Below, one piece after another: positions 1 to 64,000 of a DNA stretch of 64,000 bases. Origin of the DNA: Methyloversatilis sp. XJ19-49 (lineage in GTDB: Bacteria > Pseudomonadota > Gammaproteobacteria > Burkholderiales > Rhodocyclaceae). Made by a program: the position numbers and the translations under genes. The notes beneath the pieces are model-generated. The model saw nothing but the letters and a program-made list of their open reading frames with translations. It had not been told where the DNA came from and searched no databases. The stretch is taken from contig NZ_JANINI010000004.1 in NCBI RefSeq assembly GCF_024580145.1, positions 62,001 through 126,000 on the forward strand, written 5' to 3'. Position 1 is the first letter of the stretch; the number at the start of each line of letters is the position of its first letter.

Positions 1-1
1 G

Positions 2-2062
<2,061 letters not shown>

Positions 2063-2099
2063 GGCGACGCCAACCGCTGCGTCTCGCTGAATGCGGGCT

Positions 2100-2714
2100 T
2101 CAGCCGCGGAACAGCGGATCGTCCGCCGGCAGCTGCAGCGCCTCGAACACCTTCAGCGCCGCCCAGGCGTCGTTCGCGGCGTACAGCACCTGAGCCGGCG
2201 TGAGCACCGGCAGCGACCAGTTCGACGTGGTCACCGACTTCGACTTGCGGAAGTTCTGCCCCAGCACGACACCGACCGCCGCGCGCACGCCGATCGAGTT
2301 GTTGTAGCCCTGCTTGCGGAACACGCGGTCCAGATCGACCAGTCCGCGCGGCACCACACCCAGCTTGGCCAGCACCTGCGAGCGGTCCGACGACAGGCCG
2401 AAGCCGATCTTCAGCACCTCTTCGTCATGCAGCAGCTCGGCCAGCACCGGCCAGCAGTCGCGATGATGCAGCTGGAACACGTACGCACGATCGGTCAGCG
2501 CGAACTGCACCACATGCGGGCCGCTGCTCACCTCGCCCGGCTTGAAGGTGGGTTTCGACTCGGTGTCGAAGCCGACCTGCCGCGCCGCGCGGATGTCGGC
2601 CGCCGCCGCCGCAAAGGCAGCCGGCGTCGCCGGCACATGGATGCAGTCCGGCGGCACGCCGGGAAATACGGGCAACAGATCGGTTTCCGCTTTCGAAGGG
2701 GCGGTTTTTCGCAT
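2100..2714 (-). CDS. 3'-5' exonuclease domain protein (RNase D-like)
   Basis: A 204-aa protein of the DEDDy 3'-5' exonuclease fold, likely acting on RNA or DNA ends. Exo motif I is VGFDTESKPTF (DxE), exo II is seen around LKIGFGLSSD, and exo III is YAANDAWAALKVF (Tyr and Asp of the DEDDy type). It lacks the HRDC domains of true RNase D, so it is a stand-alone exonuclease domain. I chose the ATG at 2714; a longer frame runs to 2930, but that extension is low-complexity Arg/Pro sequence translated from the hairpin repeat region and is unlikely to be coding. It is convergent with metH, separated by 37 bases. Confidence 0.85.
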   Translation of the reverse strand: MRKTAPSKAETDLLPVFPGVPPDCIHVPATPAAFAAAAADIRAARQVGFDTESKPTFKPGEVSSGPHVVQFALTDRAYVFQLHHRDCWPVLAELLHDEEVLKIGFGLSSDRSQVLAKLGVVPRGLVDLDRVFRKQGYNNSIGVRAAVGVVLGQNFRKSKSVTTSNWSLPVLTPAQVLYAANDAWAALKVFEALQLPADDPLFRG

Positions 2715-2825
2715 CGCGGTGGTTTCGGGTTCGCCGGGGATGGGGCGGGGGGATGATCGCTCAGTCCGGCGGATTGCGACAGCACGGCCGGATTCCACCC
2801 GTGGTGATCCGGTGAGAGCGACCTC

Positions 2826-2973
2826 TGGGGGAGCGACGGCCTGTTGGTGCGGCGGCCTGTGGGAGCGGCGGCCTGTGGGAGCGGCGGCCTGTGGGAGCGG
2901 CGGCCTCGCCGCGATCGGCGCGTTGATCAACGATCATCGCGGCATCAATCGCGGCGAGGCCGCCGCTCCCACA
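2826..2973. repeat. REP-like long hairpin with tandem half-units
   Basis: Several tandem copies of a unit containing CTGTGGGAGCGGCGGC lead into a perfect inverted repeat: arms 2890-2915 and 2948-2973 are 26 bases each (TGTGGGAGCGGCGGCC...), with a 32-base loop that itself contains the palindrome CGTTGATCAACG. This GTGGGAGCGGCGGCCTCGCC motif resembles dispersed REP/BIME elements of gamma- and betaproteobacteria. It lies between the exonuclease start and the convergent end region, and probably carries no gene. Confidence 0.8.
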
Positions 2974-3072
2974 GGGACAGTGCCCACAGGGACAGTGCCC
3001 ACAGGGACAGTGCCCACAGGGACAGTGCCCACAGGGACAGTGCCCACAAGGGCACTCCCCACAGGGGCAGCC
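2968..3072. repeat. 15-bp tandem repeat array (seven units)
   Basis: Five perfect copies of CCCACAGGGACAGTG (2968-3042) are followed by two diverged copies (CCCACAAGGGCACTC, CCCACAGGGGCAGCC). The first unit overlaps the outer end of the adjacent hairpin, so the array appears to have grown out of the REP-like end. The length of 15 keeps frame, but I see no supported gene across it. Such arrays are prone to copy number change between strains. Confidence 0.85.
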
Positions 3073-3137
3073 TCACAGGGATAACGCCCACACAGCCTGC
3101 ACGGCTCGCGAGCGCATGTCTCTGCGCCGGAGTGCCT

Positions 3138-3758
3138 TCAGCCCTTCAGCGCCGCGTAGCTGGTCATCAGGTTGCGGTAGTCGGGGATGTGGTTGGACAG
3201 CAGCGTGGCCAGGCCTTCGACGTCGTTGCGCCAGTCGCGGTGCAGTTCGCAGGCCACGCCGAACCAGTTGATCAGTTGCGCGCCGGCCTGCGACATGCGG
3301 TCCCAGGCGGAATGGCGGGCGATGTCGTTGAAGGTGCCGGAGGCGTCGGTGACGACGAACACGTCGAACCCTTCCTCGATCGCCGACAGCGCCGGGAAGG
3401 CGACGCACACTTCGGTGACCACGCCGGCGATGATGAGCTGCTTGCGACCGGTGGCCTTGATCGCCTTGACGAAGTCCTCGTTGTCCCAGGCGTTTATTTG
3501 CCCTGGCCGAGCAACGTAGGGCGCGTCCGGGAACATCTCCTTCAGCTCCGGCATCAGCGGGCCGTTCGGGCCCTGTTCGAAGCTGGTGGTCAGGATGGTC
3601 GGCAGCTTGAAGTACTTCGCCAGGTCGGCGGTGGCCAGCACGTTGTTGCGGAACTTGTCCGGATCGATGTCGCGCACCAGCGACAGCAGGCCGGCCTGGT
3701 GGTCCACCAGCAGCATCACGGCGTTGTCCTTGTCCAGCTTCCTGTAGGGCGTGTTCAT
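3138..3758 (-). CDS. YcaC-like isochorismatase-family hydrolase
   Basis: A 206-aa cysteine hydrolase of the isochorismatase-like superfamily, YcaC branch, whose physiological substrate is not established. The expected elements are visible: LLVDHQAG (Asp near residue 19), a central Lys, and the nucleophile region AGVVTEVCVAF (Cys near residue 118). Length matches YcaC (about 208 aa). The ATG at 3758 has an AAGGAGAATGAC leader giving a good ribosome binding site. It follows the pirin gene on the same strand with 90 bases between, and the LysR regulator is divergent from pirin, so the three probably form one small regulon. Confidence 0.9.
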   Translation of the reverse strand: MNTPYRKLDKDNAVMLLVDHQAGLLSLVRDIDPDKFRNNVLATADLAKYFKLPTILTTSFEQGPNGPLMPELKEMFPDAPYVARPGQINAWDNEDFVKAIKATGRKQLIIAGVVTEVCVAFPALSAIEEGFDVFVVTDASGTFNDIARHSAWDRMSQAGAQLINWFGVACELHRDWRNDVEGLATLLSNHIPDYRNLMTSYAALKG

Positions 3759-3848
3759 GTCATTCTCCTTGCGGTTGAGGGCCGTCAGCCTGCAAGGCGT
3801 CCGGCGGTGAGAACCCTGCGCGCCCGGTGCGCGCAGGGGTGAAATGGA

Positions 3849-4718
3849 TCAGGTGGTCGCGGCTGCCTCGAAACGCCCGCTGTTGAAGTCCTCGATCGCC
3901 TCGCGGATTTCGTCCTTCGTGTTCATCACGAAGGGGCCGTAGCCGGCGATCGGTTCGTCGATGGGTTCGCCGGCCAGCAGCAGCACGCTGGCGTCGCTGT
4001 CTGCGGCGATCGAGAAGGTGCTGCCCTCGCGGTGGTACAGCGCCATCTGCGCCTCGCGCACCGGCTGGCTGCCGTTGGCGCGGATCAGGCCGTGCAGCAC
4101 CACCAGCGCCAGCGTGTGGCCGTCCGGCACAGTCAGTTCGACGTTCGCACCGGCCTTCAGCTTCAGGTCCCACACATCGACCGGCGTGAAGGTGCGGGCC
4201 GGGCCGCGATGGCCGAGATACTCGCCGGCGATGACGCGCAGATGTCCCGCGCCCCCGGGCAGTTCGACCACCGGAATGTCGGTCTTCGCCAGATGCTGGT
4301 AGCCCGGCGTGGCGCGCTTGTCGCGCGCCGGCAGGTTCACCCACAGCTGCACCATTTCCAGCGGACCGCCGCGGCGGGTGAATTCGGGCGAGTGGAATTC
4401 CTCGTGGATGATGCCGGCACCGGCGGTCATCCACTGCACATCGCCCGGGCCGATGACGCCGCCGGCGCCGGTCGAATCCTGATGCGCCACCTCGCCGGCA
4501 TAGACGATGGTGACCGTTTCGAAGCCGCGGTGCGGATGGCGGCCGACGCCGCGCGGCGTGTCCGACGGCTCGAATTCGGCCGGGCCGGCATAGTCGAGCA
4601 GCAGGAAGGGGCTGACGTGACGGCCCATCGAGTCATACGAAAACAGCGAACGCACCGGAAAGCCGTCGCCGACCCAGTGACCTTTCGGTGCGCTGTACAG
4701 ACCTGAAATCTTCTTCAT
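3849..4718 (-). CDS. Pirin family protein
   Basis: A 289-aa bicupin protein of the pirin family, iron-binding and in some species a quercetinase or a redox-responsive partner. The N-terminal cupin metal site HPHRGFETV and the later HEEFHS are present, followed by the pirin C-terminal cupin. I set the start at the ATG at 4718 because GGGAGAAACACC lies just upstream; the frame runs further to 4811, but that part overlaps the promoter region shared with the divergent LysR gene. It is followed by the YcaC-like hydrolase gene on the same strand. The function of the pair is not known from sequence alone. Confidence 0.92.
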   Translation of the reverse strand: MKKISGLYSAPKGHWVGDGFPVRSLFSYDSMGRHVSPFLLLDYAGPAEFEPSDTPRGVGRHPHRGFETVTIVYAGEVAHQDSTGAGGVIGPGDVQWMTAGAGIIHEEFHSPEFTRRGGPLEMVQLWVNLPARDKRATPGYQHLAKTDIPVVELPGGAGHLRVIAGEYLGHRGPARTFTPVDVWDLKLKAGANVELTVPDGHTLALVVLHGLIRANGSQPVREAQMALYHREGSTFSIAADSDASVLLLAGEPIDEPIAGYGPFVMNTKDEIREAIEDFNSGRFEAAATT

Positions 4719-4824
4719 GGTGTTTCTCCCGTTCGTTGGCAGCGTTCCGTCGGAAGGGTGCTGCGTTGAGGTGAATACTAGATTCAGGACAATCGATGCA
4801 CTAGATGGCAAAATGGCACTTCAG

Positions 4825-4842
4825 CGTTCCATTGGTGGAACG
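4825..4842. promoter_or_regulatory. Palindromic operator candidate upstream of LysR gene
   Basis: CGTTCCA-TTGG-TGGAACG is a perfect inverted repeat of 7-base arms and contains a T-N11-A pattern typical of LysR-type binding sites. It lies in the divergent region between the pirin start (4718) and the LysR start, directly next to the latter, so it fits autoregulation. The site assignment is inferred. Confidence 0.5.
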
Positions 4843-4854
4843 ATGGAAGGTGCG

Positions 4855-5844
4855 ATGGCCACTGCAATGCAGGATCTGAACGATCTGTACTTCTTCACCC
4901 GGGTGGTCGAGCACGGCGGCTTCGCGCCGGCCGCGCGCGCACTCGACCTGCACAAGTCGAAACTGAGCCGGCGCATCGCGCTGCTCGAAGAGCGCCTCGG
5001 TGTACGCCTGATCCAGCGCTCGACGCGGCGCTTCGCGGTGACCGAGATCGGGCAGGCCTACTACGGGCATTGCGTGGCGATGCGGGTCGAAGCCGAGGCG
5101 GCGCAGGAGGCGGTCGAGCGCACGCGCGCCGAGCCGCAGGGCATCGTGCGGCTGGCCTGCCCGACCGCGCTGCTCGAATACCAGGTGGCGGACATCCTGT
5201 CGCGCTACATGGCCGAGTGCCCGCGCGTGCAGATCCACGTCGAAAGCACGAACCGCCGCGTGGACGTGATCCGCGAAGGATTCGACCTCGCCATCCGGGT
5301 GCGCTTTCCGCCGCTGGAAGACACCGATCTCGTGATGAAGGTGCTGGGCGACAGCCACCAGCGGCTGGTCGCACACCCGCGGCTGGTCGAGCCGCTGGCC
5401 GGCCAGTGCGTGCCGGCCGACCTGTCGGCGCTGCCGAGCGTCGCCTGGGGGCCGGCGCAGCGCGACCACCGCTGGAATCTGCAGGGGCCGGACGGTGCCA
5501 GCGCCCAGGTGGTGCACACGCCCCGGCTGGTCACCGACGACCTGTCGGCACTGCGCAGCGCCGCATTGCACGGCGTCGGGGTCGCGCAGCTGCCGACCAT
5601 GATGGTGCGCGACGATATCGAAGCGGGCCGCCTGATCGACGTGCTGCCGCACTGGGCACCGCGCAGCGGCATCGCGCACGTGGTGTTTCCATCGCGCCGC
5701 GGCCTGCTGCCGGCGGTACGCGGGCTGGTGGACGCGTTGAGTCAGGGCTATGTGGTGGCCGATGCGCCCGACCCGCGCGCGACGCATCCGCCCGCAACTC
5801 CGACCGCCGTTCCGACGACCGATCAGTACTTCAACCGCGCGTAA
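4855..5844 (+). CDS. LysR family transcriptional regulator
   Basis: A 329-aa LysR-type regulator. The N-terminal winged helix-turn-helix is clear (LNDLYFFTRVVEHGGFAPAA then LDLHKSKLSRRIALLEERLG), followed by a periplasmic-binding-protein-like effector domain starting around residue 90. The start is uncertain between ATG 4843 and ATG 4855; the latter has GGAAGG four bases upstream and begins MATAMQDLNDL, which matches the usual domain start. It is divergent from the pirin and YcaC-like genes, its probable targets. Its last 22 bases overlap the 3' end of the exonuclease gene on the other strand. Confidence 0.92.
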   Translation: MATAMQDLNDLYFFTRVVEHGGFAPAARALDLHKSKLSRRIALLEERLGVRLIQRSTRRFAVTEIGQAYYGHCVAMRVEAEAAQEAVERTRAEPQGIVRLACPTALLEYQVADILSRYMAECPRVQIHVESTNRRVDVIREGFDLAIRVRFPPLEDTDLVMKVLGDSHQRLVAHPRLVEPLAGQCVPADLSALPSVAWGPAQRDHRWNLQGPDGASAQVVHTPRLVTDDLSALRSAALHGVGVAQLPTMMVRDDIEAGRLIDVLPHWAPRSGIAHVVFPSRRGLLPAVRGLVDALSQGYVVADAPDPRATHPPATPTAVPTTDQYFNRA

Positions 5845-8015
5845 TAGGTCTGCTGCGCCGCTTCGCGTGCTTCGCCCAGCGTGTGGATGCCCTTTTCCGC
5901 GAGCAGCGGAATCAGGCGCAGGAACACCTCGGCGGTGACGATGGCGTCACCGAGCGCGGTGTGGCGGCCGATGACGGTGATGTTGAAGCGTTCGGCGATG
6001 GCCTCGAGCCGGTGCGATTCCTGATTCGGGTGCACCAGCGCCGACAGCAGCAGCGTGTCCAGCACCGGCTGTTCGAAGCGCAGGCCGGTGGCCGCTTCCT
6101 TCAGTTGCAGGAAGCGCATGTCGAAGGCGGCGTTGTGCGCGACCAGTACGGTGTCCTGCGCGAACGCATGGAAGGCCGGCAGCACGGCGGCGATGGTCGG
6201 CTGACCGTCCACCTGGTTCTGCGTGATGCCATGGATCGGGATCGATGCTGCAGGAATCGGCCGCTGCGGGTCGACCAGCTGTTCGAAGCTTTCCTGCCGC
6301 AGCAGCTTGCCATTGACGATGCGCGCCGCGCCGATCTGGATGATTTCGTCACCACCGCCCGGGTTCAGTCCGGTGGTTTCGGTGTCGAACACCGTGTAGG
6401 TGAGTTCGGTGAGCAGACGGTCGGCCAGCGCGCAGCCGGATTCGCTGGTCTGGAACAGATCGAAGTCGTAATACTCGGGCCGGCTGCCGAGCGGGAACAA
6501 TTCGGCCGCGTCGAGCTGTTCCCGCTCGCTCGCCAGCGGCAGCAGGAAGCGGAAGAAAGCGCGGTGACGCACCCGCTCGCGCTCCAGCCAGAATTCACCG
6601 CCGTGCCGTTCCACCACGTCGCGCACCGACAGCGGCGAGCGTTCGCCGCCGCTGACCATGTCGTCCATCTGCCAGCCCATGATGGTTTCGGTGCTCATGG
6701 TCTGGCCCTGCCAGATCAGGTCGAGGTGGGCCCGCCCGGCCTGCGCCGCGCGACCCAGGCGCAGGCTCACGCTGCGGATGTCGTACTCGTCGGCCAGCCG
6801 CTCGGCCAGCGAGGCCAGCGCCTGCAGCAGCGAAAAGCTGTCCACCTTGAGCCACAGCGCGCCGCCGCCTTCATCGCCTTCTTCGATCCCGGCGCGCAGC
6901 CTGCCCGGCACGTCGATGCGCCGCTGCGCCGCCGACAGCAGGTCTTCGCCCAGCATGTCTTCCAGCGGCCAGCGCGTCTTGATCCCTTTTGCGGCGTTGT
7001 CGGCCAGCGTATGCAGGCGCGCGCCCATCGCGCCGATCTCGTCGCGGATCACCGTCTGGAAGCGCTCGCGCATCGCCGGCTCGAGATCGGGCAGGTCGAG
7101 CATGTCGATCGCCGCCTGCATGCTGGCGAGCGACCCGCGGCTGCCTTCGGTCAGCGCGAGCAGCAACGCGTCGCGCGCCGATTCTTCTTCGAACTCACGC
7201 GTGATGTTGTCCAGCATCAGCACGAAACCGGTGATCGAGGCGCCGTCGCCGTCATCAGGCGCACGGGTGACCGCGGTCATCTGGGCGCGCAGCAACTGGC
7301 CGGCGCGCGTGGTGGTGACGAACTGCGCCGACGGACTGACCACGCCGCGCTGCCGGCGCTGCTGGATGTTCTCCAGCGCGTGCGCCACCCGCTTGCGGTC
7401 GAACACTGTGTAGATCGAGCGCCCGAGGCCGATCAGTTCGGCGCCCGAGGCAACGCCGGGCGCATCCGACAGCGCGCGGAACTGCAGCCGGGCGCGCGTG
7501 TTGTACAGCAGGATGCGGCCGTCGAGGTTGCACACCACGACGCTCTGCGTCAGTTCCGACATCAGCGCGGCGAGCCGGCTGCGCTCCTGGTCGATCGAGC
7601 GGCTCGCCTCCCGCACCTGCTGTGCGACGTCGGCGCGCAGGGCGTCGCGTTGCTGCGCCAGCGCAAGGATGACCTCGCCCAGCGCGCGGTTGTCGGGTGT
7701 GCCTTGCGCGGTCGGCGCGCGTGTCGCGTCGGTGCCGAGCAGCGTGCGGGCTTCTTCGAGCAGGCGCGCCGGCGGTTTGATGTAATGGCGCACCAGCGCG
7801 TTGAGGCCGGGTGCAACGCCGAGCAGCACGAACAGCAGCGTCAGGCCGCCCAGCGCCGCCATGCTGTCGGCAAGCTCACCGAGCGCGCTGCGGCCGGCCG
7901 GCTCCAGCGTCGACCAGACCAGGGCGGCGGTGACCGCCGCCCACAGCAGCATGACGCCGCCCAGCGCAGCCAGTGCCAGCAGCACGCGCCGATCCGGCCG
8001 GTTGCGCGGATTCAC
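5823..8015 (-). CDS. Membrane PAS / kinase-like protein fused to DnaQ-type 3'-5' exonuclease
   Basis: A 730-aa multidomain protein. Two membrane segments (about residues 10-35 and 46-68) are followed by a coiled region, a PAS domain (LTQSVVVCNLDGRILLYNTRAR), and a region shaped like a histidine kinase core whose H-box lacks the phospho-accepting His (EGSRGSLASMQ replaces SHELRTP). The last 170 residues are a DEDDh exonuclease of the Pol III epsilon type: YTVFDTETTGL, VAHNAAFDMRF and HTALGDAIVTAEVF. The start is a GTG at 8015 that overlaps the TGA of the upstream response regulator, so the two are translationally coupled. It is a signalling or repair protein rather than the replicative proofreader. 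The substrate is unknown. Confidence 0.85.
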   Translation of the reverse strand: MNPRNRPDRRVLLALAALGGVMLLWAAVTAALVWSTLEPAGRSALGELADSMAALGGLTLLFVLLGVAPGLNALVRHYIKPPARLLEEARTLLGTDATRAPTAQGTPDNRALGEVILALAQQRDALRADVAQQVREASRSIDQERSRLAALMSELTQSVVVCNLDGRILLYNTRARLQFRALSDAPGVASGAELIGLGRSIYTVFDRKRVAHALENIQQRRQRGVVSPSAQFVTTTRAGQLLRAQMTAVTRAPDDGDGASITGFVLMLDNITREFEEESARDALLLALTEGSRGSLASMQAAIDMLDLPDLEPAMRERFQTVIRDEIGAMGARLHTLADNAAKGIKTRWPLEDMLGEDLLSAAQRRIDVPGRLRAGIEEGDEGGGALWLKVDSFSLLQALASLAERLADEYDIRSVSLRLGRAAQAGRAHLDLIWQGQTMSTETIMGWQMDDMVSGGERSPLSVRDVVERHGGEFWLERERVRHRAFFRFLLPLASEREQLDAAELFPLGSRPEYYDFDLFQTSESGCALADRLLTELTYTVFDTETTGLNPGGGDEIIQIGAARIVNGKLLRQESFEQLVDPQRPIPAASIPIHGITQNQVDGQPTIAAVLPAFHAFAQDTVLVAHNAAFDMRFLQLKEAATGLRFEQPVLDTLLLSALVHPNQESHRLEAIAERFNITVIGRHTALGDAIVTAEVFLRLIPLLAEKGIHTLGEAREAAQQTYYARLKY

Positions 8016-8386
8016 GCGGTGACTTCGAGCAGGGCGCGCACCTGCTGCTGCAGCGCCCGGGTGGTACAGGGTTTGGTCAGGTAGGCATCGGCGCCGAGCG
8101 CGAGGCCCTTGGCGATGTCGGTGTCGCGACCCTTCGCGCTCAGCAGCACGATGCGCGGTCCGGACGGCGCGTCCTGCGCGCGCAGCGCCTGGCAGACGTC
8201 GAAGCTGCTGTGGCCGGCGGCATTCAGGTCGAGCAGAACGAGCTCGGGCGGCTGCACCGCGACGGCGGCCAGCGTGGCCTCGCCATCCTGTGTGACCGAA
8301 ACGTCGAAGCCTTCGCGCCGGAACATGAATTCCAGCGACATCCGCATATTGGGGTCGTCGACCGCAATCAGGATGCGATGCGTCAT
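8012..8386 (-). CDS. Single-domain response regulator
   Basis: A 124-aa CheY-like receiver domain with no output domain. The acidic pair DD (residues 10-11), the phospho-acceptor Asp in LVLLDLN (about residue 53), a Ser in LLSAKG, and the conserved Lys in YLTKP are all present. GGAGGAGATCACG precedes the ATG, a strong ribosome binding site. Its stop overlaps the GTG start of the PAS-exonuclease protein, which implies that the receiver works with that protein's kinase-like domain. The partner kinase is not obvious because the fused one lacks the H-box His. Confidence 0.9.
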   Translation of the reverse strand: MTHRILIAVDDPNMRMSLEFMFRREGFDVSVTQDGEATLAAVAVQPPELVLLDLNAAGHSSFDVCQALRAQDAPSGPRIVLLSAKGRDTDIAKGLALGADAYLTKPCTTRALQQQVRALLEVTA

Positions 8387-8500
8387 CGTGATCTCCTCCT
8401 TCTGCAGCCCGCGCGGGGTCCGGCGGGCCTCTTGTAGGCTGCACTCTAGCCGTCGGGACAGGCCGGCGCCTTGCGCTGGATCAGACCCGGTGCTGTCGGC

Positions 8501-8854
8501 TCAGGCCGTCTTCTTTCCGGTCTGCAGGTGGGCGTGCCGGCTGAGCGCAAAGCTGGCGAAGAACTTGCACCAGATGGTCGAGCCGGCGATGGCCGACCAG
8601 ACTTCATACGACAGCGAACCGCTGACCACGCCGAGGATGACGAACACCACGACGATGCCGGCCACCAGATTGATCGTCATTTCATACGGTGCCCAGCGCA
8701 CGGCGTCGGCCGGCGGCTCGCCGCGCTTGATCGCCACTTCCGAGAAATCGCGTTTGACCATGATGCGCCAGGCGCGGCGCAGCCAGAAAAAAGCCATCGG
8801 GAACAGCGCGAGAAACAATATCCACGTCATTGCGACGCTGATGTCGAAAACCAT
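8501..8854 (-). CDS. Small inner-membrane protein of unknown function
   Basis: A 117-aa protein with an N-terminal membrane segment (MTWILFLALFPMAFFWLRRA) and a second around residues 62-82 (NLVAGIVVVFVILGVVSGSL), joined by a basic cytoplasmic loop. I do not recognise the family. It lies downstream of the symporter large subunit on the same strand, but a strong terminator at 8906-8938 separates them. It is followed after about 115 bases by the response regulator gene. A good leader (AGGAGCCCGAC) precedes the ATG. Confidence 0.75.
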   Translation of the reverse strand: MVFDISVAMTWILFLALFPMAFFWLRRAWRIMVKRDFSEVAIKRGEPPADAVRWAPYEMTINLVAGIVVVFVILGVVSGSLSYEVWSAIAGSTIWCKFFASFALSRHAHLQTGKKTA

Positions 8855-8905
8855 GTCGGGCTCCTGACCTGCTCCGCCGGCAGGCCTGCGCGGCGGATGC
8901 GGGAG

Positions 8906-8938
8906 AAAAAAGGCCCCGCCGGCAGGACCGGCGAGGCC
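8906..8938 (-). terminator. Rho-independent terminator of the symporter operon
   Basis: Read on the minus strand, GGCCTCGCCGG-TCCT-GCCGGCGGGGCC followed by six T residues. It lies 60 bases past the symporter stop codon. Confidence 0.9.
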
Positions 8939-8998
8939 TCACATTAAACCATCAGTCCGCGCGGCGGGCCGATGGTCCGGTCAGCATGAACCGCGTGC

Positions 8999-10804
8999 TC
9001 AGTGCGCGCCGTCCACCGCCTTGGAACCGCGCGGGATGCGCACGGCTTCGACCATGTGCTGGATGTGCTCCGGCGGCTCCTTGGTCACCTTGTCCACCGC
9101 GAAGGCAACGATGAAGTTGACCAGCGCGCCGATGGCACCGAAGGCTTCCGGCGTGATGCCGAAGAAGCTGTTCGCGCCGCCGATCATGTCGACGTACTCG
9201 GTGCCCTTCACGAAGAAGATGCCCTTGTGCGCGAACACGTAGAACAGCGTGACGGCCAGACCCGACAGCATGCCGGCGATGGCGCCTTCCTTGTTCATCT
9301 TCTTCGAGAAGATGCCCATCATGATGGCCGGGAACAGCGACGATGCCGCGATACCGAAAGCCAGGGCCACCGTACCGGCCGCGAACCCGGGTGGGTTCAG
9401 ACCGAGCCAGCCCGAAATCACGATGGCCACCGCCATGGCGATCTTGCCGGCCAGCAGCTCGTTCTTCTCGCTGATGTCAGGAACGAAGATGTTCTTGATC
9501 AGGTCGTGCGACACGGCGGACGAGATGGCCATCAGCAGGCCGGCAGCGGTCGACAGCGCCGCAGCCAGACCACCCGCAGCCACCAGTGCGATCACCCAGT
9601 TGGGCAGCAGCGCGATTTCCGGATTGGCCAGCACGATGATGTCGGCGTTAACCGTCAGTTCGTTGCCCTTCCAGCCGGCCGCTTCGGCCTTCGCCGCCGC
9701 TTCTTCGCTCTTCGGCTTGTCGTTGTAGTACTGGATGCGACCGTCGCCGTTCTTGTCCTCGAACTTCAGCAGGCCGGTCTTTTCCCAGCGCTTCATCCAG
9801 TCCGGACGATCATCGGCCTTGATGCTCGACTCTTCGGCGTACAGGTCACCGCCCTTGACGACAGCCGTATTGACCGTGCCGTGCAGGTTGAGCTTGGCCA
9901 TCGCCGCGACAGCCGGAGCGGTCGTGTAGAGAATGGCGATGAACACCAGCGCCCAGCCGGCCGAGCTGCGTGCGTCCTTGACCGTCGGAACGGTGAAGAA
10001 TCGCATGATCACGTGCGGCAGACCGGCGGTACCGATCATCAGCGACAGCGTGTACACGAACATGTTGAGCGTCGAGCCCGCCGTGGTCGTGGTGTATTGG
10101 CCGAAGCCCAGATCGGTCACTACCATGTCGAGCTTGCTCAGCAGCGACACGTCGGTACCCACCATGTTCGAACCCAGGCCCAGTTGCGGGATCGGCATGC
10201 CGGTGAGCTGCAGCGAAATGAAGATGGCCGGCACCGTGTAGGCCAGGATCAGCACGATGTATTGCGCGACCTGCGTGTAGGTGATGCCCTTCATGCCGCC
10301 GAACACGGCGTACAGAAACACGATGCCCATGCCGACATAGATGCCCGTTTCGGACGACACGCCGAGGAAGCGCGAGAACGCCACGCCCACACCGGTCATC
10401 TGGCCGATGATGTACGTGATCGATGCAGTCAGCAGGCAGATCACGGCCACCATCGAGGCCGACTTCGAGTAGAAGCGGTCGCCGATGAACTGCGGCACCG
10501 TGAATTTGCCGAACTTGCGCAGGTACGGCGCAAGCAGCATGGCCAGCAGCACGTAACCGCCGGTCCAGCCCATCAGGAACAGACCGCCGCCGTAACCCAT
10601 GTTGGAAATCAGGCCGGCCATCGAAATGAAGGACGCAGCCGACATCCAGTCAGCCGCAGTCGCCATGCCGTTGGTGACCGGGTGCACGCTGCCGCCGGCA
10701 GCGTAGAACTCGCTCGTCGATCCTGCACGAGCCCAGATGGCGATGCCGATGTAGAGCGCGAAGCTCAGGCCGACACCGATGTAGATGGTTGTTTGCAGAT
10801 CCAT
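8999..10804 (-). CDS. Sodium/substrate symporter large subunit (VC_2705 subfamily of SSS)
   Basis: A 601-aa solute:sodium symporter with about 13 membrane helices. It is related to ActP acetate permease but belongs to the type that works with a DUF4212 small subunit: there is a characteristic hydrophilic insertion around residues 310-390 (KADDRPDWMKRWEKTGLLKF and so on). Core SSS motifs such as AADWMSAASFISMAGLI and GGMKGITYTQ are present. Likely substrates are short-chain carboxylates, an inference from the family. The ATG at 10804 was chosen because GAGGATTGATGCC precedes it and it starts only four bases after the small-subunit stop; an upstream in-frame ATG at 10840 lies inside that gene. 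Confidence 0.92.
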   Translation of the reverse strand: MDLQTTIYIGVGLSFALYIGIAIWARAGSTSEFYAAGGSVHPVTNGMATAADWMSAASFISMAGLISNMGYGGGLFLMGWTGGYVLLAMLLAPYLRKFGKFTVPQFIGDRFYSKSASMVAVICLLTASITYIIGQMTGVGVAFSRFLGVSSETGIYVGMGIVFLYAVFGGMKGITYTQVAQYIVLILAYTVPAIFISLQLTGMPIPQLGLGSNMVGTDVSLLSKLDMVVTDLGFGQYTTTTAGSTLNMFVYTLSLMIGTAGLPHVIMRFFTVPTVKDARSSAGWALVFIAILYTTAPAVAAMAKLNLHGTVNTAVVKGGDLYAEESSIKADDRPDWMKRWEKTGLLKFEDKNGDGRIQYYNDKPKSEEAAAKAEAAGWKGNELTVNADIIVLANPEIALLPNWVIALVAAGGLAAALSTAAGLLMAISSAVSHDLIKNIFVPDISEKNELLAGKIAMAVAIVISGWLGLNPPGFAAGTVALAFGIAASSLFPAIMMGIFSKKMNKEGAIAGMLSGLAVTLFYVFAHKGIFFVKGTEYVDMIGGANSFFGITPEAFGAIGALVNFIVAFAVDKVTKEPPEHIQHMVEAVRIPRGSKAVDGAH

Positions 10805-10808
10805 GGCA

Positions 10809-11063
10809 TCAATCCTCGTGTACGTCGAACTGACGGTCAATGTCGCCCATCTTCTTGGCGTAATAGAAGATCAGCGCGATGAAGACGTAGATCGAGCCCT
10901 GCTGTGCAAACCAGAATCCGAGCGGATAGCCGCCCAGCTTGATGCCGTTGAGTGCGTCCGCGAACAGGACGCCGGCGCCGAACGACACCACGAACCAGAC
11001 GATCAGGATCTTGGTGAGCAGGCCCAATGTGGCTTGCCAGTAGCCACTGTTACCTTTTTCCAT
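10809..11063 (-). CDS. DUF4212 sodium/substrate symporter small subunit
   Basis: An 84-aa membrane protein with two helices (TKILIVWFVVSFGAGVLFAD and FWFAQQGSIYVFIALIFYYA), matching the DUF4212 small subunit by length and by the LGGYPLGFWFAQQGSIY region. It is directly upstream of the large subunit with a four-base gap, the standard arrangement for this two-component symporter. GGAGGAGAAACACCC gives a very strong ribosome binding site. Transcription probably starts in the 211-base region up to the response regulator gene. Confidence 0.93.
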   Translation of the reverse strand: MEKGNSGYWQATLGLLTKILIVWFVVSFGAGVLFADALNGIKLGGYPLGFWFAQQGSIYVFIALIFYYAKKMGDIDRQFDVHED

Positions 11064-11274
11064 GGGTGTTTCTCCTCCGATGTTTTTTGAACTACCCGGC
11101 TCCGCGGCTGTTGTGCCGGAGCTTTTCTGACCGTGATGCCGGGCGCCCTTTACTGCTGCGTGCCGGATACTAGGGCGCTTACCTTACGGCAAGCTTATGC
11201 GGTCAATACCGCCGAAATACTACGTGGCGTGTGGGGCGCAGCCCATCGAGGGAGGCGGCCGGACGCCTGCGCGG

Positions 11275-11949
11275 TTATCGTCCGAGGCGGTAGCCGAGGC
11301 CGCGTACGGTCTGGAGTTCGTCGCCCAGCGGCCCGAGTTTCTTGCGCAGGCGGCCGATATAGACATCGACGACATTGGTCAGCGGATCCTTCTGGGCGCC
11401 CCAGATCGCGTTGAGGATGCGTTCCCGGGCGAAGACCTTGCCCTGGTTGGACAGGAAGAGCGCCATGATTTCCCTTTCGCGGGACGTCATGTCGACTTCC
11501 TCACCTTCGATGGAGAGGATGGCCGAGCGGGTGTCGAGTCGCAGCCCCTTGAATTCGAGTACATGCACATCGCCCGCGCCGCGGAAGGCGTTCGCGCGCC
11601 GCACCATGGCCTTGATGCGCGCCACCAGTTCGTCGAAGTTGAAAGGTTTGGGCAGATAGTCGTCGGCCCCGACGTGCAGGCCTTCGATGCGGTCCTTCAT
11701 CGAATCCAGTGCGCTCAGCATCAGCACCGGCATGAAATGGCTGCGCGCGCGCATGCGTCGACAGGTTTCCTGTCCGCTGATGCCGGGCAGCATCAGGTCG
11801 AGCAGCACGATGTCGAAACCGGTCTGTGCCAGCAGTTCGAGCCCGCGCTCGCCGTCGCCGGCACAGGTGACGGTCCAGCCTTCTGATTGCAGGCCGCGCA
11901 CGATGAAGTCCGCGACGCGCGTTTCGTCTTCCACCAGCAATATGTTCAT
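11275..11949 (-). CDS. OmpR/PhoB-type response regulator
   Basis: A 224-aa two-domain regulator. The receiver domain begins MNILLVEDETRVADF, with phospho-acceptor Asp in VLLDLMLPGISG (about residue 51) and Lys in DDYLPKPF. The C-terminal winged helix has TSREREIMALFLSNQGKVF and ends TVRGLGYRLGR, both typical of OmpR/PhoB. The ATG at 11949 overlaps the stop of nothing upstream, but its own first codon overlaps the end of the kinase frame (see next gene), so the order on the minus strand is kinase then regulator. Wait-free reading: the kinase stop at 11946 overlaps this ATG, so kinase translation feeds into the regulator. Confidence 0.93.
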   Translation of the reverse strand: MNILLVEDETRVADFIVRGLQSEGWTVTCAGDGERGLELLAQTGFDIVLLDLMLPGISGQETCRRMRARSHFMPVLMLSALDSMKDRIEGLHVGADDYLPKPFNFDELVARIKAMVRRANAFRGAGDVHVLEFKGLRLDTRSAILSIEGEEVDMTSREREIMALFLSNQGKVFARERILNAIWGAQKDPLTNVVDVYIGRLRKKLGPLGDELQTVRGLGYRLGR

Positions 11950-13538
11950 GCAAGAAACTCCGGCTTCGGCCCGAAGGGCAGGGTGATGTCCACAAGCAGC
12001 CCGCCGCTGGGCGCGTCGCCGAGCGTGATCTGTCCGCAATGGGCGTGGACGATGGATTGAGCGACCGGCAGGCCGAGCCCTGCGCCTTCGCTGTAGCGCG
12101 CGGCAGCATTCGAGCCGCGAAAGAAGCGCATGAATGCAAACTGCTTTTCGTCGTCGGTCATGCCGGGGCCGTCGTCTTCGACCTGCAGCCGGTAACCGTG
12201 GTGAAACTCGGCCAGCCGGACGCGAACGGCCTGGCCGCCGTGGTTGCGTGCGTTCTGCAGCAGTATCAGCAGCACCTGCCTGAGGCGTCCGGGGTCGCCG
12301 ATCATCGGCGCCGGTTCGATCTCCTTGATCACGGTGGTGTCGCGACCGAAGTAGCGCGTCACCTCATCGACGATCGTGCCCAGGTCGATCACCTCCTCCT
12401 TCAAGGCGAGTTCGCCGCTTTCTGCACGCGCCACCAGCAGAAGGTCATCGACCAGTCGAGCCGTGTGGCTGGCCGCGTCGCGGGTACGTTCCAGGGCTTC
12501 GCGGTAGGGCGCCGCACCGGTGTCGTGGCTGCGCAATGCCACATCGGCTTCGCCCTTGATGATGGTCAGCGGCGTACGCAGTTCGTGACTCACGTCGGCG
12601 ATCATCTGCTTGCGGGCTTCTTCGGAACGTTTCAGCTCCCTGAACAGCTGCTCCAGCTGTTCGGTGCGCTGATCGACGACCCGCGTCAGACTCATCTTCT
12701 GCAGTTCGAGCGAGTGGGTCTGCTCGGCCAGCCGCTCGGCCATGACGTCGAACTCAGCACCCAGGCTCGAAATCTCGTCGCGGCCCTTCAATTCGACACG
12801 GGTATGGATATCGCCTTCGGCGAACCGCCTCACCCCTTCGGCCAGCCGCTCCACGGGCTCGGTGATCAGCCGCTTGAATCGGTGGGCGCCATAAACGGCC
12901 GTACCCAGCGCAGTGAGCGCGCACAGCACGACGAGCGACTGTTGCAATTGCACTTGTCGATGGGCCGCTTCCCGCGCGCGCAGCACCTCAGCAGATTCGC
13001 CTGCTATCACATCGCGAATCAACTGACTGAAACCGAGGTCGATATCCGCATTGAGGATGCGCGACACCTCACTCCAGTTCGTGCGCAGGTTGCCGCTCAC
13101 CCGGCGTTCGGCGAGCTTCTCCAGCGATGCGGTCAGGTGATTGACCCTTGTCTCGATCTCCGCAAGCTTCTCCAGTTCCGTGTGCTCATCGTTCTGCCGC
13201 GCCTGCAGGAATTTCATTTCGGCGCGAATCGCGGTTCGCGCCCGTTCAATATCCTGTTGAATCGAACGACTCAATAGCCGTGTTTCAGCCGATATATCCT
13301 GATTGCCGATCAGCAATGCGTCGCCGAATTGCTTGAACAATTGATAGGTGTGGCTCTCGATCAGCAGAAAATCGTCCAGAACCTGATGAGAAAGAGTCAG
13401 TCGCTGAATGTGATAATTGCTCTTCTGAATGCTCCACGCGGCCAGCATCGAGCTGCCGGTGCTGAGAATGATGAAGATCAGGAAGTAGATCCTGATGCGG
13501 GATACCAGCGTCAATTCGCAATGCTCCGAATGTTTCAT
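11946..13538 (-). CDS. Membrane histidine kinase
   Basis: A 530-aa sensor kinase. An N-terminal helix (YFLIFIILSTGSSMLAAWSI), a periplasmic helical sensor of about 150 residues, a second helix (SLVVLCALTALGTAVYGAHR), HAMP (RFAEGDIHTRVELKGRDEIS), H-box VSHELRTPLTIIKGEADVAL, N-box LLQNARNHGG, and G-boxes DDGPGMTDDE and GAGLGLPVAQ are visible. Its stop codon overlaps the ATG of the OmpR-type regulator (ATGA). The start is uncertain: ATG 13538 (MKHSEH) is preferred, ATG 13577 is possible, and neither has a strong leader. The ligand is unknown. Confidence 0.92.
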   Translation of the reverse strand: MKHSEHCELTLVSRIRIYFLIFIILSTGSSMLAAWSIQKSNYHIQRLTLSHQVLDDFLLIESHTYQLFKQFGDALLIGNQDISAETRLLSRSIQQDIERARTAIRAEMKFLQARQNDEHTELEKLAEIETRVNHLTASLEKLAERRVSGNLRTNWSEVSRILNADIDLGFSQLIRDVIAGESAEVLRAREAAHRQVQLQQSLVVLCALTALGTAVYGAHRFKRLITEPVERLAEGVRRFAEGDIHTRVELKGRDEISSLGAEFDVMAERLAEQTHSLELQKMSLTRVVDQRTEQLEQLFRELKRSEEARKQMIADVSHELRTPLTIIKGEADVALRSHDTGAAPYREALERTRDAASHTARLVDDLLLVARAESGELALKEEVIDLGTIVDEVTRYFGRDTTVIKEIEPAPMIGDPGRLRQVLLILLQNARNHGGQAVRVRLAEFHHGYRLQVEDDGPGMTDDEKQFAFMRFFRGSNAAARYSEGAGLGLPVAQSIVHAHCGQITLGDAPSGGLLVDITLPFGPKPEFLA

Positions 13539-14031
13539 GCCAGCCCGAATGGCCGGGTCTGCACTTCTGCGGATCATCCAGATTTCTGTAGGACAGTCCG
13601 CAATCCCTTTTCCAGTGAAGCTATCGCCAGCTTGGCATCGGCTCGGTCAAAGCGTATGTAGGACTGCGCTGACAGGTGTGTAGCCCGGAACGGACAAGCT
13701 CGATGAGCCCCGTATCAAGCCATTCTTCAGTTCTGAAGAATTCGGGAATTATTCCCGAATAAACCGCTTTGAACGAATGTTCTAAGCCGTGTATTCGATC
13801 TCGGCCGGCACGGCCATCCGGGCGCAAGGAACTTCATTTTTGTGAAATTCGAGGTGTGAATTCAGAAAGCCAGCCCGCAGTGTGAATTATTTCCGAAATT
13901 TATATTTCTTTCATGATCGGGTCAGGTCCCGTTAATTTTCGCTACAGTCGCCCGACAGATCGCTTCTCCAGAATGAGTCTTGTCAAGTACTGCGAAGGCA
14001 TTTGCCGGCAGTCATTTCCTGGAGAGCGACA
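13539..14031. other. Intergenic region between kinase and DUF1611 operon
   Basis: About 490 bases without a supported gene. It holds the promoters of two divergent units, an AT-rich stretch near 13830-13910, and the two adjacent palindromes listed separately. TCCTGGAGAGCGACA precedes the DUF1611 ATG. Confidence 0.6.
13722..13760. promoter_or_regulatory. Two abutting perfect palindromes, operator candidate
   Basis: ATTCTTCAG-TT-CTGAAGAAT (13722-13741) is immediately followed by, and shares two bases with, ATTCGGGAA-TTA-TTCCCGAAT (13740-13760). Both have perfect 9-base arms and centre spacing of about 19 bases. They lie in the divergent region between the kinase and the DUF1611 operon, as expected for a dimeric regulator or paired sites. 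No known consensus is recognised. Confidence 0.5.
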
Positions 14032-15099
14032 ATGCAAATCATCGATATCACAGCTGGAACGATTCCGTCTGGCACAAAATGGGCCTTCACCACCCGCCGC
14101 GTCAATCTTGCCGACGTCGCCGGCCTGTCGAAGAACTTCGACGCCGCGATGCCGGGTGATCTGGTGCTCGGGCGCATCACGCAGATTGGACAGCACAAGA
14201 ACATCCATCTGGCGCGTGGCCGGGCGTCACAGACCCATGTCGGCGACCATGTCGTGATGGTCTTGGGTGATCGCTACGCGCCAGACCAGTTCGAGGGATT
14301 TGCGGAGATCAACCCCGCTGGCTGCGATGTGGTCGCTGCCGGCGGCATCATCGGGCGCGTGGTGCAGGCGCACGACCGCATGTCGGCGCCCACGCGCATT
14401 GCACCGCTCGGCCTGCTGACGGACAGCGAGGGCGACGTGATCAACGTGGTGTCCTACCAGCTGCCGCGCGCCTTCATTCCCGACGATGTGACCGTGCTGG
14501 GGGTATTCGGCACTTCGATGAATGCCGGCAAGACCACCGCGGCCGCAGCCTTGGCGCACGGACTGTTGCGCGGCGGCCACGCCGTGGCGGCCGTGAAGGC
14601 GACCGGCACCGGCGCCATCGCCGACTACAACACCTTTGCCGATGCGGGCGTGCCGATACTCGACTTCACCGACGCCGGCATGGCCACGACCTACCGCATG
14701 CCACTCGAGCGCATCGAGTGTGCATTCGAGACACTGGTCGGTACCGCCGCGCTGCGCGGCGCCCGCGTGGTCGTGGTGGAGTTCGCCGACGGCGTGTTCC
14801 AGAAGGAAACCCATGCCGTGCTGGCGGGCTCGACCATCCGCGAACGCATCGATGGCTTCGTGTTCGCAGCGGGCGATGCGGCGGGCGCCGTCGGCGGCGT
14901 GCTGACGGCGCGTACGCTCGGCATCGAGCCCTTCCTGCTGTCCGGCCTGCTGTCATGTTCGCCGCTGGGCAAGCGTGAAGCGCAGGCGGCGCTGGGTATC
15001 CCCATCCTGACGCGCGCGCAGTTGCTCGATCCGAAGGTGGTGAGCAGCGTCGTGGCGTCGCGTCTGCGCCAGCCGGTCAGCCAGCGGAGCGCCGCATGA
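14032..15099 (+). CDS. DUF1611 family P-loop protein
   Basis: A 355-aa protein of the DUF1611 family, which combines an N-terminal Rossmann-like domain with a C-terminal P-loop NTPase fold. The Walker A motif is GTSMNAGKTTAAAALAHGL (about residues 161-179); the usual downstream acidic motif is VVVVEFADGVFQKET. Some DUF1611 members take part in D-amino-acid (D-Glu) metabolism, but that role cannot be assigned here. It is the first gene of an operon with an ABC exporter, a hydrolase and a porin. ATG 14032 has GGAGAG nine bases upstream. It stops at 15099, with an ATGA at 15096 opening only a 16-codon frame. Confidence 0.85.
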   Translation: MQIIDITAGTIPSGTKWAFTTRRVNLADVAGLSKNFDAAMPGDLVLGRITQIGQHKNIHLARGRASQTHVGDHVVMVLGDRYAPDQFEGFAEINPAGCDVVAAGGIIGRVVQAHDRMSAPTRIAPLGLLTDSEGDVINVVSYQLPRAFIPDDVTVLGVFGTSMNAGKTTAAAALAHGLLRGGHAVAAVKATGTGAIADYNTFADAGVPILDFTDAGMATTYRMPLERIECAFETLVGTAALRGARVVVVEFADGVFQKETHAVLAGSTIRERIDGFVFAAGDAAGAVGGVLTARTLGIEPFLLSGLLSCSPLGKREAQAALGIPILTRAQLLDPKVVSSVVASRLRQPVSQRSAA

Positions 15100-15142
15100 A
15101 GCCGGCCCGCACATGCGGGACAGCGCCGTGGCGGGAATTGCC

Positions 15143-16840
15143 ATGAGCCTGCCGCGCGTCATTTCCGGTCGCCGGCGTGCTCGCTTCGCGCTGTTGCTGG
15201 CCAACGGGGTCGGCGAGGCAATCGCCGCAGTGGCTACCGCGCTGCTGGTACGCGAGGTGTTTGATCGCGCGGTGGTCGTCGGTGCCGGCGCGGCGCTGCA
15301 CGACGGCCTGCTGCGGGTCGGCGCGCTGTGTGGCGTGCTCGCCGCCAGCGCGTGGCTGCGCTGGCGCAGCCACGTCGATGCAGAGCATCTTGGCCAGTCC
15401 TATGTGCATGCGGTGCGGATGCGGCTGTTCCAGCATGTCACGTCCATCGGTGCAGCCGGCGCGCGCCGGATGAGCCGCGGCGCGCTGCTGCTGCGCTTTG
15501 TCGGTGACCTCACCGCGACGCGCAACTGGGTCAGCCTCGGGCTGGCGCGATTGAGCGTGAGCGGTCTGGCGACCGTGCTGGCGCTGGCCGCACTGGTGGC
15601 GATTGAACCGGTGATTGCGGTGGCTGTGGGCTGCGCGGTCAGCGCGTCGATGCTGCTCGCGCTGGCCATCGGTCCGCGACTGCGTGTGCGCACCCGCGAG
15701 GCGCGCTATCAGAGGGGGCGCATTGCAGCGTTGATCAGCGATCGCATCGCCAACCTCGGCGTTGTCGAGGCATTCGGCCAGGAAGCACGCGAGTCGCGTC
15801 GGGTACGCGAGGTCAGCCGCGACCTGAAGGCCGCGATGCTCCGGCGCGCGCGCGTGGTCGGCCTGCTGCGCGCCGTGTCCGACGCGGGCGCCGCGCTGGC
15901 CAGCCTGTGCGCGCTCGCCGTCGGTGCGGTGCAGGTGGCGGCGGGTCATGCAACACCGGGTACTGTGGTCGCCGCCATGGTGGTGGCCGGTCTGCTGGCG
16001 CCGCGACTTAATGATCTGGGTCGTGTATTCGAGTATTGGAATGCGGCACTGGTCGCACGCGAAAAGCAGCTTGAAGTGCTTGCCCTGCTGCCCGCCGGCC
16101 GCAGCGTTGTACGACGCGGCAATGCGCCGCTGACACAGCGGCCGGCTCGCCTGAAGATGACGGCGGTCAGCTATGGCGTGCTCTTCAGTGGTGTCGATCT
16201 GAACATCGGGCCGCGTGAACGCATCGCTGTCATCGGGGCCAATGGTTCGGGCAAGTCCACCTTGCTGCGACTGATGGCCGGGCTGGTCGAACCGGACAGC
16301 GGCACCGTCTGTCTGGGTGGGCAGGATCTGAGCCGAAGTGCGTGGCCCGATCTGCGCAGCACCTTTGCCCTTGTCACGCCCGAGCTGTCGCTGCTGCGCG
16401 GCTCGCTGCGACTCAATCTGGTCTATGGCGCGCCGGGCGTCGACGCCGCGCAGCTGCAGCAGGTGATCGAGCTGTGCCAGCTCGACGCGCTGATTGCCCG
16501 GCTGCCCGGCGGGCTGGAGGCGCGACTGTCCGAAGGCGGGCAGGGTCTGTCGACCGGCGAGCGCGCGCGCATCGCCATCGCACGTGCGCTGCTGGTGCGC
16601 CCGCGCTTCCTGCTGCTGGATGAAGCCGAGGCGAACCTTGACCGACCCGCACGCGAGGCGCTCGACCGTGTGATCGATACCTTCGAGGGCAGCGTGATCC
16701 ATGTGACGCACGACCCGGCGCGACTCGCCCGCGCTGATCGCGTACTGGCGCTGCGCGCGTGCAGGCTCGACACGCTGACACCGGAAGAGGCGCTGATCCG
16801 TCTGCAACTGTCGTCGCCGCGCGCGCTGAGGCTGCTGTGA
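15143..16840 (+). CDS. ABC transporter, fused permease and ATPase
   Basis: A 565-aa half-transporter of the type I exporter fold. The N-terminal membrane domain spans about residues 10-290 with weakly predicted helices rich in Ala and Leu, followed by an ATPase domain with Walker A GANGSGKST, signature LSTGERARIAIARAL, Walker B FLLLDEAEANLD and switch His in VIHVTHDPARL. It would act as a homodimer in the inner membrane. The chosen ATG (15143) overlaps the stop of a 16-codon frame starting at 15096; the ATG at 15113 is an alternative. Its stop overlaps the start of the hydrolase (TGATG). The exported substrate is unknown. Confidence 0.85.
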   Translation: MSLPRVISGRRRARFALLLANGVGEAIAAVATALLVREVFDRAVVVGAGAALHDGLLRVGALCGVLAASAWLRWRSHVDAEHLGQSYVHAVRMRLFQHVTSIGAAGARRMSRGALLLRFVGDLTATRNWVSLGLARLSVSGLATVLALAALVAIEPVIAVAVGCAVSASMLLALAIGPRLRVRTREARYQRGRIAALISDRIANLGVVEAFGQEARESRRVREVSRDLKAAMLRRARVVGLLRAVSDAGAALASLCALAVGAVQVAAGHATPGTVVAAMVVAGLLAPRLNDLGRVFEYWNAALVAREKQLEVLALLPAGRSVVRRGNAPLTQRPARLKMTAVSYGVLFSGVDLNIGPRERIAVIGANGSGKSTLLRLMAGLVEPDSGTVCLGGQDLSRSAWPDLRSTFALVTPELSLLRGSLRLNLVYGAPGVDAAQLQQVIELCQLDALIARLPGGLEARLSEGGQGLSTGERARIAIARALLVRPRFLLLDEAEANLDRPAREALDRVIDTFEGSVIHVTHDPARLARADRVLALRACRLDTLTPEEALIRLQLSSPRALRLL

Positions 16841-17889
16841 TGAGATCGCCACCCGTCAACACATCCACTGCACGCGTGATTTCGTTGCCGCGCCCGGCGC
16901 GCATCGCCCTTGCCCCTGGAGCTCCCATGTTTTTTGAATCCTCCCCGGTCGACATGTCGTCGGCCCGGCGCGATGCCGATCGTCAGCGGCACTGCCTGCC
17001 CGCATCGCGCGTGCTGCGCATGACGCTGCCCGGCGCGCATCGCCAGACCTATTTTCTCTACCTGCCGGTCAATGTCAGCCCGACCGCACCGGTGTTCGTC
17101 ACGGTGCACGGCATTTCGCGCAACGCACGCGAGCACGCGGAGCGCTTTGCTCCGTTCGCCGAACGTCATGGCGTTGTTCTGGTGGCGCCGCGCTTCGGCC
17201 GCAAGCGCTTCCCGCGCTATCAGCGGCTGACGCCGGACGCACGCGGGCATGCGCCCGACGCGCTGCTCGACGCCATCGTTGACGATGTGCGACGTCTTCT
17301 TGGCCTGCTGCACCGCCCCATCCACTTGTTCGGTTTTTCCGGCGGCGGGCAATTCGCGCATCGCTACGCGATGATTCATCCGGCGCGCGTAGCGCGCGTC
17401 GTGGTCGGTGCTGCAGGCTGGTACACCTTTCCGGATCAAGGCGTGCGCTATCCGCGTGGTCTGGCCGAGTCAGCAGGCGGCGCGGTGCACATCGCCGCCC
17501 CGGATTTCCTGCGCATCCCGATGGCGGTGGTTGTGGGCAACGAAGACACGGTGCGCGACGCCGCGCTCAACCTGTCACCGCGCATCGACCGTCAGCAGGG
17601 CGTCGACCGTCGCGAACGCGGCTGGCGCTGGATAGGTGCCATGCGACACGCGGCGCGCGAGCGAAGTCTTGCCACGCCTTACGGCTACTCGGTACTGCCC
17701 GGTGTCGGGCACGATTTCACGCGCGCCATGACCGAAGGTGGTCTCGGTGCAGCCGTGTTCCGCTTCCTGTTTGGCGAGCAGGGCGAATGCACCGTCCATG
17801 GGGTTTCGTGTCCATCGGGTTCATCCGGCGTGTTGCCAGCGGCGGCGCAGACTGCCTTTCCCTGGCGTACCGACCGGGATTGCGCATGA
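16840..17889 (+). CDS. Alpha/beta hydrolase
   Basis: A 349-aa serine hydrolase with similarity to dienelactone-hydrolase or PHB-depolymerase-like esterases. The oxyanion region is VTVHGISRNARE, the nucleophile elbow is LFGFSGGGQFAH, and the catalytic His is likely in VLPGVGHDFTRAM. The N-terminus is uncertain: ATG 16840 overlaps the ABC stop (TGATG), while ATG 16927 (MFFESSP) has GGAG upstream and may be the true start. No clear signal peptide is visible from either start. Its end overlaps the porin start (ATGA). Within the operon it could process the transported compound, an inference. Confidence 0.82.
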   Translation: MRSPPVNTSTARVISLPRPARIALAPGAPMFFESSPVDMSSARRDADRQRHCLPASRVLRMTLPGAHRQTYFLYLPVNVSPTAPVFVTVHGISRNAREHAERFAPFAERHGVVLVAPRFGRKRFPRYQRLTPDARGHAPDALLDAIVDDVRRLLGLLHRPIHLFGFSGGGQFAHRYAMIHPARVARVVVGAAGWYTFPDQGVRYPRGLAESAGGAVHIAAPDFLRIPMAVVVGNEDTVRDAALNLSPRIDRQQGVDRRERGWRWIGAMRHAARERSLATPYGYSVLPGVGHDFTRAMTEGGLGAAVFRFLFGEQGECTVHGVSCPSGSSGVLPAAAQTAFPWRTDRDCA

Positions 17890-19070
17890 ACGCCGGCACG
17901 ATGATCCGCTGGCTCATGTTCGCCGCCTGTATCGGTCTGATCTGCCTGCGCCCGGACGAGGCCCGTGCGCGTGACGACGGGTTGGCGATCGAATCGGCCG
18001 ATGAGCGTTTCGGTGTGCGCGTCGGTGGCCGCGTGCACGCGGACTACGCGCATGTGGACAGTGACCGTGAGCCGGATGACCGCAGCGGCGGCGAGTGGCG
18101 GCGCGCCCGCCTGTTCATCGCCGGCCGGCTGTTCCGTGATGTGCGCTTCCGCTACGAGCACGATTTCACGTCGGACCAGAACGCGCAGATCAAGGACGCC
18201 TACATCGGCTACTACGGTTTCGAGCGGGTGCGCCTGCGCATCGGCAATCTGGTGGAACCGGTCAGTCTTGAGCAGATGACCGGCTCGAACGCTACAGTGT
18301 TCATGGAGCGTGCGCTGCCGAATGCACTGGTGCGCGGCTATTCGCTGGGTGTGCTCGGCGAGACCTGGCGCGAGGCTGCCGGTGCGGACTGGTACGCCGC
18401 TGCGGGCGTGTTCGAGGGCCGTGTGCAGGGCCGCGAGCACGGCGAAAGTCAGGGCTGGGCGCTGGCGGGGCGCGTCGTGTGGTCGGCGCAGCTCGACCGT
18501 GGAAGCCGCTTGCATGTCGGTCTGTCGGCCGAACACCGCACGCCGCCCGGTGATGACCGTGTCCGCTTCGGCGCGCTGCCTGAAGTGCACCTGGCGACGC
18601 GACGGCTGCTGTCCACCGGAACCTTGAGCGACGTCGATCGCAGCGTGACCGCCGGGCTCGAACTGGCGCTCACCCATGGCCCGCTGCTGCTGCAAGGCGA
18701 GTATCTGCAGACGTCGGTGGCGCGCCATGGGCGCGAAGACGTGCGTTTTCAGGGTGGCTATCTGCTCGCTGCCTGGCTGATCAACGGCACCCGCCGCGGC
18801 TACAACCCGCGCAGTGCCACCTTCGACCCGATACGCGCGAGCGGTCGCTGGGGTACCTGGGAGGTGGCGGCACGCTACAGCGTGCTGGACCTCCAGGACG
18901 GACCGATCACCGGCGGCGAAGAGCGCAACTGGACGCTCGGGCTCAATGTTCATGTCAATGACCACCTCCGTCTGATGGCAAACTGGGTCGAGGCCGAGGC
19001 AGTACCTGCCAGCAGCGGGCGCGATGCGCGCCTCTCTGCACTTCAGGCGCGTGTGCAGATTCAGTTCTGA
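17886..19070 (+). CDS. OprP/OprO-like outer-membrane porin
   Basis: A 394-aa protein with a signal peptide (MIRWLMFAACIGLICLRPDEARA) and alternating beta-strand pattern through to a C-terminal strand ending in Phe (ARVQIQF), typical of outer-membrane beta-barrels. The sequence motifs RRARLFIAGRLFRDVRFRYE, IKDAYIGYYGFERVRLRIGN and GSNATVFMERALPN are characteristic of the phosphate-selective porin family. The ATG at 17886 overlaps the hydrolase stop. It is the last gene of the DUF1611 operon and may provide an outer-membrane route for the substrate handled by the exporter. Confidence 0.88.
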   Translation: MNAGTMIRWLMFAACIGLICLRPDEARARDDGLAIESADERFGVRVGGRVHADYAHVDSDREPDDRSGGEWRRARLFIAGRLFRDVRFRYEHDFTSDQNAQIKDAYIGYYGFERVRLRIGNLVEPVSLEQMTGSNATVFMERALPNALVRGYSLGVLGETWREAAGADWYAAAGVFEGRVQGREHGESQGWALAGRVVWSAQLDRGSRLHVGLSAEHRTPPGDDRVRFGALPEVHLATRRLLSTGTLSDVDRSVTAGLELALTHGPLLLQGEYLQTSVARHGREDVRFQGGYLLAAWLINGTRRGYNPRSATFDPIRASGRWGTWEVAARYSVLDLQDGPITGGEERNWTLGLNVHVNDHLRLMANWVEAEAVPASSGRDARLSALQARVQIQF

Positions 19071-19186
19071 GGCGCAGCCTGCGGGCGGTTTCGTGTTAAA
19101 CCATGCAGCAGAGCGTCGGCGCGGCAGACATTCCGCTGTTCGGCCGCGCGGGCGTCCCGAAGCCACCCTGCACGGATCACTGCTGC

Positions 19187-20929
19187 ATGACCGCAATCAA
19201 CGGATATCTTCTGCTGGCCGGCCTGCTGCTGTTCGTCAGCGTGCTCGGCAGCACCGTGTCCACCCGGCTCGGGCTGCCGCTGCTGCTGCTGTTTCTCGTG
19301 GTCGGCATGCTGGCCGGCGAAGACGGGCCGGGCGGCATCCTGTTCAGCGACTTCACGAGCGCCACGCTGGTCGGCCAGCTCGCGCTCGCCGTCATCCTGC
19401 TCGACGGCGGTCTGCGCACCCGCACCGAAACCTTCCGCGTAGCGCTGCGCCCGGCGGCCGTGCTGGCGAGCTGGGGCGTGGTGGCCACCGCGCTGCCGCT
19501 CGGGCTGTTCGCCACCTGGCTGCTCGATGTGGACTGGCGGCTCGGCATGCTGCTGGCCGCCATCGTCGGCTCGACCGATGCCGCCGCCGTGTTCGCGCTG
19601 CTGCGCAACAGCGGGGTGCGCCTGAACCAGCGGGTGAAGGCCACGCTGGAGATCGAATCCGGCGCCAATGACCCGATGGCCATCCTGATGGTGACCATGC
19701 TGGTCGAAATGCTGCTGCACCCGGAACAGTCGAGCCCGCTGCGCTTTGCGCTGATGCTGGTCAGCCAGATGGGGCTGGGTGCGCTGGCCGGTCTTGCCGG
19801 CGGCTGGGTGCTGGCGCGCCTGCTGCGCCGGCTCAAGCTGGCCGAAGGCCTGTATGCCCTGCTCATCCTGTCCGGCGGTCTGCTGATCTTCGCCGCCACC
19901 AATCTGCTCAACGGCAGCGGTTTTCTCGCAATATATATAGCGGGGCTCATTGTCGGCAACCGGCGCAGTCACGCGACCGAACACGTGCTGCGCGTGATGG
20001 ACGGCCTGGCCTGGCTGGCGCAGGCCGGCATGTTCGTCGTGCTCGGCCTGCTGGTGACGCCGTCGCACCTGCTCGACCACGCCTGGGAAGCGCTGGCGAT
20101 GGCGGTGTTCCTGATCCTGGTTGCGCGCCCGTTCGCGGTCGCCACCGGCCTGCTGCCCTTCCGCTACCCGGTGCGCGAGGTGGCCTACATATCGTGGGTC
20201 GGGCTGCGCGGCGCCGTGCCCATCGTGCTGGCCATCGTGCCGGTCATGATGGGCGTGCCCGATTCGCTGCTGCTGTTCGACGTCGCCTTCGCCGTCGTGC
20301 TGCTGTCGCTGCTGGTGCAGGGCGCCACCGTGCCGGCGGCCGCGCGGGTGTTCGGCGTCGAGGTGCCGCCGCGCGACGAGCCGGTGGACCGGCGCGAAGT
20401 GTGGGTCGGCGGCGACGCCGCGCTGGAGCTGCTCGAATATCTCGTCGGTGCCGGCTCCGCAGCCGAAGGGCGCCACCCGGATGACATCGCGGCCGACTTT
20501 GGCGAACCCGGCGAAGTGCGCTGTGTCGCAGTCACGCGCGATCAGCGCCTGGTGCGCCTGCAGCCGGCGTCCCGGCTGGCCGAGGGCGACGCGGTGTGGT
20601 TCGCCGCGCCGGAAGCGCTCGCCGAACCGATCGCCCGCGCCTTCGGCGCCGTGTCCGGCGGCCTGAGTGCGCACGCGGGTTTCTTCGGCGAATTCGTCGT
20701 CGATCCCAGCTGCCGCGCCGGCGACCTCGCACTGAACTACGGCTTCGAACTGTCGCCCGACGATGCCGAACTCGACCTGAAGACGCTGATGCTGTTCCGC
20801 CTCGGCCGCGGCGCCGTCGTCGGCGATCGCGTCAGCGTAGGCGCCATCCAGCTCACCGTGCGCCGCATGGACGCCGCCGGCAACGTGGTCGCGGTCGGGT
20901 TGAAGGTGCCGCAGGCGGGTGAGCATTGA
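19187..20929 (+). CDS. Potassium/proton antiporter of the CvrA/NhaP2 type
   Basis: A 580-aa CPA1 family cation/proton antiporter. Twelve or so helices fill residues 5-390, with the ion-binding signature ESGANDPMAIL and the earlier GSTDAAAVFALLRNSGV; the cytoplasmic tail carries a RCK_C-like domain (about residues 400-480) and a transporter-associated domain, as in NhaP2. It probably exports K+ in exchange for H+. The start ATG 19187 (MTAINGYLLLAG) begins the first helix; the frame extends to 19103 without a plausible leader. It is followed by the chromosomal tRNA-Lys 3' fragment on the other strand. Confidence 0.9.
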   Translation: MTAINGYLLLAGLLLFVSVLGSTVSTRLGLPLLLLFLVVGMLAGEDGPGGILFSDFTSATLVGQLALAVILLDGGLRTRTETFRVALRPAAVLASWGVVATALPLGLFATWLLDVDWRLGMLLAAIVGSTDAAAVFALLRNSGVRLNQRVKATLEIESGANDPMAILMVTMLVEMLLHPEQSSPLRFALMLVSQMGLGALAGLAGGWVLARLLRRLKLAEGLYALLILSGGLLIFAATNLLNGSGFLAIYIAGLIVGNRRSHATEHVLRVMDGLAWLAQAGMFVVLGLLVTPSHLLDHAWEALAMAVFLILVARPFAVATGLLPFRYPVREVAYISWVGLRGAVPIVLAIVPVMMGVPDSLLLFDVAFAVVLLSLLVQGATVPAAARVFGVEVPPRDEPVDRREVWVGGDAALELLEYLVGAGSAAEGRHPDDIAADFGEPGEVRCVAVTRDQRLVRLQPASRLAEGDAVWFAAPEALAEPIARAFGAVSGGLSAHAGFFGEFVVDPSCRAGDLALNYGFELSPDDAELDLKTLMLFRLGRGAVVGDRVSVGAIQLTVRRMDAAGNVVAVGLKVPQAGEH

Positions 20930-20954
20930 GCGCCTGACTGACCCACCAGAAAAC

Positions 20955-20981
20955 AAAAAGGCCAGTTCCGAAGAACTGGCC
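20955..20981 (-). terminator. Terminator behind tRNA-Lys
   Basis: On the minus strand GGCCAGTTC-TTCG-GAACTGGCC followed by TTTTTG, 17 bases beyond the tRNA CCA end. A strong tetraloop hairpin, the native terminator of the disrupted tRNA gene; it may also stop the antiporter transcript from the other side. Confidence 0.9.
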
Positions 20982-20998
20982 CAATTAAATGATTTTAC

Positions 20999-21048
20999 TG
21001 GTGGGTTGTGAGTGGCTCGAACACTCGACCTACGGATTAAGAGTCCGA
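20999..21048 (-). other. 3' half of tRNA-Lys(CTT), element attachment site
   Basis: Minus strand reads GGACTCTTAATCC (anticodon stem-loop, anticodon CTT), variable loop, a T arm with GTTCGAG, acceptor strand CACAACCC and CCA. The D arm and 5' acceptor strand are absent: upstream of the anticodon stem the sequence turns into AT-rich DNA leading to the integrase. A functional tRNA is therefore impossible here. This is the displaced 3' end left by site-specific integration near the anticodon stem; the restored gene should be at the far end of the element, outside the window. Confidence 0.85.
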
Positions 21049-21132
21049 AAAAAATAGAGTTTCTTCGCGTTGATCTCCATTTATCGTACATTATAACCTA
21101 CTGTTATTAAACGAATTTGCTAAAAAGCTTGT

Positions 21133-21202
21133 TGATTTGCGTTCAGTCGGATTGCTAGAATGTCGCTACACGGTGGCTACCTGGCCTATCGTGTGTAGCC
21201 AC
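21133..21202 (+). promoter_or_regulatory. Promoter and inverted repeat of the integrase gene
   Basis: TTGATT (21133) and TAGAAT (about 21157) at 18-base spacing resemble a sigma70 promoter. Downstream, GTGGCTAC (21173-21180) and GTAGCCAC (21195-21202) form a perfect 8-base inverted repeat just before the GGAGAG ribosome binding site, a plausible regulator or excisionase site. Assignments are inferred. Confidence 0.4.
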
Positions 21203-21212
21203 AGGAGAGCTC

Positions 21213-22601
21213 ATGCAACGCGAACGACTGACTGCCGAACGCATCCGCCGATTCACCTGCCCGAAGGATGTGAAGCAGAGCTTCCTCTGGGATACCGAGG
21301 CCCCGCGTCTTGCGGTGCGTGCTACTGCGGGCGCAAAGTCTTTCGTCTTCGAGGCCAAACTTCATGGTCAGACCATCCGCCTGACTATCGGCGACGCGGC
21401 GGCATGGAAGATCGAAGATGCGCGCGCCGAGGCCTGCAGGCTGCAGACCCTGGTCAACAGGAAAGTCGATCCTCGCCAGGAACGTGCCGAAAAACTTGCA
21501 TCCATCGAAGCGCAGCGTGAGCGGGAAAAACGAGTTAAGTCCCCTGCGCTTGATGCGTGGGCGGAATACGTTGAGGCGCGGCGCTCGAAGTGGGGTGCGC
21601 GTACGCTTGCAGACCATCAAAGCATGGTTTCCGAGGGCGGAAAGCCGAAGACCCGCGGGCGGAAGAAGGGCGAGGGTGATACCACCCAGCCAGGCATCCT
21701 GCGCGCACTGCTGTTGCGCCCGTTGGAGAGCATCGACGCGGAAGCAGTGCGAGACTGGCTGAAGGAAGAGGTGAAGAAGCGGCCCACCTCGACCGCACTG
21801 GCATTTCGTCTGTTGCGAGCCTTCTTAAACTGGTGCCTAAGCCGGAAGGAGTTTGCTCCACTGATACATGCAGACGCGTGCAAAACTCGCACTGCGCGCG
21901 ATGAGTTGCCAAAGAGATCCGCGAAAGACGACTGCATGCAGCGGGAACAACTCGCGTTGTGGTTCGAGAAAGTGCGCGCCCTGCCCAACCCCGTGCATGC
22001 CGTGTATTTGCAGGTACTACTGCTTACCGGTGCTCGCCGCGAGGAGATCGCGGGCTTGCGCTGGGTGGATGTCGACTTCCGATGGAAGCGCCTCTTCATC
22101 AAGGACAAGGTGGAAGGCCAACGCGTCATCCCGCTCACACCCTACGTCGCGAGCTTGCTGCAGGATCTGAAGAACCTCCATGATGAGCACGAAAAGCGAG
22201 TGAGCAAACTGCGCGGTGCGGACAAGGAAAAAGCCGAGCAAATCGCCGAGCGGGTGCGTGAATGGGTGTTCAGCAGTCCGACCGCAGCATCCGGTCGGCT
22301 GCAGGAGCCACGTATCGCTCACAACAAGGCCTTGGCTGCCGCTGGCCTACCACCGCTGACGCTGCATGGTCTGCGTCGGTCGTTCGGCACGCTGTGCGAG
22401 TGGGTGGAAGCACCGAGCGGCATAAGCGCGCAAATCATGGGCCACAAGCCGTCTGCGATCGCCGAGAAGTACTACCTCCGCCGGTCGCTCGATTTTCTGC
22501 GCGTTTGGCACATCAAGATCGAGCAATGGATGTTGCAGCAGGCCGGCATCACGCAGTCGGAGGAACAGCTGTCCCAAATCGTCGACGCAGTCGTTAAATG
22601 A
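21213..22601 (+). CDS. Site-specific tyrosine integrase
   Basis: A 462-aa phage/island-type integrase. The N-terminal arm-binding DUF4102-like domain (RLTAERIRRFTCP..., LAVRATAGAKSFVFEAKL, LTIGDAAAWKIEDARAEA) is followed by a core-binding domain and a catalytic domain with Arg in LLTGARREEIAGLRW, box II LHGLRRSF, His in MGHKPSAIAEKYY and the nucleophile Tyr in the same stretch. It is 165 bases from the tRNA-Lys attachment site and transcribed away from it, so it almost certainly carried out the integration. ATG 21213 has CAGGAGAGCTC upstream. Confidence 0.95.
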   Translation: MQRERLTAERIRRFTCPKDVKQSFLWDTEAPRLAVRATAGAKSFVFEAKLHGQTIRLTIGDAAAWKIEDARAEACRLQTLVNRKVDPRQERAEKLASIEAQREREKRVKSPALDAWAEYVEARRSKWGARTLADHQSMVSEGGKPKTRGRKKGEGDTTQPGILRALLLRPLESIDAEAVRDWLKEEVKKRPTSTALAFRLLRAFLNWCLSRKEFAPLIHADACKTRTARDELPKRSAKDDCMQREQLALWFEKVRALPNPVHAVYLQVLLLTGARREEIAGLRWVDVDFRWKRLFIKDKVEGQRVIPLTPYVASLLQDLKNLHDEHEKRVSKLRGADKEKAEQIAERVREWVFSSPTAASGRLQEPRIAHNKALAAAGLPPLTLHGLRRSFGTLCEWVEAPSGISAQIMGHKPSAIAEKYYLRRSLDFLRVWHIKIEQWMLQQAGITQSEEQLSQIVDAVVK

Positions 22602-22723
22602 CAAAATCTTCGATAGCGGGACAGGTTAGTCTCACACCACACGGGGGACGTCATAGTCATCGGTATCGTCGGCACGAACGCCGCGCGCGTTCGAATCGAT
22701 GGATCGAAAACGAAGAACCGGAT

Positions 22724-22906
22724 ATGGAACTGAAGCCCAACCAAACCGAAGCCGAGCACTTTCTCGCCTTGGCCGAAATCGAACGATTGTGGGACGCTCA
22801 GGAAGGTAGCGCCGCGGCGGATCGCCTTGAGGTCCTTGCCCTGAGTGTCGAGCGCTACGAGACGGCGCACTTTTCGATCGAGTTACCTGATCCGAGCGGC
22901 TTTTAG
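22724..22906 (+). CDS. HigA-N-like fragment (antitoxin without HTH)
   Basis: A 60-aa frame whose sequence (EAEHFLALAEIERLWDAQE, DRLEVLALSVERYETAHF, IELPDP) matches the N-terminal helical part of HigA-type antitoxins as I know them. In that family PDP is followed by an Xre-type HTH domain; here a stop comes three codons later (PSGF), so the DNA-binding part is missing. No HigB toxin frame is adjacent. The frame is open to ATG 22598, which overlaps the integrase stop (ATGA), but the Arg-rich extension looks unlike the family. It may be a decayed remnant or a short regulator of the integrase. Confidence 0.5.
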   Translation: MELKPNQTEAEHFLALAEIERLWDAQEGSAAADRLEVLALSVERYETAHFSIELPDPSGF

Positions 22907-22912
22907 GGGTCC

Positions 22913-23053
22913 ATGATGCGCACGAGGGAGATCCTCGGAAACGACATGGAACGGTATCTTGAAAAGCGCCCGAGGCCGCCTGACCGTGCGACACCGCGTC
23001 AGCTGAATACAAGTGAATCAGCGGAACGGTGGGCACGGTACCTACGGCAATAA
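22913..23053 (+). CDS. 46-aa basic protein of unknown function
   Basis: A short frame beginning MMRTREILGNDMERYLEKR and ending in ARYLRQ, seven bases after the HigA-like frame and preceded by AGGGGTCC, a usable ribosome binding site. It is rich in Arg and Glu and looks helical. I do not recognise it; it could be the reading-on remainder of the truncated gene upstream or a small independent protein. Confidence 0.35.
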   Translation: MMRTREILGNDMERYLEKRPRPPDRATPRQLNTSESAERWARYLRQ

Positions 23054-23088
23054 AAAGCCTGGTGGCCCGAGCTTCTTATTGATTACAT

Positions 23089-23424
23089 TTAAGATATAGG
23101 CGGAGCGGCTTCAATATTGAGCCCCACAAACAACCGTCCACATTCGATTTCACGAGATAACCTCAGGTTCGAATACTCGTGATTGAGGATGTCATTGATA
23201 CTCATGAAACCGTAGCTCGGTTGTGAGGTGAGCATACTTGCTTTAGCGTACCAACATGCCCACTCCTTTTTCCCACTTTTTCTTTTATACGAATCTCGAT
23301 AACGCAAATAAGCGTTGCGAGCACGTACAAAGCTTCCTTGAAAACAAAGGATTGCCAAGATGTGGATTGAAAATGGAATGTGAGCCGCAACACACATCTT
23401 CATTACTTTGCTAACATTTTTCAT
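23089..23424 (-). CDS. Hypothetical 111-aa protein
   Basis: Unrecognised. The protein begins with a hydrophobic stretch (VAAHIPFSIHILAILCFQGSF) and continues with a basic Tyr-rich segment (ARNAYLRYRDSYKRKSGKK). AAAGGTGATAT directly upstream of the ATG is a good ribosome binding site, which supports translation. The local base composition is clearly more AT-rich than the chromosome to the left, consistent with foreign origin. It is convergent with the integrase unit. Confidence 0.5.
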   Translation of the reverse strand: MKNVSKVMKMCVAAHIPFSIHILAILCFQGSFVRARNAYLRYRDSYKRKSGKKEWACWYAKASMLTSQPSYGFMSINDILNHEYSNLRLSREIECGRLFVGLNIEAAPPIS

Positions 23425-23947
23425 ATATCACCTTTAAAAATAAGGTTGGATAAGTCTGCGCATTAGAAGAAATCGAATCTATTTCGATTTCAGTTGAACC
23501 TTGGTATTTGAATTTTATTTATTACATGGCGATCTCCTTTGCAAAGTCTAATCAATGCGGTGCGCACATTAAATGTACCCCGCTGCATTTCAAATGCAAC
23601 TAATAATTTAAATCTTTTTCAACTTTTTTAACCACGCGTGTATAAATTATTAAAAGTTATTATCTCCGGTCAATGGGCCCTCTAAATTGACGAATAAAGC
23701 GTGCCCACTAGCATGTTCGAAAGCATAAATATCAAATCAATTTTGAAGCAACTTTAAAGCATGGCTGCAGCCGGTGCAAAAAAATAAATTAAATTATTTA
23801 ATTATTAAATTAAGAGCTAGCTTCTTTGGCAGCACGCTCGTCGATTGACACAGTTCCTACATGACTCGTGCGGTGCTTTCACGCCAAAGTGTTTAATATC
23901 GCTTGCTTATGAGTTTTTCGGTCCCGCGTGTGAACTGAGGAGAAGCA
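23425..23947. other. AT-rich intergenic region
   Basis: More than 500 bases with long A/T tracts (for example around 23590-23660 and 23780-23815) and no supported gene. Holds the promoters for the divergent hypothetical and NYN genes. GAGGAG lies ten bases before the NYN start. Confidence 0.5.
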
Positions 23948-25465
23948 GTGAAAAGTGCGCTTTTTGTTGATTTCGATAATGTCTATTCGGGTCTTCGGAA
24001 ACTGGACCAGACTGTCGCAGATCGCTTTGCCCGGCAGCCGCTCGCATGGATCACTTGGATCGTTCAGTGTCTTGAACTTCCAGAGCATGTTCCCCTCGAC
24101 TCTAAACGACGTGTCCTTGTCAGGCGCTGCTACCTCAACCCGCAGGCCTATCAGCGCTTTCGGCCTTCCTTCAATCTTGCGGGCTTTGAGATCATCGATT
24201 GCCCTGCTCTTACGAGCGAAGGTAAGACCAGCACGGATATTCATATGGTGCTCGACATCATTGATCTTCTGCAGCATGAAACTCGGTACGACGAGTTCAT
24301 CGTCTTTTCGGCGGACGCTGACTTCACACCGGTGCTGAGAAAACTGCGTCGATGGGACAGACGTACGACCGTACTCGCTATTGGCTTCCCTTCTGCTGCC
24401 TACAGGGCTTCAGCAGATTTGCTCATCGACCAAGACGATTTCATTCGAAAGGCCCTTGGGTTCAAGGATGACGATGACACCCTGCCGCTTGAAACATCCG
24501 AGTTAGCAACGCCCATTGGTTCGGACACTGAGTTTCTAGCGCGCGCCTGTCGAGACATCGTTGAGCAGACCGTTGACGAATCAACTGTTGCAGTGCCTCT
24601 GGCAAAACTTGCAGCAAAGGTACTTGCCAATGTGAAAGGCATGGATGCTTCTACGTGGGCTGGACATGGGAGCTTTCGCGAGCTCCTCGAATCCTGGAAC
24701 TTGGCGTCGCTGCGCATCACTTCAGATGGAGGTGGGACGATCTATGACCCGCAGCGCCACTCCGTGCCCTCACGAGCTCAACCAGACTCCTCAACTTCGA
24801 TCGACGATGAGTTGAAGCAGGTTGTAAAGGTAGTTCATCAGGAAGTAGCGAATTCAAGTCAGCCTGTACCTTGCAGCCGCTTAGCAAGCGTGCTGACTCG
24901 GCAGTTTGGTTCGCTGGCCGCGGACTGGAATGGCCAAGGTACATTTCGCAAATTTGTAGAAACATTGAATGTCGCGCCACTCCGATTTGACTGGTCTTTC
25001 AGCGGAGGCTCGGTGAGAGACCCCGCGCGACATCCCCACGTCGGATTAGAAAGAACCCCGAATGTAGATATGAGCAAATGGGATGGCGATGCAGCACTTC
25101 TCCAAATCGCTACTCAAATTCATGAAGTTTCTAGCGTTCCTCTGCTTAGTCCAACCGACTATCAGCTCGTTTTCACGTTTATTGCAAAGGACCTGAAAGA
25201 CCACCAGTTCGATCTGAAAGAAACTGGTAAACGAGTTCGAGATGCGCTTCGTGACGCCGGAGGCGTTGGAAGCCGGTTAGACGTAAATTGGGTGCTGCGA
25301 GGCTTATTGATGCGAGGGCATGAGTTCGGTAAGAACGAGGACACAGCGGAATCGCTTAGCCGGAAAACTGCTAATAATGTAAGGTCATTATGCTTACGCG
25401 AGCAGATGTTACTCGACCGAGCAACAGATACGGCAATCCTGCGCTGGTTCGGAGTCAGTGAATAG
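23948..25465 (+). CDS. NYN-domain nuclease candidate with OST-HTH (LOTUS) repeats
   Basis: A 505-aa protein. Residues 1-160 form a NYN/LabA-like PIN domain: FVDFDNVYSG supplies two Asp near residues 8 and 10, TSTDIHMVLDIIDL a central Asp, and IVFSADADFTPVLRKLR the terminal acidic cluster, so a metal-dependent RNase active site is intact. Two OST-HTH/LOTUS-like domains follow (around 205-265 and 280-345, both with a KVL/SVL...GSFREL or GTFRKF pattern), then a helical C-terminus. The family is NYN-OST-HTH, thought to bind and cleave RNA. The start is a GTG with GAGGAGAAGCA upstream. It is alone in its operon; a defence or RNA-processing role is possible but not shown. Confidence 0.85.
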   Translation: MKSALFVDFDNVYSGLRKLDQTVADRFARQPLAWITWIVQCLELPEHVPLDSKRRVLVRRCYLNPQAYQRFRPSFNLAGFEIIDCPALTSEGKTSTDIHMVLDIIDLLQHETRYDEFIVFSADADFTPVLRKLRRWDRRTTVLAIGFPSAAYRASADLLIDQDDFIRKALGFKDDDDTLPLETSELATPIGSDTEFLARACRDIVEQTVDESTVAVPLAKLAAKVLANVKGMDASTWAGHGSFRELLESWNLASLRITSDGGGTIYDPQRHSVPSRAQPDSSTSIDDELKQVVKVVHQEVANSSQPVPCSRLASVLTRQFGSLAADWNGQGTFRKFVETLNVAPLRFDWSFSGGSVRDPARHPHVGLERTPNVDMSKWDGDAALLQIATQIHEVSSVPLLSPTDYQLVFTFIAKDLKDHQFDLKETGKRVRDALRDAGGVGSRLDVNWVLRGLLMRGHEFGKNEDTAESLSRKTANNVRSLCLREQMLLDRATDTAILRWFGVSE

Positions 25466-25719
25466 TCGCCGATGGAAAGTAGCTTTTGCGAAGCTGAGGG
25501 CAGAAAGTGCTTCGACGAACTGGGCGACCTCCCTTTTGACAGTGAGTCAGGTTGCTTAGGGCAATTCAACAACACGAAGTGAGGCCAGTCGGAGCAAAGA
25601 TGCCCGAAAGGATCGCTCGTAGGGCTGGTGCAAGTTGCTTTGGGACTCCGCCACAACCGGCCGCACGTTGAACCCTCAGCAGCACCAAGCCATACCAATT
25701 CGTCACTTAAGGAAGTTAC

Positions 25720-26031
25720 ATGCTCTACATCGACTTCAACATCACCCAGTCCAGCATCGACAATGGGCGCCTCTATCTCGACGCGGCTCACAGATCCTTT
25801 TTTCCCGAAGACTGCCTTGGCGGCCGCGGCACGACCGAGCACGCGCACGGCGCTGTCGCCATTGAGGCGAACGGTGAGTTGTTCGAAACGGACATACGCG
25901 TCAACACCTCGCGCATTTCGCCCCGCAAGTCCTTCAAGTCCTGGCTGAAGTCGGTTGGCGCGGTGACCGGTAAAACTGTCCGCCTGCACAAACTCGCCGA
26001 GCGCCATTTCAAACTCGAATACCTAGGTTAA
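25720..26031 (+). CDS. Hypothetical 103-aa protein
   Basis: Unrecognised small protein beginning MLYIDFNITQSSIDNGRLYL. The pattern of alternating hydrophobic residues suggests a beta-rich fold; GGRGTTEHAHGAVAIEANGE and ETDIRVNTSRISPRKSFKSW are distinctive stretches. AAGGAAGTTAC precedes the ATG. It stands alone, 254 bases past the NYN gene and before decayed IS66 DNA; the 25466-25719 gap shows nothing recognisable. Confidence 0.6.
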   Translation: MLYIDFNITQSSIDNGRLYLDAAHRSFFPEDCLGGRGTTEHAHGAVAIEANGELFETDIRVNTSRISPRKSFKSWLKSVGAVTGKTVRLHKLAERHFKLEYLG

Positions 26032-26209
26032 GCGAGCGCATGCTAACGGACGAACTCGAACATCGCACCGGAAGCCTATGGACTGAGTTCTAGGCCTGCA
26101 GCATTACCCATCCACTGACGTTGATCGAAATGCAGAAGCGCGAGGACGAAAAGCGTGCCATCACAGCACCGAGTTCTGCTCTACGCGACGGCGGCACTTG
26201 ATGAACTCG

Positions 26210-26660
26210 TGCTTCACTTTGCGACCTTTGTGAAATACGCGGTCGCTTTTCCCAGAATGTCGCGCCCCATCTTGATCCGCGCTTACCGGATTGCTGCCCC
26301 CCCGTGTGCCTGCTCTGCCAGCTGTCCTTGACCTAGTCGGACAAGGTCTTATCGACCTTGTCGAAGGTTCTTATTGCCTCGGCAATGCTGTGCCAATTTT
26401 GAGCATTCGCACTGTTTCCTGCTTGAACTCCAACGTAGAGTCTTGCGCGCGCACGACATCAAAGAACTTGCGTCGCACACGCGCCAAGCAACCGGCCTCG
26501 TGAATCAGACTTTCGGCTTACAGCGCATCGAAGCTCACGAAGGTCATGGCTTGCACGATGCCGCTGAAATCGCTTAGTGCTTCTGCGGATGCGCACTGCG
26601 CTGGTCCGGCAAGTAGGCGAGCCACACCGCAGGGGCTAAAGCAATGGATAGTTTGAGACG
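26210..26660 (-). pseudogene. IS66-family transposase remnant
   Basis: Minus-strand translation in shifting frames gives pieces of an IS66 TnpC: APAVWLAYLPDQRSAHPQKH, then after a frameshift LSDFSGIVQAMTFVSFDAL, a stop, and AGCLARVRRKFFDVV, then a poor C-terminal part (MGRDILGKATAYFTKVAK). The order matches the catalytic region of IS66 transposases (YSPDRKG...HPxxHLxxFSGxLQAD, CWAHxRRKFFD). No intact frame or ends are seen, so this is an old fragment. The flanks 26032-26209 and 26661-27179 show nothing else I can support. Confidence 0.6.
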
Positions 26661-27179
26661 AAGCCAATCCTCGCGTTCTCTCCTCCGATTAGCGGTACGA
26701 AGACAGCACCAAATCGCAGCATAGGTCGCTCCGAATTTGGCGTCATGCAGATCGCGCCATGCTCGGTCGCCACTGCACACTAAGCATGCTGCCCTGAGAC
26801 CGGATTAGTCCATCAGCGGTATTCGCCTTCTATCGTTGAGCCAGCAGCTTTAAAAATGCGTTTCCGTCGACTTTACATCCGCTCGAGATCGATTCTATAA
26901 GGCGATCTTCTCTGGGTAAAAGGATAACCACTTTGGCGACGGAAAATACTACTTCTTGAGTCGTTTGATTTCCCCCGACTGCTCGAACGCTTTCCCAATC
27001 CCCATCCCTATAATCGATTAAGTATCACTGCATTGGTGGTATGAAATTTATCGGGAGATTCAATATGGTCAGAAAACCGCAGTCACGCAATCGTGTCTAT
27101 GAATTGTTCTTCGATGAACTTGAACAAAGAGCAGTGACTTTTAGAATGATCGGTTATGCCGCATTTACAGCCAGATAAC

Positions 27180-27689
27180 TCAATCTGATTTCGTAGTACA
27201 GATTGACATCATGAAGCCGTAGGGAAGACTTTGCTGTTTCTTGGCCAGTAACTCACTTATTGTCGCCACTGAGTTGGCCGTAAAGTGATAATGTTTTCGT
27301 TGTCTCTTGTCGATCATGTCAATTTGTATATTCCCTGGGCAAGGGCGAAACGTAGACGTCTCGTCCTGCCGACGTGCCTTCAGATCGTTACTAAGGCATG
27401 GGTCCGGGCGAAATACTCCATCTTCAGCGGTGTTCCCTTTGAACAAAAATATGGCGACGTCTTCATTGTTAAACACTAGTTGAAAATGTCGCGTACCTTT
27501 TTCGGGTTCCGCTTTAGGCAAGATACGCGTCTGTTGGATGACTGAACCATCAGCGGAGAACTTGTATAGCTCGACGATTTTGGGACCATCAGATCTTGAG
27601 CAACTGTATGACTCCGAAGCGACCGCCGACGTCTGAGACCCAATTCCGTACACCGCAGCACTTACCGAGATAAGTTGACGTAGTTTCAC
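27180..27689 (-). CDS. Hypothetical exported protein, last of the cassette run
   Basis: A 169-aa protein with a likely signal peptide (VKLRQLISVSAAVYGIGSQTSAVAS) and several Cys residues. I chose the GTG at 27689 because GGAGAAGAATA sits just upstream; an in-frame ATG at 27725 precedes the ribosome binding site. It begins right after a truncated attC-like site and has the same strand as the other cassette genes, so it may be a cassette that lost part of its recombination site. Function unknown. Confidence 0.6.
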   Translation of the reverse strand: MKLRQLISVSAAVYGIGSQTSAVASESYSCSRSDGPKIVELYKFSADGSVIQQTRILPKAEPEKGTRHFQLVFNNEDVAIFLFKGNTAEDGVFRPDPCLSNDLKARRQDETSTFRPCPGNIQIDMIDKRQRKHYHFTANSVATISELLAKKQQSLPYGFMMSICTTKSD

Positions 27690-27711
27690 TATTCTTCTCC
27701 AGTCCTGGGGT

Positions 27712-27752
27712 GCCCAATGCCGCAATGGGTCCGGTTGAGCGAATGGTTAGGC
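27712..27752 (-). other. Truncated or degenerate attC site
   Basis: Minus strand starts GCCTAACCATTCGCTCAACC, a textbook attC 5' half, immediately after the stop codon of the upstream gene. The other end is only ATTGGGC rather than GTTRRRY, and the total is 41 bases, so the 3' half is lost or degenerate. Confidence 0.5.
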
Positions 27753-27753
27753 C

Positions 27754-28182
27754 TCACGGCACTAACCATGATGTTACCCATGACCACGTTCTGCGGTGTG
27801 ACAGCACGGCAATTAGGGCGCATACAAGGCTGCACCAGAAGAAGAGATGCTCTGCAGCAACCCAGCGTTGGCCTTTGGGGCCAAGCAGCCACCACGAGGG
27901 ACCTGTAGGTTGGTTCCAGAAGTCCTCAAACGATTGGGCCTGTGTCAGTGAGGTTGCCACGACGCCGCCGCATGCGCCGGCTAGGACCATGAACAGCAGA
28001 GACATTCCTAGAAATGCCGGCGATCCAACTAGTCCGACAAACGTATCTGGTAGTTTCCCGCCAGCTATTGCCGAAATGAGTCCTGTGAGACCTGCGGCAG
28101 CGGATAGGTAGATTCCTATGTGGAACTTCGTGTAGTCGTAGAGATGCTCTATGCGCTTGTCTGCTTGAGACGATTTCAGCAT
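27754..28182 (-). CDS. Integron-cassette-like membrane protein
   Basis: A 142-aa protein with four hydrophobic segments (IGIYLSAAAGLTGLISAIAG, VGSPAFLGMSLLFMVLAGACG, and a pair near the C-terminus, AAEHLFFWCSLVCALIAVLS). Unknown family. Start ATG 28182 (MLKSSQADKRIE) is supported by AAAGGAAGCAA; the frame is open to 28293, but the upstream part lies in the attC region. It is flanked by attC-like sites on both sides and reads the same way as all neighbours, the arrangement of a gene cassette. Confidence 0.65.
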   Translation of the reverse strand: MLKSSQADKRIEHLYDYTKFHIGIYLSAAAGLTGLISAIAGGKLPDTFVGLVGSPAFLGMSLLFMVLAGACGGVVATSLTQAQSFEDFWNQPTGPSWWLLGPKGQRWVAAEHLFFWCSLVCALIAVLSHRRTWSWVTSWLVP

Positions 28183-28265
28183 TTGCTTCCTTTGGTTGCG
28201 AGGCAAGGTACCGGTGAGGCGTTTCATGGTTGGACCGTTATGGGCAGGTAGCGTGGATCTGTGAG

Positions 28266-28332
28266 GCCTAACGCCATGGTTAACCGATGGCAATGCGAAG
28301 CATTGACGTCCAGGTTGAACCTACAGTTAGGC
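28266..28332 (-). other. attC site (67 bp)
   Basis: Bounded by GCCTAAC and GTTAGGC. On the minus strand the inner boxes GGTTCAACC and GGTTAACC are partly complementary with an extra base, around a hairpin CAATGC-TTC-GCATTG. This matches the imperfect inverted structure of integron attC sites. Confidence 0.8.
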
Positions 28333-28422
28333 TGGTGGCGTAGGCCCTTCTGGGCAAACATGCTACAAATGCATTGAGTGCGAATGTCCGAAGGTTCGGG
28401 CTGGACTGTGTGTTCTTGGTCA

Positions 28423-29082
28423 TCAAATTCCCTTATCTTTTTTGTAGCGTGCTTGCCATGAGTCGATTGCAATCACGATGGAGCTTATTGCTTGCGTGGC
28501 CTGCATCCAAAACTCGTTGAAGTCTGCTGCATCTAGATACTGGGCGCACAGTATTTGTAATTGAACATCAGGAACAACACGAACCCAATACATTTTTATT
28601 AGCATCTTCCGCTTCCCTGTCGCGGACTCATATGTAAAAAGCTTGCCCTGTACCCCAGATATTGTGGTGTCTTCGACTTTGACGGCGCCAAAGTTTTTCT
28701 CTAAGGTTACTCGTTGGTTTTCGACTTGAGCGGGGAGATCATTGATGTAATTTGGTTGAACGGGCCTTAGCCTAAAGTTCATGCCAATCGAGCCTTTTGT
28801 TTCTTCATAGCGGCTGACCAGATTAAACTCCCCGCCGGCAAGGCGAGCAGGACTGTCTTCTGCTGTCCAATTGGCAGGGACATTTAGCATGATCCCGTAG
28901 TTTGGATAAACCAATTGTTTAAAATTTGGGTTCTGACTTGCTTGCAGGGAAATCTTCTTGCTATCCAACTCGGCAAGCGATTTGTTTGAGTCGCTTGACT
29001 TTTGCCCTTGACTATACCCAGCGAGGGCAGTGAGGGTCGCTGGAATTATTGCAATAACAGCTAAGACAATTTTTTGATTCAT
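28423..29082 (-). CDS. Exported PsbP/DcrB-like protein, cassette gene
   Basis: A 219-aa protein with an N-terminal signal or anchor (KIVLAVIAIIPATLTALAGYSQG). The mature part (YPNYGIMLNVPANWTAED, GMNFRLRPV, QGKLFTYESATGKRKMLIKM) resembles the PsbP/DcrB/DUF1795 fold, recognised from pattern only. ATG 29082 (MNQKIV) has GGAGAGTTAGTG upstream. It is flanked by attC sites at 29127-29214 and 28266-28332. A periplasmic or lipidated role is likely, without a known function. Confidence 0.65.
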   Translation of the reverse strand: MNQKIVLAVIAIIPATLTALAGYSQGQKSSDSNKSLAELDSKKISLQASQNPNFKQLVYPNYGIMLNVPANWTAEDSPARLAGGEFNLVSRYEETKGSIGMNFRLRPVQPNYINDLPAQVENQRVTLEKNFGAVKVEDTTISGVQGKLFTYESATGKRKMLIKMYWVRVVPDVQLQILCAQYLDAADFNEFWMQATQAISSIVIAIDSWQARYKKDKGI

Positions 29083-29126
29083 CACTAACTCTCCGAGCTT
29101 TCGCGCCCAATTGCTTGTAAAGAGAG

Positions 29127-29214
29127 GCCTAACGTTTGAGTTGAGCGCGCCGCCCGCTAGCGCCATGACAGGGCACTTTATCGATCGCGGCTGTGCTCCA
29201 ACGATTTGTTGGGC
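29127..29214 (-). other. attC site (88 bp)
   Basis: On the minus strand it starts GCCCAACAAATCGTTGGAGC and ends GCTCAACTCAAACGTTAGGC, both typical attC halves, with a central imperfect inverted region. It starts shortly after the stop of the upstream cassette gene. Confidence 0.85.
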
Positions 29215-29262
29215 GACATGAGCACAGCGCATATTCTTGGCTCCGCACTAGGACCGAGCCCG

Positions 29263-29931
29263 TCATGCGAACACCCTGACTAGGCGCCACCCCAATTCAA
29301 GGATTCGCGCCGTGATGTCGTCTGTGGGCTCAGCGCCTCCATGGACAATTCTGTTCCTGATTGCCCAAAAGTCGTGGAATGCTCGAATTTCGTCAGCTGT
29401 TATTAATCCCTGAGTCAACAGCGAACTGACCGTCGCGCGCGGACCGCCTCCGGGTCTCAACTGAAGATCAAAATCGGCTGCTACCGTTTCAATCATGCGT
29501 TCGATGAGGATCGCGGCGGCCAAGATCTTCTCGGTATTAGAAACCGACGATTGGATTATCTGGGAGTAATCATCGAAATACTTCTGCCACGTGCTTCCCG
29601 TGTCATCACGACGACTCCTATGAGCCCTGGAAATTCCTTGGCCATTAGGTTCCGAAATGCTTGATTCTGTGGCAGTGACAGTCTTCTCGAGATCATCAAC
29701 CAATCCCTGCAGCTCCAGCTCAAAATCTCCCCACTTGAGTCTCTTTACGTCGAGGAAGGGGATCAGGAAAGCAACGAAGGCGATAGATAGAAGTATCAGC
29801 GATGTGGTGTCGAAGTGGATTTTTGGCCAGAACATCCGCGCAGCGATTACGCCAATACAAGTGGTGGCCACAACAATGAATGGCCAGCGAGGTACCCGAT
29901 ATGCGTCGGCGGGATTTCGCGAGTGAGCCAT
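29263..29931 (-). CDS. Membrane protein with HEPN-like C-terminal motif, cassette gene
   Basis: A 222-aa protein with two membrane helices at the N-terminus (WPFIVVATTCIGVIAARMFW and SLILLSIAFVAFLIPFLDV), a linker, and a cytoplasmic helical domain ending AIRNRIVHGGAEPTDD. The RNRIVH string fits the R-x4-H motif of HEPN/DUF4145-type domains, many of which are RNases in toxin or defence systems; here the assignment rests on that motif only. The ATG lies six bases after an attC core (GTTAGGCGACACT), typical of tightly packed cassettes. The adjoining attC is broken by the IS1182-like element. Confidence 0.6.
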   Translation of the reverse strand: MAHSRNPADAYRVPRWPFIVVATTCIGVIAARMFWPKIHFDTTSLILLSIAFVAFLIPFLDVKRLKWGDFELELQGLVDDLEKTVTATESSISEPNGQGISRAHRSRRDDTGSTWQKYFDDYSQIIQSSVSNTEKILAAAILIERMIETVAADFDLQLRPGGGPRATVSSLLTQGLITADEIRAFHDFWAIRNRIVHGGAEPTDDITARILELGWRLVRVFA

Positions 29932-29944
29932 AGTGTCGCCTAAC

Positions 29945-31737
29945 GACGCTGTAGAAAAACCCCGTTCCGGGGCAAGTTGCTGCGTCCGGCGATTGCCGGC
30001 TTGAATTCACTCTTCATCGCATCAGTCCCGGTTCAGCGGTTTCATCGTCGTCTCCTGACGCCCTCACAGGGGGGCTCCTGCGTGAGCTGATCGGGGCGTT
30101 TCCCTTCCCGCGAGCTTACCTAATTCGCGTAGCCATGGTGCCCGAGCTTTTCGATGTTGTGCACCATGCAATAGAGCTTCCACTGCCCATCGACCTTCGT
30201 GCGCCCGCGCAGCGTGAAGCGGTCGAGCCGCTTGTTGTGCCGCAGGTTGCCAAACACCGGTTCGACCGTGGCAAAGCGCGCGCCGATCATTTGCTTGCCC
30301 TGGTCCGAGTCGATGCGCCGCTTCATCCGTTCGGTGTGCGATGCGCTGCCATCGCGCTTGCCACGGAAGAAGGCGACCTGTCTTACCTTGGTCTGCTGCG
30401 GCGTGCGCAGGCACCGGGTGCGCTGGTCGCACGGCACGCAGTCGCGCTCGGCTCCGGTGTATTTGGTGGCGGCGTAGCCGTTGATCGTGCAGTTGCCGCC
30501 GTTGCGATAGAGCCGCTTGCCCGCCGGGCACAGGCAGTGGCTGCGGTCTTCCGCTTCGATGAAATCGGTGTTGGCGTAAGGCTTCGTCTTCTGCGCCGCG
30601 CGCGCGTCCTTCGCCTTGTCGCTCTTGTCCCATAGCGGGTCGGGCCTGGCCTTGTGCTTCGCCTGTTCGGCGTATCTCGGGTCGCGTTGCCGGTAGCCGC
30701 TGTCGCAGATCCAGGCCGGGATCTGTCGATTGTCCAGCTCGGCCAGGTTCTTCTCCGAGTGGTAGCCGGCATCGGCGCAGATCGCCGTGTCCGCCGTGCG
30801 CTGCGCCCCGGTCGCATCGACCACGGGTAGCAGCAGTTCCTGCTCGGAGCCGGTGCCGTGTGCCTGTGCGTCGACCACGATCTGGTGGGCGGCATCGACC
30901 GCGGCCACACCCGTGTAACCCTGAATGACACCCTTGCCGGTGGCCATCTTGGCCGACTCGTTGTCGGTGCGGTTGGACTGGCGCACGGCGCCCTTGGCAC
31001 CGCGTCGCTCGTCCGGGTTTGTCGCGAGCCAGTCGCGGATCTGCGTGGCTTCGCGGGTGAGCCTTTCACGGGTGCGGGCCGCGCGCGCTTGCTCGTCGTC
31101 ACAGCCCGAGAGGTCGCGCGCCTTCTGCTCGCCCATCATGCGCTGCACGGTCGCCTCCATCTTCGCCGCCTCGCGCTCGAAGTCAGCCCGTGTGCCGCTC
31201 TTCGCCTTCGATGCATTCGACGGCAGCTTCACGCCGTCGATGGCAAAGAGCTCGCGCCCGATCAGGCCCTGGCGGTCGCACACCAGCAGCACCTGGGTGA
31301 AGAGGGCTGCGGCTTCGTCGCCCAGTTCGGCCACGAAGCCGGCAATCGTGGTGAAGTGCGGCGCGCTGTCGCCCGAGACGGCCATGAACAGTACGTTGTT
31401 CCGGCACGCGCCGGCAATTGAGCGCGAACTGATGAGCCCGCGAGAGTAGGCGAGCAGCACGATCTTGAGCAGCACCGCCGGATCAAAGGCCGGGGCGCCA
31501 CCGGCGTCGTTGGTGCAGCGGGAACGGAGGGTGGAGAGATCGAGCTCGTTGTCGACCAGATGGCAGAGCGCGAACTCGAAGGTGCCGGGCAGCACCTGCT
31601 GCGCGAAATCGACCGGAATCATCTTCAGCCCGTAGTCGGGCGTCTTGAAGCGCGGCATCGCAGGGCTCCGTCGAAGCGATGACCGATCATAACAACGGCA
31701 TGCAAACGGATGATGAAAACGGTTCTTCTACAGCCTC
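29945..31737 (-). mobile_element. IS1182-family insertion sequence, intact, inserted in an attC core
   Basis: A 1793-base element with imperfect terminal repeats GACGCTGTAGAAAAACC (29945) and, inverted, GAGGCTGTAGAAGAACC (31721-31737), 15 of 17 matching. It is flanked by AAC on both sides (29942-29944 and 31738-31740), read as a 3-base target duplication. Joining the flanks restores a complete attC. It encodes one full-length transposase. Two shorter decayed copies are at 54525 and 57319. Confidence 0.85.
30120..31658 (-). CDS. IS1182-family transposase
   Basis: A 512-aa DDE transposase. The N-terminal DUF772-like part has FDPAVLLKIVLLAYSRGLIS and SGDSAPHFTTIAGFV; the catalytic core includes LFAIDGVKLPSNASK, TAICADAGYHSEKN and, with the terminal acid, GARFATVEPVFGNLRHNK. 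A Cys-rich insertion (CPAGKRLY..., CVPCDQRTRCL) typical of the family precedes the last motif. The frame is uninterrupted and family length, so the enzyme may be active. It has higher GC than the cassette genes around it, close to the host chromosome. Confidence 0.95.
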   Translation of the reverse strand: MPRFKTPDYGLKMIPVDFAQQVLPGTFEFALCHLVDNELDLSTLRSRCTNDAGGAPAFDPAVLLKIVLLAYSRGLISSRSIAGACRNNVLFMAVSGDSAPHFTTIAGFVAELGDEAAALFTQVLLVCDRQGLIGRELFAIDGVKLPSNASKAKSGTRADFEREAAKMEATVQRMMGEQKARDLSGCDDEQARAARTRERLTREATQIRDWLATNPDERRGAKGAVRQSNRTDNESAKMATGKGVIQGYTGVAAVDAAHQIVVDAQAHGTGSEQELLLPVVDATGAQRTADTAICADAGYHSEKNLAELDNRQIPAWICDSGYRQRDPRYAEQAKHKARPDPLWDKSDKAKDARAAQKTKPYANTDFIEAEDRSHCLCPAGKRLYRNGGNCTINGYAATKYTGAERDCVPCDQRTRCLRTPQQTKVRQVAFFRGKRDGSASHTERMKRRIDSDQGKQMIGARFATVEPVFGNLRHNKRLDRFTLRGRTKVDGQWKLYCMVHNIEKLGHHGYAN

Positions 31738-31862
31738 AACGTTCGAGCTAAGCTGGGACCGACGGCGAGGCGCCAAGCCCGGGCTGGCGAAAATGCACCG
31801 CGTACCGCCGGCCCGGGCTTGGTGACTTGCCGTTGGGCCTCAGCTTGAGCGAGGGGTTAGGC
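31738..31862 (-). other. attC site split by IS1182-like element (main part)
   Basis: The 7-base end GCCTAAC is at 29938-29944, the rest here. With the insertion removed the minus strand reads GCCTAACCCCTCGCTCAAGC ... GCTTAGCTCGAACGTTAGGC, with long complementary inner arms (CCAAGCCCGGGC and GCCCGGGCTTGG). One of the largest and most regular attC structures in the window. Confidence 0.85.
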
Positions 31863-31876
31863 CTCACCGTTCGCCT

Positions 31877-32428
31877 TCAGACGGTGCATGCTCTCTTTAG
31901 CATGAGCAATCCGGTTTCGACTTTGGCGCAGTATTTTGTGTAGTCAGCTTGCAAGTCCTTAACTTGCTCCCGAACTCGAGCGATGCTGGACGCAGTGTCG
32001 CTTGTCCAAAGTTCGATCTCCAAAGTGTTTAGGAGTCCGCGATAAAAGACGATCGAGTGCGCGTCGCCGCCAGCGTGAACGACCTCAAGACACTCCGCGA
32101 GCGAAGAGACATAGTACAGATATGCGCGCTCAACATCGCGCCTTGGGTCAAGATCGCATTTCCGGGCGACTTGGTCAATTATGTGCCAGTCCTTTGCCTC
32201 CGAAGCTAGGCGCTCATTGACTTCTTCAAAGATGGTCCTTAGGCTGCAATTAGGTCTGCTGAGCTGGAGATTCACATACGCGAAGGTGGCATCATGCCGC
32301 TCAGCCATTCGAAGGTAGTGCGCGTGAACGGGCTCCACGATCTCCTTGTAAAACCTTTGCCGTTGCGCATGTCCTTCACGTACCAGTGCTAGGCCTTGCT
32401 CCAGCAGAAGCTTTATGGTGTCGATCAT
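31877..32428 (-). CDS. Helical hypothetical protein, cassette gene
   Basis: A 183-aa protein, mainly helical (DTIKLLLEQGLALVREGHAQ, AYLYYVSSLAECLEVVHAGG, QVKDLQADYTKYCAKVETGL), without signal peptide or membrane segment. I do not recognise the family. GAGGGTTGCACTTCA precedes the ATG. It sits between a partial attC (32472) and the IS-split attC (31862), both in the same orientation as the gene, so it is a complete cassette in layout. Confidence 0.6.
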   Translation of the reverse strand: MIDTIKLLLEQGLALVREGHAQRQRFYKEIVEPVHAHYLRMAERHDATFAYVNLQLSRPNCSLRTIFEEVNERLASEAKDWHIIDQVARKCDLDPRRDVERAYLYYVSSLAECLEVVHAGGDAHSIVFYRGLLNTLEIELWTSDTASSIARVREQVKDLQADYTKYCAKVETGLLMLKRACTV

Positions 32429-32471
32429 TGAAGTGCAACCCTCGTGATAAGCAAGGTAAGTAGGATGTGAG

Positions 32472-32520
32472 GCCTAACGTGCTAGCTCAGGGGCGCGGAG
32501 CCGGCTAGTCCGGTCGCGAA
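32472..32520 (-). other. attC-like 3' half-site
   Basis: The minus strand ends CTGAGCTAGCACGTTAGGC, fitting the 3' part of an attC; an earlier ACTAGCCGG could pair with it, but no RYYYAAC start is seen. It overlaps the last codons of the protease remnant, so the 5' half may have been lost. Confidence 0.5.
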
Positions 32521-34029
32521 TGAAAGGTAAGAAACGGGATCTGCGCTATCAAAAACTCCGGTGGCGCTTAAAATTTCGAAAGGCGGCAGCGATGATTGCA
32601 GCAAGGGGCGGGACCCTATCGCCATGATGTCGGCTACCGGGCTGGCGACGATATCAAGAGCGGTGTTGTCTTCGCTAAAAAACGCCAAGCCGGAAATCTC
32701 AAAAATCCCTGAAACCGCTATTTTATCTATCTCTCCGCTCAGTCCCGTACCGTAGACAACAAAAGCATCTAGCGTGTCTATATAAGTTCCTGATGCCTCG
32801 CCAAAATCGACATTAATTGTCTGAATAAGGGTGTCGTCCTGGATGCGTTGTCTAAATGGCGCTGCAAACGCCAAGGTCTCACCCGCCGCGGGTGCTTGGC
32901 CAAGGCGTCCCGCAGCAGCCGTCACCCAGTCATACGCAGGCTGTAGCCGAGTGTACGACTGGTCCTTTCGAATAAATGCGTTCGCCGGCAGCTCGCCGGA
33001 GACGGGATTATCCTCCCGTGCCACAACGCCACCAAGCTTAAACGGACGTTCCCGGCACTGTCGACTACGCTTACAAAAAGAGGCCCTCCGCTGTCGCCTT
33101 TAATAATGTGGCCATAGGATTGCCCGAGGGCGCGCATCATTTCCATAGTTCCCACGTGAATTAGTTGGTTACCGTAGGTTTCAAATGTCCCGTGGAGTAG
33201 ATTAAGCATCTCGGCTGATTCGTAATGATAGGCAATAGGCCAAGGAAAAATCGCCGTCATTAATGATGCGCGGTGTGGGTGCAATAAATGCGGCTGAAAT
33301 CAAAGCTGTCCGGGTCAAATCCCCGCCGGGGTAGCTGTACCCCGCTTTGAAGGCTGGAATGAAGTTAAACACCTCTTGTGAGGGAAATCCTGCCGGTGGC
33401 TCTAATGGGAAAAATAGGTTATTGACTTCCACGACGGCTGCTCGATCCGAAGGGCCCATTATCAGGTCCGGAATCAAGAATACCGATGCGCCGTAGAACC
33501 TTGAGGGAGTCTCTGAAGTAGTCCTGAGTAATGCTAGGTCCCAAACAGGATGGAATTCCACCGCATATCCTCTTCCAAACGCCTCTGTTCTCGCATTCGG
33601 CGTTACTAGCCAGCTATCGTCATACGCCTTAACGGTGCGGGGATTATCCGCGCCGGAAGAGACCCAAACTGATCCTGGACTGCGGATTCCAAATATTTTT
33701 CCCGCCGTGGCGCTTTGCCCTGCAGGTTTTGTAGGGTCCTCCTCCACAACCTTTGACAAGCAATGGGCCGCAGTTAGCACAAGCCCTTGCCCCACTGAAT
33801 ACCCGGAGCAGCCTGCCGCGCCTTGTGGGTAATCGGAAGGGACTATTACGATATCGACGAGCGCAGATGTGTCAAAGAGATTCTTAAAGTCGCTATTAGT
33901 GACCCGCAGAGGATCTGGGGATCTATTATCGACCGGAAGGATGGCTTGCACGTTCTGGCTTGCAACGATGAGAACAGCACTGATGGCAATGGCTGCAATG
34001 GTATGTGTTGCGCTGACTTGTCGGATCAC
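32482..34029 (-). pseudogene. Trypsin-like serine protease with two frameshifts
   Basis: Three overlapping minus-strand frames encode consecutive parts of one exported S1 protease: 34029-33202 has a signal segment, VLTAAHCLS (His) and WDLALLR (Asp); 33284-32922 has IIKGDSGGPLFVS (Ser); 33024-32482 carries the C-terminal part (EDNPVSGELPANAFIRKDQS). The frame changes lie near 33240 and 33010. All three catalytic residues survive, so the damage is recent or reflects sequence error. GTG 34029 with AAGGGGAATT upstream is the likely start. The gene end overlaps a partial attC. Confidence 0.75.
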
Positions 34030-34276
34030 AACAATTCCCCTTCGTCCCAGAAAGACCGTGGGCATAAGCTTAACACCGGCCGGAATGCAAGCACAACGGC
34101 CGCAAGACGTTGGTTGTCATAACGACCCGCAGCCCGCCCGGCGCCGCGCAATCCCGGAACTTTGGTCTAATGCTCGATCTTTTGCATCTAAAAAGAACCC
34201 GATAATTTCGATAAAGATAGATCGCGCGCCATATGGCCAAGGGCGTTCGCCTTTCCAGAAGGCCTTTTTAGTTGCG

Positions 34277-35977
34277 CTAACCCATCGCTCGAAGTCGACT
34301 CTGAAGCGCGAGTATCTCTTGTTCAATCCTGGAGCGCTCCGCAACAAGGTCGATGATGTTAGAACCTACGGACCGCTCGAGACTCCACCAAAGCTCCGGG
34401 TCAGACGGGAGGTGAGTAAGGACATCAAGTTGCCGCAATCGGGCTCGTTCTCTGAGTGCGGAAGCCAGCGATTTGCGATGACGATCTTCACCGTGTTGGA
34501 TGAAAACCTCGCGCGCAGCAAGGTTGCACACGCCTTCGCGTTCCCGCAGGAGCCAGTTCAGCAGATCATTTTGGTCGGCGTGTGCAGAGTAGCCATTGAC
34601 CTTGTAGATGCTTGCTTGAACCTTGAAGACCGGGATCGGCTCCTTGCCAGGCAACGCAATCGATCCCGAGTCGCGCACACGCTCGTTCAAGGGAACGTGG
34701 GCAATTGCGAGCAGTTGTCCGGCGACGGTGCTTTGTGAGCAATGGCCCGTCATCGCCACTGTCGTAGTTTTCAGCGAAAGCAGTGCGGACAACCACTGTA
34801 CGACTGGGCCGCCGTCACAAGTCCCTGAACTCGTAACGATCACTGTTGGGCCGACGAGATCAGCGTGGCGTGCCTGGCGAGCCTCCTCGGCGCTTCGGAA
34901 TATCGGACGCCAATCTCTTGCAATCTGATTGCCCGTCGCGATACCTCGCAACTGGTCATTTTGCGCGTCATCGAAGACCATCCCCAAAATGGATTGACCT
35001 GCGGCGATGTCAGCGGGGTTCGCGTCATCGAGGCCAAGGTCCCGAAAGAATTGCTTACCCAGCCACCGCGCACGGACCTTACCTTTAGAGGAGCGTTCGG
35101 TCTTCTGAAGTGCTTGCCGATTCACAGGATGCACCTTTCTCGCAAGTGGCGAGTCGAGAAGGAATCTCAAGCGATCATATTTACCGCTGCCGTCTGCGAC
35201 GACCCAGTGAAGATCGAACATCAAGTCCTGAGTGCGGGCGATCGAGAACGCCGGCAGCACGAGTGCCCCGTTTTGTTCGATCGTTTGATCAAGCAGCAGA
35301 CGCAACTCCTCGCGGCGGGTTTGAGAGTCTTGCTTCTCTGCTGCTCGAATAACGTCTCCGTAAGTGGATTCAACAACAGCGTAATTGCAAGTCTTGCTAG
35401 GGTCCATACGAAACCGCAGCAATGGCAGACTCTCGCTGTCTTCAGCCCCAGGGCCGAGGTCTCCGGAGAAGTGAATGCTTCGCTGGTCAGAGCCCTTCGG
35501 GCCCCAAGACACAACGACAGAAACGGCCCCGACAATGTGCCCGGTTCGAAAAAACTGCAGAAACAAATCGTCGGCGACCGGAAAGTAACTCCCGAACGGT
35601 TGGTCCGGACCAGTCGTGCGCCAGACAACCTTTTCGATGTCGGTAAGGCCATACGTAAGCGTCGAATGACGGGTGCCATCCTTCAGCAGTTCGATAGCTA
35701 ATTGTTGGGTTTCGCTCGTGCAGTAGACAACTCCTTGGAAGCCGTTTCGGTAAAGGGCCGGAATCAGGCCGCTGTGATCCGCGTGAGCGTGCGTGAGGAT
35801 GACGAACTTGATCTCCTTGGGATCGAACGGCCAGTTCGCCTTGTTCCAGACATCCTGCGTTGGCTCGCCCTGCTGGATACCGCAGTCAACCAGAAAGCTC
35901 CAGTCATGTTCCGTGTCCCTCATCCAGGTGCATGAACCGGTTACGACTCCAAGTGGGCCAAGAAAACGAACTTGCAC
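34277..35977 (-). CDS. MBL-fold beta-CASP nuclease candidate
   Basis: A 566-aa metallo-beta-lactamase protein of the beta-CASP (CPSF73/RNase J-like) group. Motif 2 is HAHADHSG at residues 63-70, with an early DCGIQQGE motif 1, later FRTGHIVGA and HFSGDLGPG (motifs 3 and 4), and a beta-CASP region with VESTYGD, LVLPAFSIARTQDL, VIVTSSGTCDGGPV and NGYSAHADQNDLLNW. These residues predict a zinc-dependent RNase or DNase. It is divergent from the 902-aa gene at 36137, sharing a palindrome-rich promoter region, so the two may form one system. The 34030-34276 gap shows nothing recognisable. Confidence 0.9.
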   Translation of the reverse strand: MQVRFLGPLGVVTGSCTWMRDTEHDWSFLVDCGIQQGEPTQDVWNKANWPFDPKEIKFVILTHAHADHSGLIPALYRNGFQGVVYCTSETQQLAIELLKDGTRHSTLTYGLTDIEKVVWRTTGPDQPFGSYFPVADDLFLQFFRTGHIVGAVSVVVSWGPKGSDQRSIHFSGDLGPGAEDSESLPLLRFRMDPSKTCNYAVVESTYGDVIRAAEKQDSQTRREELRLLLDQTIEQNGALVLPAFSIARTQDLMFDLHWVVADGSGKYDRLRFLLDSPLARKVHPVNRQALQKTERSSKGKVRARWLGKQFFRDLGLDDANPADIAAGQSILGMVFDDAQNDQLRGIATGNQIARDWRPIFRSAEEARQARHADLVGPTVIVTSSGTCDGGPVVQWLSALLSLKTTTVAMTGHCSQSTVAGQLLAIAHVPLNERVRDSGSIALPGKEPIPVFKVQASIYKVNGYSAHADQNDLLNWLLREREGVCNLAAREVFIQHGEDRHRKSLASALRERARLRQLDVLTHLPSDPELWWSLERSVGSNIIDLVAERSRIEQEILALQSRLRAMG

Positions 35978-36042
35978 ATTGAACTCCTTATTGAGTGGGT
36001 GGGGATGAAGATTTCAACCACGCCAGAATAAGAGTCCTGCAT

Positions 36043-36101
36043 TGATACGCAATTGCGCATGCATCGATGCGCATCGATGCACTTGTGATGCATCGGTATC
36101 A
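36043..36101. promoter_or_regulatory. Nested palindromes in the divergent MBL / 902-aa promoter region
   Basis: A perfect 22-base palindrome TGCATCGATGCGCATCGATG + CA (36060-36081) is framed by TGATAC (36043-36048) and GTATCA (36096-36101) and followed by the palindrome GATGCATC (36087-36094). Together they suggest a cooperative operator for both genes, possibly bound by the helix-turn-helix-like N-terminus of the 902-aa protein (inference). Confidence 0.55.
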
Positions 36102-36136
36102 CCCTCTGTTAGTCTTCGGGACTAAAGGAGTTGAAG

Positions 36137-38845
36137 ATGAGCCAGCTGATCGAACAAGCCCGCCTTAAGGTCGGGTTCAAATCTAACGATGCCTTGGCGG
36201 AAGCCATCCTTCTGCATAGGCCCGAGCTGGCCTTAAACATACAGCGAAGAAGTCTGGGCACGAGGATAGGCAAACTTGCGAAGGGTGAGGTCGATTGGTG
36301 GCAAAGGAACCTGGGGTATCTAGACGCGCTCACCGAGGTGCTGAACGTAGATCCATCAGACATCGGCATTCACGAGGGGAACGGTGGACAACTTTATTCG
36401 TTCGCTGAGTTCCCGGAGCTGCCACCTCTGGATCTTAGGTCAGAGGCTCCGTACGAACTTGCATTTGCCCGGATAGCTATTGAGCTCAAGGGCCTCGCCA
36501 ACAGCGATCACCCTCGGGAGCTTGACCTCAAGCCGTGGCTGCTCAAGGACCAGATGCGTGACGCGCGAAAAATGCCCCGGGGCGTTTCTTGGTTGTGGGT
36601 GCCAACTGAAGTAGGCGCAGAGCTGCTCATCAAGCAGCTTCAAGCCACGTCCGCGTTCAAGGTTCTGAAGGTTGAAAGTCTTCAGGACGTCAAGATGGAT
36701 GCACAGTCAGCAATGCCTCTTGTGATTGTGCTTTCAACCCAGTCTGACGGCGAAGATCTGGTCCTTTCTGAAAGCTGGCCTGAAATCACATTGTTAGTGA
36801 TCTGCCCTTTTTCAATGCCAAACGGATTTACGTCCAATCACGGTACAAGCCCTCCTGACGGCGAGTTCTCGAACTCGCCACCAAGAACTTCGAATCCTCC
36901 CTGGTTTAAAAAGTCCTTCGTTTGGACGCTGCACGACGATTGGAGGAAAAGGCTGATAGTGTGGGTTCAGCAACGGCTCGATACGAAGAAGATCGACACG
37001 TTGCTCGCGCAAGCGGAGGTCATGACTTGGTTGGAGGTCCTTGATCCCGAGGAGCGTCTCGTCAGGACACCATCGGATGTGCTGACCGTCTGCCGCATGT
37101 TTCATAGTCGATCCAAGAAAGGTCGGCCGGACCCAGCGGGTCGGGACGTCGGCCGTCGCCTGCAGTCTTGTTTCGCACCCATTGATTCCAGGACATCAGA
37201 CACGTTTAATCGTCTGGCCGATGCGGTCTGGCAACACATAAACCATCCTTGGGGTGATCCCATGGAATGGGAAAAATGGCGTCATTTGTGTTCATTTGAG
37301 GGGAGCCCAGCGCTAAACATGGATGCCCCAAACGATCCGAACGCGGTAAAGACGGTCAAGTCGAGTAAAAGGCCGCGGCAAAAAATCGACGCAGTTTCCA
37401 CGTTACTCGATGATCTCAAGCGCCATGGCCTTCTGGCATCGGTGCCTCGACGAGCATCGGGTGACTATGCGTTGAAGCCACAGCTACTGGCTGACTTGCG
37501 AATTAGAGACCTGCTGGCAGCCGAGATTCAGTCGGCCAATTTCCAGACCTGGGGACGGCTGTCCTTAGATCCGGACAGGCAGTATCTGATCGATGCAGCC
37601 CTCTCGGCTGCGTCGATGACCGACTTGCTGCAGACAGTCCGGATGCTTCGGTCTGCCAACCCTTGGGAAGCCTCGGCCGTGGGCGCGAGTGAGTCGCTAT
37701 TCCTCGAGTTGGGAAATCGCCGGGCCGAAGGACATGTGCTTGATGCAGACATGCATATCGTCACCGAAATGGTGCTTAACCGATACTTTGAATCTGGCAA
37801 TAGTGGCGTCGAACTACTTTTGACGCGAAAGGCAGTGTCCCGCGTTGATCATCCCGACGTGTTGCAAACGATCTCTGCGTGCATGGGCTGGAGCTTAACG
37901 ATTAAACCAAAGATGTACGGAAAGCTTAACCCTGCGGTTCTGCAGCTGTTTCCTGGGTGGGCGGGCAATAGCGTTTCGCTACCGCCGATGCCAGATCATG
38001 CTGGCGCAAGAGGTTTCTCGGAACACTCAAGTTCATCTCGGTGGCGTCGATTTATGACGGCCTTGTACAGGGTATTCATCGAGATCGAGTCGTGGCCAGC
38101 TGGCTCAGACGAACCGCGAAGCAACGTATTGGCACCATTGTTGATAGCTGCAGGGCTATCTAGAGGGGAGCGAATATCTGTTGAATTGTGGGCAGAGCTG
38201 GCTCTCCACCAGTGGGCCATCGACTTTGTGGTCGAGCAATTGGAAAAGCAGCGATCAGATGGCCTTGCAACCGTCGCGCTCCGTTTAATCTTGACGGCAG
38301 TTTATGAGGGGATGCCGACTGGCAACTTTCCTAGTTGGTCCTTCTTTCTCTTCAAATCAAATTTATGGAGGTGGGCAATTAAGCATTCGGCGCCTGCTCA
38401 GTACATTGCCCAGATCGATTATGCGCAGATCTCTGTATTGCAGGCTCAGCCACACATTTTCCCGGATTCGTGGAGGCACGCTCTGTTAGAAGCCCTCCCC
38501 ATAAGCGAAAGGGGTGACCGCGACGAACTCATTTTAACGGCTGGAACGGAGGCTCGAACACTACTTCTCAAACGGCTGGGTACACCTGAAGGCGAGCCTG
38601 CTGCCAAGAGGCTCTGGCAGCTTAGCGAAGAGGACGTACTTAGGATCCTTGAATCAGGCAAGTTGGACGTAAAAAGTACGTTCGATCTACTTTGGCACAG
38701 CCCTTACCATATGGCTACTCCGCTAGCGAGATATGTCTCAGAATTGCCTGCGTTCGATGACAAGAAGCTGCGACGGGATTGGATCATCAAGAGGCTGTCT
38801 GGAAACGCGATGCTCTCAGATCAACTGCTTACACTGCTCCACTGA
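36137..38845 (+). CDS. 902-aa protein of unknown family with HTH-like N-terminus
   Basis: A large soluble protein I cannot place. Residues 1-80 (LIEQARLKVGFKSNDALAEA, SLGTRIGKLAKGEVDWWQRN, LDALTEVLNVDPSDIGIH) look like a Cro/Xre-type DNA-binding domain. The middle (about 110-240) has an alpha/beta pattern with PLVIVLSTQSDGEDLV, which could be a degenerate nucleotide-binding fold but has no Walker A. The rest is long helical sequence without membrane segments. AAAGGAG six bases before ATG 36137 fixes the start (a TTG at 36131 is in frame). It is divergent from the beta-CASP MBL gene; a sensor or regulator role is an inference. Confidence 0.8.
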   Translation: MSQLIEQARLKVGFKSNDALAEAILLHRPELALNIQRRSLGTRIGKLAKGEVDWWQRNLGYLDALTEVLNVDPSDIGIHEGNGGQLYSFAEFPELPPLDLRSEAPYELAFARIAIELKGLANSDHPRELDLKPWLLKDQMRDARKMPRGVSWLWVPTEVGAELLIKQLQATSAFKVLKVESLQDVKMDAQSAMPLVIVLSTQSDGEDLVLSESWPEITLLVICPFSMPNGFTSNHGTSPPDGEFSNSPPRTSNPPWFKKSFVWTLHDDWRKRLIVWVQQRLDTKKIDTLLAQAEVMTWLEVLDPEERLVRTPSDVLTVCRMFHSRSKKGRPDPAGRDVGRRLQSCFAPIDSRTSDTFNRLADAVWQHINHPWGDPMEWEKWRHLCSFEGSPALNMDAPNDPNAVKTVKSSKRPRQKIDAVSTLLDDLKRHGLLASVPRRASGDYALKPQLLADLRIRDLLAAEIQSANFQTWGRLSLDPDRQYLIDAALSAASMTDLLQTVRMLRSANPWEASAVGASESLFLELGNRRAEGHVLDADMHIVTEMVLNRYFESGNSGVELLLTRKAVSRVDHPDVLQTISACMGWSLTIKPKMYGKLNPAVLQLFPGWAGNSVSLPPMPDHAGARGFSEHSSSSRWRRFMTALYRVFIEIESWPAGSDEPRSNVLAPLLIAAGLSRGERISVELWAELALHQWAIDFVVEQLEKQRSDGLATVALRLILTAVYEGMPTGNFPSWSFFLFKSNLWRWAIKHSAPAQYIAQIDYAQISVLQAQPHIFPDSWRHALLEALPISERGDRDELILTAGTEARTLLLKRLGTPEGEPAAKRLWQLSEEDVLRILESGKLDVKSTFDLLWHSPYHMATPLARYVSELPAFDDKKLRRDWIIKRLSGNAMLSDQLLTLLH

Positions 38846-39160
38846 ATGCGCTTCGTTCAGTGCCCTGAATTGCCCAAAATTTAAAATTTAAAATTTATTT
38901 TTTATTTTTCCATAATATTCTTTGAGGTTTTTACAACTTCTTGGGGTCAGTTCAACCCGGAGCGATTCAAACGCTGACTCTGACACTTACGTATCCAACA
39001 CTTTAAACAAATTAAAGCTTTGAGTTGAGACCATTCAAGACTTCGTTTTCACCATTAATTTCAGGCAACCCCTGCCCCGGACCACCCTCGAACCCACCCG
39101 TCAATCAAGTGTGAATCGGGCAATCGGAACAGGCGAGCACGACGTCGATCTACATCGTTG
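38846..39160. other. Intergenic region with hairpin and AT-rich tract
   Basis: A hairpin CACTGAA...TTCAGTG spans the 902-aa stop codon (38839-38862) and could help termination; an AT-rich tract follows at 38878-38920. At 38937 begins the IS-end remnant listed separately. The remainder up to the recombinase gene shows nothing. Confidence 0.4.
38937..38969. repeat. Solitary IS3/IS150-type right-end remnant
   Basis: CTTCTTGGGGTCAGTTCAAC and the following CCGGAGCGATTCA closely match the right terminal repeat of the IS150-like element that ends at 60040 (CTTCTGGGGGTCAGTTCAAA...GGCGATTCA). No transposase sequence is attached, so it is the scar of a lost copy. Confidence 0.65.
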
Positions 39161-40126
39161 TTAGGGCCTACCGATGTGTCGGGATTGATTCCGATTAGGG
39201 TAATTTTTGCCGTTGCTAATCGGGTGCAGTTTCACGGCCCTGGTGGCCTGGATCAACACTGGTACAACGCCACCTCCTTTTGACATTCCTGCGTGCCCGT
39301 AGCAGCTTTGAGTTTTTGTGGACGCATGTCCCAGAGCTCTCGCGATTTCCTCAGGTGTCTTTCCTGCAGCCTTGAGGTCACTTGCAAAAGAATGCCTCAA
39401 ATTGTAAGCACTCAGCCCAGTCTCACCCCCCAACCCCAAACGTAGAGAAGCTCGTTTAATGGCGGCGCTGTAAGCCTTGGTATCTATTGAATCAATCGTC
39501 ACAAAGCCTTGATTGTTTTTCGGCAGAGCTTTGACGGTCAAGACGATTTCAGAGAGAAATGGGCCCCTTGCTCCCGCGAGCTTATGGATCAACACCCTGG
39601 CAGGCTGTCCTGACGACGCCCTTACTTTGAGTCCTTTTATTCCAAATAAAATATAGTTCTTTATGACCTTAACCAAAAAACCCTCGCCGAATTCGCCAGG
39701 CCGACATCCGGTAACCGCACTTAAGGCGTAGTGCAGCCTGTACTTTTTCAACCCCGGTTCATCCCAAAGCAATTCCCGCCAGTTGGACGGCGCACCCCGC
39801 ATGTCCTTCCGCTTACTGTGCCGTGGTTTGCGAGTTTCTTTGGGAATCGGTGGCGCCGCCTGAAATGCTGTAATTAAATCGCTTAAGAAGCTTTGCGAAA
39901 GCGCTTGGATCTCGGTGGGAACGCGTGACAGCTCAAGAGCTTCGTCCGCCACATGTTCTCTGTAATTACTCCAGAAAAGAACTGCGGCCTTGTAACAGAA
40001 CCATGTATTGTTCTTGGTTGTTTGCCTTGCTTTCTCGAGTACCTCATTTGCGCTAGAACACCCATTTATCAGGCGGATGAAGACTTTCTCATACTGTTGT
40101 GTGGTTTTTTTTGCAGGTTGCGTCAT
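39161..40126 (-). CDS. Second tyrosine recombinase
   Basis: A 321-aa tyrosine recombinase unlike the integrase at 21213. Helical N-terminal SAM-like region, then catalytic Arg in SAVTGCRPGEFGEGF, box II AYNLRHSFASDLKAAG, and RALGHASTKTQSCYGHAGM with the His and the nucleophile Tyr. The usual first His of box II is replaced by Tyr (YNLRH), which occurs in some active members. ATG 40126 (MTQPAK) follows GGAGATGGTA; ATG 40138 is an alternative. It reads toward the IS scar at 38937. It might mark the edge of a separately acquired module; no attachment site was found near it. Confidence 0.88.
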   Translation of the reverse strand: MTQPAKKTTQQYEKVFIRLINGCSSANEVLEKARQTTKNNTWFCYKAAVLFWSNYREHVADEALELSRVPTEIQALSQSFLSDLITAFQAAPPIPKETRKPRHSKRKDMRGAPSNWRELLWDEPGLKKYRLHYALSAVTGCRPGEFGEGFLVKVIKNYILFGIKGLKVRASSGQPARVLIHKLAGARGPFLSEIVLTVKALPKNNQGFVTIDSIDTKAYSAAIKRASLRLGLGGETGLSAYNLRHSFASDLKAAGKTPEEIARALGHASTKTQSCYGHAGMSKGGGVVPVLIQATRAVKLHPISNGKNYPNRNQSRHIGRP

Positions 40127-40841
40127 TACCATCTCCATAAGTTGTACTACTCAGGAAATGTATGCGGCAAACTGAGAAAGTCAATTTCAGCCAAAAAAGG
40201 CATAATCGAGTCGGACTGAATTAAAGCCGGTCACGCCCGTCCCGAACGTGATCCGCTATTCGATTGCGGACTCTGTGTGACGCGCCGCCTCATCGGCTTC
40301 GCGCGACGATGTCAGTGGCGCGCACTATTGCGCCAATTCAATCACGCCCCACAGACTCGCTGCATCCCGAACATCAATCAAAGCTCTGAGAGTCCAACTT
40401 AACGGGTGACTCAACCCTCGGCACTCATGCCCACGATGTCGGAAAGGTCGATCGTTGCCTTGCAGGGATCAATCTCTGACTGGCAAGACGATGTCAGTCG
40501 AACGTTCGTTTCCCGGTAGCGCATTCGGGTTGCGCATGACCGTTCCCTTTCTTGAAAGGGTTGTCACCTCTGTGACTTCTGCGCTGAGGCTATATCGAGA
40601 TATCTCGGCGAAACGTGCGATGCCTACTCTTGTATCTGTTTGCGGTTGATTCTCCGGGAATCCGCAGATGATGAAGCGTTGGCGGATCGGATCGGATCGG
40701 ATCGTTCGCGCGATAAGCACGCACGACCGTCGGGTAGCAATATGAAATACTGAGTAGCGTGGACGTTGCGCGCATCACCTGTCCCCGGCCCTTCGTAAAA
40801 AGTGCCGTTTCGGCGGCTCGTTGTCTCGAACAGGAGAAACC
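40127..40841. other. Intergenic region, no supported gene
   Basis: About 700 bases. Contains a short tandem of GGATC (four copies, 40684-40703) and the leader of the next gene (CAGGAGAAACC). Otherwise nothing recognisable; base composition rises from AT-rich to GC-rich along it. Confidence 0.4.
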
Positions 40842-41498
40842 ATGTCTGCGTCGGAATCCAGTAGTCAACCCGAATCAATCACCGAGCCCTACGAGTGGAT
40901 TCGCGACACCGGGCCACTGGCCGGAAGTCTGGCGCGGCCTTTGGTCTATGCGTTCGAGCACATCACGCTGCCCGACGCACTTTTCACTCGCCACCCGGAA
41001 TTGATCAGCGCGCTCATCCCTGACGAACAGAGCGGGATGGCCTTTCTTCATATGTGGTCCAAAAGTTTTGGTGTCTGCCAGAGTCATGGCATGTTCAAGC
41101 CGGGATCAGCAAGCCACACCAGGTTGGAGATCGCGTACATCCGATCCATGCTCGGGTCGGTCAGCTGCAGAAAGGTCATATACGGAGAATTTGCGATATC
41201 GGTGCTCCGCACACCCCAACCCCGCGTGGGTGGAGAAACCTACTACGTCGCGTTGTGTCGTCGCCTCGACGACAACGCCGCCTATGACGGAACCCTTTCA
41301 CCATCAAGCAGGTATTTCACCTTCGAAGCCTTCGATCTCAAGGAGCATGCGTATTTTTGTGAATGGGATCATGGGCGGACCCACAGCAATATGGGCATGT
41401 TTCCGATCCTGAGCGAACAACAGTTTCTTGAACTGGTGTGCAGTCGGTTACCTTCAGGCAACCTCCCCACAAAACTGGAGACACCTGTTTTTGGCTAG
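40842..41498 (+). CDS. Hypothetical 218-aa protein
   Basis: Unrecognised soluble protein. Distinctive stretches are EPYEWIRDTGPLAGSLARPL, VYAFEHITLPDALFTRHPEL, KVIYGEFAISVLRTPQPRVG and YFCEWDHGRTHSNMGMFPIL. No signal peptide or membrane segment is visible. ATG 40842 is supported by AGGAGAAACC. It precedes the chaperone operon on the same strand but is separated from it by 875 bases with a decayed gene, so it probably is not part of it. Confidence 0.65.
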   Translation: MSASESSSQPESITEPYEWIRDTGPLAGSLARPLVYAFEHITLPDALFTRHPELISALIPDEQSGMAFLHMWSKSFGVCQSHGMFKPGSASHTRLEIAYIRSMLGSVSCRKVIYGEFAISVLRTPQPRVGGETYYVALCRRLDDNAAYDGTLSPSSRYFTFEAFDLKEHAYFCEWDHGRTHSNMGMFPILSEQQFLELVCSRLPSGNLPTKLETPVFG

Positions 41499-42373
41499 GG
41501 TCATGAGCAACGGATGATCAGACGAATGATCCGGCGCGTGCAAAATCGGAGGGCACCCTTCTCAGTCGCCGCGCTCGGGCACCTGCCAAGTTCTGACGGC
41601 TGACTCTAGAACGTCATGCCTGCTGTGCATCGTTCAGCGAAACGCCGACCGCTCGAACTGCCGCGCCGGGGCCGTCAAATGCCGTGTGCGGGTACTCCCG
41701 GAGCCTCTGCCAGTCCTTGGCGACACAGCCGCCTATGGCGCGTGAGCAGCAGGCTCCTAGGCCTTCGCCTTATCGTTCGCTTCGTCCTCGGCATCCGTAT
41801 CGCCGCGCAGCGTTTCGGCTCACATCAACAGCCCGGTCAGCACAGAACCCAGTGCGACCGCATCAAGGGGTTTGAGCCGCGGGCGCGAGCGGCGGTCGAT
41901 CTCGGGTCAGCACCGCAACACCCGCCGACACGAGCAGCGCCGGTATTTCATCGTTGCAGACGGCGCGCAGGGCAACGATGGGATCAGCGCCAGCCTGACC
42001 CGGCGTACCGAGGTCGAGGTCTATTACCAGCGCATCAGGCAGGCGCAGCGCGCTCTCCAGTTGCGCACGGGTCGCCGCACGTACCGGCCAGCGGTTGGTG
42101 CCGCGTGCGGGTCAGCCGAGGCGGCTCATCAAACTGTGAATTGAACGAGATTTTCCTCGGCACCGAGCGCGCGCTTCAGCCAGGCAAATTCGACGCAAGC
42201 GTTGCAGATTCATGACAGGCATTGAACGTTCCGCGATGGGTCGTTGTGCGAGGCTCTGGTACAGTCGAAACGGGTATATTGACGCTGCGTTGTAGCATGT
42301 CTGCGCCTGTTTTCGGTGACCGGCGAATCAGACATGCCCGTTCATTCGATGACGTTGCGGTGAGGGAGGAGGC
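41499..42373. other. Gap holding a decayed receiver-domain gene and the chaperone-operon promoter
   Basis: 875 bases without an intact gene. A minus-strand receiver-domain remnant lies at about 41820-42090. The 42150-42373 part should contain the promoter of the chaperone operon; TTGACG (42279) and nearby sequence are possible elements, but I see no clear heat-shock consensus. Confidence 0.4.
41820..42090 (-). pseudogene. Receiver-domain remnant of a hybrid sensor kinase
   Basis: Minus-strand translation gives LESALRLPDALVIDLDLGTP, ALRAVCNDEIPALLVSAGVA and then, after a frameshift, RLKPLDAVALGSVLTGLLM. This order (Asp in DLDLG, then LLVS, then KPLD) matches the C-terminal receiver domain of hybrid histidine kinases, but conserved spacing is lost and there is no kinase part. 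Probably leftover DNA from a deleted gene. Confidence 0.4.
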
Positions 42374-42754
42374 ATGGAAAGCATGCGGGGCGACCAAGGC
42401 GAACATCCCGAACGAAAGACCTTGATCGACGTTTCCGTCGAAGGCTGGCGTTTCGCTAAGGTGTTCGCCCGCCTGCTTGACAAACTCGATCCATGGGAAG
42501 CGGGGCGATACACCAATCAGGCCCGCTATTTCGCCAAGAAGATCGACGACGGACTCGAAACGTTCGGCCTGCGCATCGTCAGCCTCGAAGGCCAGCCCTA
42601 CGACCCTGGCATGGCGGTCTCCGCCTTGAACATCGCAGACTTCGGGCCGGACGATGTACTGATGGTCGACCAGATGGTCGAGCCGGTGGTCATGGGGCCC
42701 GAAGGACTGGTGCGCGGCGGAACCGTCATGCTTGCGAGGGTTGCCCAGCCATGA
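42374..42754 (+). CDS. GrpE-like protein of the accessory chaperone operon
   Basis: A 126-aa protein. The C-terminal half (YDPGMAVSALNIADFGPDD, VVMGPEGLVRGGTVMLARVA) matches the beta-wing pattern of GrpE nucleotide exchange factors, where EPxVxxxGxVxRxGxVxLARV closes the domain; the long N-terminal coiled coil of classical GrpE is mostly missing. GAGGGAGGAGGC precedes the ATG at 42374. Its last four bases overlap the Hsp70 ATG (ATGA), so it is coupled with it and likely acts as its exchange factor. Assigned from pattern and context. Confidence 0.7.
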   Translation: MESMRGDQGEHPERKTLIDVSVEGWRFAKVFARLLDKLDPWEAGRYTNQARYFAKKIDDGLETFGLRIVSLEGQPYDPGMAVSALNIADFGPDDVLMVDQMVEPVVMGPEGLVRGGTVMLARVAQP

Positions 42755-45246
42755 AGCACTACATCGGAATCGACCTCGGAACAACCAACAGTGCAGTGAG
42801 CGCCTACGACGGCGAGATCGTGCGCCTGTTCAAAAGTCCCGACCAGAACGATGTCACGCCCTCCGCGATATTCATCGACAGGCGCGGCAACAAGTATGTC
42901 GGCAAGCGCGCCTACGACAATGCGGCACGCAACCCTGAGAACGCTGCAACCCTGTTCAAGCGGCTGATGGGCACCAGCACGCCGGTCAAGTTGCCGGCGG
43001 TCGATCTGACACTGACCCCCGAGGAGTGCAGCGCAGAAATTCTGCGGGTGCTGTTTGGCTATCTCCCGGAGGATGTGCGCAACGACCCGGACACCGGCAC
43101 GGTGATCACGGTGCCCGCTGCGTTCAACCAGATGCAGAAGGACGCCACGATGGCGGCTGCCGAGATGGCGGGCATGGGCAAGGTCGCCCTGATGCAGGAG
43201 CCGGTCGCGGCCGTCATGAGTGTGATGCGCCACAGCAACGAGGACGGCATGTTCCTGGTGTACGACCTCGGTGGGGGCACCCTCGATGTTGCCATCGCCG
43301 AGAGCATCAACGGGCGGGTGAGTTTGCTGGCTCACGGTGGCATCGCCATGTGCGGCGGTCGCGATTTTGACCGCGCCCTGCTCGACAGCGTCGTCAAGCC
43401 CTGGCTACTTGAAAACTTCGATCTGCCGGAGGACTTCTACTCAGACGCGCGCTACACCACGCTACGTCACATGGCCACGTGGGCGGCGGAAAAGGCAAAG
43501 ATCGAGCTCTCGTCAAGCGACGAAGCTGTTGTCACGCTCGACGACAGCGAACTTCGTGTTCGCGACGAGGCGGGCGTCGACATTTACCTCGACATTTCTT
43601 TGAGTCGCCTGCGTTACGACGAACTGATTTCGGGGAAGATCGAAGAGTCCATCGCAGCGACTCGCGAAACCATGGAGAAGGCCGGACTGAACGCCGGCGA
43701 CATCGGCCGCGTGGTGTTCGTTGGAGGCCCGACCCAGTACAAGCCCTTGCGCGACAAGGTCGCAGTCGAACTGGGTATAGCCGCATCCACCGACGTGAAC
43801 CCGATGACTGCGGTGGCTGAAGGTGCAGCCGTTTTTGCCGAATCCATCGATTGGTCTAGCCAGAACCGTGGGCGAAAAAGCGGGCGCGGCGCGCTGTCGA
43901 CAGGTGGCGGGCTGGATCTGGCCTTCAACTACCGGGCGCGCACACCCGATTCAAAGGCCAAGGTGGTCGCTAGAATCGGCGGCAAGGTCGATGACGGGGT
44001 CGAGTTCCAGGTCGACAGCCTCGACACCGGATGGTCTTCCGGCCGCGTCGCGCTGACGGATGGCGCGAGTGTGGACGTTCCCCTGGCCAAGCCCGGCGAG
44101 AATCTGTTCAAGGTGTTCGTGTTCGATGCCGCCGGTGGGCCGGTCAAGCTTATGAAGGACAGGATCGGTATCTCGCGAACCGCTGCACAGATTGATGCGA
44201 TTCCGGCCTCTCATTCAATCGGGGTCGAGGCGCGGGAAAAGGTTGGCGGTCGAATGATCCTCGACTACCTGGTTCGCGATGGCGACCAGCTGCCCAAAAT
44301 CGGCAAGAAGACTTTCAAAGCTGAGGAATCGCTGCTCGCGGGCGCGGGAGGTTCGATCAAGTTCAAACTTTGGGAAGGTTCGATCGAAGACCCAGTCTCC
44401 GACAACCGCTTCATCGGCATGTTCGAAATCAGAGGATCGGACTTTTCCGCTGGCGTGATCGCCAAGGGTGCGGAACTCCAGTGTGCATACGAGGTGCTCG
44501 ATTCGGGCAACATCGTTCTGGAAGTCACGGTGCCTTCGATCGGCAACTCATTCTCCAGCGGCCGAAATTTCTATTCCAGGCAAGAAGGACAGATCGACTA
44601 TTCCAAGGCGACCGAACGCCTGACGGAGGAACTGGAGCAAATCGGCAACCGTCTGGATGAAGTTGAGTCAAAGATTGACGACCCCCGGATCGCTCAGGCG
44701 CGCGAGCGCCTGAGGCGCGCGTCGGTCGCCAAAGACCTCGAAGGCGACCCAGAAACGGCCAAACAGGCGATGGATGACATTCAGGAGGCGAAGAAACTAC
44801 TCGCGCTGGTTCGCAAGGAGCACATCAAGGTCATCCGGCAGATGGAACTCGACAAGGCAATTGAAAACTTCGAGCTGCGACTCCGTCAGATGGCCCGCCC
44901 TTCGGAAACCGTGGACTTCGAAAATCTGTTCAAGGCAGCGCAGCGTGCGATCGACAACAACCGTGGGGACTTTGATCTGCATCTGTCGGAGCTGAACGAC
45001 AAGAGCTTTCTGATTCTCTGGCGTCAAGACTGGTTTGTCATCAACCGGTTCCAGCAGCTTTCCAGGAACGTGTTTCTGTTTCCCGACACAGTTGAACACG
45101 AAAAGCTGTGCCAGATGGGGCAACTGGCTTTGAAAGCCAACGATATCAACAAGCTCCGGCAGGTCGTCGCCCGACTCGATTCGATTCGCGTGGGTACCTC
45201 GGGCGAGGACGACATAATCGCCAGTTCCAACATCGTGGTGAGCTGA
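42751..45246 (+). CDS. Divergent Hsp70 (DnaK-like) chaperone
   Basis: An 831-aa Hsp70, longer than DnaK (about 640 aa). The ATPase domain is clear: YIGIDLGTTNSAVSAYDG at residues 4-21, phosphate loop VYDLGGGTLDVAI (about 170), and VVFVGGPTQYKPLRDKV (about 322). After residue 375 the usual substrate-binding beta sandwich is replaced by a different beta-rich region (LDLAFNYRARTPDSKAKVVA), and residues 600-831 form a helical extension (KATERLTEELEQIGNRLDEV). The EEVD-like tail is absent. Thus it is a specialised Hsp70, coupled to GrpE-like and followed after two bases by an AAA+ gene. Confidence 0.9.
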   Translation: MKHYIGIDLGTTNSAVSAYDGEIVRLFKSPDQNDVTPSAIFIDRRGNKYVGKRAYDNAARNPENAATLFKRLMGTSTPVKLPAVDLTLTPEECSAEILRVLFGYLPEDVRNDPDTGTVITVPAAFNQMQKDATMAAAEMAGMGKVALMQEPVAAVMSVMRHSNEDGMFLVYDLGGGTLDVAIAESINGRVSLLAHGGIAMCGGRDFDRALLDSVVKPWLLENFDLPEDFYSDARYTTLRHMATWAAEKAKIELSSSDEAVVTLDDSELRVRDEAGVDIYLDISLSRLRYDELISGKIEESIAATRETMEKAGLNAGDIGRVVFVGGPTQYKPLRDKVAVELGIAASTDVNPMTAVAEGAAVFAESIDWSSQNRGRKSGRGALSTGGGLDLAFNYRARTPDSKAKVVARIGGKVDDGVEFQVDSLDTGWSSGRVALTDGASVDVPLAKPGENLFKVFVFDAAGGPVKLMKDRIGISRTAAQIDAIPASHSIGVEAREKVGGRMILDYLVRDGDQLPKIGKKTFKAEESLLAGAGGSIKFKLWEGSIEDPVSDNRFIGMFEIRGSDFSAGVIAKGAELQCAYEVLDSGNIVLEVTVPSIGNSFSSGRNFYSRQEGQIDYSKATERLTEELEQIGNRLDEVESKIDDPRIAQARERLRRASVAKDLEGDPETAKQAMDDIQEAKKLLALVRKEHIKVIRQMELDKAIENFELRLRQMARPSETVDFENLFKAAQRAIDNNRGDFDLHLSELNDKSFLILWRQDWFVINRFQQLSRNVFLFPDTVEHEKLCQMGQLALKANDINKLRQVVARLDSIRVGTSGEDDIIASSNIVVS

Positions 45247-45248
45247 GC

Positions 45249-46703
45249 ATGACGCCCGATAGCTGGCTTCCGATCGGATTCACTCTGCCGGACGGCACGC
45301 GGTGCGGCCGGCCGCTTCACGGCGACGCCCACTGGCAAATCCTCGACGCCCGCGATGGCGGCAAGGCACTGATCGTCACAGAGGATCTCTTCGCAAAGTG
45401 GGCTGCGGCCGGGCTGACCGGCGAAGCCGAATTCCGCGCCTTTTCATTTGGGTCCGATTCTTTCCGGGAGTTGTTTTGCGTCTCTGACCAGATGCTCGCG
45501 CCGCTGTCGGATTGTCGTTCGCCAAACAACAAGAACGAGGCACTGGCATTTGCGGCGGCGCTGCGGCAAACCCGCGCGATTGACCCCCACACGCCCCTGC
45601 AGGATGCAATCTATGTCGCAAAGCTCAGGCGCCTGCTGCCGACGTTCGGCGACACCGCGCCCGCGGGTGACGACGTTGTTCTCGGCCAGTGGCTCACCGG
45701 CGGTGCCGGCGTGTCAGTGAGGTCATTCCGCAGGCTTCAGCAGATGCTGACATGGTTAGGCGCCCAGGATCTGATGGACGTTGTGGACACTGCAGGAATG
45801 GGTGCTTCAGAAGGTTCCTCGACTTATGGCTTTCGCGCAGCGCAGGCACCACGTCAGGATGGCGTGCCGGCCAGCGACGCACGCACGCCTTCAGCAAGCG
45901 CGCGGCAGGGCGGCGGTGTCGCCTCGGACAAGGCCTTCGAGCTTCCGGGCCGGCCTGAACTCGAAGCTTTCTTCAACGAGCACGTCGTCGACATCGTTCG
46001 CAATCAGGCGCGCTACAAGGCGCTCGGCGTGGGTTTTCCATCAGCGATCGTTCTGCATGGGCCGCCCGGATGCGGCAAGACTTATGCGGTCGAGCAGTTG
46101 ATCGAGTTTCTTGGCTGGCCGGCTATTCAGATCGACGCTTCCGCCGTGGCAAGCGCCTTCATCCACGAAACCAGCCGCAAGATATCCGACGTGTTCGCGA
46201 AAGCGATGCAGATCGCCCCGTGCGTACTGGTCATTGACGAAATGGAGGCTTTCCTCGCCGACCGGGAAAGCGGTGGCGGAGGTGGCCACCACCGGGTCGA
46301 GGAACTTGCCGAGTTCCTGCGCCGCATCCCTGAAGCCGCCCGAAATGAAGTCCTGATCATCGCGATGACCAATCGGCTCGACATGATCGATTCAGCGATC
46401 ATGCGGCGTGGGCGCTTCGACCATGTCATCAAGGTCGACTACGCGAAAGAAGATGAAGTGCTTGCGCTGCTCAACAAGCTGCTGGTGACGCTACCGAAGG
46501 ACGAGACCGTCGATCCGGTGCCGTTGTCCCAAAGATTGACGGGTCGCCCGCTTTCCGATGTCACCTTCGTCGTTCGCGAAGGCGCCCGACTGTCTGCCCG
46601 CGCCGGACGCAATTCGCTGGGGCAGGCTTTTCTGCTCGCGGCACTCGATGCAACGCCGTCGAGAGATGGGGACAACGCCGGCCAGCGCATAGGATTTGTG
46701 TGA
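45249..46703 (+). CDS. AAA+ ATPase of the accessory chaperone operon
   Basis: A 484-aa protein. The N-terminal 215 residues are unrecognised (LPIGFTLPDGTRCGRPLHGD), then a low-complexity linker, then one AAA+ module: Walker A HGPPGCGKTYAVEQL (about 269), Walker B PCVLVIDEMEAFLADRE (about 325), sensor 1 VLIIAMTNRLDMID and arginine-finger segment AIMRRGRFDHVI. This is the classical FtsH/Cdc48-like AAA clade, with intact catalytic residues. It starts two bases after the Hsp70 stop (TGAGCATG). It may remodel or deliver substrates for the Hsp70, an inference from gene order. Confidence 0.9.
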   Translation: MTPDSWLPIGFTLPDGTRCGRPLHGDAHWQILDARDGGKALIVTEDLFAKWAAAGLTGEAEFRAFSFGSDSFRELFCVSDQMLAPLSDCRSPNNKNEALAFAAALRQTRAIDPHTPLQDAIYVAKLRRLLPTFGDTAPAGDDVVLGQWLTGGAGVSVRSFRRLQQMLTWLGAQDLMDVVDTAGMGASEGSSTYGFRAAQAPRQDGVPASDARTPSASARQGGGVASDKAFELPGRPELEAFFNEHVVDIVRNQARYKALGVGFPSAIVLHGPPGCGKTYAVEQLIEFLGWPAIQIDASAVASAFIHETSRKISDVFAKAMQIAPCVLVIDEMEAFLADRESGGGGGHHRVEELAEFLRRIPEAARNEVLIIAMTNRLDMIDSAIMRRGRFDHVIKVDYAKEDEVLALLNKLLVTLPKDETVDPVPLSQRLTGRPLSDVTFVVREGARLSARAGRNSLGQAFLLAALDATPSRDGDNAGQRIGFV

Positions 46704-46901
46704 AAGGTACCGATTTGGCGTATTTCAGAATTTGCCAGATGAGGGAACTATGCGTTGTGGGTCCGCACTTGCGGGCGCCCGCATGCGCGCAGCAGAAGCT
46801 CGCGCAGCAGCGGGGTGCATGCATCGCTTGGGTTTCTGAGAATTGGAATCCACACCCTTCTCCCTGACGCCAAACCTCATTTGCCAAGGGTTAGCATCGG
46901 C

Positions 46902-48521
46902 ATGAACCACATCAACACCGGGCTACACGCAAACCCGTTCAGCATTCTGGGCGTGACCCCTCAGGACGATCGCCGCAAGATCGTCGAGAGTGCGGAGGAA
47001 CGCGCTCTGCACCTGGACGGCAACCTGTGCTCGAAGGCCCGCGCCGACCTGACCCATCCGCGGGCTCGGCTTTCCTGCGAAATGGCGTGGCTGCCCGGAG
47101 TTGCCCCGGCCACCGTTGAAAAAGTCCTGCAGATGCTCGCGGATTCTCCGCAGGCGGTTCTGGCTGAGCCGGGCCTGTCCAGCCTGGCCCTCGCCAATCT
47201 GATGTCAGATGCGTGCGAGCGCGTTCCTGCGGACGAATCCGCTGCATCCCTGGCCGAATTCATGAGCGAGTTTGCCGATCTTGTTGACAGCATCGAGCCT
47301 GAAGCAGTCCTTCGCAATGTGAATGCCGACAGGGTGATCGCCGGGTTCCCCGAGGTGCGCGGGATTGACCTTGTCGAGGAGGAACTTGCCGAGCGTCGTC
47401 GAACATATCGATTGGCGCTGAAGAATCTTCTGGACTCCATGCACCCGGCAAGGCTCATCGACGCCATGACCGGGGCGGTGAAGAGAGCCACCCGCAACGG
47501 CGAGAAGCAAGGCTCGACATTGATCGAGGATCTGGTCGATAGCTACGAAGTCGAGGTGCAGGGGTTCCTACACAAGGAGCACGACAACATTACAACACTG
47601 CTCAATGCTGCCCGAGAGACGGCGCCGCTCGGCGAGACAGCACTCGTAGTGATTACGGCGAGGCTTGAGGCGGTCGTGCGCAAGTGGGTCAGGGTCGCGC
47701 AACCGATCCTGATCAGTGCCAAATCTCGCGGCACTGCGCATCCGATGAGCATGAAGGTTGGCAACGATCTCAGAAACCTCAGCGTTGAACTGAACAACAC
47801 GCATGGAATGCGCAATCATCTTCGCAGCATGATTGAATTTCTGCGGGAACTGTTTGCCGAACTCACACACCTGATGGAATTGCTGGAAGAAGACTCCAAG
47901 GCAATCGGCGCGTTTGACGAAACGAACGATCCGCATCGCATCAGCTTTCGCGCGAAGATTGGTTTTCCAATGTTCAGGCGGGAGTTGGGCATCTCGCCGG
48001 AGGGTGTGGTCTGGAACGGCGAAACCTTCCCGCTCGAGACGATCACCCGTGTGCGCTGTGGAGAAATGCGGCATGGGCCGGTGGGAACTGGCGTTATCAG
48101 ATACATCGTTGGGTTTGGAGACAATTTCTCGGAGCAAACCGTCAAGATATTCGATCAGGCAATCGCCGATGTGTTCATCGAGCGACTGTGGCGGGCAGTT
48201 TGTGTCGGACTGGTTTCCGACATGATTTCGGCGCTCGCCCAGGGCACATCCTTCCATTTCGAGAGCATCACGATCGAGGACGACGCCGTAACGCTGGTAA
48301 GGGAAAACTTTTTCGGGCTGAACGACCGGGTTCGCGTCGGTTGGGATGAAGTCGGCGTCGGTCGAAAGGACGGCTGCTTCTTGATCGGCCAGAGCAACAA
48401 AAGCAATGTCAGAGGGTCGGCGTGCTACGTCAGCACATGGAATGTTCATGTGCTTGAGCACGTCGTGCGCAACTGCCTGACAAGACGTTGCCTGAAACTC
48501 AGCGACTCGATAAGGGGCTGA
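46902..48521 (+). CDS. Degenerate J-domain protein of the accessory chaperone operon
   Basis: A 539-aa protein. Residues 7-60 (NPFSILGVTPQDDRRKIVES, CSKARADLTHPRARLSCEMA) match the helix I-II and helix III pattern of J domains, but the HPD tripeptide is not intact (ALHLDGN at the expected place). A long helical middle follows, and residues 330-420 (RISFRAKIGFPMFRRELGIS, VVWNGETFPLETITRVRCGE) look like a PH-like beta domain. It is separated from the AAA+ gene by 198 bases. Function as an Hsp70 cochaperone is inferred from context. ATG 46902 is chosen, the first Met before the J-like motif. Confidence 0.75.
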   Translation: MNHINTGLHANPFSILGVTPQDDRRKIVESAEERALHLDGNLCSKARADLTHPRARLSCEMAWLPGVAPATVEKVLQMLADSPQAVLAEPGLSSLALANLMSDACERVPADESAASLAEFMSEFADLVDSIEPEAVLRNVNADRVIAGFPEVRGIDLVEEELAERRRTYRLALKNLLDSMHPARLIDAMTGAVKRATRNGEKQGSTLIEDLVDSYEVEVQGFLHKEHDNITTLLNAARETAPLGETALVVITARLEAVVRKWVRVAQPILISAKSRGTAHPMSMKVGNDLRNLSVELNNTHGMRNHLRSMIEFLRELFAELTHLMELLEEDSKAIGAFDETNDPHRISFRAKIGFPMFRRELGISPEGVVWNGETFPLETITRVRCGEMRHGPVGTGVIRYIVGFGDNFSEQTVKIFDQAIADVFIERLWRAVCVGLVSDMISALAQGTSFHFESITIEDDAVTLVRENFFGLNDRVRVGWDEVGVGRKDGCFLIGQSNKSNVRGSACYVSTWNVHVLEHVVRNCLTRRCLKLSDSIRG

Positions 48522-48527
48522 CGGATC

Positions 48528-49178
48528 GTGACGCGAGACAACGGAAAAAAAAGAGGATTCGCAGCAATCGAGGGCATGGTGACCGATCTGGAGGCGCCAA
48601 GCCGGTCGTCTCGCGCCCTCTACGTCGGACAGCCGATCGCAACCTGGAGATACGCCTTCAACGGCAAGGGCTGGCTGATCATCAGCCTCTGCGTCGGCCT
48701 CCTTTTTGTACCGATAGGCGACCGTGACGCCAAGTCGTCGAAGTCAGGCCACGCATCGAGCGCGCCTGCCTCGCCTGCGCCGACCGTGCCCATACAGGCG
48801 ACTGCGGTCCCGCCTGCGCCGACACCGCTGCCTCCGCTCGAACCGGTCGTTGCAGGCAACACGCCACCCCAAACCAAAGTTTCGAGAACGTTGTTGGTAG
48901 AGCGTGTTCCCCCGATCGGCAAGGGACTCGTACTGGACCCGGCACAGATACGCTACTGCCTGTCGGAGGGCATACGTATTTCCGCTTGGCATGAGCGTGC
49001 GAACAGAAATTCGCAAAGCGCCGTCGACACGTTTAACGCTGTGGTCAATGACTATAACGCTCGTTGCAGCGATTTCAGCTATCGCAGCGGCACGCTCGAA
49101 AGCGTCCGTGCAGAGGTCGAAAAAAGCCGCGAAATGCTGGTCCAGCTGGGTTTTGAAAGCGCAGAGCGAAATCGTTGA
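48528..49178 (+). CDS. Membrane-anchored protein, last gene of the chaperone operon
   Basis: A 216-aa protein with one central membrane helix (GWLIISLCVGLLFVPIGDRD, about residues 48-66), a short cytoplasmic N-terminus, a Pro/Ala-rich linker (APASPAPTVPIQATAVPPAP) and a helical periplasmic tail with two Cys (RYCLSEG and ARCSDFSY). The GTG start at 48528 is six bases after the previous stop (TGACGGATCGTG). Unknown family; it may tie the chaperone complex to the inner membrane. Confidence 0.7.
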   Translation: MTRDNGKKRGFAAIEGMVTDLEAPSRSSRALYVGQPIATWRYAFNGKGWLIISLCVGLLFVPIGDRDAKSSKSGHASSAPASPAPTVPIQATAVPPAPTPLPPLEPVVAGNTPPQTKVSRTLLVERVPPIGKGLVLDPAQIRYCLSEGIRISAWHERANRNSQSAVDTFNAVVNDYNARCSDFSYRSGTLESVRAEVEKSREMLVQLGFESAERNR

Positions 49179-49329
49179 GGCAATTGGCGGATTGAGAATT
49201 GGGCTTAACTGGCGCAGTCGTCTCGGCTACCGTTTTTTTACTCGGCAACGCCTTGAACTGCACCGCCGCGCCTGCTCAGGTCGTCGCGAGCACCGGAAAT
49301 CCGACTGATCGATCAGTAAGTGGGGCGCC

Positions 49330-49512
49330 GTGGAAGACCCGGGAGGCGGTGGAATGGGTGTCCTGGTTCAACCACAACCCCCTGCTCGAACTCATCGGCT
49401 ACATTCCGCCAGCAGAATCAGAGGCAAACTACTATCGGTAACTTACCCGTCGGGCTTCCGCGGTGGAGGCCTGACTTAACCCAGTGGGCCTCCGCAAAAC
49501 CGGGGCGATTCA
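49330..49512 (+). pseudogene. IS3-family transposase C-terminal remnant and right end
   Basis: The translated stretch WKTREAVEWVSWFNHNPLLE followed by LIGYIPPAESEANYYR is the C-terminus of an IS3-family OrfB, then a stop and a terminal sequence finishing AAAACCGGGGCGATTCA at 49512, the form of an IS3 right terminal repeat. Everything upstream of the C-terminus is missing; only about 180 bases remain. Confidence 0.7.
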
Positions 49513-50378
49513 CTGAGCCTCTGAAAGTATTGCTGTTCAAACTCTACCGGCGAGAGCACGTTGCTCGAACCATGCCGACGCTTCACGTTGTAGAACATCT
49601 CTATGTAGTCGAACACGTCGGCACGCGCATCAGCCCGCGTCAGATAGATCTTCCGCTTGATCCTCTCGCGCTTGAGCAACTGGAAGAAGCTCTCGGCCAC
49701 CGCGTTATCGTGACAGTTGCCGCGCCGGCTCATGCTCGGTTTCAGATGGTGCGCCTTCAGGAAATCCTGCCAGTCGTGGCTGCTGAACTGGCTGCCCTGA
49801 TCGGAATGCACCATCACCTCCTCCGTCGGCTTGCGGCGCCACACAGCCATCAACAAGGCGTTGATGGACAGATCGCGCGCCATGCGCTCGCCCATCGACC
49901 AGCCCACCACCTGCCGCGAGAACAGATCAAGCACTGCTGCCAGATACAGCCAACCCTCATGCGTGCGGATGTACGTGATGTCGGTAACCCAAGCCTTGTT
50001 CGGTGCGCAGACAGCGAACTGGCGTTGCAGATGGTTCGGCGCCACCACTGCCGGTTTGCCGGATCGAAAGTGCGGCCTGCGCGCATACCCTGTCTGTGAC
50101 TTCATCTTTGCCAGGCGCATTAGACGCGCCACGCGATGCTTGCCGCAGTGCTCACCCAGTTCACGCAGATCGTTGTTGATCTTGCGATACCCATAGACGT
50201 ATCCACTCTCTTCCCAACTGGTGCGGATTAGAGCTCCCAGCCGGGCATCCTCTCGGGCGCGAGCCGACGCAGGCTGTGTGCGCCAGGCGTAATAGCCACT
50301 CGGATACACACGCATCACCGAACACATGCGCCGTACGTGATATTCCATCTCGTGGGCCTTGATGAAGGCGTACTTCAC
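49476..50378 (-). CDS. IS3-family transposase OrfB
   Basis: A 300-aa frame containing the rve integrase core: VWVTDITYIRTHEGW (first Asp; preceded by NKA), HSDQGSQFSS (second Asp) and MSRRGNCHDNAVAESFFQ (Glu). HTH_21-like sequence (RTSWEESGYVYGYRKINNDL) precedes it. In the intact IS it is made by frameshifting from orfA. The last 12 codons run past the element end into the neighbouring IS3 scar, so the C-terminus (RFCGGPLG) is artificial. Confidence 0.85.
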   Translation of the reverse strand: MKYAFIKAHEMEYHVRRMCSVMRVYPSGYYAWRTQPASARAREDARLGALIRTSWEESGYVYGYRKINNDLRELGEHCGKHRVARLMRLAKMKSQTGYARRPHFRSGKPAVVAPNHLQRQFAVCAPNKAWVTDITYIRTHEGWLYLAAVLDLFSRQVVGWSMGERMARDLSINALLMAVWRRKPTEEVMVHSDQGSQFSSHDWQDFLKAHHLKPSMSRRGNCHDNAVAESFFQLLKRERIKRKIYLTRADARADVFDYIEMFYNVKRRHGSSNVLSPVEFEQQYFQRLSESPRFCGGPLG

Positions 50379-50701
50379 CCGGACTGCTTGGCAAAGTACG
50401 CGGCGGCCGTTTTTAGGATGTCGCGCTCCTGGCTCACCCAGCGCAACTCCGCTTTCAGGCGCCGAATCTCATCGGCCTGACCGTCCTGTTGCACCCGCTG
50501 AGCCGGGCTCACCTAATAGCGCTTGATCCCGCCGTACAGGCTGTACGTGCTGACACCAAGGCGTAAAGCAACCTCCGCCACAGGATGGCCACGCTCGGTG
50601 ACCTGCCTGACAGCTTCGACCTTGAACTCTTCGGTGAAGCGACGACCCGACTTCTTCTCTTCCATAAACATCTCAGTCATGCCCCGATATTGAGGCTACA
50701 G
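49513..50701 (-). mobile_element. IS3-family element (IS51/IS222-like), decayed
   Basis: About 1190 bases directly adjoining the remnant above. Candidate ends are CTGAGCCTCTGAAAG at 49513 and, inverted, CTGTAGCCTCAATATCGG at 50701, only partly alike. It contains orfA with a nonsense codon and orfB with a full catalytic region. Transposition activity is unlikely. Confidence 0.65.
50375..50680 (-). pseudogene. IS3-family OrfA with internal stop
   Basis: Reads MTEMFMEEKKSGRRFTEEFK, then the HTH (AEVALRLGVSTYSLYGGIKR), then TAG at 50513-50515 (codon 56), then in the same frame KAELRWVSQERDILKTAAAY and AKQSG. A normal IS3 orfA is about 100 codons, so only the internal stop breaks it. The fused OrfAB transposase cannot be produced without readthrough. 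Confidence 0.75.
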
Positions 50702-51013
50702 GATGTCTAGAAACCAAAGCGATTACGCCCAAGCGCAACTGATCACGTTCCGGAGCACCAACAAGCAGAGCTCAAACGCGGCTGCGTTTTATATGTCATA
50801 TTCATCTAAAGAGCAACAGCCTCATCAAGAGTGATGCAATTCAGTTGAGCGAAAAACCTTGAAAATATATTCATTCAGACTATAAAGTAGAAACTGTCTA
50901 GACTGCACGCTGATGTCAAAAGCCTGTCTATGAAGGACAGGGTGAGCACACCAGTAAAAACCCGTATGCAAGTTCCGCGGCGAGCTTTCCTACTGCTTTG
51001 ACGCACTAAGAAG
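50702..51013. other. Intergenic region, AT-rich
   Basis: About 310 bases between the IS3 element and the MBL gene, with no recognisable gene. Presumably holds the promoter for the MBL/subtilase pair; no clear consensus noticed. Confidence 0.4.
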
Positions 51014-52018
51014 ATGGCACTTATAAATATAATTGTAGCGTTGGTAGGCGTCGGTGCAGTGGCACTGAATTCACACCCCGATTTTCCACCGCTAACGGCA
51101 TCGTATTTTTATGAAAGTGCCGAGCACGGCGAGATTTCTGCGCGTTTTTTTGGAACAACTACGATTTTATTCAACGACGGGGAAGACGCAATACTAATCG
51201 ATGGCTTTTTCTCAAGGCCGGACAAGAATAAAATTCTTTTCGGGAGACTATCCCCTGACAAAGCGCGACTTAAGAAAATCGTTGAATGTTGCATTCCATC
51301 TAACTTGAATTCAATATTCGTTGCGCACGCACATCACGACCACGCACTAGACGCCGGATTCATAGCAAAATTGACGGGGGCTACCATATATGGCTCGAGG
51401 TCGGCATTAATTGTAGCCAATGCAGTCGACAACACAGAACTCAAAAGCGTACTCAATGCACCATTAACGAATCAAGAAATTATACGGAACGGAAGTGTTT
51501 ATTCTTCCAAGAACAACAAATTTAAAGTGATTGCAATTGAAACCCCCCACTCCGCAAGCTTGTTGTCACAAGACTCAATTGATCCGGACTTCAGATTTCC
51601 CGCGAAGATTACCGATTTTAGACCGGGGGAAAACTATTCGTTTCTCATTGAGCACGAAAGCGCAGGCATTCTTTTTGTGACCAGCGCCAATAAATTAAGT
51701 GACGCACTTAAGGGACTCAAGGCCGATATAACAATATTGTCTATCGGTGGAATCGGAACAGAAACGAATGAATACACGCGGGTCAAACTCATCGAGGAGT
51801 ATTGGAACGCAGCGGTTAAGGCAACAGGAGCAAAGGTCGTGGTCCCAGTGCACTGGGATGACTTTACAAGACCGTTAGGCGAAACACTAGTTGCGTTTCC
51901 CTATGTCATCGATAGAGTTGATAGAACATTCGCCACGATACAGGTGCTCGCGAAACGAGATGGCGTCGCTATTCGATTCATGCCCACTAATAAGGTGGTA
52001 AAGCTAGCGCCACAATAA
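51014..52018 (+). CDS. MBL-fold metallohydrolase
   Basis: A 334-aa metallo-beta-lactamase-fold protein. The metal motif FVAHAHHDHALDAG has HAHHDH at residues 105-110, with a further His in ETPHSAS and a C-terminal VPVHWDDF. The N-terminus is hydrophobic (INIIVALVGVGAVALNS), a possible signal anchor. The fold resembles UlaG/YcbL-like hydrolases, substrate unknown. The region is AT-rich relative to the chromosome. It is followed after 122 bases by a subtilisin-like protease on the same strand, a pairing that may be functional. Confidence 0.85.
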   Translation: MALINIIVALVGVGAVALNSHPDFPPLTASYFYESAEHGEISARFFGTTTILFNDGEDAILIDGFFSRPDKNKILFGRLSPDKARLKKIVECCIPSNLNSIFVAHAHHDHALDAGFIAKLTGATIYGSRSALIVANAVDNTELKSVLNAPLTNQEIIRNGSVYSSKNNKFKVIAIETPHSASLLSQDSIDPDFRFPAKITDFRPGENYSFLIEHESAGILFVTSANKLSDALKGLKADITILSIGGIGTETNEYTRVKLIEEYWNAAVKATGAKVVVPVHWDDFTRPLGETLVAFPYVIDRVDRTFATIQVLAKRDGVAIRFMPTNKVVKLAPQ

Positions 52019-52140
52019 GACATGAGGACCTAAATTCGAATGGCTAATTGTCGGATGGGCTTAAAATTAGTTAGTCTACCGACGATTGTCTTTACGAACG
52101 ATTGTTTTGGTAAGAATAACTTTACTCCGTTGGAGAAAAT

Positions 52141-53565
52141 ATGAGCATTACGGATCGCGCCACAGAGTCGATATGGCAGGTGAGGTTAAAGCGCGGACAG
52201 GAAGCAATTTTTGAAGCTAATTTGCGGAAACTGAATCTTGATGTATGGGGGTCACTCTTGCTACCTGCAGGAGACCGGTGGCACGTCGTGTGTTCTGGCA
52301 TAACCGATGCGCTCGCTGACGACATAAGGACGAAATTGCTTTCGGCGGGTGCAGAAGCTGCTAATGAGATATCGGAGACCGCGCTCGTCGAAATTCTTCG
52401 AACCCGCGCAGCGGAAGATAACCAGAACCCTTCCCGCGCAGAGGATAACAGAACCGCACCCACATCGTTAGGACGTTATCGAAACGCCGATATTGAATTG
52501 GACTGGTTCCTTACGGCGAGTGGAATCCCTGACGCGTGGAACCAGTTTGTAAATCCGGAAGATTGGTCAGGAATTAAAGTAGGGCATATCGACACAGGAT
52601 ATACGGAACATACTGCACTTGGATTTGGAAGAAATGACTCTGCTCCGTTTGTGAAACCAAATCTAGGTCTTAATACTTTATACAACCCGCTTGCAATGAA
52701 TGATGAAGGCGCAATGTATAGGCGTACATCCGAATCGCCTAAACCTCTCGATAATCTATCTGGCGCCAACGGCGGCCACGGAACTCGAACAGCAAGTGTT
52801 TTGGCGGGCCTGTATGTACCACCAAGGCGGGGCGCGCCAGTCGCCCCATTTTTTGGAGCTGCGCCTGGAGTCTCTATCATTCCTTATCGCGTTACTGACT
52901 CCGTCCTCGTTGATCACGTGAAGGACGATATTTCAACCGCAATTCTTGATGCAGTCGAAAAAAAGGGGTGTAAGGTAATCAGCATAAGCCTCGGCGCGCT
53001 ATTTGGCTTAGGCAGTCTTGCCGCGGCTATCGACTGTGCTTATGAGAACGGTGTAATCATTTGTGCAGCCGCTGGCAACTATATCCGAGAGGTTATTTAC
53101 CCCGCGCGCTATAACCGAGTAGTAACAGTAGGAGGCGTGACCCCAGTTGAAGCAGACGGCAATTGGAATTTCAAACCGTGGAGCGGTTCTGCTCGGGGGA
53201 CGTATGTCGACATCTGCGGTCCCGCGGATCGCATCCGTCGCCCGTCAATGATTCGATCAAAAGGAAGAGAGAAGCAGGTGATTGAAGCCAATGGTGACGG
53301 AACGTCCTATGCAACCGCGATCTGTGCAGGCATCGCGGTTCTATGGCTTGCTAAACATGGTGAGGCAGCACTGGTCGAAAAGTACGGAGACCAACGTTGG
53401 GCGCGCGTGGCTGCTTTTAAACACCTACTTACAGCATCAGGCATTTGCACGACACCACCCGGATGGGATAACGACCTTTTCGGCGCGGGCGTATATCACG
53501 CAGGGCGTTTGCTGGAAGCTCCTCTTCCTAGTCTCTCAGACCTTACGCGCGAGGCTAACGCATAG
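52141..53565 (+). CDS. Subtilisin-like (S8) serine protease
   Basis: A 474-aa protease. The catalytic triad is intact: Asp151 in IKVGHIDTGYTEH, His213 in GGHGTRTASVLAG, Ser389 in NGDGTSYATAICAG, and the oxyanion Asn in ICAAAGNYIRE. No signal peptide is visible at the ATG (MSITDRATESIWQVRLKRGQ), so it is probably cytoplasmic, which is unusual for S8 enzymes and fits a regulated or defence role. The first 120 residues are an unrecognised N-terminal domain. TTGGAGAAAAT gives a strong ribosome binding site. Confidence 0.92.
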   Translation: MSITDRATESIWQVRLKRGQEAIFEANLRKLNLDVWGSLLLPAGDRWHVVCSGITDALADDIRTKLLSAGAEAANEISETALVEILRTRAAEDNQNPSRAEDNRTAPTSLGRYRNADIELDWFLTASGIPDAWNQFVNPEDWSGIKVGHIDTGYTEHTALGFGRNDSAPFVKPNLGLNTLYNPLAMNDEGAMYRRTSESPKPLDNLSGANGGHGTRTASVLAGLYVPPRRGAPVAPFFGAAPGVSIIPYRVTDSVLVDHVKDDISTAILDAVEKKGCKVISISLGALFGLGSLAAAIDCAYENGVIICAAAGNYIREVIYPARYNRVVTVGGVTPVEADGNWNFKPWSGSARGTYVDICGPADRIRRPSMIRSKGREKQVIEANGDGTSYATAICAGIAVLWLAKHGEAALVEKYGDQRWARVAAFKHLLTASGICTTPPGWDNDLFGAGVYHAGRLLEAPLPSLSDLTREANA

Positions 53566-53569
53566 CTGC

Positions 53570-53806
53570 CAAGATTCTTAATCTACCCCGGTTTCCGAAC
53601 AGATGTACAGCGCTATAGACAGCCCACTCATCAAAGCTACCTACGTTGCTTTCCTTCATTGCGATCACCATTAGGCAATCGGATTGCGCGCGAATACAAC
53701 ACTGGGCCCAATACAGGTAGTCGTGTATCACAGCGGCCCTGCTGTCCTGGCCATAAGGAGATAGGCCGAGCGACCAAAGACTCTGGGGTAGCAGAGTTAA
53801 CGCCAA
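53570..53806 (-). pseudogene. Truncated second DUF1353 copy
   Basis: Minus-strand translation gives LPQSLWSLGLSPYGQDSRAA, VIHDYLYWAQCCIRAQSDCL and MVIAMKESNVGSFDEWAVYS, closely paralleling residues about 90-145 of the adjacent DUF1353 gene (IPQPLWSMGLSPHGQYSRAA and so on). Neither the N-terminal helix nor the C-terminal part is present. It abuts the GTTAGGC core at 53807, suggesting cassette duplication followed by deletion. Confidence 0.65.
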
Positions 53807-53813
53807 GTTAGGC
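53807..53813 (-). other. Integron core-type site
   Basis: GCCTAAC on the minus strand, starting two bases after the DUF1353 stop, as at the 5' end of an attC. The rest of an attC is not evident because the truncated DUF1353 copy follows directly. Confidence 0.4.
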
Positions 53814-53814
53814 C

Positions 53815-54498
53815 TCATTCGTCCTGTTTCTGTGCACGCGTGCTGCTGTGTGGAACGCGTGTCGTGTCTCCGTGGTGACAATAGGCGGGAGTGCGGTCGA
53901 ACACTGGGTCTCGCACTCCTTGAGCGACCAAGAATCTTCGATAGTCCTGCCAGCGACTGTTCGGGTCTGCTGGGATGAGATAGTCCGGCGGAACCACCCT
54001 TGGCAGGCCGGAAGTGCGCTCCAGCCTATTGGACTCCCAAGAACCTCTGCCTCCCAGATAGACGCCCGCATAGACCGCAACCTCGTCGAACTTGTCAACG
54101 TCGCTCTCCTTCATCGCGAGTACCATTAGTCGATCTGCTTGTTCCCGGACGCAGCCTTGTGCCCAGTAGAGGTAGTCGTGGATGACGGCGGCACGGCTGT
54201 ACTGTCCATGAGGTGAAAGGCCCATTGACCAGAGTGGCTGTGGGATGGAGGCAAAGTCAGTTACAAAGCCTTTTGGTACGACGACGTAGTCTGCGGTATC
54301 TCCAATGCGGTAGACGAGGTCTTCGCTGACGATCCAGTGCTTGTTGTCGCCGAACGGCCGGAGAAGCGGAGAAGGTGGTGGCGCCAGGACAGACATTGCC
54401 GAGAGCGCAACACCTATGCCGACCGCTATGCCAATTCCGAGTAGAACTGCAACGATCAGGGGAGGATGGCGGCGAATTACAGATAGTAGGTCAGCCAC
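53815..54498 (-). CDS. DUF1353 membrane-anchored protein, cassette-like
   Basis: A 227-aa protein with an N-terminal helix (PLIVAVLLGIGIAVGIGVAL) and a DUF1353 domain: VPKGFVTDFASIPQPLWSMG and AAVIHDYLYWAQGC are the family hallmarks. DUF1353 proteins are common in phages and mobile DNA, with unknown function. The start is GTG 54498 with GGAGCAGAA upstream. It lies 20 bases downstream of a GTTAGGC core (minus strand) and ends at another, the layout of an integron cassette. Confidence 0.8.
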   Translation of the reverse strand: MADLLSVIRRHPPLIVAVLLGIGIAVGIGVALSAMSVLAPPPSPLLRPFGDNKHWIVSEDLVYRIGDTADYVVVPKGFVTDFASIPQPLWSMGLSPHGQYSRAAVIHDYLYWAQGCVREQADRLMVLAMKESDVDKFDEVAVYAGVYLGGRGSWESNRLERTSGLPRVVPPDYLIPADPNSRWQDYRRFLVAQGVRDPVFDRTPAYCHHGDTTRVPHSSTRAQKQDE

Positions 54499-54517
54499 TT
54501 CTGCTCCAGTCTATGAG

Positions 54518-54524
54518 GCCTAAC
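54518..54524 (-). other. attC-type core abutting IS1182-like copy 2
   Basis: GTTAGGC on the minus strand (GCCTAAC as given), immediately followed on the high-coordinate side by the IS terminal GACACTGTAG. Same junction as at 29938-29944. Confidence 0.6.
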
Positions 54525-55458
54525 GACACTGTAGAAAAACCCCATCCCAGGGCTAGTCGCTGCGTCCGGCCATTGCCGGCTTGAATTCATTCTTCATCGC
54601 ATCAATCCCGTTTCAGCGGTTTCATCGTCGCCTCCTGACGCCCCTACAGAGCGTGTCCCGATCGGGCTGGTTCCCTGTCCGCCAGCTTACCTAATTCGCG
54701 TAGCCATGGTGCCCGAGCTTTTCGATGTTGTGCACCATGCAATAGAGCTTCCACTGCCCATCGACCTTGGTGCGCCCGCGCAGCGTGACGCGGTCGAGCC
54801 GCTTGTTGTGCCGTAGGTTGCCGAACACCGGTTCGATCGTGGCAAAGCTCGCGGCGATGGCCTGCTTGCCATGGTCGGAATCGATGCGCCGCTTCATCCG
54901 CTCGGTGTTCGATGCGCCGCCGTCGCGCTTGCCGCGGAAGAACGCGACCTGTCTCACCTTCGTCTTGTCCGGTGTGCGCAGGCACCGAGTGCGCCGGTTG
55001 CACGGCACACAGTCGCGCTCGGCTCCGGTGTATTTGGTGGCGGCGTAGCCGTTGATCGTGCAGTTGCCGCCGTTGCGATACAGCCGCTTGCCGGCCGGGG
55101 ACAGGCAGTGGCTGCGGTTTTCCGCTTCGATGAAATCGGTGTTGGCGTAGGGCTTCGTCTTCTGCGCTGCGCGCGCGTCCTTCGCCTTGGCGTTCTTGTC
55201 CCACAGCGCATCAGGCTTGGCCTTGTGTTTCGCCTGTTCTCCGCACTCGGGTCGCGTTGCCGGTAGCCGTTGTCGCAGATCCAGAACGGGATGTGTCGCT
55301 TGTCCAGCTCGCCGAGATTCTTCTCCGAGTGGTAGCCGGCATCGGCGTAGATTGCCGTTTCCGCCGTACCCTGCGCGGCGGTGGCATCGACGACCGGTAG
55401 CAACAGTTCCTGCTCGGAGCCGGTGCCGTGTGGCTGTGCGTCGACAACGATCTGGCGC
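54525..55458 (-). mobile_element. IS1182-like element, truncated copy 2
   Basis: Shares its end and its transposase C-terminal half with the intact copy at 29945 (same 3' region, similar at protein level). Homology stops near 55458; the transposase N-terminus and the other IS end are missing. Confidence 0.75.
54691..55458 (-). pseudogene. IS1182-family transposase C-terminal fragment
   Basis: Encodes the C-terminal half of the transposase in two frames: QIVVDAQPHGTGSEQELLLP and IYADAGYHSEKNLGELDKRH in one, then after a shift near 55245 EQAKHKAKPDALWDKNAKAK through NLRHNKRLDRVTLRGRTKVD. About 80-90 percent alike by eye to the intact copy, so it is a related but older insertion. Confidence 0.8.
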
Positions 55459-55841
55459 GCAAGATCGAGCGCACCAGCTGGCCGGTCGCCGCCTGAACAA
55501 CCCTTCAACCCATATCCCGCCAGCACTTGCAACGAGACCGATCATCCATCATGGCCAAACGGGTCACATCCACGGTGACTTACGCCGACAACTCTTCCGG
55601 CAGCTTGCGTGCCGCTTGTAGCGATTGGCGATCCCCGCGCAGATTCCATATGGGCACGGGGCACACAGAACCAGCTACAGATGCCGGATATACGACTGCA
55701 AGTGATTCACCCGACTACGCCAAACTATTGATCAGCCTTGATTCTGGGGGGTGTCCATATACAAGGGGTTAGGCGGCGCCCGCAGCATCGGTCGGCCGAT
55801 TCCGTGCGAATAAAGGCCTCCTACCCGTGCGAAAGTCAGAC
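55459..55841. other. Intergenic region with isolated integron core
   Basis: About 380 bases without a recognisable gene. GTTAGGC at 55768-55774 lies 68 bases past the DUF2235 stop and could be a leftover attC end of that cassette; no complete attC is seen. Confidence 0.4.
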
Positions 55842-57086
55842 TCAAGGCGCAGTCAGCAGCAACGCCTCGTCCTTGCAGGAAATGGGGTAGGCAACCTCCT
55901 TCCTCGTTCCCTTGACCAGTACCGGCGGGCTGCCCTTCCGCTGAAATACGCTAGGGTCTAAGGCCTCCTGTGGCGGCTGCTTTCTGTCCTCACATTGGAT
56001 GCGCAGAATCTCGGGCATGTCTCGGACGGACCAATGGGAGAGGCCGTTGGGGTTTTCGGGAAGCCGCGGAATCTTAGCTGCGAAGCCATAGCTCTGACTG
56101 AGGATACTGAGCATCCAATTGAGAGAGATGTTGGGCAACTCATACTCGCTGTCATACCCGCCGCCGACGTCGGCATGAGCGCCTGGAAACCAGCGCTCGA
56201 GAATCCTGTTCTTGTGCTGGCCGTTGTGAAGATCAATCTGCGGACAAAGTAGCAGCGGGCCGAACTTGTCTCTTTTCTCATCCAGCGCAACTGCGTGCGC
56301 GATTGTCCGGATCGTGGGGTACGAGTCCGACTTGTATCGATCTCCATCCTTGCGATCTGGCAGTTCCTTGCACGAGCCAAACTTCTTGAATGATGAGCCG
56401 GGTACTGTATCCCATACGCCAAGCAGCTTGATCGAAACGGGAAGAAACTCTGCGCGTAGGGCGGTTTGAGCCTCAAAGGCCAATGGAGGAGCTCGGTTTG
56501 GCTCCCACGACTTCCAATAGTCCGTGAAATCGGCGTCGCTCTTCTTCTTTGTAATTTCCAGAATCTTGTTCCATTGCCTTTGCCCAAACAACATACTCCG
56601 ATCCGAGGGGGCTGGAACGCCAACGTAGGAAAGCAAGCCTGCCAGCGCGCGCGCTTGGTGAGCCCCTCGGCTGAAGCCGAAGACGTACAGATCATCGCCT
56701 GGGCGATAGCTCTTCGCCACGAAATCGTATGCCGATTTGATTCGGGCCTCCATGCCTTGTCCCCAGATAAGCCCAAAGACAATTGACGACGTAAAGTCCG
56801 GGCTCCCGGCGGAGCCGACGCCCTCAATGTACTTAGCGGTTGTCTGAGGGTCTCTGATGTCACTGACAGCCTGATACAGGCGCCAAACGTTGGTCGCTGA
56901 GCCAGGGTTGTTTGCCGTGCCATCAAGGAAGACGAATATGCTTCTCTTCTGGTTTGGGTCGCCCGTGAACTGAACTTCTGTCGCCTTTGTATCGTTGCCC
57001 TCTTCGGCCGGGTCGATCGTCGAGCAGCCCCCCAGCGCAATGGCAATAAGCAAACTCGAACGGATTACCAGATGACGGAGTCGCAT
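55842..57086 (-). CDS. DUF2235 lipoprotein, phospholipase-like hydrolase
   Basis: A 414-aa protein with a lipobox signal (LIAIALGGCSTID; Cys after the 21-residue leader). The DUF2235 alpha/beta hydrolase domain has SIFVFLDGTANNPG, nucleophile elbow VFGFSRGAHQARALAG, GVWDTVPG and the signature FPGAHADVGGGY. The family includes T6SS-type phospholipase effectors (Tle), but this member carries a lipoprotein signal and no VgrG or immunity gene nearby, so an effector role is doubtful. ATG 57086 has AAAGGTGACCGT upstream. Strand and position fit the cassette genes. Confidence 0.85.
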   Translation of the reverse strand: MRLRHLVIRSSLLIAIALGGCSTIDPAEEGNDTKATEVQFTGDPNQKRSIFVFLDGTANNPGSATNVWRLYQAVSDIRDPQTTAKYIEGVGSAGSPDFTSSIVFGLIWGQGMEARIKSAYDFVAKSYRPGDDLYVFGFSRGAHQARALAGLLSYVGVPAPSDRSMLFGQRQWNKILEITKKKSDADFTDYWKSWEPNRAPPLAFEAQTALRAEFLPVSIKLLGVWDTVPGSSFKKFGSCKELPDRKDGDRYKSDSYPTIRTIAHAVALDEKRDKFGPLLLCPQIDLHNGQHKNRILERWFPGAHADVGGGYDSEYELPNISLNWMLSILSQSYGFAAKIPRLPENPNGLSHWSVRDMPEILRIQCEDRKQPPQEALDPSVFQRKGSPPVLVKGTRKEVAYPISCKDEALLLTAP

Positions 57087-57318
57087 ACGGTCACCTTTCG
57101 ATTGGGTTGAGCGCACAGGCCAATGTTTCGCTGGCCCAGAGGGGCGAGCCGTTCAAGCGGAAAATGATGAACTTCTGGGCGCGGGCGAGCAAGGCCAACT
57201 GCCGATTCACTGAATCTCGCAGACTGGGTGATCCACCGAATTGATGAAATCGAGCGCCTGAGACGACTGTAGGCAAGGGAGCTTTTGGGGACGGTCGTCT
57301 GTGACGGCGCTGAATAAC

Positions 57319-58572
57319 GACGCTGTAGAAAACCCCACCCCGGGGCAAGTCGATACATCTGGCCTTCGCCGGCGTGAATCCATTCTTCATCGCTTCAACT
57401 CCGCATTCGTCGCTGCATCATCATCTCCTGACACGCAATGCCGGCATCGCTTGCCAGCGTTCGGAGGGACCTGTTCGGCTCGCCAGCATACCTAATTCGC
57501 GTACCCATGGCGCCTGCGCTTTTCGATGTTGTGCACCAAGCAATACAGCTTCCATTGCCCGTCTACCTTGGTGCGCCGCGCGCAGCGTGAAGCGGCCGAA
57601 CTGCTTGTTGTTCCGCAAGTTGCCGAACACCGGTTCGACCGTGGCGAAGTGCGCGTCGATCATCCGCTTGCCCAGGTCCCAATCGATGCGCTGCTTCATC
57701 CGGTCGGTGTGGGATTCGTCACCGCCGCGCTTGCTGCGGAAGAAGGCGAACTGTCTCACCCGGGCCCTGTACGGGGTGCGCAGACATTGATGTCGCTGTT
57801 CGCACAGCACGCAGTCGCGCTAAGCGCCCGTGTATTTCGTGGCGGCATAGCCATTGATCGTGCCGTCCCTACCGTTGCAATTGAGCCGCTTGCCCGCCGG
57901 GCAGATGCAGGAGCTGCGGTCTTGGGCTTGCGTGAAATCGGTGTTGGCGTAGGGCTTCGCCTTGCTGCGCTTGTCCCACAGCGAGTCAGGCTTCGCTTCG
58001 TGCTTCGCCTGTTCGGCGTAGCGTTGATCGCGTGGCCGGTAGCTGTTGTCGCAAATTCAGGCCGGGGTGTGTCGTGTGGCAAGTTCGGTCAGGTTCCTCT
58101 CCGAGTGGTAGCCGGCGTCGGCGCAGCGCACTGCAGAAACGGTGGTCTGGTGCGCCGCATCGACCGCGGCCACATTGGTATAGCCCTGGATCACGCCTTT
58201 GCCGGTGGCCATGTTGGCCGAGTCGTTGTCGGTGCGGTTACTCAACCGCACAGCGTCCTTGGCGCCGCGCCGCTCGTCCGGGTTGCGCGCGAGCCAGTCG
58301 CGGATCTTCGTTGCTTCGTCGGCAAGACGGTAGCAGGTGCGCGACGCACGCGCCTGATCATCATCGTTCCCTGCGGTATCGCGTGGCTTCTGTTAGCTGA
58401 TCTTGGGCTTGACCGCCGCTTCCATCTTCGCGGCCTCGTCGCCCAACTCGGAAACGAAGGCAGCAATCGAACTCGAAGTCAGAAGTCCGTAGCAGTACGC
58501 GAGCAGCACGATCTTGAGCAGCACCGCCGGATCAAAGGCCAGGGCGTCGTCGGTGCAGCGGGAACGGAGGGG
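57319..58572 (-). mobile_element. IS1182-like element, decayed copy 3
   Basis: Begins with the same GACGCTGTAGAAAACC end, next to AAC (57316-57318). Transposase similarity continues in fragments to 58572, where the IS150-like element cuts it. Interrupted by stops, deletions and frameshifts. Confidence 0.75.
57494..58572 (-). pseudogene. IS1182-family transposase, heavily decayed
   Basis: Minus-strand fragments in several frames match the intact transposase at 30120: MIDAHFATVEPVFGNLRNNK near 57660, TPTPISRKPKTAAPASARRA in a shifted frame, VIQGYTNVAAVDAAHQTTVS near 58180 and FDPAVLLKIVLLAYCYGLLT near 58520. An internal deletion joins parts of the core. No product is expected. Confidence 0.8.
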
Positions 58573-58630
58573 TGAATCGCCCCGGGTTTGAACTGACCCC
58601 CAGAAGTTGGACAAACTTCGAGGGGGTTTC

Positions 58631-58983
58631 ATGAAAAAGTATCAAACAGAGTTCAAGCTCAAGGTAGTGAAGCGCTCTTTGGCTGGAGACGGCGGAGCGA
58701 AGCTGCTGGCGCGGCGGCGGTCAGTGCCTGAGCAGATGATCCGCACCTCGGTGAGCCACTACCGCCTGCGCGGCGTTGATGTTTGCGACCCAAGCGCAGC
58801 ACGTACAGTGCGCAGTTCAAGCTAAAGGCGCTGTCCCACCAGGACCACGAACAGCTATCAAGCCGCCAGGTTGCCGCGATCTATGACATCCGTAATCCCA
58901 CCCAAGTCGTGGTCTGGCGACGCAAGCTAGATGAAGGCGGCGTTGAGGCACTCGGGAATAGGGAGCAAGGCAACCCAGTATGA
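58631..58983 (+). pseudogene. IS150-like OrfA, frameshifted
   Basis: MKKYQTEFKLKVVKRSLAGD and SVPEQMIRTSVSHYRLRGVD in frame one, then RPKRSTYSAQFKLKALSHQD in another, ending with EALGNREQGNPV. These are the two helix-turn-helix repeats of IS150-type OrfA, joined by a frameshift near 58785. Confidence 0.75.
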
Positions 58984-59101
58984 AGAAAGAACAACACTGC
59001 CCAGGGCCGCCAAGCACGGCCATCAACGATTCGGCGCAGGCGCTACGCGAATAGAACGAGCAACTACGCGCTGAGGTGGCCTACCTAAAAAAATGCAAGC
59101 C

Positions 59102-59983
59102 TTGATCCCGTCGAAAAGATCAGTTGCGCCGACAAAGCGCGTCTGATCGCCGGGTTGAGGCGTCACCATAAATTGGCGGACATGCTGCAGATAGCAGGCC
59201 TGGCGCGCCGTACGTTCAATTATCAGTGCGCAGCTCAGCGAGGGAACCAACAGGGCGGCATGGAGCCTAGGATCCGTGCTGTCTATGACGAGCACAAGGA
59301 GCGCTACGGATACAGGCGAATCACAGCAGCGCTTTGCAATTCAATGGCCGAACCGGTCAACCACAAGTGCGTCCAACGTCTGATGCAAAAAGATGGGGCT
59401 GCGCGGGGTGATCCGGGCGAAGAACCGCTCCCGACACGTCCCAGGCATTAGCGATGCGCGCGTGCCTAACGTCCTGAAGCGCGAATTTTTTGCGGCAGCG
59501 CCAAACCGGAAGTGGGTGACGGATGTCGCCGAGTTCAATGTGAAGAGCCACAAAATCTATGTGTCAGCCTGTATGGACCTCTACAACGGCGGGATCATCG
59601 CGCACCAAATGACAAGGCGTCCGGTCTTCGAGCTGGTTTCCAGCACGCTTCGGGCAGCGCTTTCGCGGATCGCCTGTACCGCGGAACTGATCGTCCACTC
59701 AGACCAAGGCTGGCACTACAAGATGAAGCCCTATCGAGAAATGCTCGCGCAGCGTGAAGTCAAGCCAAGCATGAGCCGTAAGGGCAACTGCTTTGACAAC
59801 GCGGCAATTGAGAGCTTCTTCGGCACGCTGAAGGCCGAGTATTTCCATCTTGAAGCACCCAATAGCCTTGATGCGCTTGAAGCGGGCGTAGATGATTACG
59901 TCCGCTATTACAACCACGAGCGCCTAAAGCTCAGACTGAAAGGGCTTAGCCCGGTGGGATACCGGCTCAGAAACACCGCCTAG
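59102..59983 (+). pseudogene. IS150-like OrfB, frameshifted but with intact catalytic core
   Basis: The N-terminal part (RRHHKLADMLQIAGLARRTF, HKERYGYRRITAALCNSM) is in one frame to about 59410, then the frame changes and continues VLKREFFAAAPNRKWVTDVA, VHSDQGWHYKM and MSRKGNCFDNAAIESFFGTL, giving the DDE residues. The ORF 59393-59983 alone would encode the rve core. The OrfA-OrfB linkage is lost. Confidence 0.8.
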
Positions 59984-60040
59984 TTGGCGGCATGGCAACC
60001 GTCCAACTTCTGGGGGTCAGTTCAAACCCGGGGCGATTCA

Positions 60041-60297
60041 TGAACGACGCCCACCGATCCGATTTGTACCCCTGGACCCGTCTCTCTCAGCCAGCAAATC
60101 TTCTGCGTCGTCGTGAAGCTTGAAGACGGCAGGCAAGCCCACCAGCCAGCCGTTAAGTCTTGGAAGCCTTCAAGCCGACTCAGGTACAGGGAGGAGAACT
60201 CGGCGCGACTCACTTGCGCATGGCTCCCTCTAAGTTGTCGCAGGCCATCCTCTAGAGTTTCAAGTGATCCGAAAAGCCAGGAGCACCTCAAAGTCAT
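60041..60297 (-). CDS. Possible truncated hypothetical gene at the IS edge
   Basis: A weakly supported minus-strand frame (MTLRCSWLFGSLETLEDGLR) that runs into the IS150-like element, where it stops within the terminal repeat. It would be the N-terminal part of a gene cut by the insertion. No recognisable domain and no strong ribosome binding site. Confidence 0.25.
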
Positions 60298-60505
60298 CCA
60301 AAAGGATGGTGCGACGAAATACAACTTCTTAAGAATCGTGAACTATGCTCGAACAAAAGCAAGTGGCGACGAGTAAAGCAAAGTGCGTAGCTTAAAGGCT
60401 TCTATGACCAGCGGCCCATAATGGTCGGCTTATACCCGACCTGAAAATGGAGTTTCTGATCATCGTTATGAGGTTCATTCCGAGTCAACTTTCAGAGATT
60501 TTTCC

Positions 60506-60799
60506 ATGAAATATATCAGCCTTTCCATAGTGCCTTGTACTGTATTGGTTCTCTGTTCTTTATCTGCGTCGGTCTGTGCAGATACACAAGGTACCAAACC
60601 TCCAAAGACAGATCGAGATGGCAATAAAGATGAGTCTAAAGGTGGCGCTCGATACTTCGGGCCTGTAGCGCACGATCCCAAGAGCAAACCACCCTTCGAT
60701 GAGTCTAGTAACGGTGTTTCAGGCTACAAACAAGGCACACAGCATACGTTACCCGAACTTTGCAGCTCGAATACGCCACCTAATTGGTGTGAAAAATAA
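60506..60799 (+). CDS. Small exported protein of unknown function
   Basis: A 97-aa protein with a clear signal peptide (MKYISLSIVPCTVLVLCSLS, cleavage likely after ASVCA) and a charged mature part (TDRDGNKDESKGGARYFGP) ending with two Cys (ELCSSNTPPNWCEK) that may form a disulfide. Unrecognised. Its end overlaps the start region of the next gene, so the two are probably cotranscribed. Confidence 0.6.
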   Translation: MKYISLSIVPCTVLVLCSLSASVCADTQGTKPPKTDRDGNKDESKGGARYFGPVAHDPKSKPPFDESSNGVSGYKQGTQHTLPELCSSNTPPNWCEK

Positions 60800-61340
60800 T
60801 TCAGTGGACAAGTTAAAAATAGTTTCAGATATAGCCGCAACATGGGTTGCCATTGTCGGTGTTCTATTTAGTGGCGCATTTGGGCTCGTTGAATATCACA
60901 ACAACTCACGCGCAGAACGCGTAAAAACAACGATTGCCTTATCCGAAAGATTTGGCCGGGACCAATATTTGATTGCGAGGATGAAGATTGATGCGTATGG
61001 CGCAGAGAATGCGTCTGAACTTTTCACAAGAAGTGCAAAGGGGAGTGCGGTGCTCTCACAGTATATTTTAGGCGTTATCGGTAAGAGTGGCTTGGGGCCG
61101 GAGATAGATATTGTTGTTGAGTTCTTTGACGAACTTCATGCGTGCACGTGTGGGGGAGCGTGCGACGAGGAAATGGCGCGTCGCCTATTTGGAAGATTCT
61201 CAGCCCTTACCCACTCGAACTTTTACCCCTACATCGCGCTACAGCGAGAGCAACTTAGAAGCAAGGATTATGGCATCGGGATTGAGGCATTTACAAAGGC
61301 GTATCGGCGAAATTCCGACGTTTGCGTATTGTTGCGCTAA
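60789..61340 (+). CDS. Membrane-anchored protein of unknown function
   Basis: A 183-aa protein: one N-terminal membrane helix (IAATWVAIVGVLFSGAFGLV), a basic juxtamembrane segment (EYHNNSRAERVKTTIALSER) and a cytoplasmic helical domain with a Cys cluster (HACTCGGACDEE). The pattern resembles DUF4760-type small membrane proteins, not confirmed. The start is uncertain: GTG 60789 (overlapping the previous gene by 11 bases) or GTG 60804. It is followed after 121 AT-rich bases by the lipase-like gene. Confidence 0.6.
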   Translation: MKNNSVDKLKIVSDIAATWVAIVGVLFSGAFGLVEYHNNSRAERVKTTIALSERFGRDQYLIARMKIDAYGAENASELFTRSAKGSAVLSQYILGVIGKSGLGPEIDIVVEFFDELHACTCGGACDEEMARRLFGRFSALTHSNFYPYIALQREQLRSKDYGIGIEAFTKAYRRNSDVCVLLR

Positions 61341-61461
61341 AGTCATTTTGAGGTTTTGACTAACTTAATTATTAATTTGCTGGTTGGATGACTCCGTTTT
61401 AATAATTTTGTGAAGCCTGCTAAGTTTTTAGTATCATTACCGATTTGATTGCGAGGTGTCG

Positions 61462-62826
61462 ATGATTGAGCCTATTGTTATAGTCCATGGATGGAGTGAC
61501 GAGTCTCGAACCTTTCGCGGGCTCGCAAAGTTACTTGAAAAAGAATTCGATTCAAGGCCCAGTCTGATCAATTTAGCAGATTGGATCTCAATGGATGATG
61601 ATGTAACGTTTGCAGATCTTGCAGAAGCGATGCAGCGTGCATGGGTTGCCGCCAATCTGCCCACCAAACCCCGATCTGCAAATATTATCACTCACAGCAC
61701 AGGCGCACTGGTCGTTCGGGATTGGATGACTCGCTACTATCAACCCAGTTCGGTACCGATCAAACGATTTTTGATGTTGGCTCCACCCAATTTTGGGTCT
61801 CAATTGGCTCACAAAGGACATTCTTTTATAGGCCGTGCGATTAAAGGTTGGAAAAATCATGGTTTCGAAACTGGAGAGCAGATTCTCAAGGGGCTCGAAC
61901 TCGCTTCGCCTTTCACTTGGGCACTGGCAGAGAGAGACCTCTTCTCTAATGAAAATTGGTACGGGCAGGGAGCTGTGCTTGCAACAGTTCTTATTGGCAA
62001 CGAGGGATACGATGGGGTGCGAGCCATTGCAAATGAGAAGGGTTCCGACGGGACGGTTCGTATTTCAACGGCGAACTTGAATTGTTCCAGGCTCAACTTG
62101 CATTTAGATGAAAACCAAACTTTAGTAAAAAATCTGGAGATCGAGCGCAGCAATACCAAGGTGGCGTTTGGGATAGTGAACTCCCTTAATCATAGTAGTA
62201 TTGTACCGAACGCAACCGCAAAGTCCCATGCCGAGGAGACGCTGCATCAGTGTGTGCTTGAAGCGCTGAAGGTTGGTGACGGTGATTATCTAGGCCAATC
62301 AGAAAAATTTAACTGGCAAGAGCGTCTCGTCGAGATGACGCGTGATGGGTTCGCTAACGCATCTTTGTTTAAGAATGTCGTGACGCGAGTCAGCGACAAC
62401 TTAGGAAATGTTGTAACCGACTACTTCGTCGAGTTCTATCGCACCAGTGGAGAAGACGGTAAATTTGAGAGGTTTCTCTATGAAACGTTTCTTTATTCAG
62501 TTCATTCTTATAAGGATAACGGTTCTTACAGAGCACTTTATTTGGACGTGGGAAGCCTCCAGTCATTGCGCCCCGGGGAAGCTATTAATTTAAAGCAGTT
62601 ATTTGTGAGTATTGACGCGCATCCGCAGTATCTCGATAAACGGTCGAAGACTCAGCCCGTCGGATATCGATCGCTTTCACCCACCAGCGAAGGTGGCATT
62701 TGTATTCCAAGTGGGCGCATGGATGAATTCTTTCGACCGCATGAGACGATGCTGGTGAATGTCGTTTTGACTCGTACCCTATCCGCGGGGGTTGTTACAT
62801 TTAGACATGCGAAAATGCAGCAATGA
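61462..62826 (+). CDS. Lipase-like alpha/beta hydrolase
   Basis: A 454-aa protein whose N-terminal 230 residues are a lipase-type alpha/beta hydrolase: oxyanion segment PIVIVHGWSDES, nucleophile elbow NIITHSTGALVVRDWM (Ser near residue 82), and a lid-like FLMLAPPNFGSQLA. The catalytic His may be in NSLNHSSIVPN. Residues 250-454 form an extra beta-rich domain I do not recognise (NVVTDYFVEFYRTSGEDGKF). No signal peptide, so it is cytoplasmic or exported by another route. ATG 61462 has GAGG five bases upstream. It could be a phospholipase effector, as seen in some antiphage systems, but that is inference. Confidence 0.8.
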   Translation: MIEPIVIVHGWSDESRTFRGLAKLLEKEFDSRPSLINLADWISMDDDVTFADLAEAMQRAWVAANLPTKPRSANIITHSTGALVVRDWMTRYYQPSSVPIKRFLMLAPPNFGSQLAHKGHSFIGRAIKGWKNHGFETGEQILKGLELASPFTWALAERDLFSNENWYGQGAVLATVLIGNEGYDGVRAIANEKGSDGTVRISTANLNCSRLNLHLDENQTLVKNLEIERSNTKVAFGIVNSLNHSSIVPNATAKSHAEETLHQCVLEALKVGDGDYLGQSEKFNWQERLVEMTRDGFANASLFKNVVTRVSDNLGNVVTDYFVEFYRTSGEDGKFERFLYETFLYSVHSYKDNGSYRALYLDVGSLQSLRPGEAINLKQLFVSIDAHPQYLDKRSKTQPVGYRSLSPTSEGGICIPSGRMDEFFRPHETMLVNVVLTRTLSAGVVTFRHAKMQQ

Positions 62827-63413
62827 ACCGCCACAAGGGCGATTCACATTGTCCAATTTAGGATGGCAGTTGATGCAGTCAAATTCTGATCAGTTCGTCA
62901 GTGAGCCAGCGCCTGAATATCTTTCGGAAGGCGTGGCTTGCATAGTGAAATAGCTGGTTACCCCTTTGCGGATAGGGTTAGTTCAAAGAAGCACAAAGAT
63001 TGGGCGAACTCTCGATCTTTGGCTCTTTGCGCGGGTGGACGGACTTTTCACCTAATATAATGGCCTACTAGCTGTAAGCGTCCTGCCGGCATCATCTTTT
63101 CCTCATTGCTGTAATAGGTAAAGATCGACCGCATCGTAGCACCTCAAATTTTTTCCACGGATTCGTGGACACAAATACCAAGGCGGTTGCGCAGCGGTAC
63201 AGCCGCGGTCCGCGCGAGCATCACCCGGTAGCGTTCAAGCGTGCGTTCCGAAAAGTCGTGAGTATATGACTCTCCGATGAAACGAAACTCTTATAGTCTC
63301 AAGGTCTAAGTTCAGGGACGCTACGCGGCATCTTCCTTAGTGGCGCTGAAACACGGCGGTGGGATTGGATTGGATAATTAGAGCGAATTATTGATTCGTC
63401 ATTCGTACAGGGT
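62827..63413. other. Intergenic region, no supported gene
   Basis: Nearly 590 bases. GGGCGATTCA at 62837 resembles the outer tip of the IS3-type ends elsewhere in the element. Around 63170-63270 a minus-strand stretch could encode SERTLERYRVMLARTA, but no frame of useful length supports a gene. Confidence 0.4.
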
Positions 63414-64000
63414 TTATTCGTTGGCTAAGATAATCTTGAAAGGGTTTAGAAATTTTTTCTGCACGCAATTGCGCATAGAGCCCACGTCATTTTCGTTCTC
63501 GCAGGCTAGGCGAATAGACGTTTTGTCAATAAGTTTTTTATGTAGATCAATCAATAAATCAACATCCTTCTCCTTTTGTGAATTAATTGATTCTCTAAGG
63601 TTGAACAAGAGACCTGAAAAACTTTCATCCTTCAACTCTCCAAACATAACCGGTCCGCGATCAATGTTTTGGGTAAATTGATTTAACACATAATCCTCAG
63701 TTTTTCCAGAACTTAAGGCGTCCTCCAAATAATCGACTCTATGAACAATTTCGGCCATATATTTTCGCGCGGTTGAATTGCTATCTTGTTGTGGTCGTAG
63801 ATCGCTTATGGATGTAACGCCTTGGTAATCACGCCTTGCTTCTAATATCGGGGTAACAGTTATTTGAGGGTTGACTTCAATATGAGGGCTTACCTCTATA
63901 TGGGGAGTTGGCAGGCTGACAGGCTTTGGTGTCGCATTAAGTTCATCAGGAGACGAACTGCTATATAAGTTAATTGCGGCGACTGCTATGGCACCAATTA
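63414..64000 (-). CDS. Membrane protein of unknown function (5' end outside window)
   Basis: The minus-strand frame is open from the window edge to the stop at 63414, about 195 codons. The visible start of the sequence is a membrane helix (IGAIAVAAINLYSS), followed by a Pro-rich repeat region (TPHIEVSPHIEVNPQITVTP, three short units) and a helical C-terminal domain (IVHRVDYLEDALSSGKTEDY, LLFNLRESINSQKEKDVDLL). The ATG at 63758 is internal. AT-rich, with no recognisable family; the start codon lies beyond the window. Confidence 0.7.
   Translation of the reverse strand, partial: IGAIAVAAINLYSSSSPDELNATPKPVSLPTPHIEVSPHIEVNPQITVTPILEARRDYQGVTSISDLRPQQDSNSTARKYMAEIVHRVDYLEDALSSGKTEDYVLNQFTQNIDRGPVMFGELKDESFSGLLFNLRESINSQKEKDVDLLIDLHKKLIDKTSIRLACENENDVGSMRNCVQKKFLNPFKIILANE

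Follow-up and report, generated by a model that had tools for sequence, protein, structure and literature searches.

Chaperones take part in several accessory bacterial systems. GAP1-N2 GTPase conflict systems, which are described mostly in actinobacteria and firmicutes, assemble HSP70, GrpE and DnaJ around a GTPase and an FNIII protein, according to the available text of Kaur et al. 2020 (PMC7159879). CoCoNuT systems have McrB or McrC fused to an Hsp70 unit with Walker A-like motifs described as degenerate, and they also include RNases, according to the available part of PMC11090510. In Pseudomonas aeruginosa clone C, genomic islands carry ClpG and sHsp20, according to passages of a review (PMC7685784). 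The bNACHT25 protein depends on host DnaJ, as stated in the available portion of PMC12169576.

Here, we describe a five-gene locus of Methyloversatilis sp. XJ19-49 that encodes GrpE-like, Hsp70, AAA+, J-like and membrane proteins. It was analyzed in a stretch of 64,000 nucleotides, referred to as the window. Our sequence analysis supports a chaperone-type operon that is self-contained, distinct from the housekeeping genes and carried by an integrated element. The five proteins match no system in PADLOC 2.0.0, which covers systems named up to 2023 and in which gene 3 finds only AAA-type models (IetA, TRIP13 and weaker), and identity with a named system is rejected, given that no named system in Pfam, NCBIfam or PADLOC corresponds to the operon. 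A literature search, whose coverage left out most subscription journals and bioRxiv preprints, returned no description of the operon. The original prediction named no described system with exactly this composition, and none emerged from these libraries and this literature.

Organization and conservation of the operon

The following features define the operon.

42374..42754, plus strand: gene 1, GrpE-like protein (ORF, 126 aa)
42751..45246, plus strand: gene 2, Hsp70 (ORF, 831 aa; 4-nt overlap with gene 1)
45249..46703, plus strand: gene 3, AAA+ protein (ORF, 484 aa; 2-nt gap after gene 2)
46902..48521, plus strand: gene 4, J-like scaffold (ORF, 539 aa; 198-nt gap after gene 3)
48528..49178, plus strand: gene 5, single-pass membrane protein (ORF, 216 aa; GTG start; 6-nt gap)
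42232..49183, plus strand: operon block shared with congener G436 (95% identical; blastn of the window against L140)

The five consecutive plus-strand genes lie where predicted, and all five ORFs are intact. The block shared with the congener stops at most 5 bp from the last stop codon of the operon (blastn). Against this 95%-identical copy, dN/dS is 0.10, 0.08, 0.22, 0.27 and 0.29 for genes 1 to 5, respectively, and the comparison of the two sequences indicates that all five genes are under purifying selection. Conservation was also surveyed in 80 fetched Hsp70 relatives, with genes predicted by a simple ORF script without a gene finder and with loci short of flanking DNA left out gene by gene (2 for gene 1, 12 for AAA+ and 27 for the J-like and RYC membrane genes). 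The GrpE-like gene lies upstream of Hsp70 in 78/78 relatives with enough flanking DNA, the AAA+ gene follows Hsp70 in 65/68, and the J-like and membrane genes are present in 52/53 and 47/53, respectively. The set recurs widely.

A search of one genome collection finds 263 stretches that match the Hsp70 system, and the composition of the set is conserved over many genera and several labelled phyla. A first genome scan with gene 4 as the sole query found no relative, and a promoter and terminator scan of the operon gave results at chance level. Because dN/dS is low and most of the fetched relatives keep the same set of genes around them, the five ORFs go beyond chance, and chance ORFs are ruled out on these two grounds. 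The genes are thus confirmed, at the sequence level, as a real, intact and conserved operon. Among 5426 E. coli genomes, a single one has the operon, and tests in laboratory E. coli should therefore be feasible.

The chaperone and ATPase components

The Hsp70 encoded by gene 2 is divided as follows.

Residues 5-364: Hsp70 ATPase domain (Pfam HSP70, E 1.4e-56)
Residues ~379-458: extra beta domain that precedes the substrate-binding domain (AlphaFold model)
Residues ~471-602: DnaK-type substrate-binding beta domain (AlphaFold model and Foldseek)
Residues ~617-812 of P0002: helical tail of about 195 residues (AlphaFold model)

The profile match makes the assignment of the ATPase domain certain. 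Each of the phosphate and adenosine motifs is intact in 75-77 of 77 relatives, in keeping with the intact ATPase of the original prediction, and the PADLOC model PDC-M61B matches the protein at E 0.0014. The same prediction held that the substrate-binding region was replaced and followed by a 230-residue helical tail, and it proposed structure prediction of the C-terminus as a check. In the AlphaFold model of residues 352-831 (pLDDT 79.5), the C-terminus keeps a DnaK-type substrate-binding fold with a helical lid, preceded by the extra beta domain. Foldseek returns the DnaK substrate-binding domain as the best match (E 3.6e-8, with low TM-scores of about 0.2/0.4), and a profile comparison with an mtHsp70 fragment gives E 0.0066. 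A replaced region is thus ruled out by the predicted fold; the helical tail stands, at the shorter length listed above.

The operon Hsp70 is distinct from the housekeeping chaperone. A separate DnaK-like gene is found in 35/35 host genomes examined. In 28/35 it is on a different contig from the operon, in 7/35 the two share a contig but are separated by at least 232 kb, and the canonical grpE-dnaK-dnaJ cluster of the window genome is located on another contig, C44. The housekeeping dnaK locus is ruled out on these grounds, as the original prediction had stated, and no operon adjoins a core dnaK gene in the 35 hosts.

The C-terminal half of the gene 1 product resembles the GrpE head, and the protein does not have the long coiled coil. 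A comparison with 20 genuine GrpE sequences gives a probability of 41.7 and an E-value of 2.7e-4 (hhalign), and the NCBIfam GrpE model reaches E 0.038. Pfam GrpE appears at E<=0.1 in 16/52 gene 1 relatives, with a best value of 0.0046 and no confident match, and GrpE is absent from the matches of a gene 1 profile search of the PDB. These comparisons suggest a weak homology to GrpE. Of the predicted GrpE-like factor, the conserved gene directly upstream of Hsp70 is retained and the homology is downgraded.

Gene 3 encodes a single classical-clade AAA+ domain (Pfam AAA, E 2.6e-29) behind an N-terminal region (~1-245) without assignment, and its closest solved relatives are Cdc48, VCP, NVL, AFG2 and FtsH. 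The Pfam match makes the assignment of this domain certain. The motifs GPPGCGKT, VLVIDE and RRGRFD are present, and Walker A is intact in 63/69 relatives. On the strength of its Walker A and Walker B motifs, its arginine finger and its similarity at the level of the clade, the protein is classified in the classical AAA+ clade (Cdc48/FtsH), which bears out the predicted intact AAA+ ATPase.

The gene 4 product, predicted as a J-like protein without HPD, is modelled by AlphaFold with a pLDDT of 93.2. Secondary structure examined by eye reveals a helical J-like N-terminus, a helical middle and two PH-like beta-plus-helix modules, and the N-terminal helix pattern is, also by eye, compatible with a J-domain. 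The HPD motif is absent from gene 4 (P0004) and from all relatives scanned (0/73 ORFs), so this part of the prediction holds. A direct comparison with the J-domain places the last helices in register at a probability of 9.9 (hhalign); two comparisons with unrelated partners reach 0.1 and 0.3. A fold search gives no PDB match at E<=0.001, and no J-domain is found among the matches of a profile search of the PDB. J homology is thus weak and unproven.

The tagged membrane protein and models of operon function

Gene 5 contains one hydrophobic segment, which starts at residue ~46 and matches the predicted membrane anchor. An N-terminal tag, the transmembrane segment and an RYC domain follow one another in this order. 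The RYC domain is common to relatives and presumably lies outside the cytoplasm, and the tag is likely to face the cytoplasm.

48552..48596, plus strand: gene 5 N-terminal tag RGFAAIEGMVTDLEA, the window version of the family's KGFAGLSSLVSDVD

The tag of the operon membrane proteins is GFxGLxxLVSD-like, with the consensus KGFAGLSSLVSDVD. Among the 65 RYC ORFs of loci L020-L106, a loose pattern finds it in 64 and a strict one in 52, and the strict pattern gives 0 matches near starts in 32 control loci. The sole RYC ORF in this set that lacks the tag by the loose pattern belongs to L106, one of four short-version loci (L013-L015 and L106) that encode the J-like protein and the membrane part as a single fused chain. 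All four fused loci lack both the tag and the AAA+ gene, a joint absence that points to no single binding partner of the tag. The tag is short and partly hydrophobic with charged ends, and it occurs on otherwise different proteins with variable outer parts, most of which are single-pass among those inspected. Tag-like starts are also found on 19 ORFs not assigned to RYC, of which two look spurious by eye and a few, short or truncated, may be disrupted RYC genes. In some operon copies, the membrane proteins are annotated with peptidoglycan-binding domains.

What does such an assembly accomplish? We tentatively propose that the operon encodes a dedicated chaperone machine that docks on the inner membrane and provides island-carried accessory protection. 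The gene 5 tag, or the covalent fusion in the short version, would bring the J-like scaffold, Hsp70 and the AAA+ protein to the membrane, where Hsp70 would capture polypeptides. The GrpE-like protein would reset Hsp70, and the AAA+ ring would unfold or pull apart the captured complex. The target, of which we are less sure, may be a foreign or envelope-associated protein that is produced or brought in as a phage or plasmid enters; it is because of such a target that a defence or anti-conflict module would be favoured over general heat-shock proteostasis. We infer that the operon is probably antiviral.

The tag also permits a doubtful extension, in which the operon raises a trans-envelope alarm or captures proteins across the envelope. 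Diverse tagged single-pass membrane proteins with variable outer domains would plug via KGFAGLSSLVSDVD into a common Hsp70/J-like/AAA+ engine, and an outside event, such as phage adsorption or wall damage, would cause the engine to spend ATP on unfolding a protein that enters or is anchored on the inside. Docking by the tag and J-like fusion would then be alternative routes to the same connection. We know of no description of such a chaperone-powered immune or envelope-guard machine.

In a quite unlikely reversal of roles, the chaperones would be the sensor rather than the effector: Hsp70 or the AAA+ protein would keep the tagged membrane proteins quiet until foreign or misfolded proteins divert the chaperones, and the released membrane proteins would act, for example by damaging the envelope. 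A tag common to otherwise different, mostly single-pass proteins with variable outer parts would fit such titration, as would its absence from the fused loci. However, no toxic activity is recognized in the outer domains, the fused version leaves no separate effector to release, and the AAA+ protein can be absent.

Genomic setting and neighbouring defence genes

The proposed protective machine would be carried on mobile DNA. The window copy is located on an island of ~71.6 kb inserted in a tRNA-Lys gene.

20946..21047, strand not assigned: attL, 3' part of tRNA-Lys(CTT) and downstream bases (102-bp repeat)
21213..22601, plus strand: island tyrosine integrase adjoining attL (Pfam Phage_integrase and Arm-DNA-bind_3)
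39161..40138, minus strand: second putative tyrosine recombinase on the island (within a 94%-identical block, 39061-41462, shared with G436)

The 102-bp repeat recurs (96%) outside the window on contig C34, at 154509-154610, where tRNA-Lys is intact. Phage_integrase is matched by two island proteins, of which the second was assigned by hand to 39161..40138. Congener G441 lacks the island, but its site is not cleanly empty and is occupied by 1.7 kb of other DNA. The window genome yields no match to the right flank of the G436 block. Because it has an integrase and direct-repeat att sites within a tRNA gene, and because a relative lacks it, the element is classified as an integrative genomic island, consistent with the predicted integrated element. 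It also carries the Ssp phosphorothioation defence genes SspB/C/D/F/G/H, ~24-43 kb from the operon and not adjacent to it. A subtilase gene (52141-53565) lies ~3 kb downstream of the operon, beyond the G436-shared block, which ends at 49183.

Besides the tRNA island, carriers of the operon include plasmids, Tn7-like elements and a few viral contigs. On the Polaromonas plasmid pPNAP01, the operon is preceded by zorA at a distance of 4 kb and followed by brxD at 8 kb. The E. coli HeN100 copy sits in a degraded island, where RADAR rdrB and the remnant of a dptF gene follow it after a few kb, and the Shewanella and Aeromonas operons lie behind Tn7-like tnsE. Relatives occur on seven viral contigs, which may be other mobile DNA; a phage gene set is ruled out, given that neither gene 4 nor the Hsp70 C-terminus finds a match by tblastn in 50,697 phage records.

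Flanks were compared at 35 loci, 32 of which have a control region (G404 and G417 were not drawn, and G405 lacks a long enough contig). PADLOC was run on all 238 flank proteins and on 229/235 control proteins (6 from L138 were left out), and Pfam on 145/238 and 110/235, respectively. In the first flank batch, at most 11/145 proteins match PADLOC at E<=1e-15, several of them through generic models. Matches among those listed in the flanks (for the second batch, the best 25 of 107 families) include HmaB, ZacB/C, SngC, HEC-05/09, BilD, BrxHI, Type I RM and HamA, and those listed in the controls (for one list, the best 25 of 43 families) include GajB/RTasHel (UvrD-like), mad, PDC-M37B and DolB. 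The richness of the second flank batch may come from a few loci, as matches were not split by locus. Pfam integrase appears in 7/145 flank proteins and in none of the best 25 of 106 control families, where a single control match could be hidden, and tblastn with a few integrase and transposase seeds gives 4/87 test loci versus 1/32 controls, with no clear excess.

Could the island setting reflect mobility only? The operon would then be a mobile stress-tolerance module, an accessory Hsp70/AAA+ disaggregase that would shield envelope or cytosolic proteins against heat, oxidants or metals by folding and disaggregation, which we regard as possible if somewhat unlikely. Membrane docking and a common tag, to our knowledge, are not features of the ClpG/sHsp20 islands, presumably those called TLQC, and this counts against the stress module. 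So does the operon's content, which in Pfam and NCBIfam matches neither a small heat-shock protein nor a Clp-type chaperone or a protease, and so do the named defence genes that neighbour it on the island of the window, in E. coli HeN100 and on pPNAP01. On the other side, the recognizable parts are chaperone-type with no recognized toxic effector (no nuclease, toxin or nucleotide cyclase is recognizable in the five proteins), the Shewanella copy is on a plasmid near a cation transporter and cadR, and island-borne ClpG and sHsp20 exist, according to passages of PMC7685784.

The range of carriers itself, together with the peptidoglycan-binding annotations of some copies, would suit an operon that serves its mobile element in replication, transposition, transfer or the assembly of an envelope transfer or secretion complex, much as DnaK, DnaJ and GrpE serve some plasmids and phages. 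Such service is unlikely, given that the same operon is found on unrelated element types and even in a degraded island, that the annotations of the six plasmid stretches inspected include no conjugation gene, and that the phage records gave no match.

The membrane-docked protective machine thus draws on the conserved composition, the J-membrane fusion, the tag, the intact motifs, the substrate-binding fold, purifying selection and the mobile, defence-rich settings. Counted against it are the lack of a recognizable nuclease, toxin or nucleotide cyclase in the operon, the few and partly generic PADLOC matches in the first flank batch, the PADLOC matches in controls, the possible origin of the second batch's richness in a few loci, the integrase seed search, the distance of the Ssp genes, the joint absence of tag and AAA+ in the fused version and the weak GrpE and J homologies. 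If the proposal is true, bacteria carry a complete private, membrane-tied Hsp70/AAA+ machine on mobile DNA, apart from the housekeeping chaperones; energy-driven protein remodelling joins the ways in which cells handle invaders; and the common tag offers a simple handle for testing how membrane proteins and chaperones communicate. Should the operon instead serve stress tolerance, a conserved multi-gene Hsp70 system with this many matching stretches and no name in the libraries searched would still mark a gap in the chaperone catalogue.

Comparison with known systems

Like canonical DnaK-GrpE-DnaJ (with ClpB), the operon combines an Hsp70 ATPase and substrate-binding fold with a GrpE-resembling partner, a J-like protein and an AAA+ partner. 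However, its Hsp70 has an extra beta domain and a long helical tail, its J-like protein lacks HPD, its AAA+ protein has one classical Cdc48/FtsH-type domain and is not an Hsp100, and the operon is mobile and includes a membrane protein.

GAP1-N2 systems likewise bring Hsp70, GrpE and a DnaJ domain together in an accessory neighbourhood with a proposed conflict role, according to the available text of PMC7159879. In contrast to that description, the operon has an AAA+ protein and a tagged membrane protein, and its five proteins give no GTPase match in Pfam or NCBIfam. CoCoNuT resembles the operon in its Hsp70-like unit within a defence-linked operon, as far as the available part of PMC11090510 describes it, whereas the operon Hsp70 is unfused with intact motifs and the five proteins give no McrB/C or RNase match.

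IetAS and IteA are the nearest antiviral models to the gene 3 AAA module (PADLOC IetA, E 5e-24; NCBIfam IteA, E 3e-23), but gene 3 reaches 82 bits where the family cut-off is 510 bits, it is matched better by FtsH and PAN models, and the subtilase lies outside the conserved block. The ClpG/sHsp20 islands also hold mobile chaperone cargo, of different protein families, and the available passages of PMC7685784 describe no island Hsp70 set. In bNACHT25, a chaperone is co-opted for phage sensing, yet the available portion of PMC12169576 describes host DnaJ and a NACHT protein, without a dedicated Hsp70 operon such as the one described here.

Composition of the operon

The five consecutive plus-strand genes at 42374-49178 are all intact. 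The first two share 4 nt, and the following genes are 2 nt (2/3), 198 nt (3/4) and 6 nt (4/5) apart. Profile matches make the ATPase domain of the gene 2 Hsp70 certain and identify gene 3 as an AAA+ ATPase, and gene 5 is indeed a membrane protein, with one transmembrane (TM) segment and the RYC domain common to its relatives. Genes 1, 4 and 5 matched no Pfam family at E<=0.1. NCBIfam gave a marginal GrpE match for gene 1 (E 0.038) and an autotransporter match for gene 5 (E 0.011), which we take for Pro-rich low complexity.

The GrpE-like assignment of gene 1 is weak. Alignment with 20 true GrpE proteins (hhalign) gave a probability of 41.7 (E 2.7e-4) across 37 columns, G-x-x-F/Y-D-P among them, against 0.1 for a control comparison with J domains. 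At E<=0.1, Pfam GrpE matched 16 of the 52 relatives; the best of these E-values was 0.0046, and GrpE was not among the matches of PDB profile searches. Gene 1 is thus a likely, albeit unproven, GrpE relative. The closest solved proteins to gene 3 are NVL, Cdc48/VCP, AFG2 and FtsH, and its family retains Walker A (63/69), Walker B (67/69) and an RxGRFD finger (69/69 relatives). Gene 4 had been called J-like without HPD. The lack of HPD stands (0/73 relative ORFs) and the helical start of its model (pLDDT 93) is compatible with a J fold, but hhalign scored it weakly against J domains (9.9) and a fold search returned nothing at E<=0.001. The secondary structure of its C-terminus can be read as two PH-like modules.

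The original prediction also described the Hsp70 substrate-binding region as replaced, which the structural model contradicts. Residues 352-831 were modelled with AlphaFold (alignment of 58 rows, pLDDT 79.5, pTM 0.62): two beta domains, at ~379-458 and ~471-602, are followed by nine helices spanning ~617-812. Among the best 50 of 107 Foldseek matches at E<=0.001, the top ones were the substrate-binding domains of DnaK, HscA and BiP (best E 3.6e-8), with low global TM-scores, and a profile of the region matched a mitochondrial Hsp70 fragment (E 0.0066). Because of these two matches, the predicted substrate-binding domain is divergent and preceded by an additional domain, not replaced.

Separation from housekeeping DnaK

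All 35 host genomes examined encode another Hsp70 with a DnaK-like score of at least 810 bits, that of Marinobacter being split by TGA, and in the window genome grpE, dnaK and dnaJ are clustered on another contig (C44). The operon is therefore distinct from the housekeeping dnaK-dnaJ-grpE locus, as claimed. By table reading, the DnaK-like gene lies on another contig in 28 hosts and at least 232 kb away on the same contig in 7; the operon is not mostly a neighbour of core dnaK.

Four Burkholderiales genomes carry adjacent long Hsp70-like ORF pairs (626-1390 aa) of a different accessory Hsp70 family (genome:contig:positions):
G398:C13:210995-213365, Hsp70-like ORF pair
G407:C2:499282-501755, Hsp70-like ORF pair
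G412:C66:35278-37673, Hsp70-like ORF pair
G415:C8:2523748-2526235, Hsp70-like ORF pair

A shared tag on the membrane proteins

How might the soluble components reach the membrane? The membrane protein occurs in two versions. In the long version it is separate and bears, ahead of the TM segment, a conserved tag with the consensus KGFAGLSSLVSDVD. In the short version, found at four loci (two of Sinorhizobium, one of Aminobacter and one on a viral contig), a single ORF joins the J-like protein to the TM and RYC part, and no operon-type AAA+ gene was found at these loci. Among 65 RYC ORFs of loci L020-L106, 52 match a strict tag pattern and 64 a loose five-residue pattern; the sole exception is the fused ORF of L106, and the fused ORFs of L013, L014 and L015 likewise lack the tag. 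The strict tag near possible starts gave 87 matches in 98 loci, comprising 68 RYC ORFs and 19 others (two of which look spurious by eye), and none in 32 control loci. Eleven of the 19 non-RYC ORFs (10 loci) were inspected: nine have one predicted TM segment, 61-92 residues past the tag in eight of them, and the outer parts differ, by eye TPR-like in L027 and built of repeated modules in L041. Since the second tagged ORF of L034 and that of L055 run up to where the fetched DNA or the contig stops, and that of L048 is short, a few of these ORFs may be broken RYC genes.

The coincidence of tag loss with fusion suggests that the tag, which would lie on the cytoplasmic side, docks to the J-like/Hsp70 complex. 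The AAA+ protein is an equally possible partner because it is absent from the same fused loci. We propose that an Hsp70/AAA+ remodelling machine docks on the inner membrane through tag or fusion and travels as protection cargo. The composition, motifs, predicted folds and tag of this machine, and the mobility of the window copy, are established here; its docking, order of action and antiviral target we infer. Alternatively, the operon could be a mobile stress module, a service module of its element or a titration alarm.

Distribution of relatives

A pattern scan of 84,980 species genomes found 263 stretches matching the Hsp70 ATPase segment. The best 80 were fetched, and each neighbourhood count is limited to loci with enough flanking DNA: a GrpE-like gene lies upstream in 78/78, an AAA+ gene follows Hsp70 in 65/68, and a J-like gene and an RYC membrane gene follow in 52/53 and 47/53. 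The most frequent order is AAA-RYC-J (34/53); the window order, AAA-J-RYC, occurs in 10/53. The operon is present in 4/398 drawn proteobacterial genomes (the window's own counted), 2/13 genomes of the window's genus and 1/5426 E. coli genomes. Plasmid searches yielded 13 of 72,556 records with gene 4 and 14 with the Hsp70 C-terminus; the same two queries matched none of 50,697 phage records, and seven loci on viral contigs carry relatives. Record titles name Betaproteobacteria, Gammaproteobacteria, Alphaproteobacteria and deltaproteobacterial lineages, as well as MAGs labelled Chlorobium, Acidobacteria, Poribacteria and Thermoflexus, labels that contamination may affect. This thin but wide distribution is as expected for mobile cargo.

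Some gamma- and betaproteobacteria carry an extended operon (L009:10667-14474, L010, L029, L036, L039, L040, L050) with extra downstream genes of ~214-219, 164, 349 and 217 aa; the ~349-aa product bears the tag, and L009 and L010 include an RDD family protein. Loci L060 and L064 share an identical run of ORF sizes upstream (423, 343, 1039, 682, 227, 220, 103 aa), perhaps another linked system or mere close kinship.

The window island

The claim that the operon lies on an integrated element is borne out. Window positions 20946-21047 recur at C34:154509-154610 with 96% identity; ARAGORN places an intact tRNA-Lys(CTT) at the latter copy, the window copy being its 3' end, and 166 bp inside attL starts a gene whose product has Phage_integrase and Arm domains (Pfam). 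Given this repeat pair and the integrase, the island spans ~71.6 kb, from ~20999 to 28.6 kb past the window end. The congener G441 has both island flanks, joined at tRNA-Lys and separated by just 1.7 kb of other DNA. A second congener, G436, shares the operon block 42232-49183 (95% identity, its edge within 5 bp of the last operon stop codon), block 39061-41462, which carries a further putative recombinase (94%), and the integrase-bearing stretch 20999-22903 (87%). The rest of the window gave no match to the 20 kb of G436 in L140.

PADLOC assigned one of 42 scanned island proteins each to SspB, SspC, SspD, SspF, SspG and SspH (best E <=1.2e-112), and Pfam found DUF4007, PAPS reductase and FtsK among these proteins. 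By gene-by-gene assignment, the Ssp genes lie outside the window at G000:C34 ~135-154 kb (L144:9032-18257, L173:2697-7828), ~24-43 kb from the operon, and the G436 island holds copies, 96-99% identical, of three adjacent genes taken as SspB, C and D. By sequence, they constitute a putative Ssp-type phosphorothioation defence on the operon's island.

The island also encodes a 904-aa protein (36131-38845) matchless in Pfam, NCBIfam and PADLOC at E<=0.1; a probable NYN-domain protein and a beta-CASP/RMMBL metallo-hydrolase (RNase-like) at 23948-25462 and 34280-35977, their Pfam matches placed by manual assignment; and, also by manual assignment of a Pfam match, a likely T6SS Tle1-like phospholipase-domain protein (55845-57116). 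A subtilase-family protease (52141-53565; PADLOC subtilase model, E 1e-8) adjoins a 334-aa protein (51014-52018) with a metallo-beta-lactamase-like fold by eye; near the IetA-like AAA+ gene 3, they are perhaps a further defence pair.

Other genomic settings

In the Polaromonas plasmid pPNAP01, the operon has zorA 4 kb upstream and helicase genes and brxD downstream, with other genes intervening. The operon follows Tn7-like tnsD/tnsE on Shewanella and Aeromonas plasmids, and homologues of TnsD and TnsE occur at the Aeromonas simiae locus L029. The island that holds the operon in E. coli HeN100 is degraded; after the operon come an IS3 element, RADAR rdrB, an IS1 element and a dptF remnant.

The controlled flank test gave a mixed outcome. 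At E<=1e-15, the PADLOC matches listed for 238 flank proteins include HmaB, ZacB/C, SngC, HEC-05, HEC-09, BilD, BrxHI, HamA, Type I RM, WYL and Cas3c, and those listed for 229 control proteins include GajB and RTasHel (UvrD-like), mad, PDC-M37B and DolB, the second control batch being represented by 25 of its 43 families. Phage integrase occurred in 7/145 flank proteins versus none among the 25 of 106 families listed for 110 control proteins. Seed-based tblastn matched 4/87 test loci versus 1/32 controls, without a clear excess. That the operon resides on islands is well established for the window copy and for several named cases; a general enrichment in defence islands is no more than suggested.

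Comparison with known systems

Overall, the original observation is confirmed and its first interpretation is partly supported. The operon represents a new, widespread and mobile Hsp70-system variant with an unexpected shared tag, its function being unproven. A full-text literature search found no description of the five-gene operon, in agreement with the original remark that no described system of exactly this composition was known. For the gene 3 AAA+, the nearest antiviral models are IetA/IteA, yet the match is far under the cut-off, and the window subtilase lies ~3 kb downstream, beyond the block common to G436. In the published accounts, CoCoNuTs have an Hsp70-like unit fused to McrB/C (PMC11090510), and HSP70, GrpE and DnaJ stand beside a GAP1-N2 GTPase (Kaur et al. 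2020, PMC7159879). As described there, both differ from the window operon in composition, and the GAP1-N2 GTPase association is the nearest published theme found.
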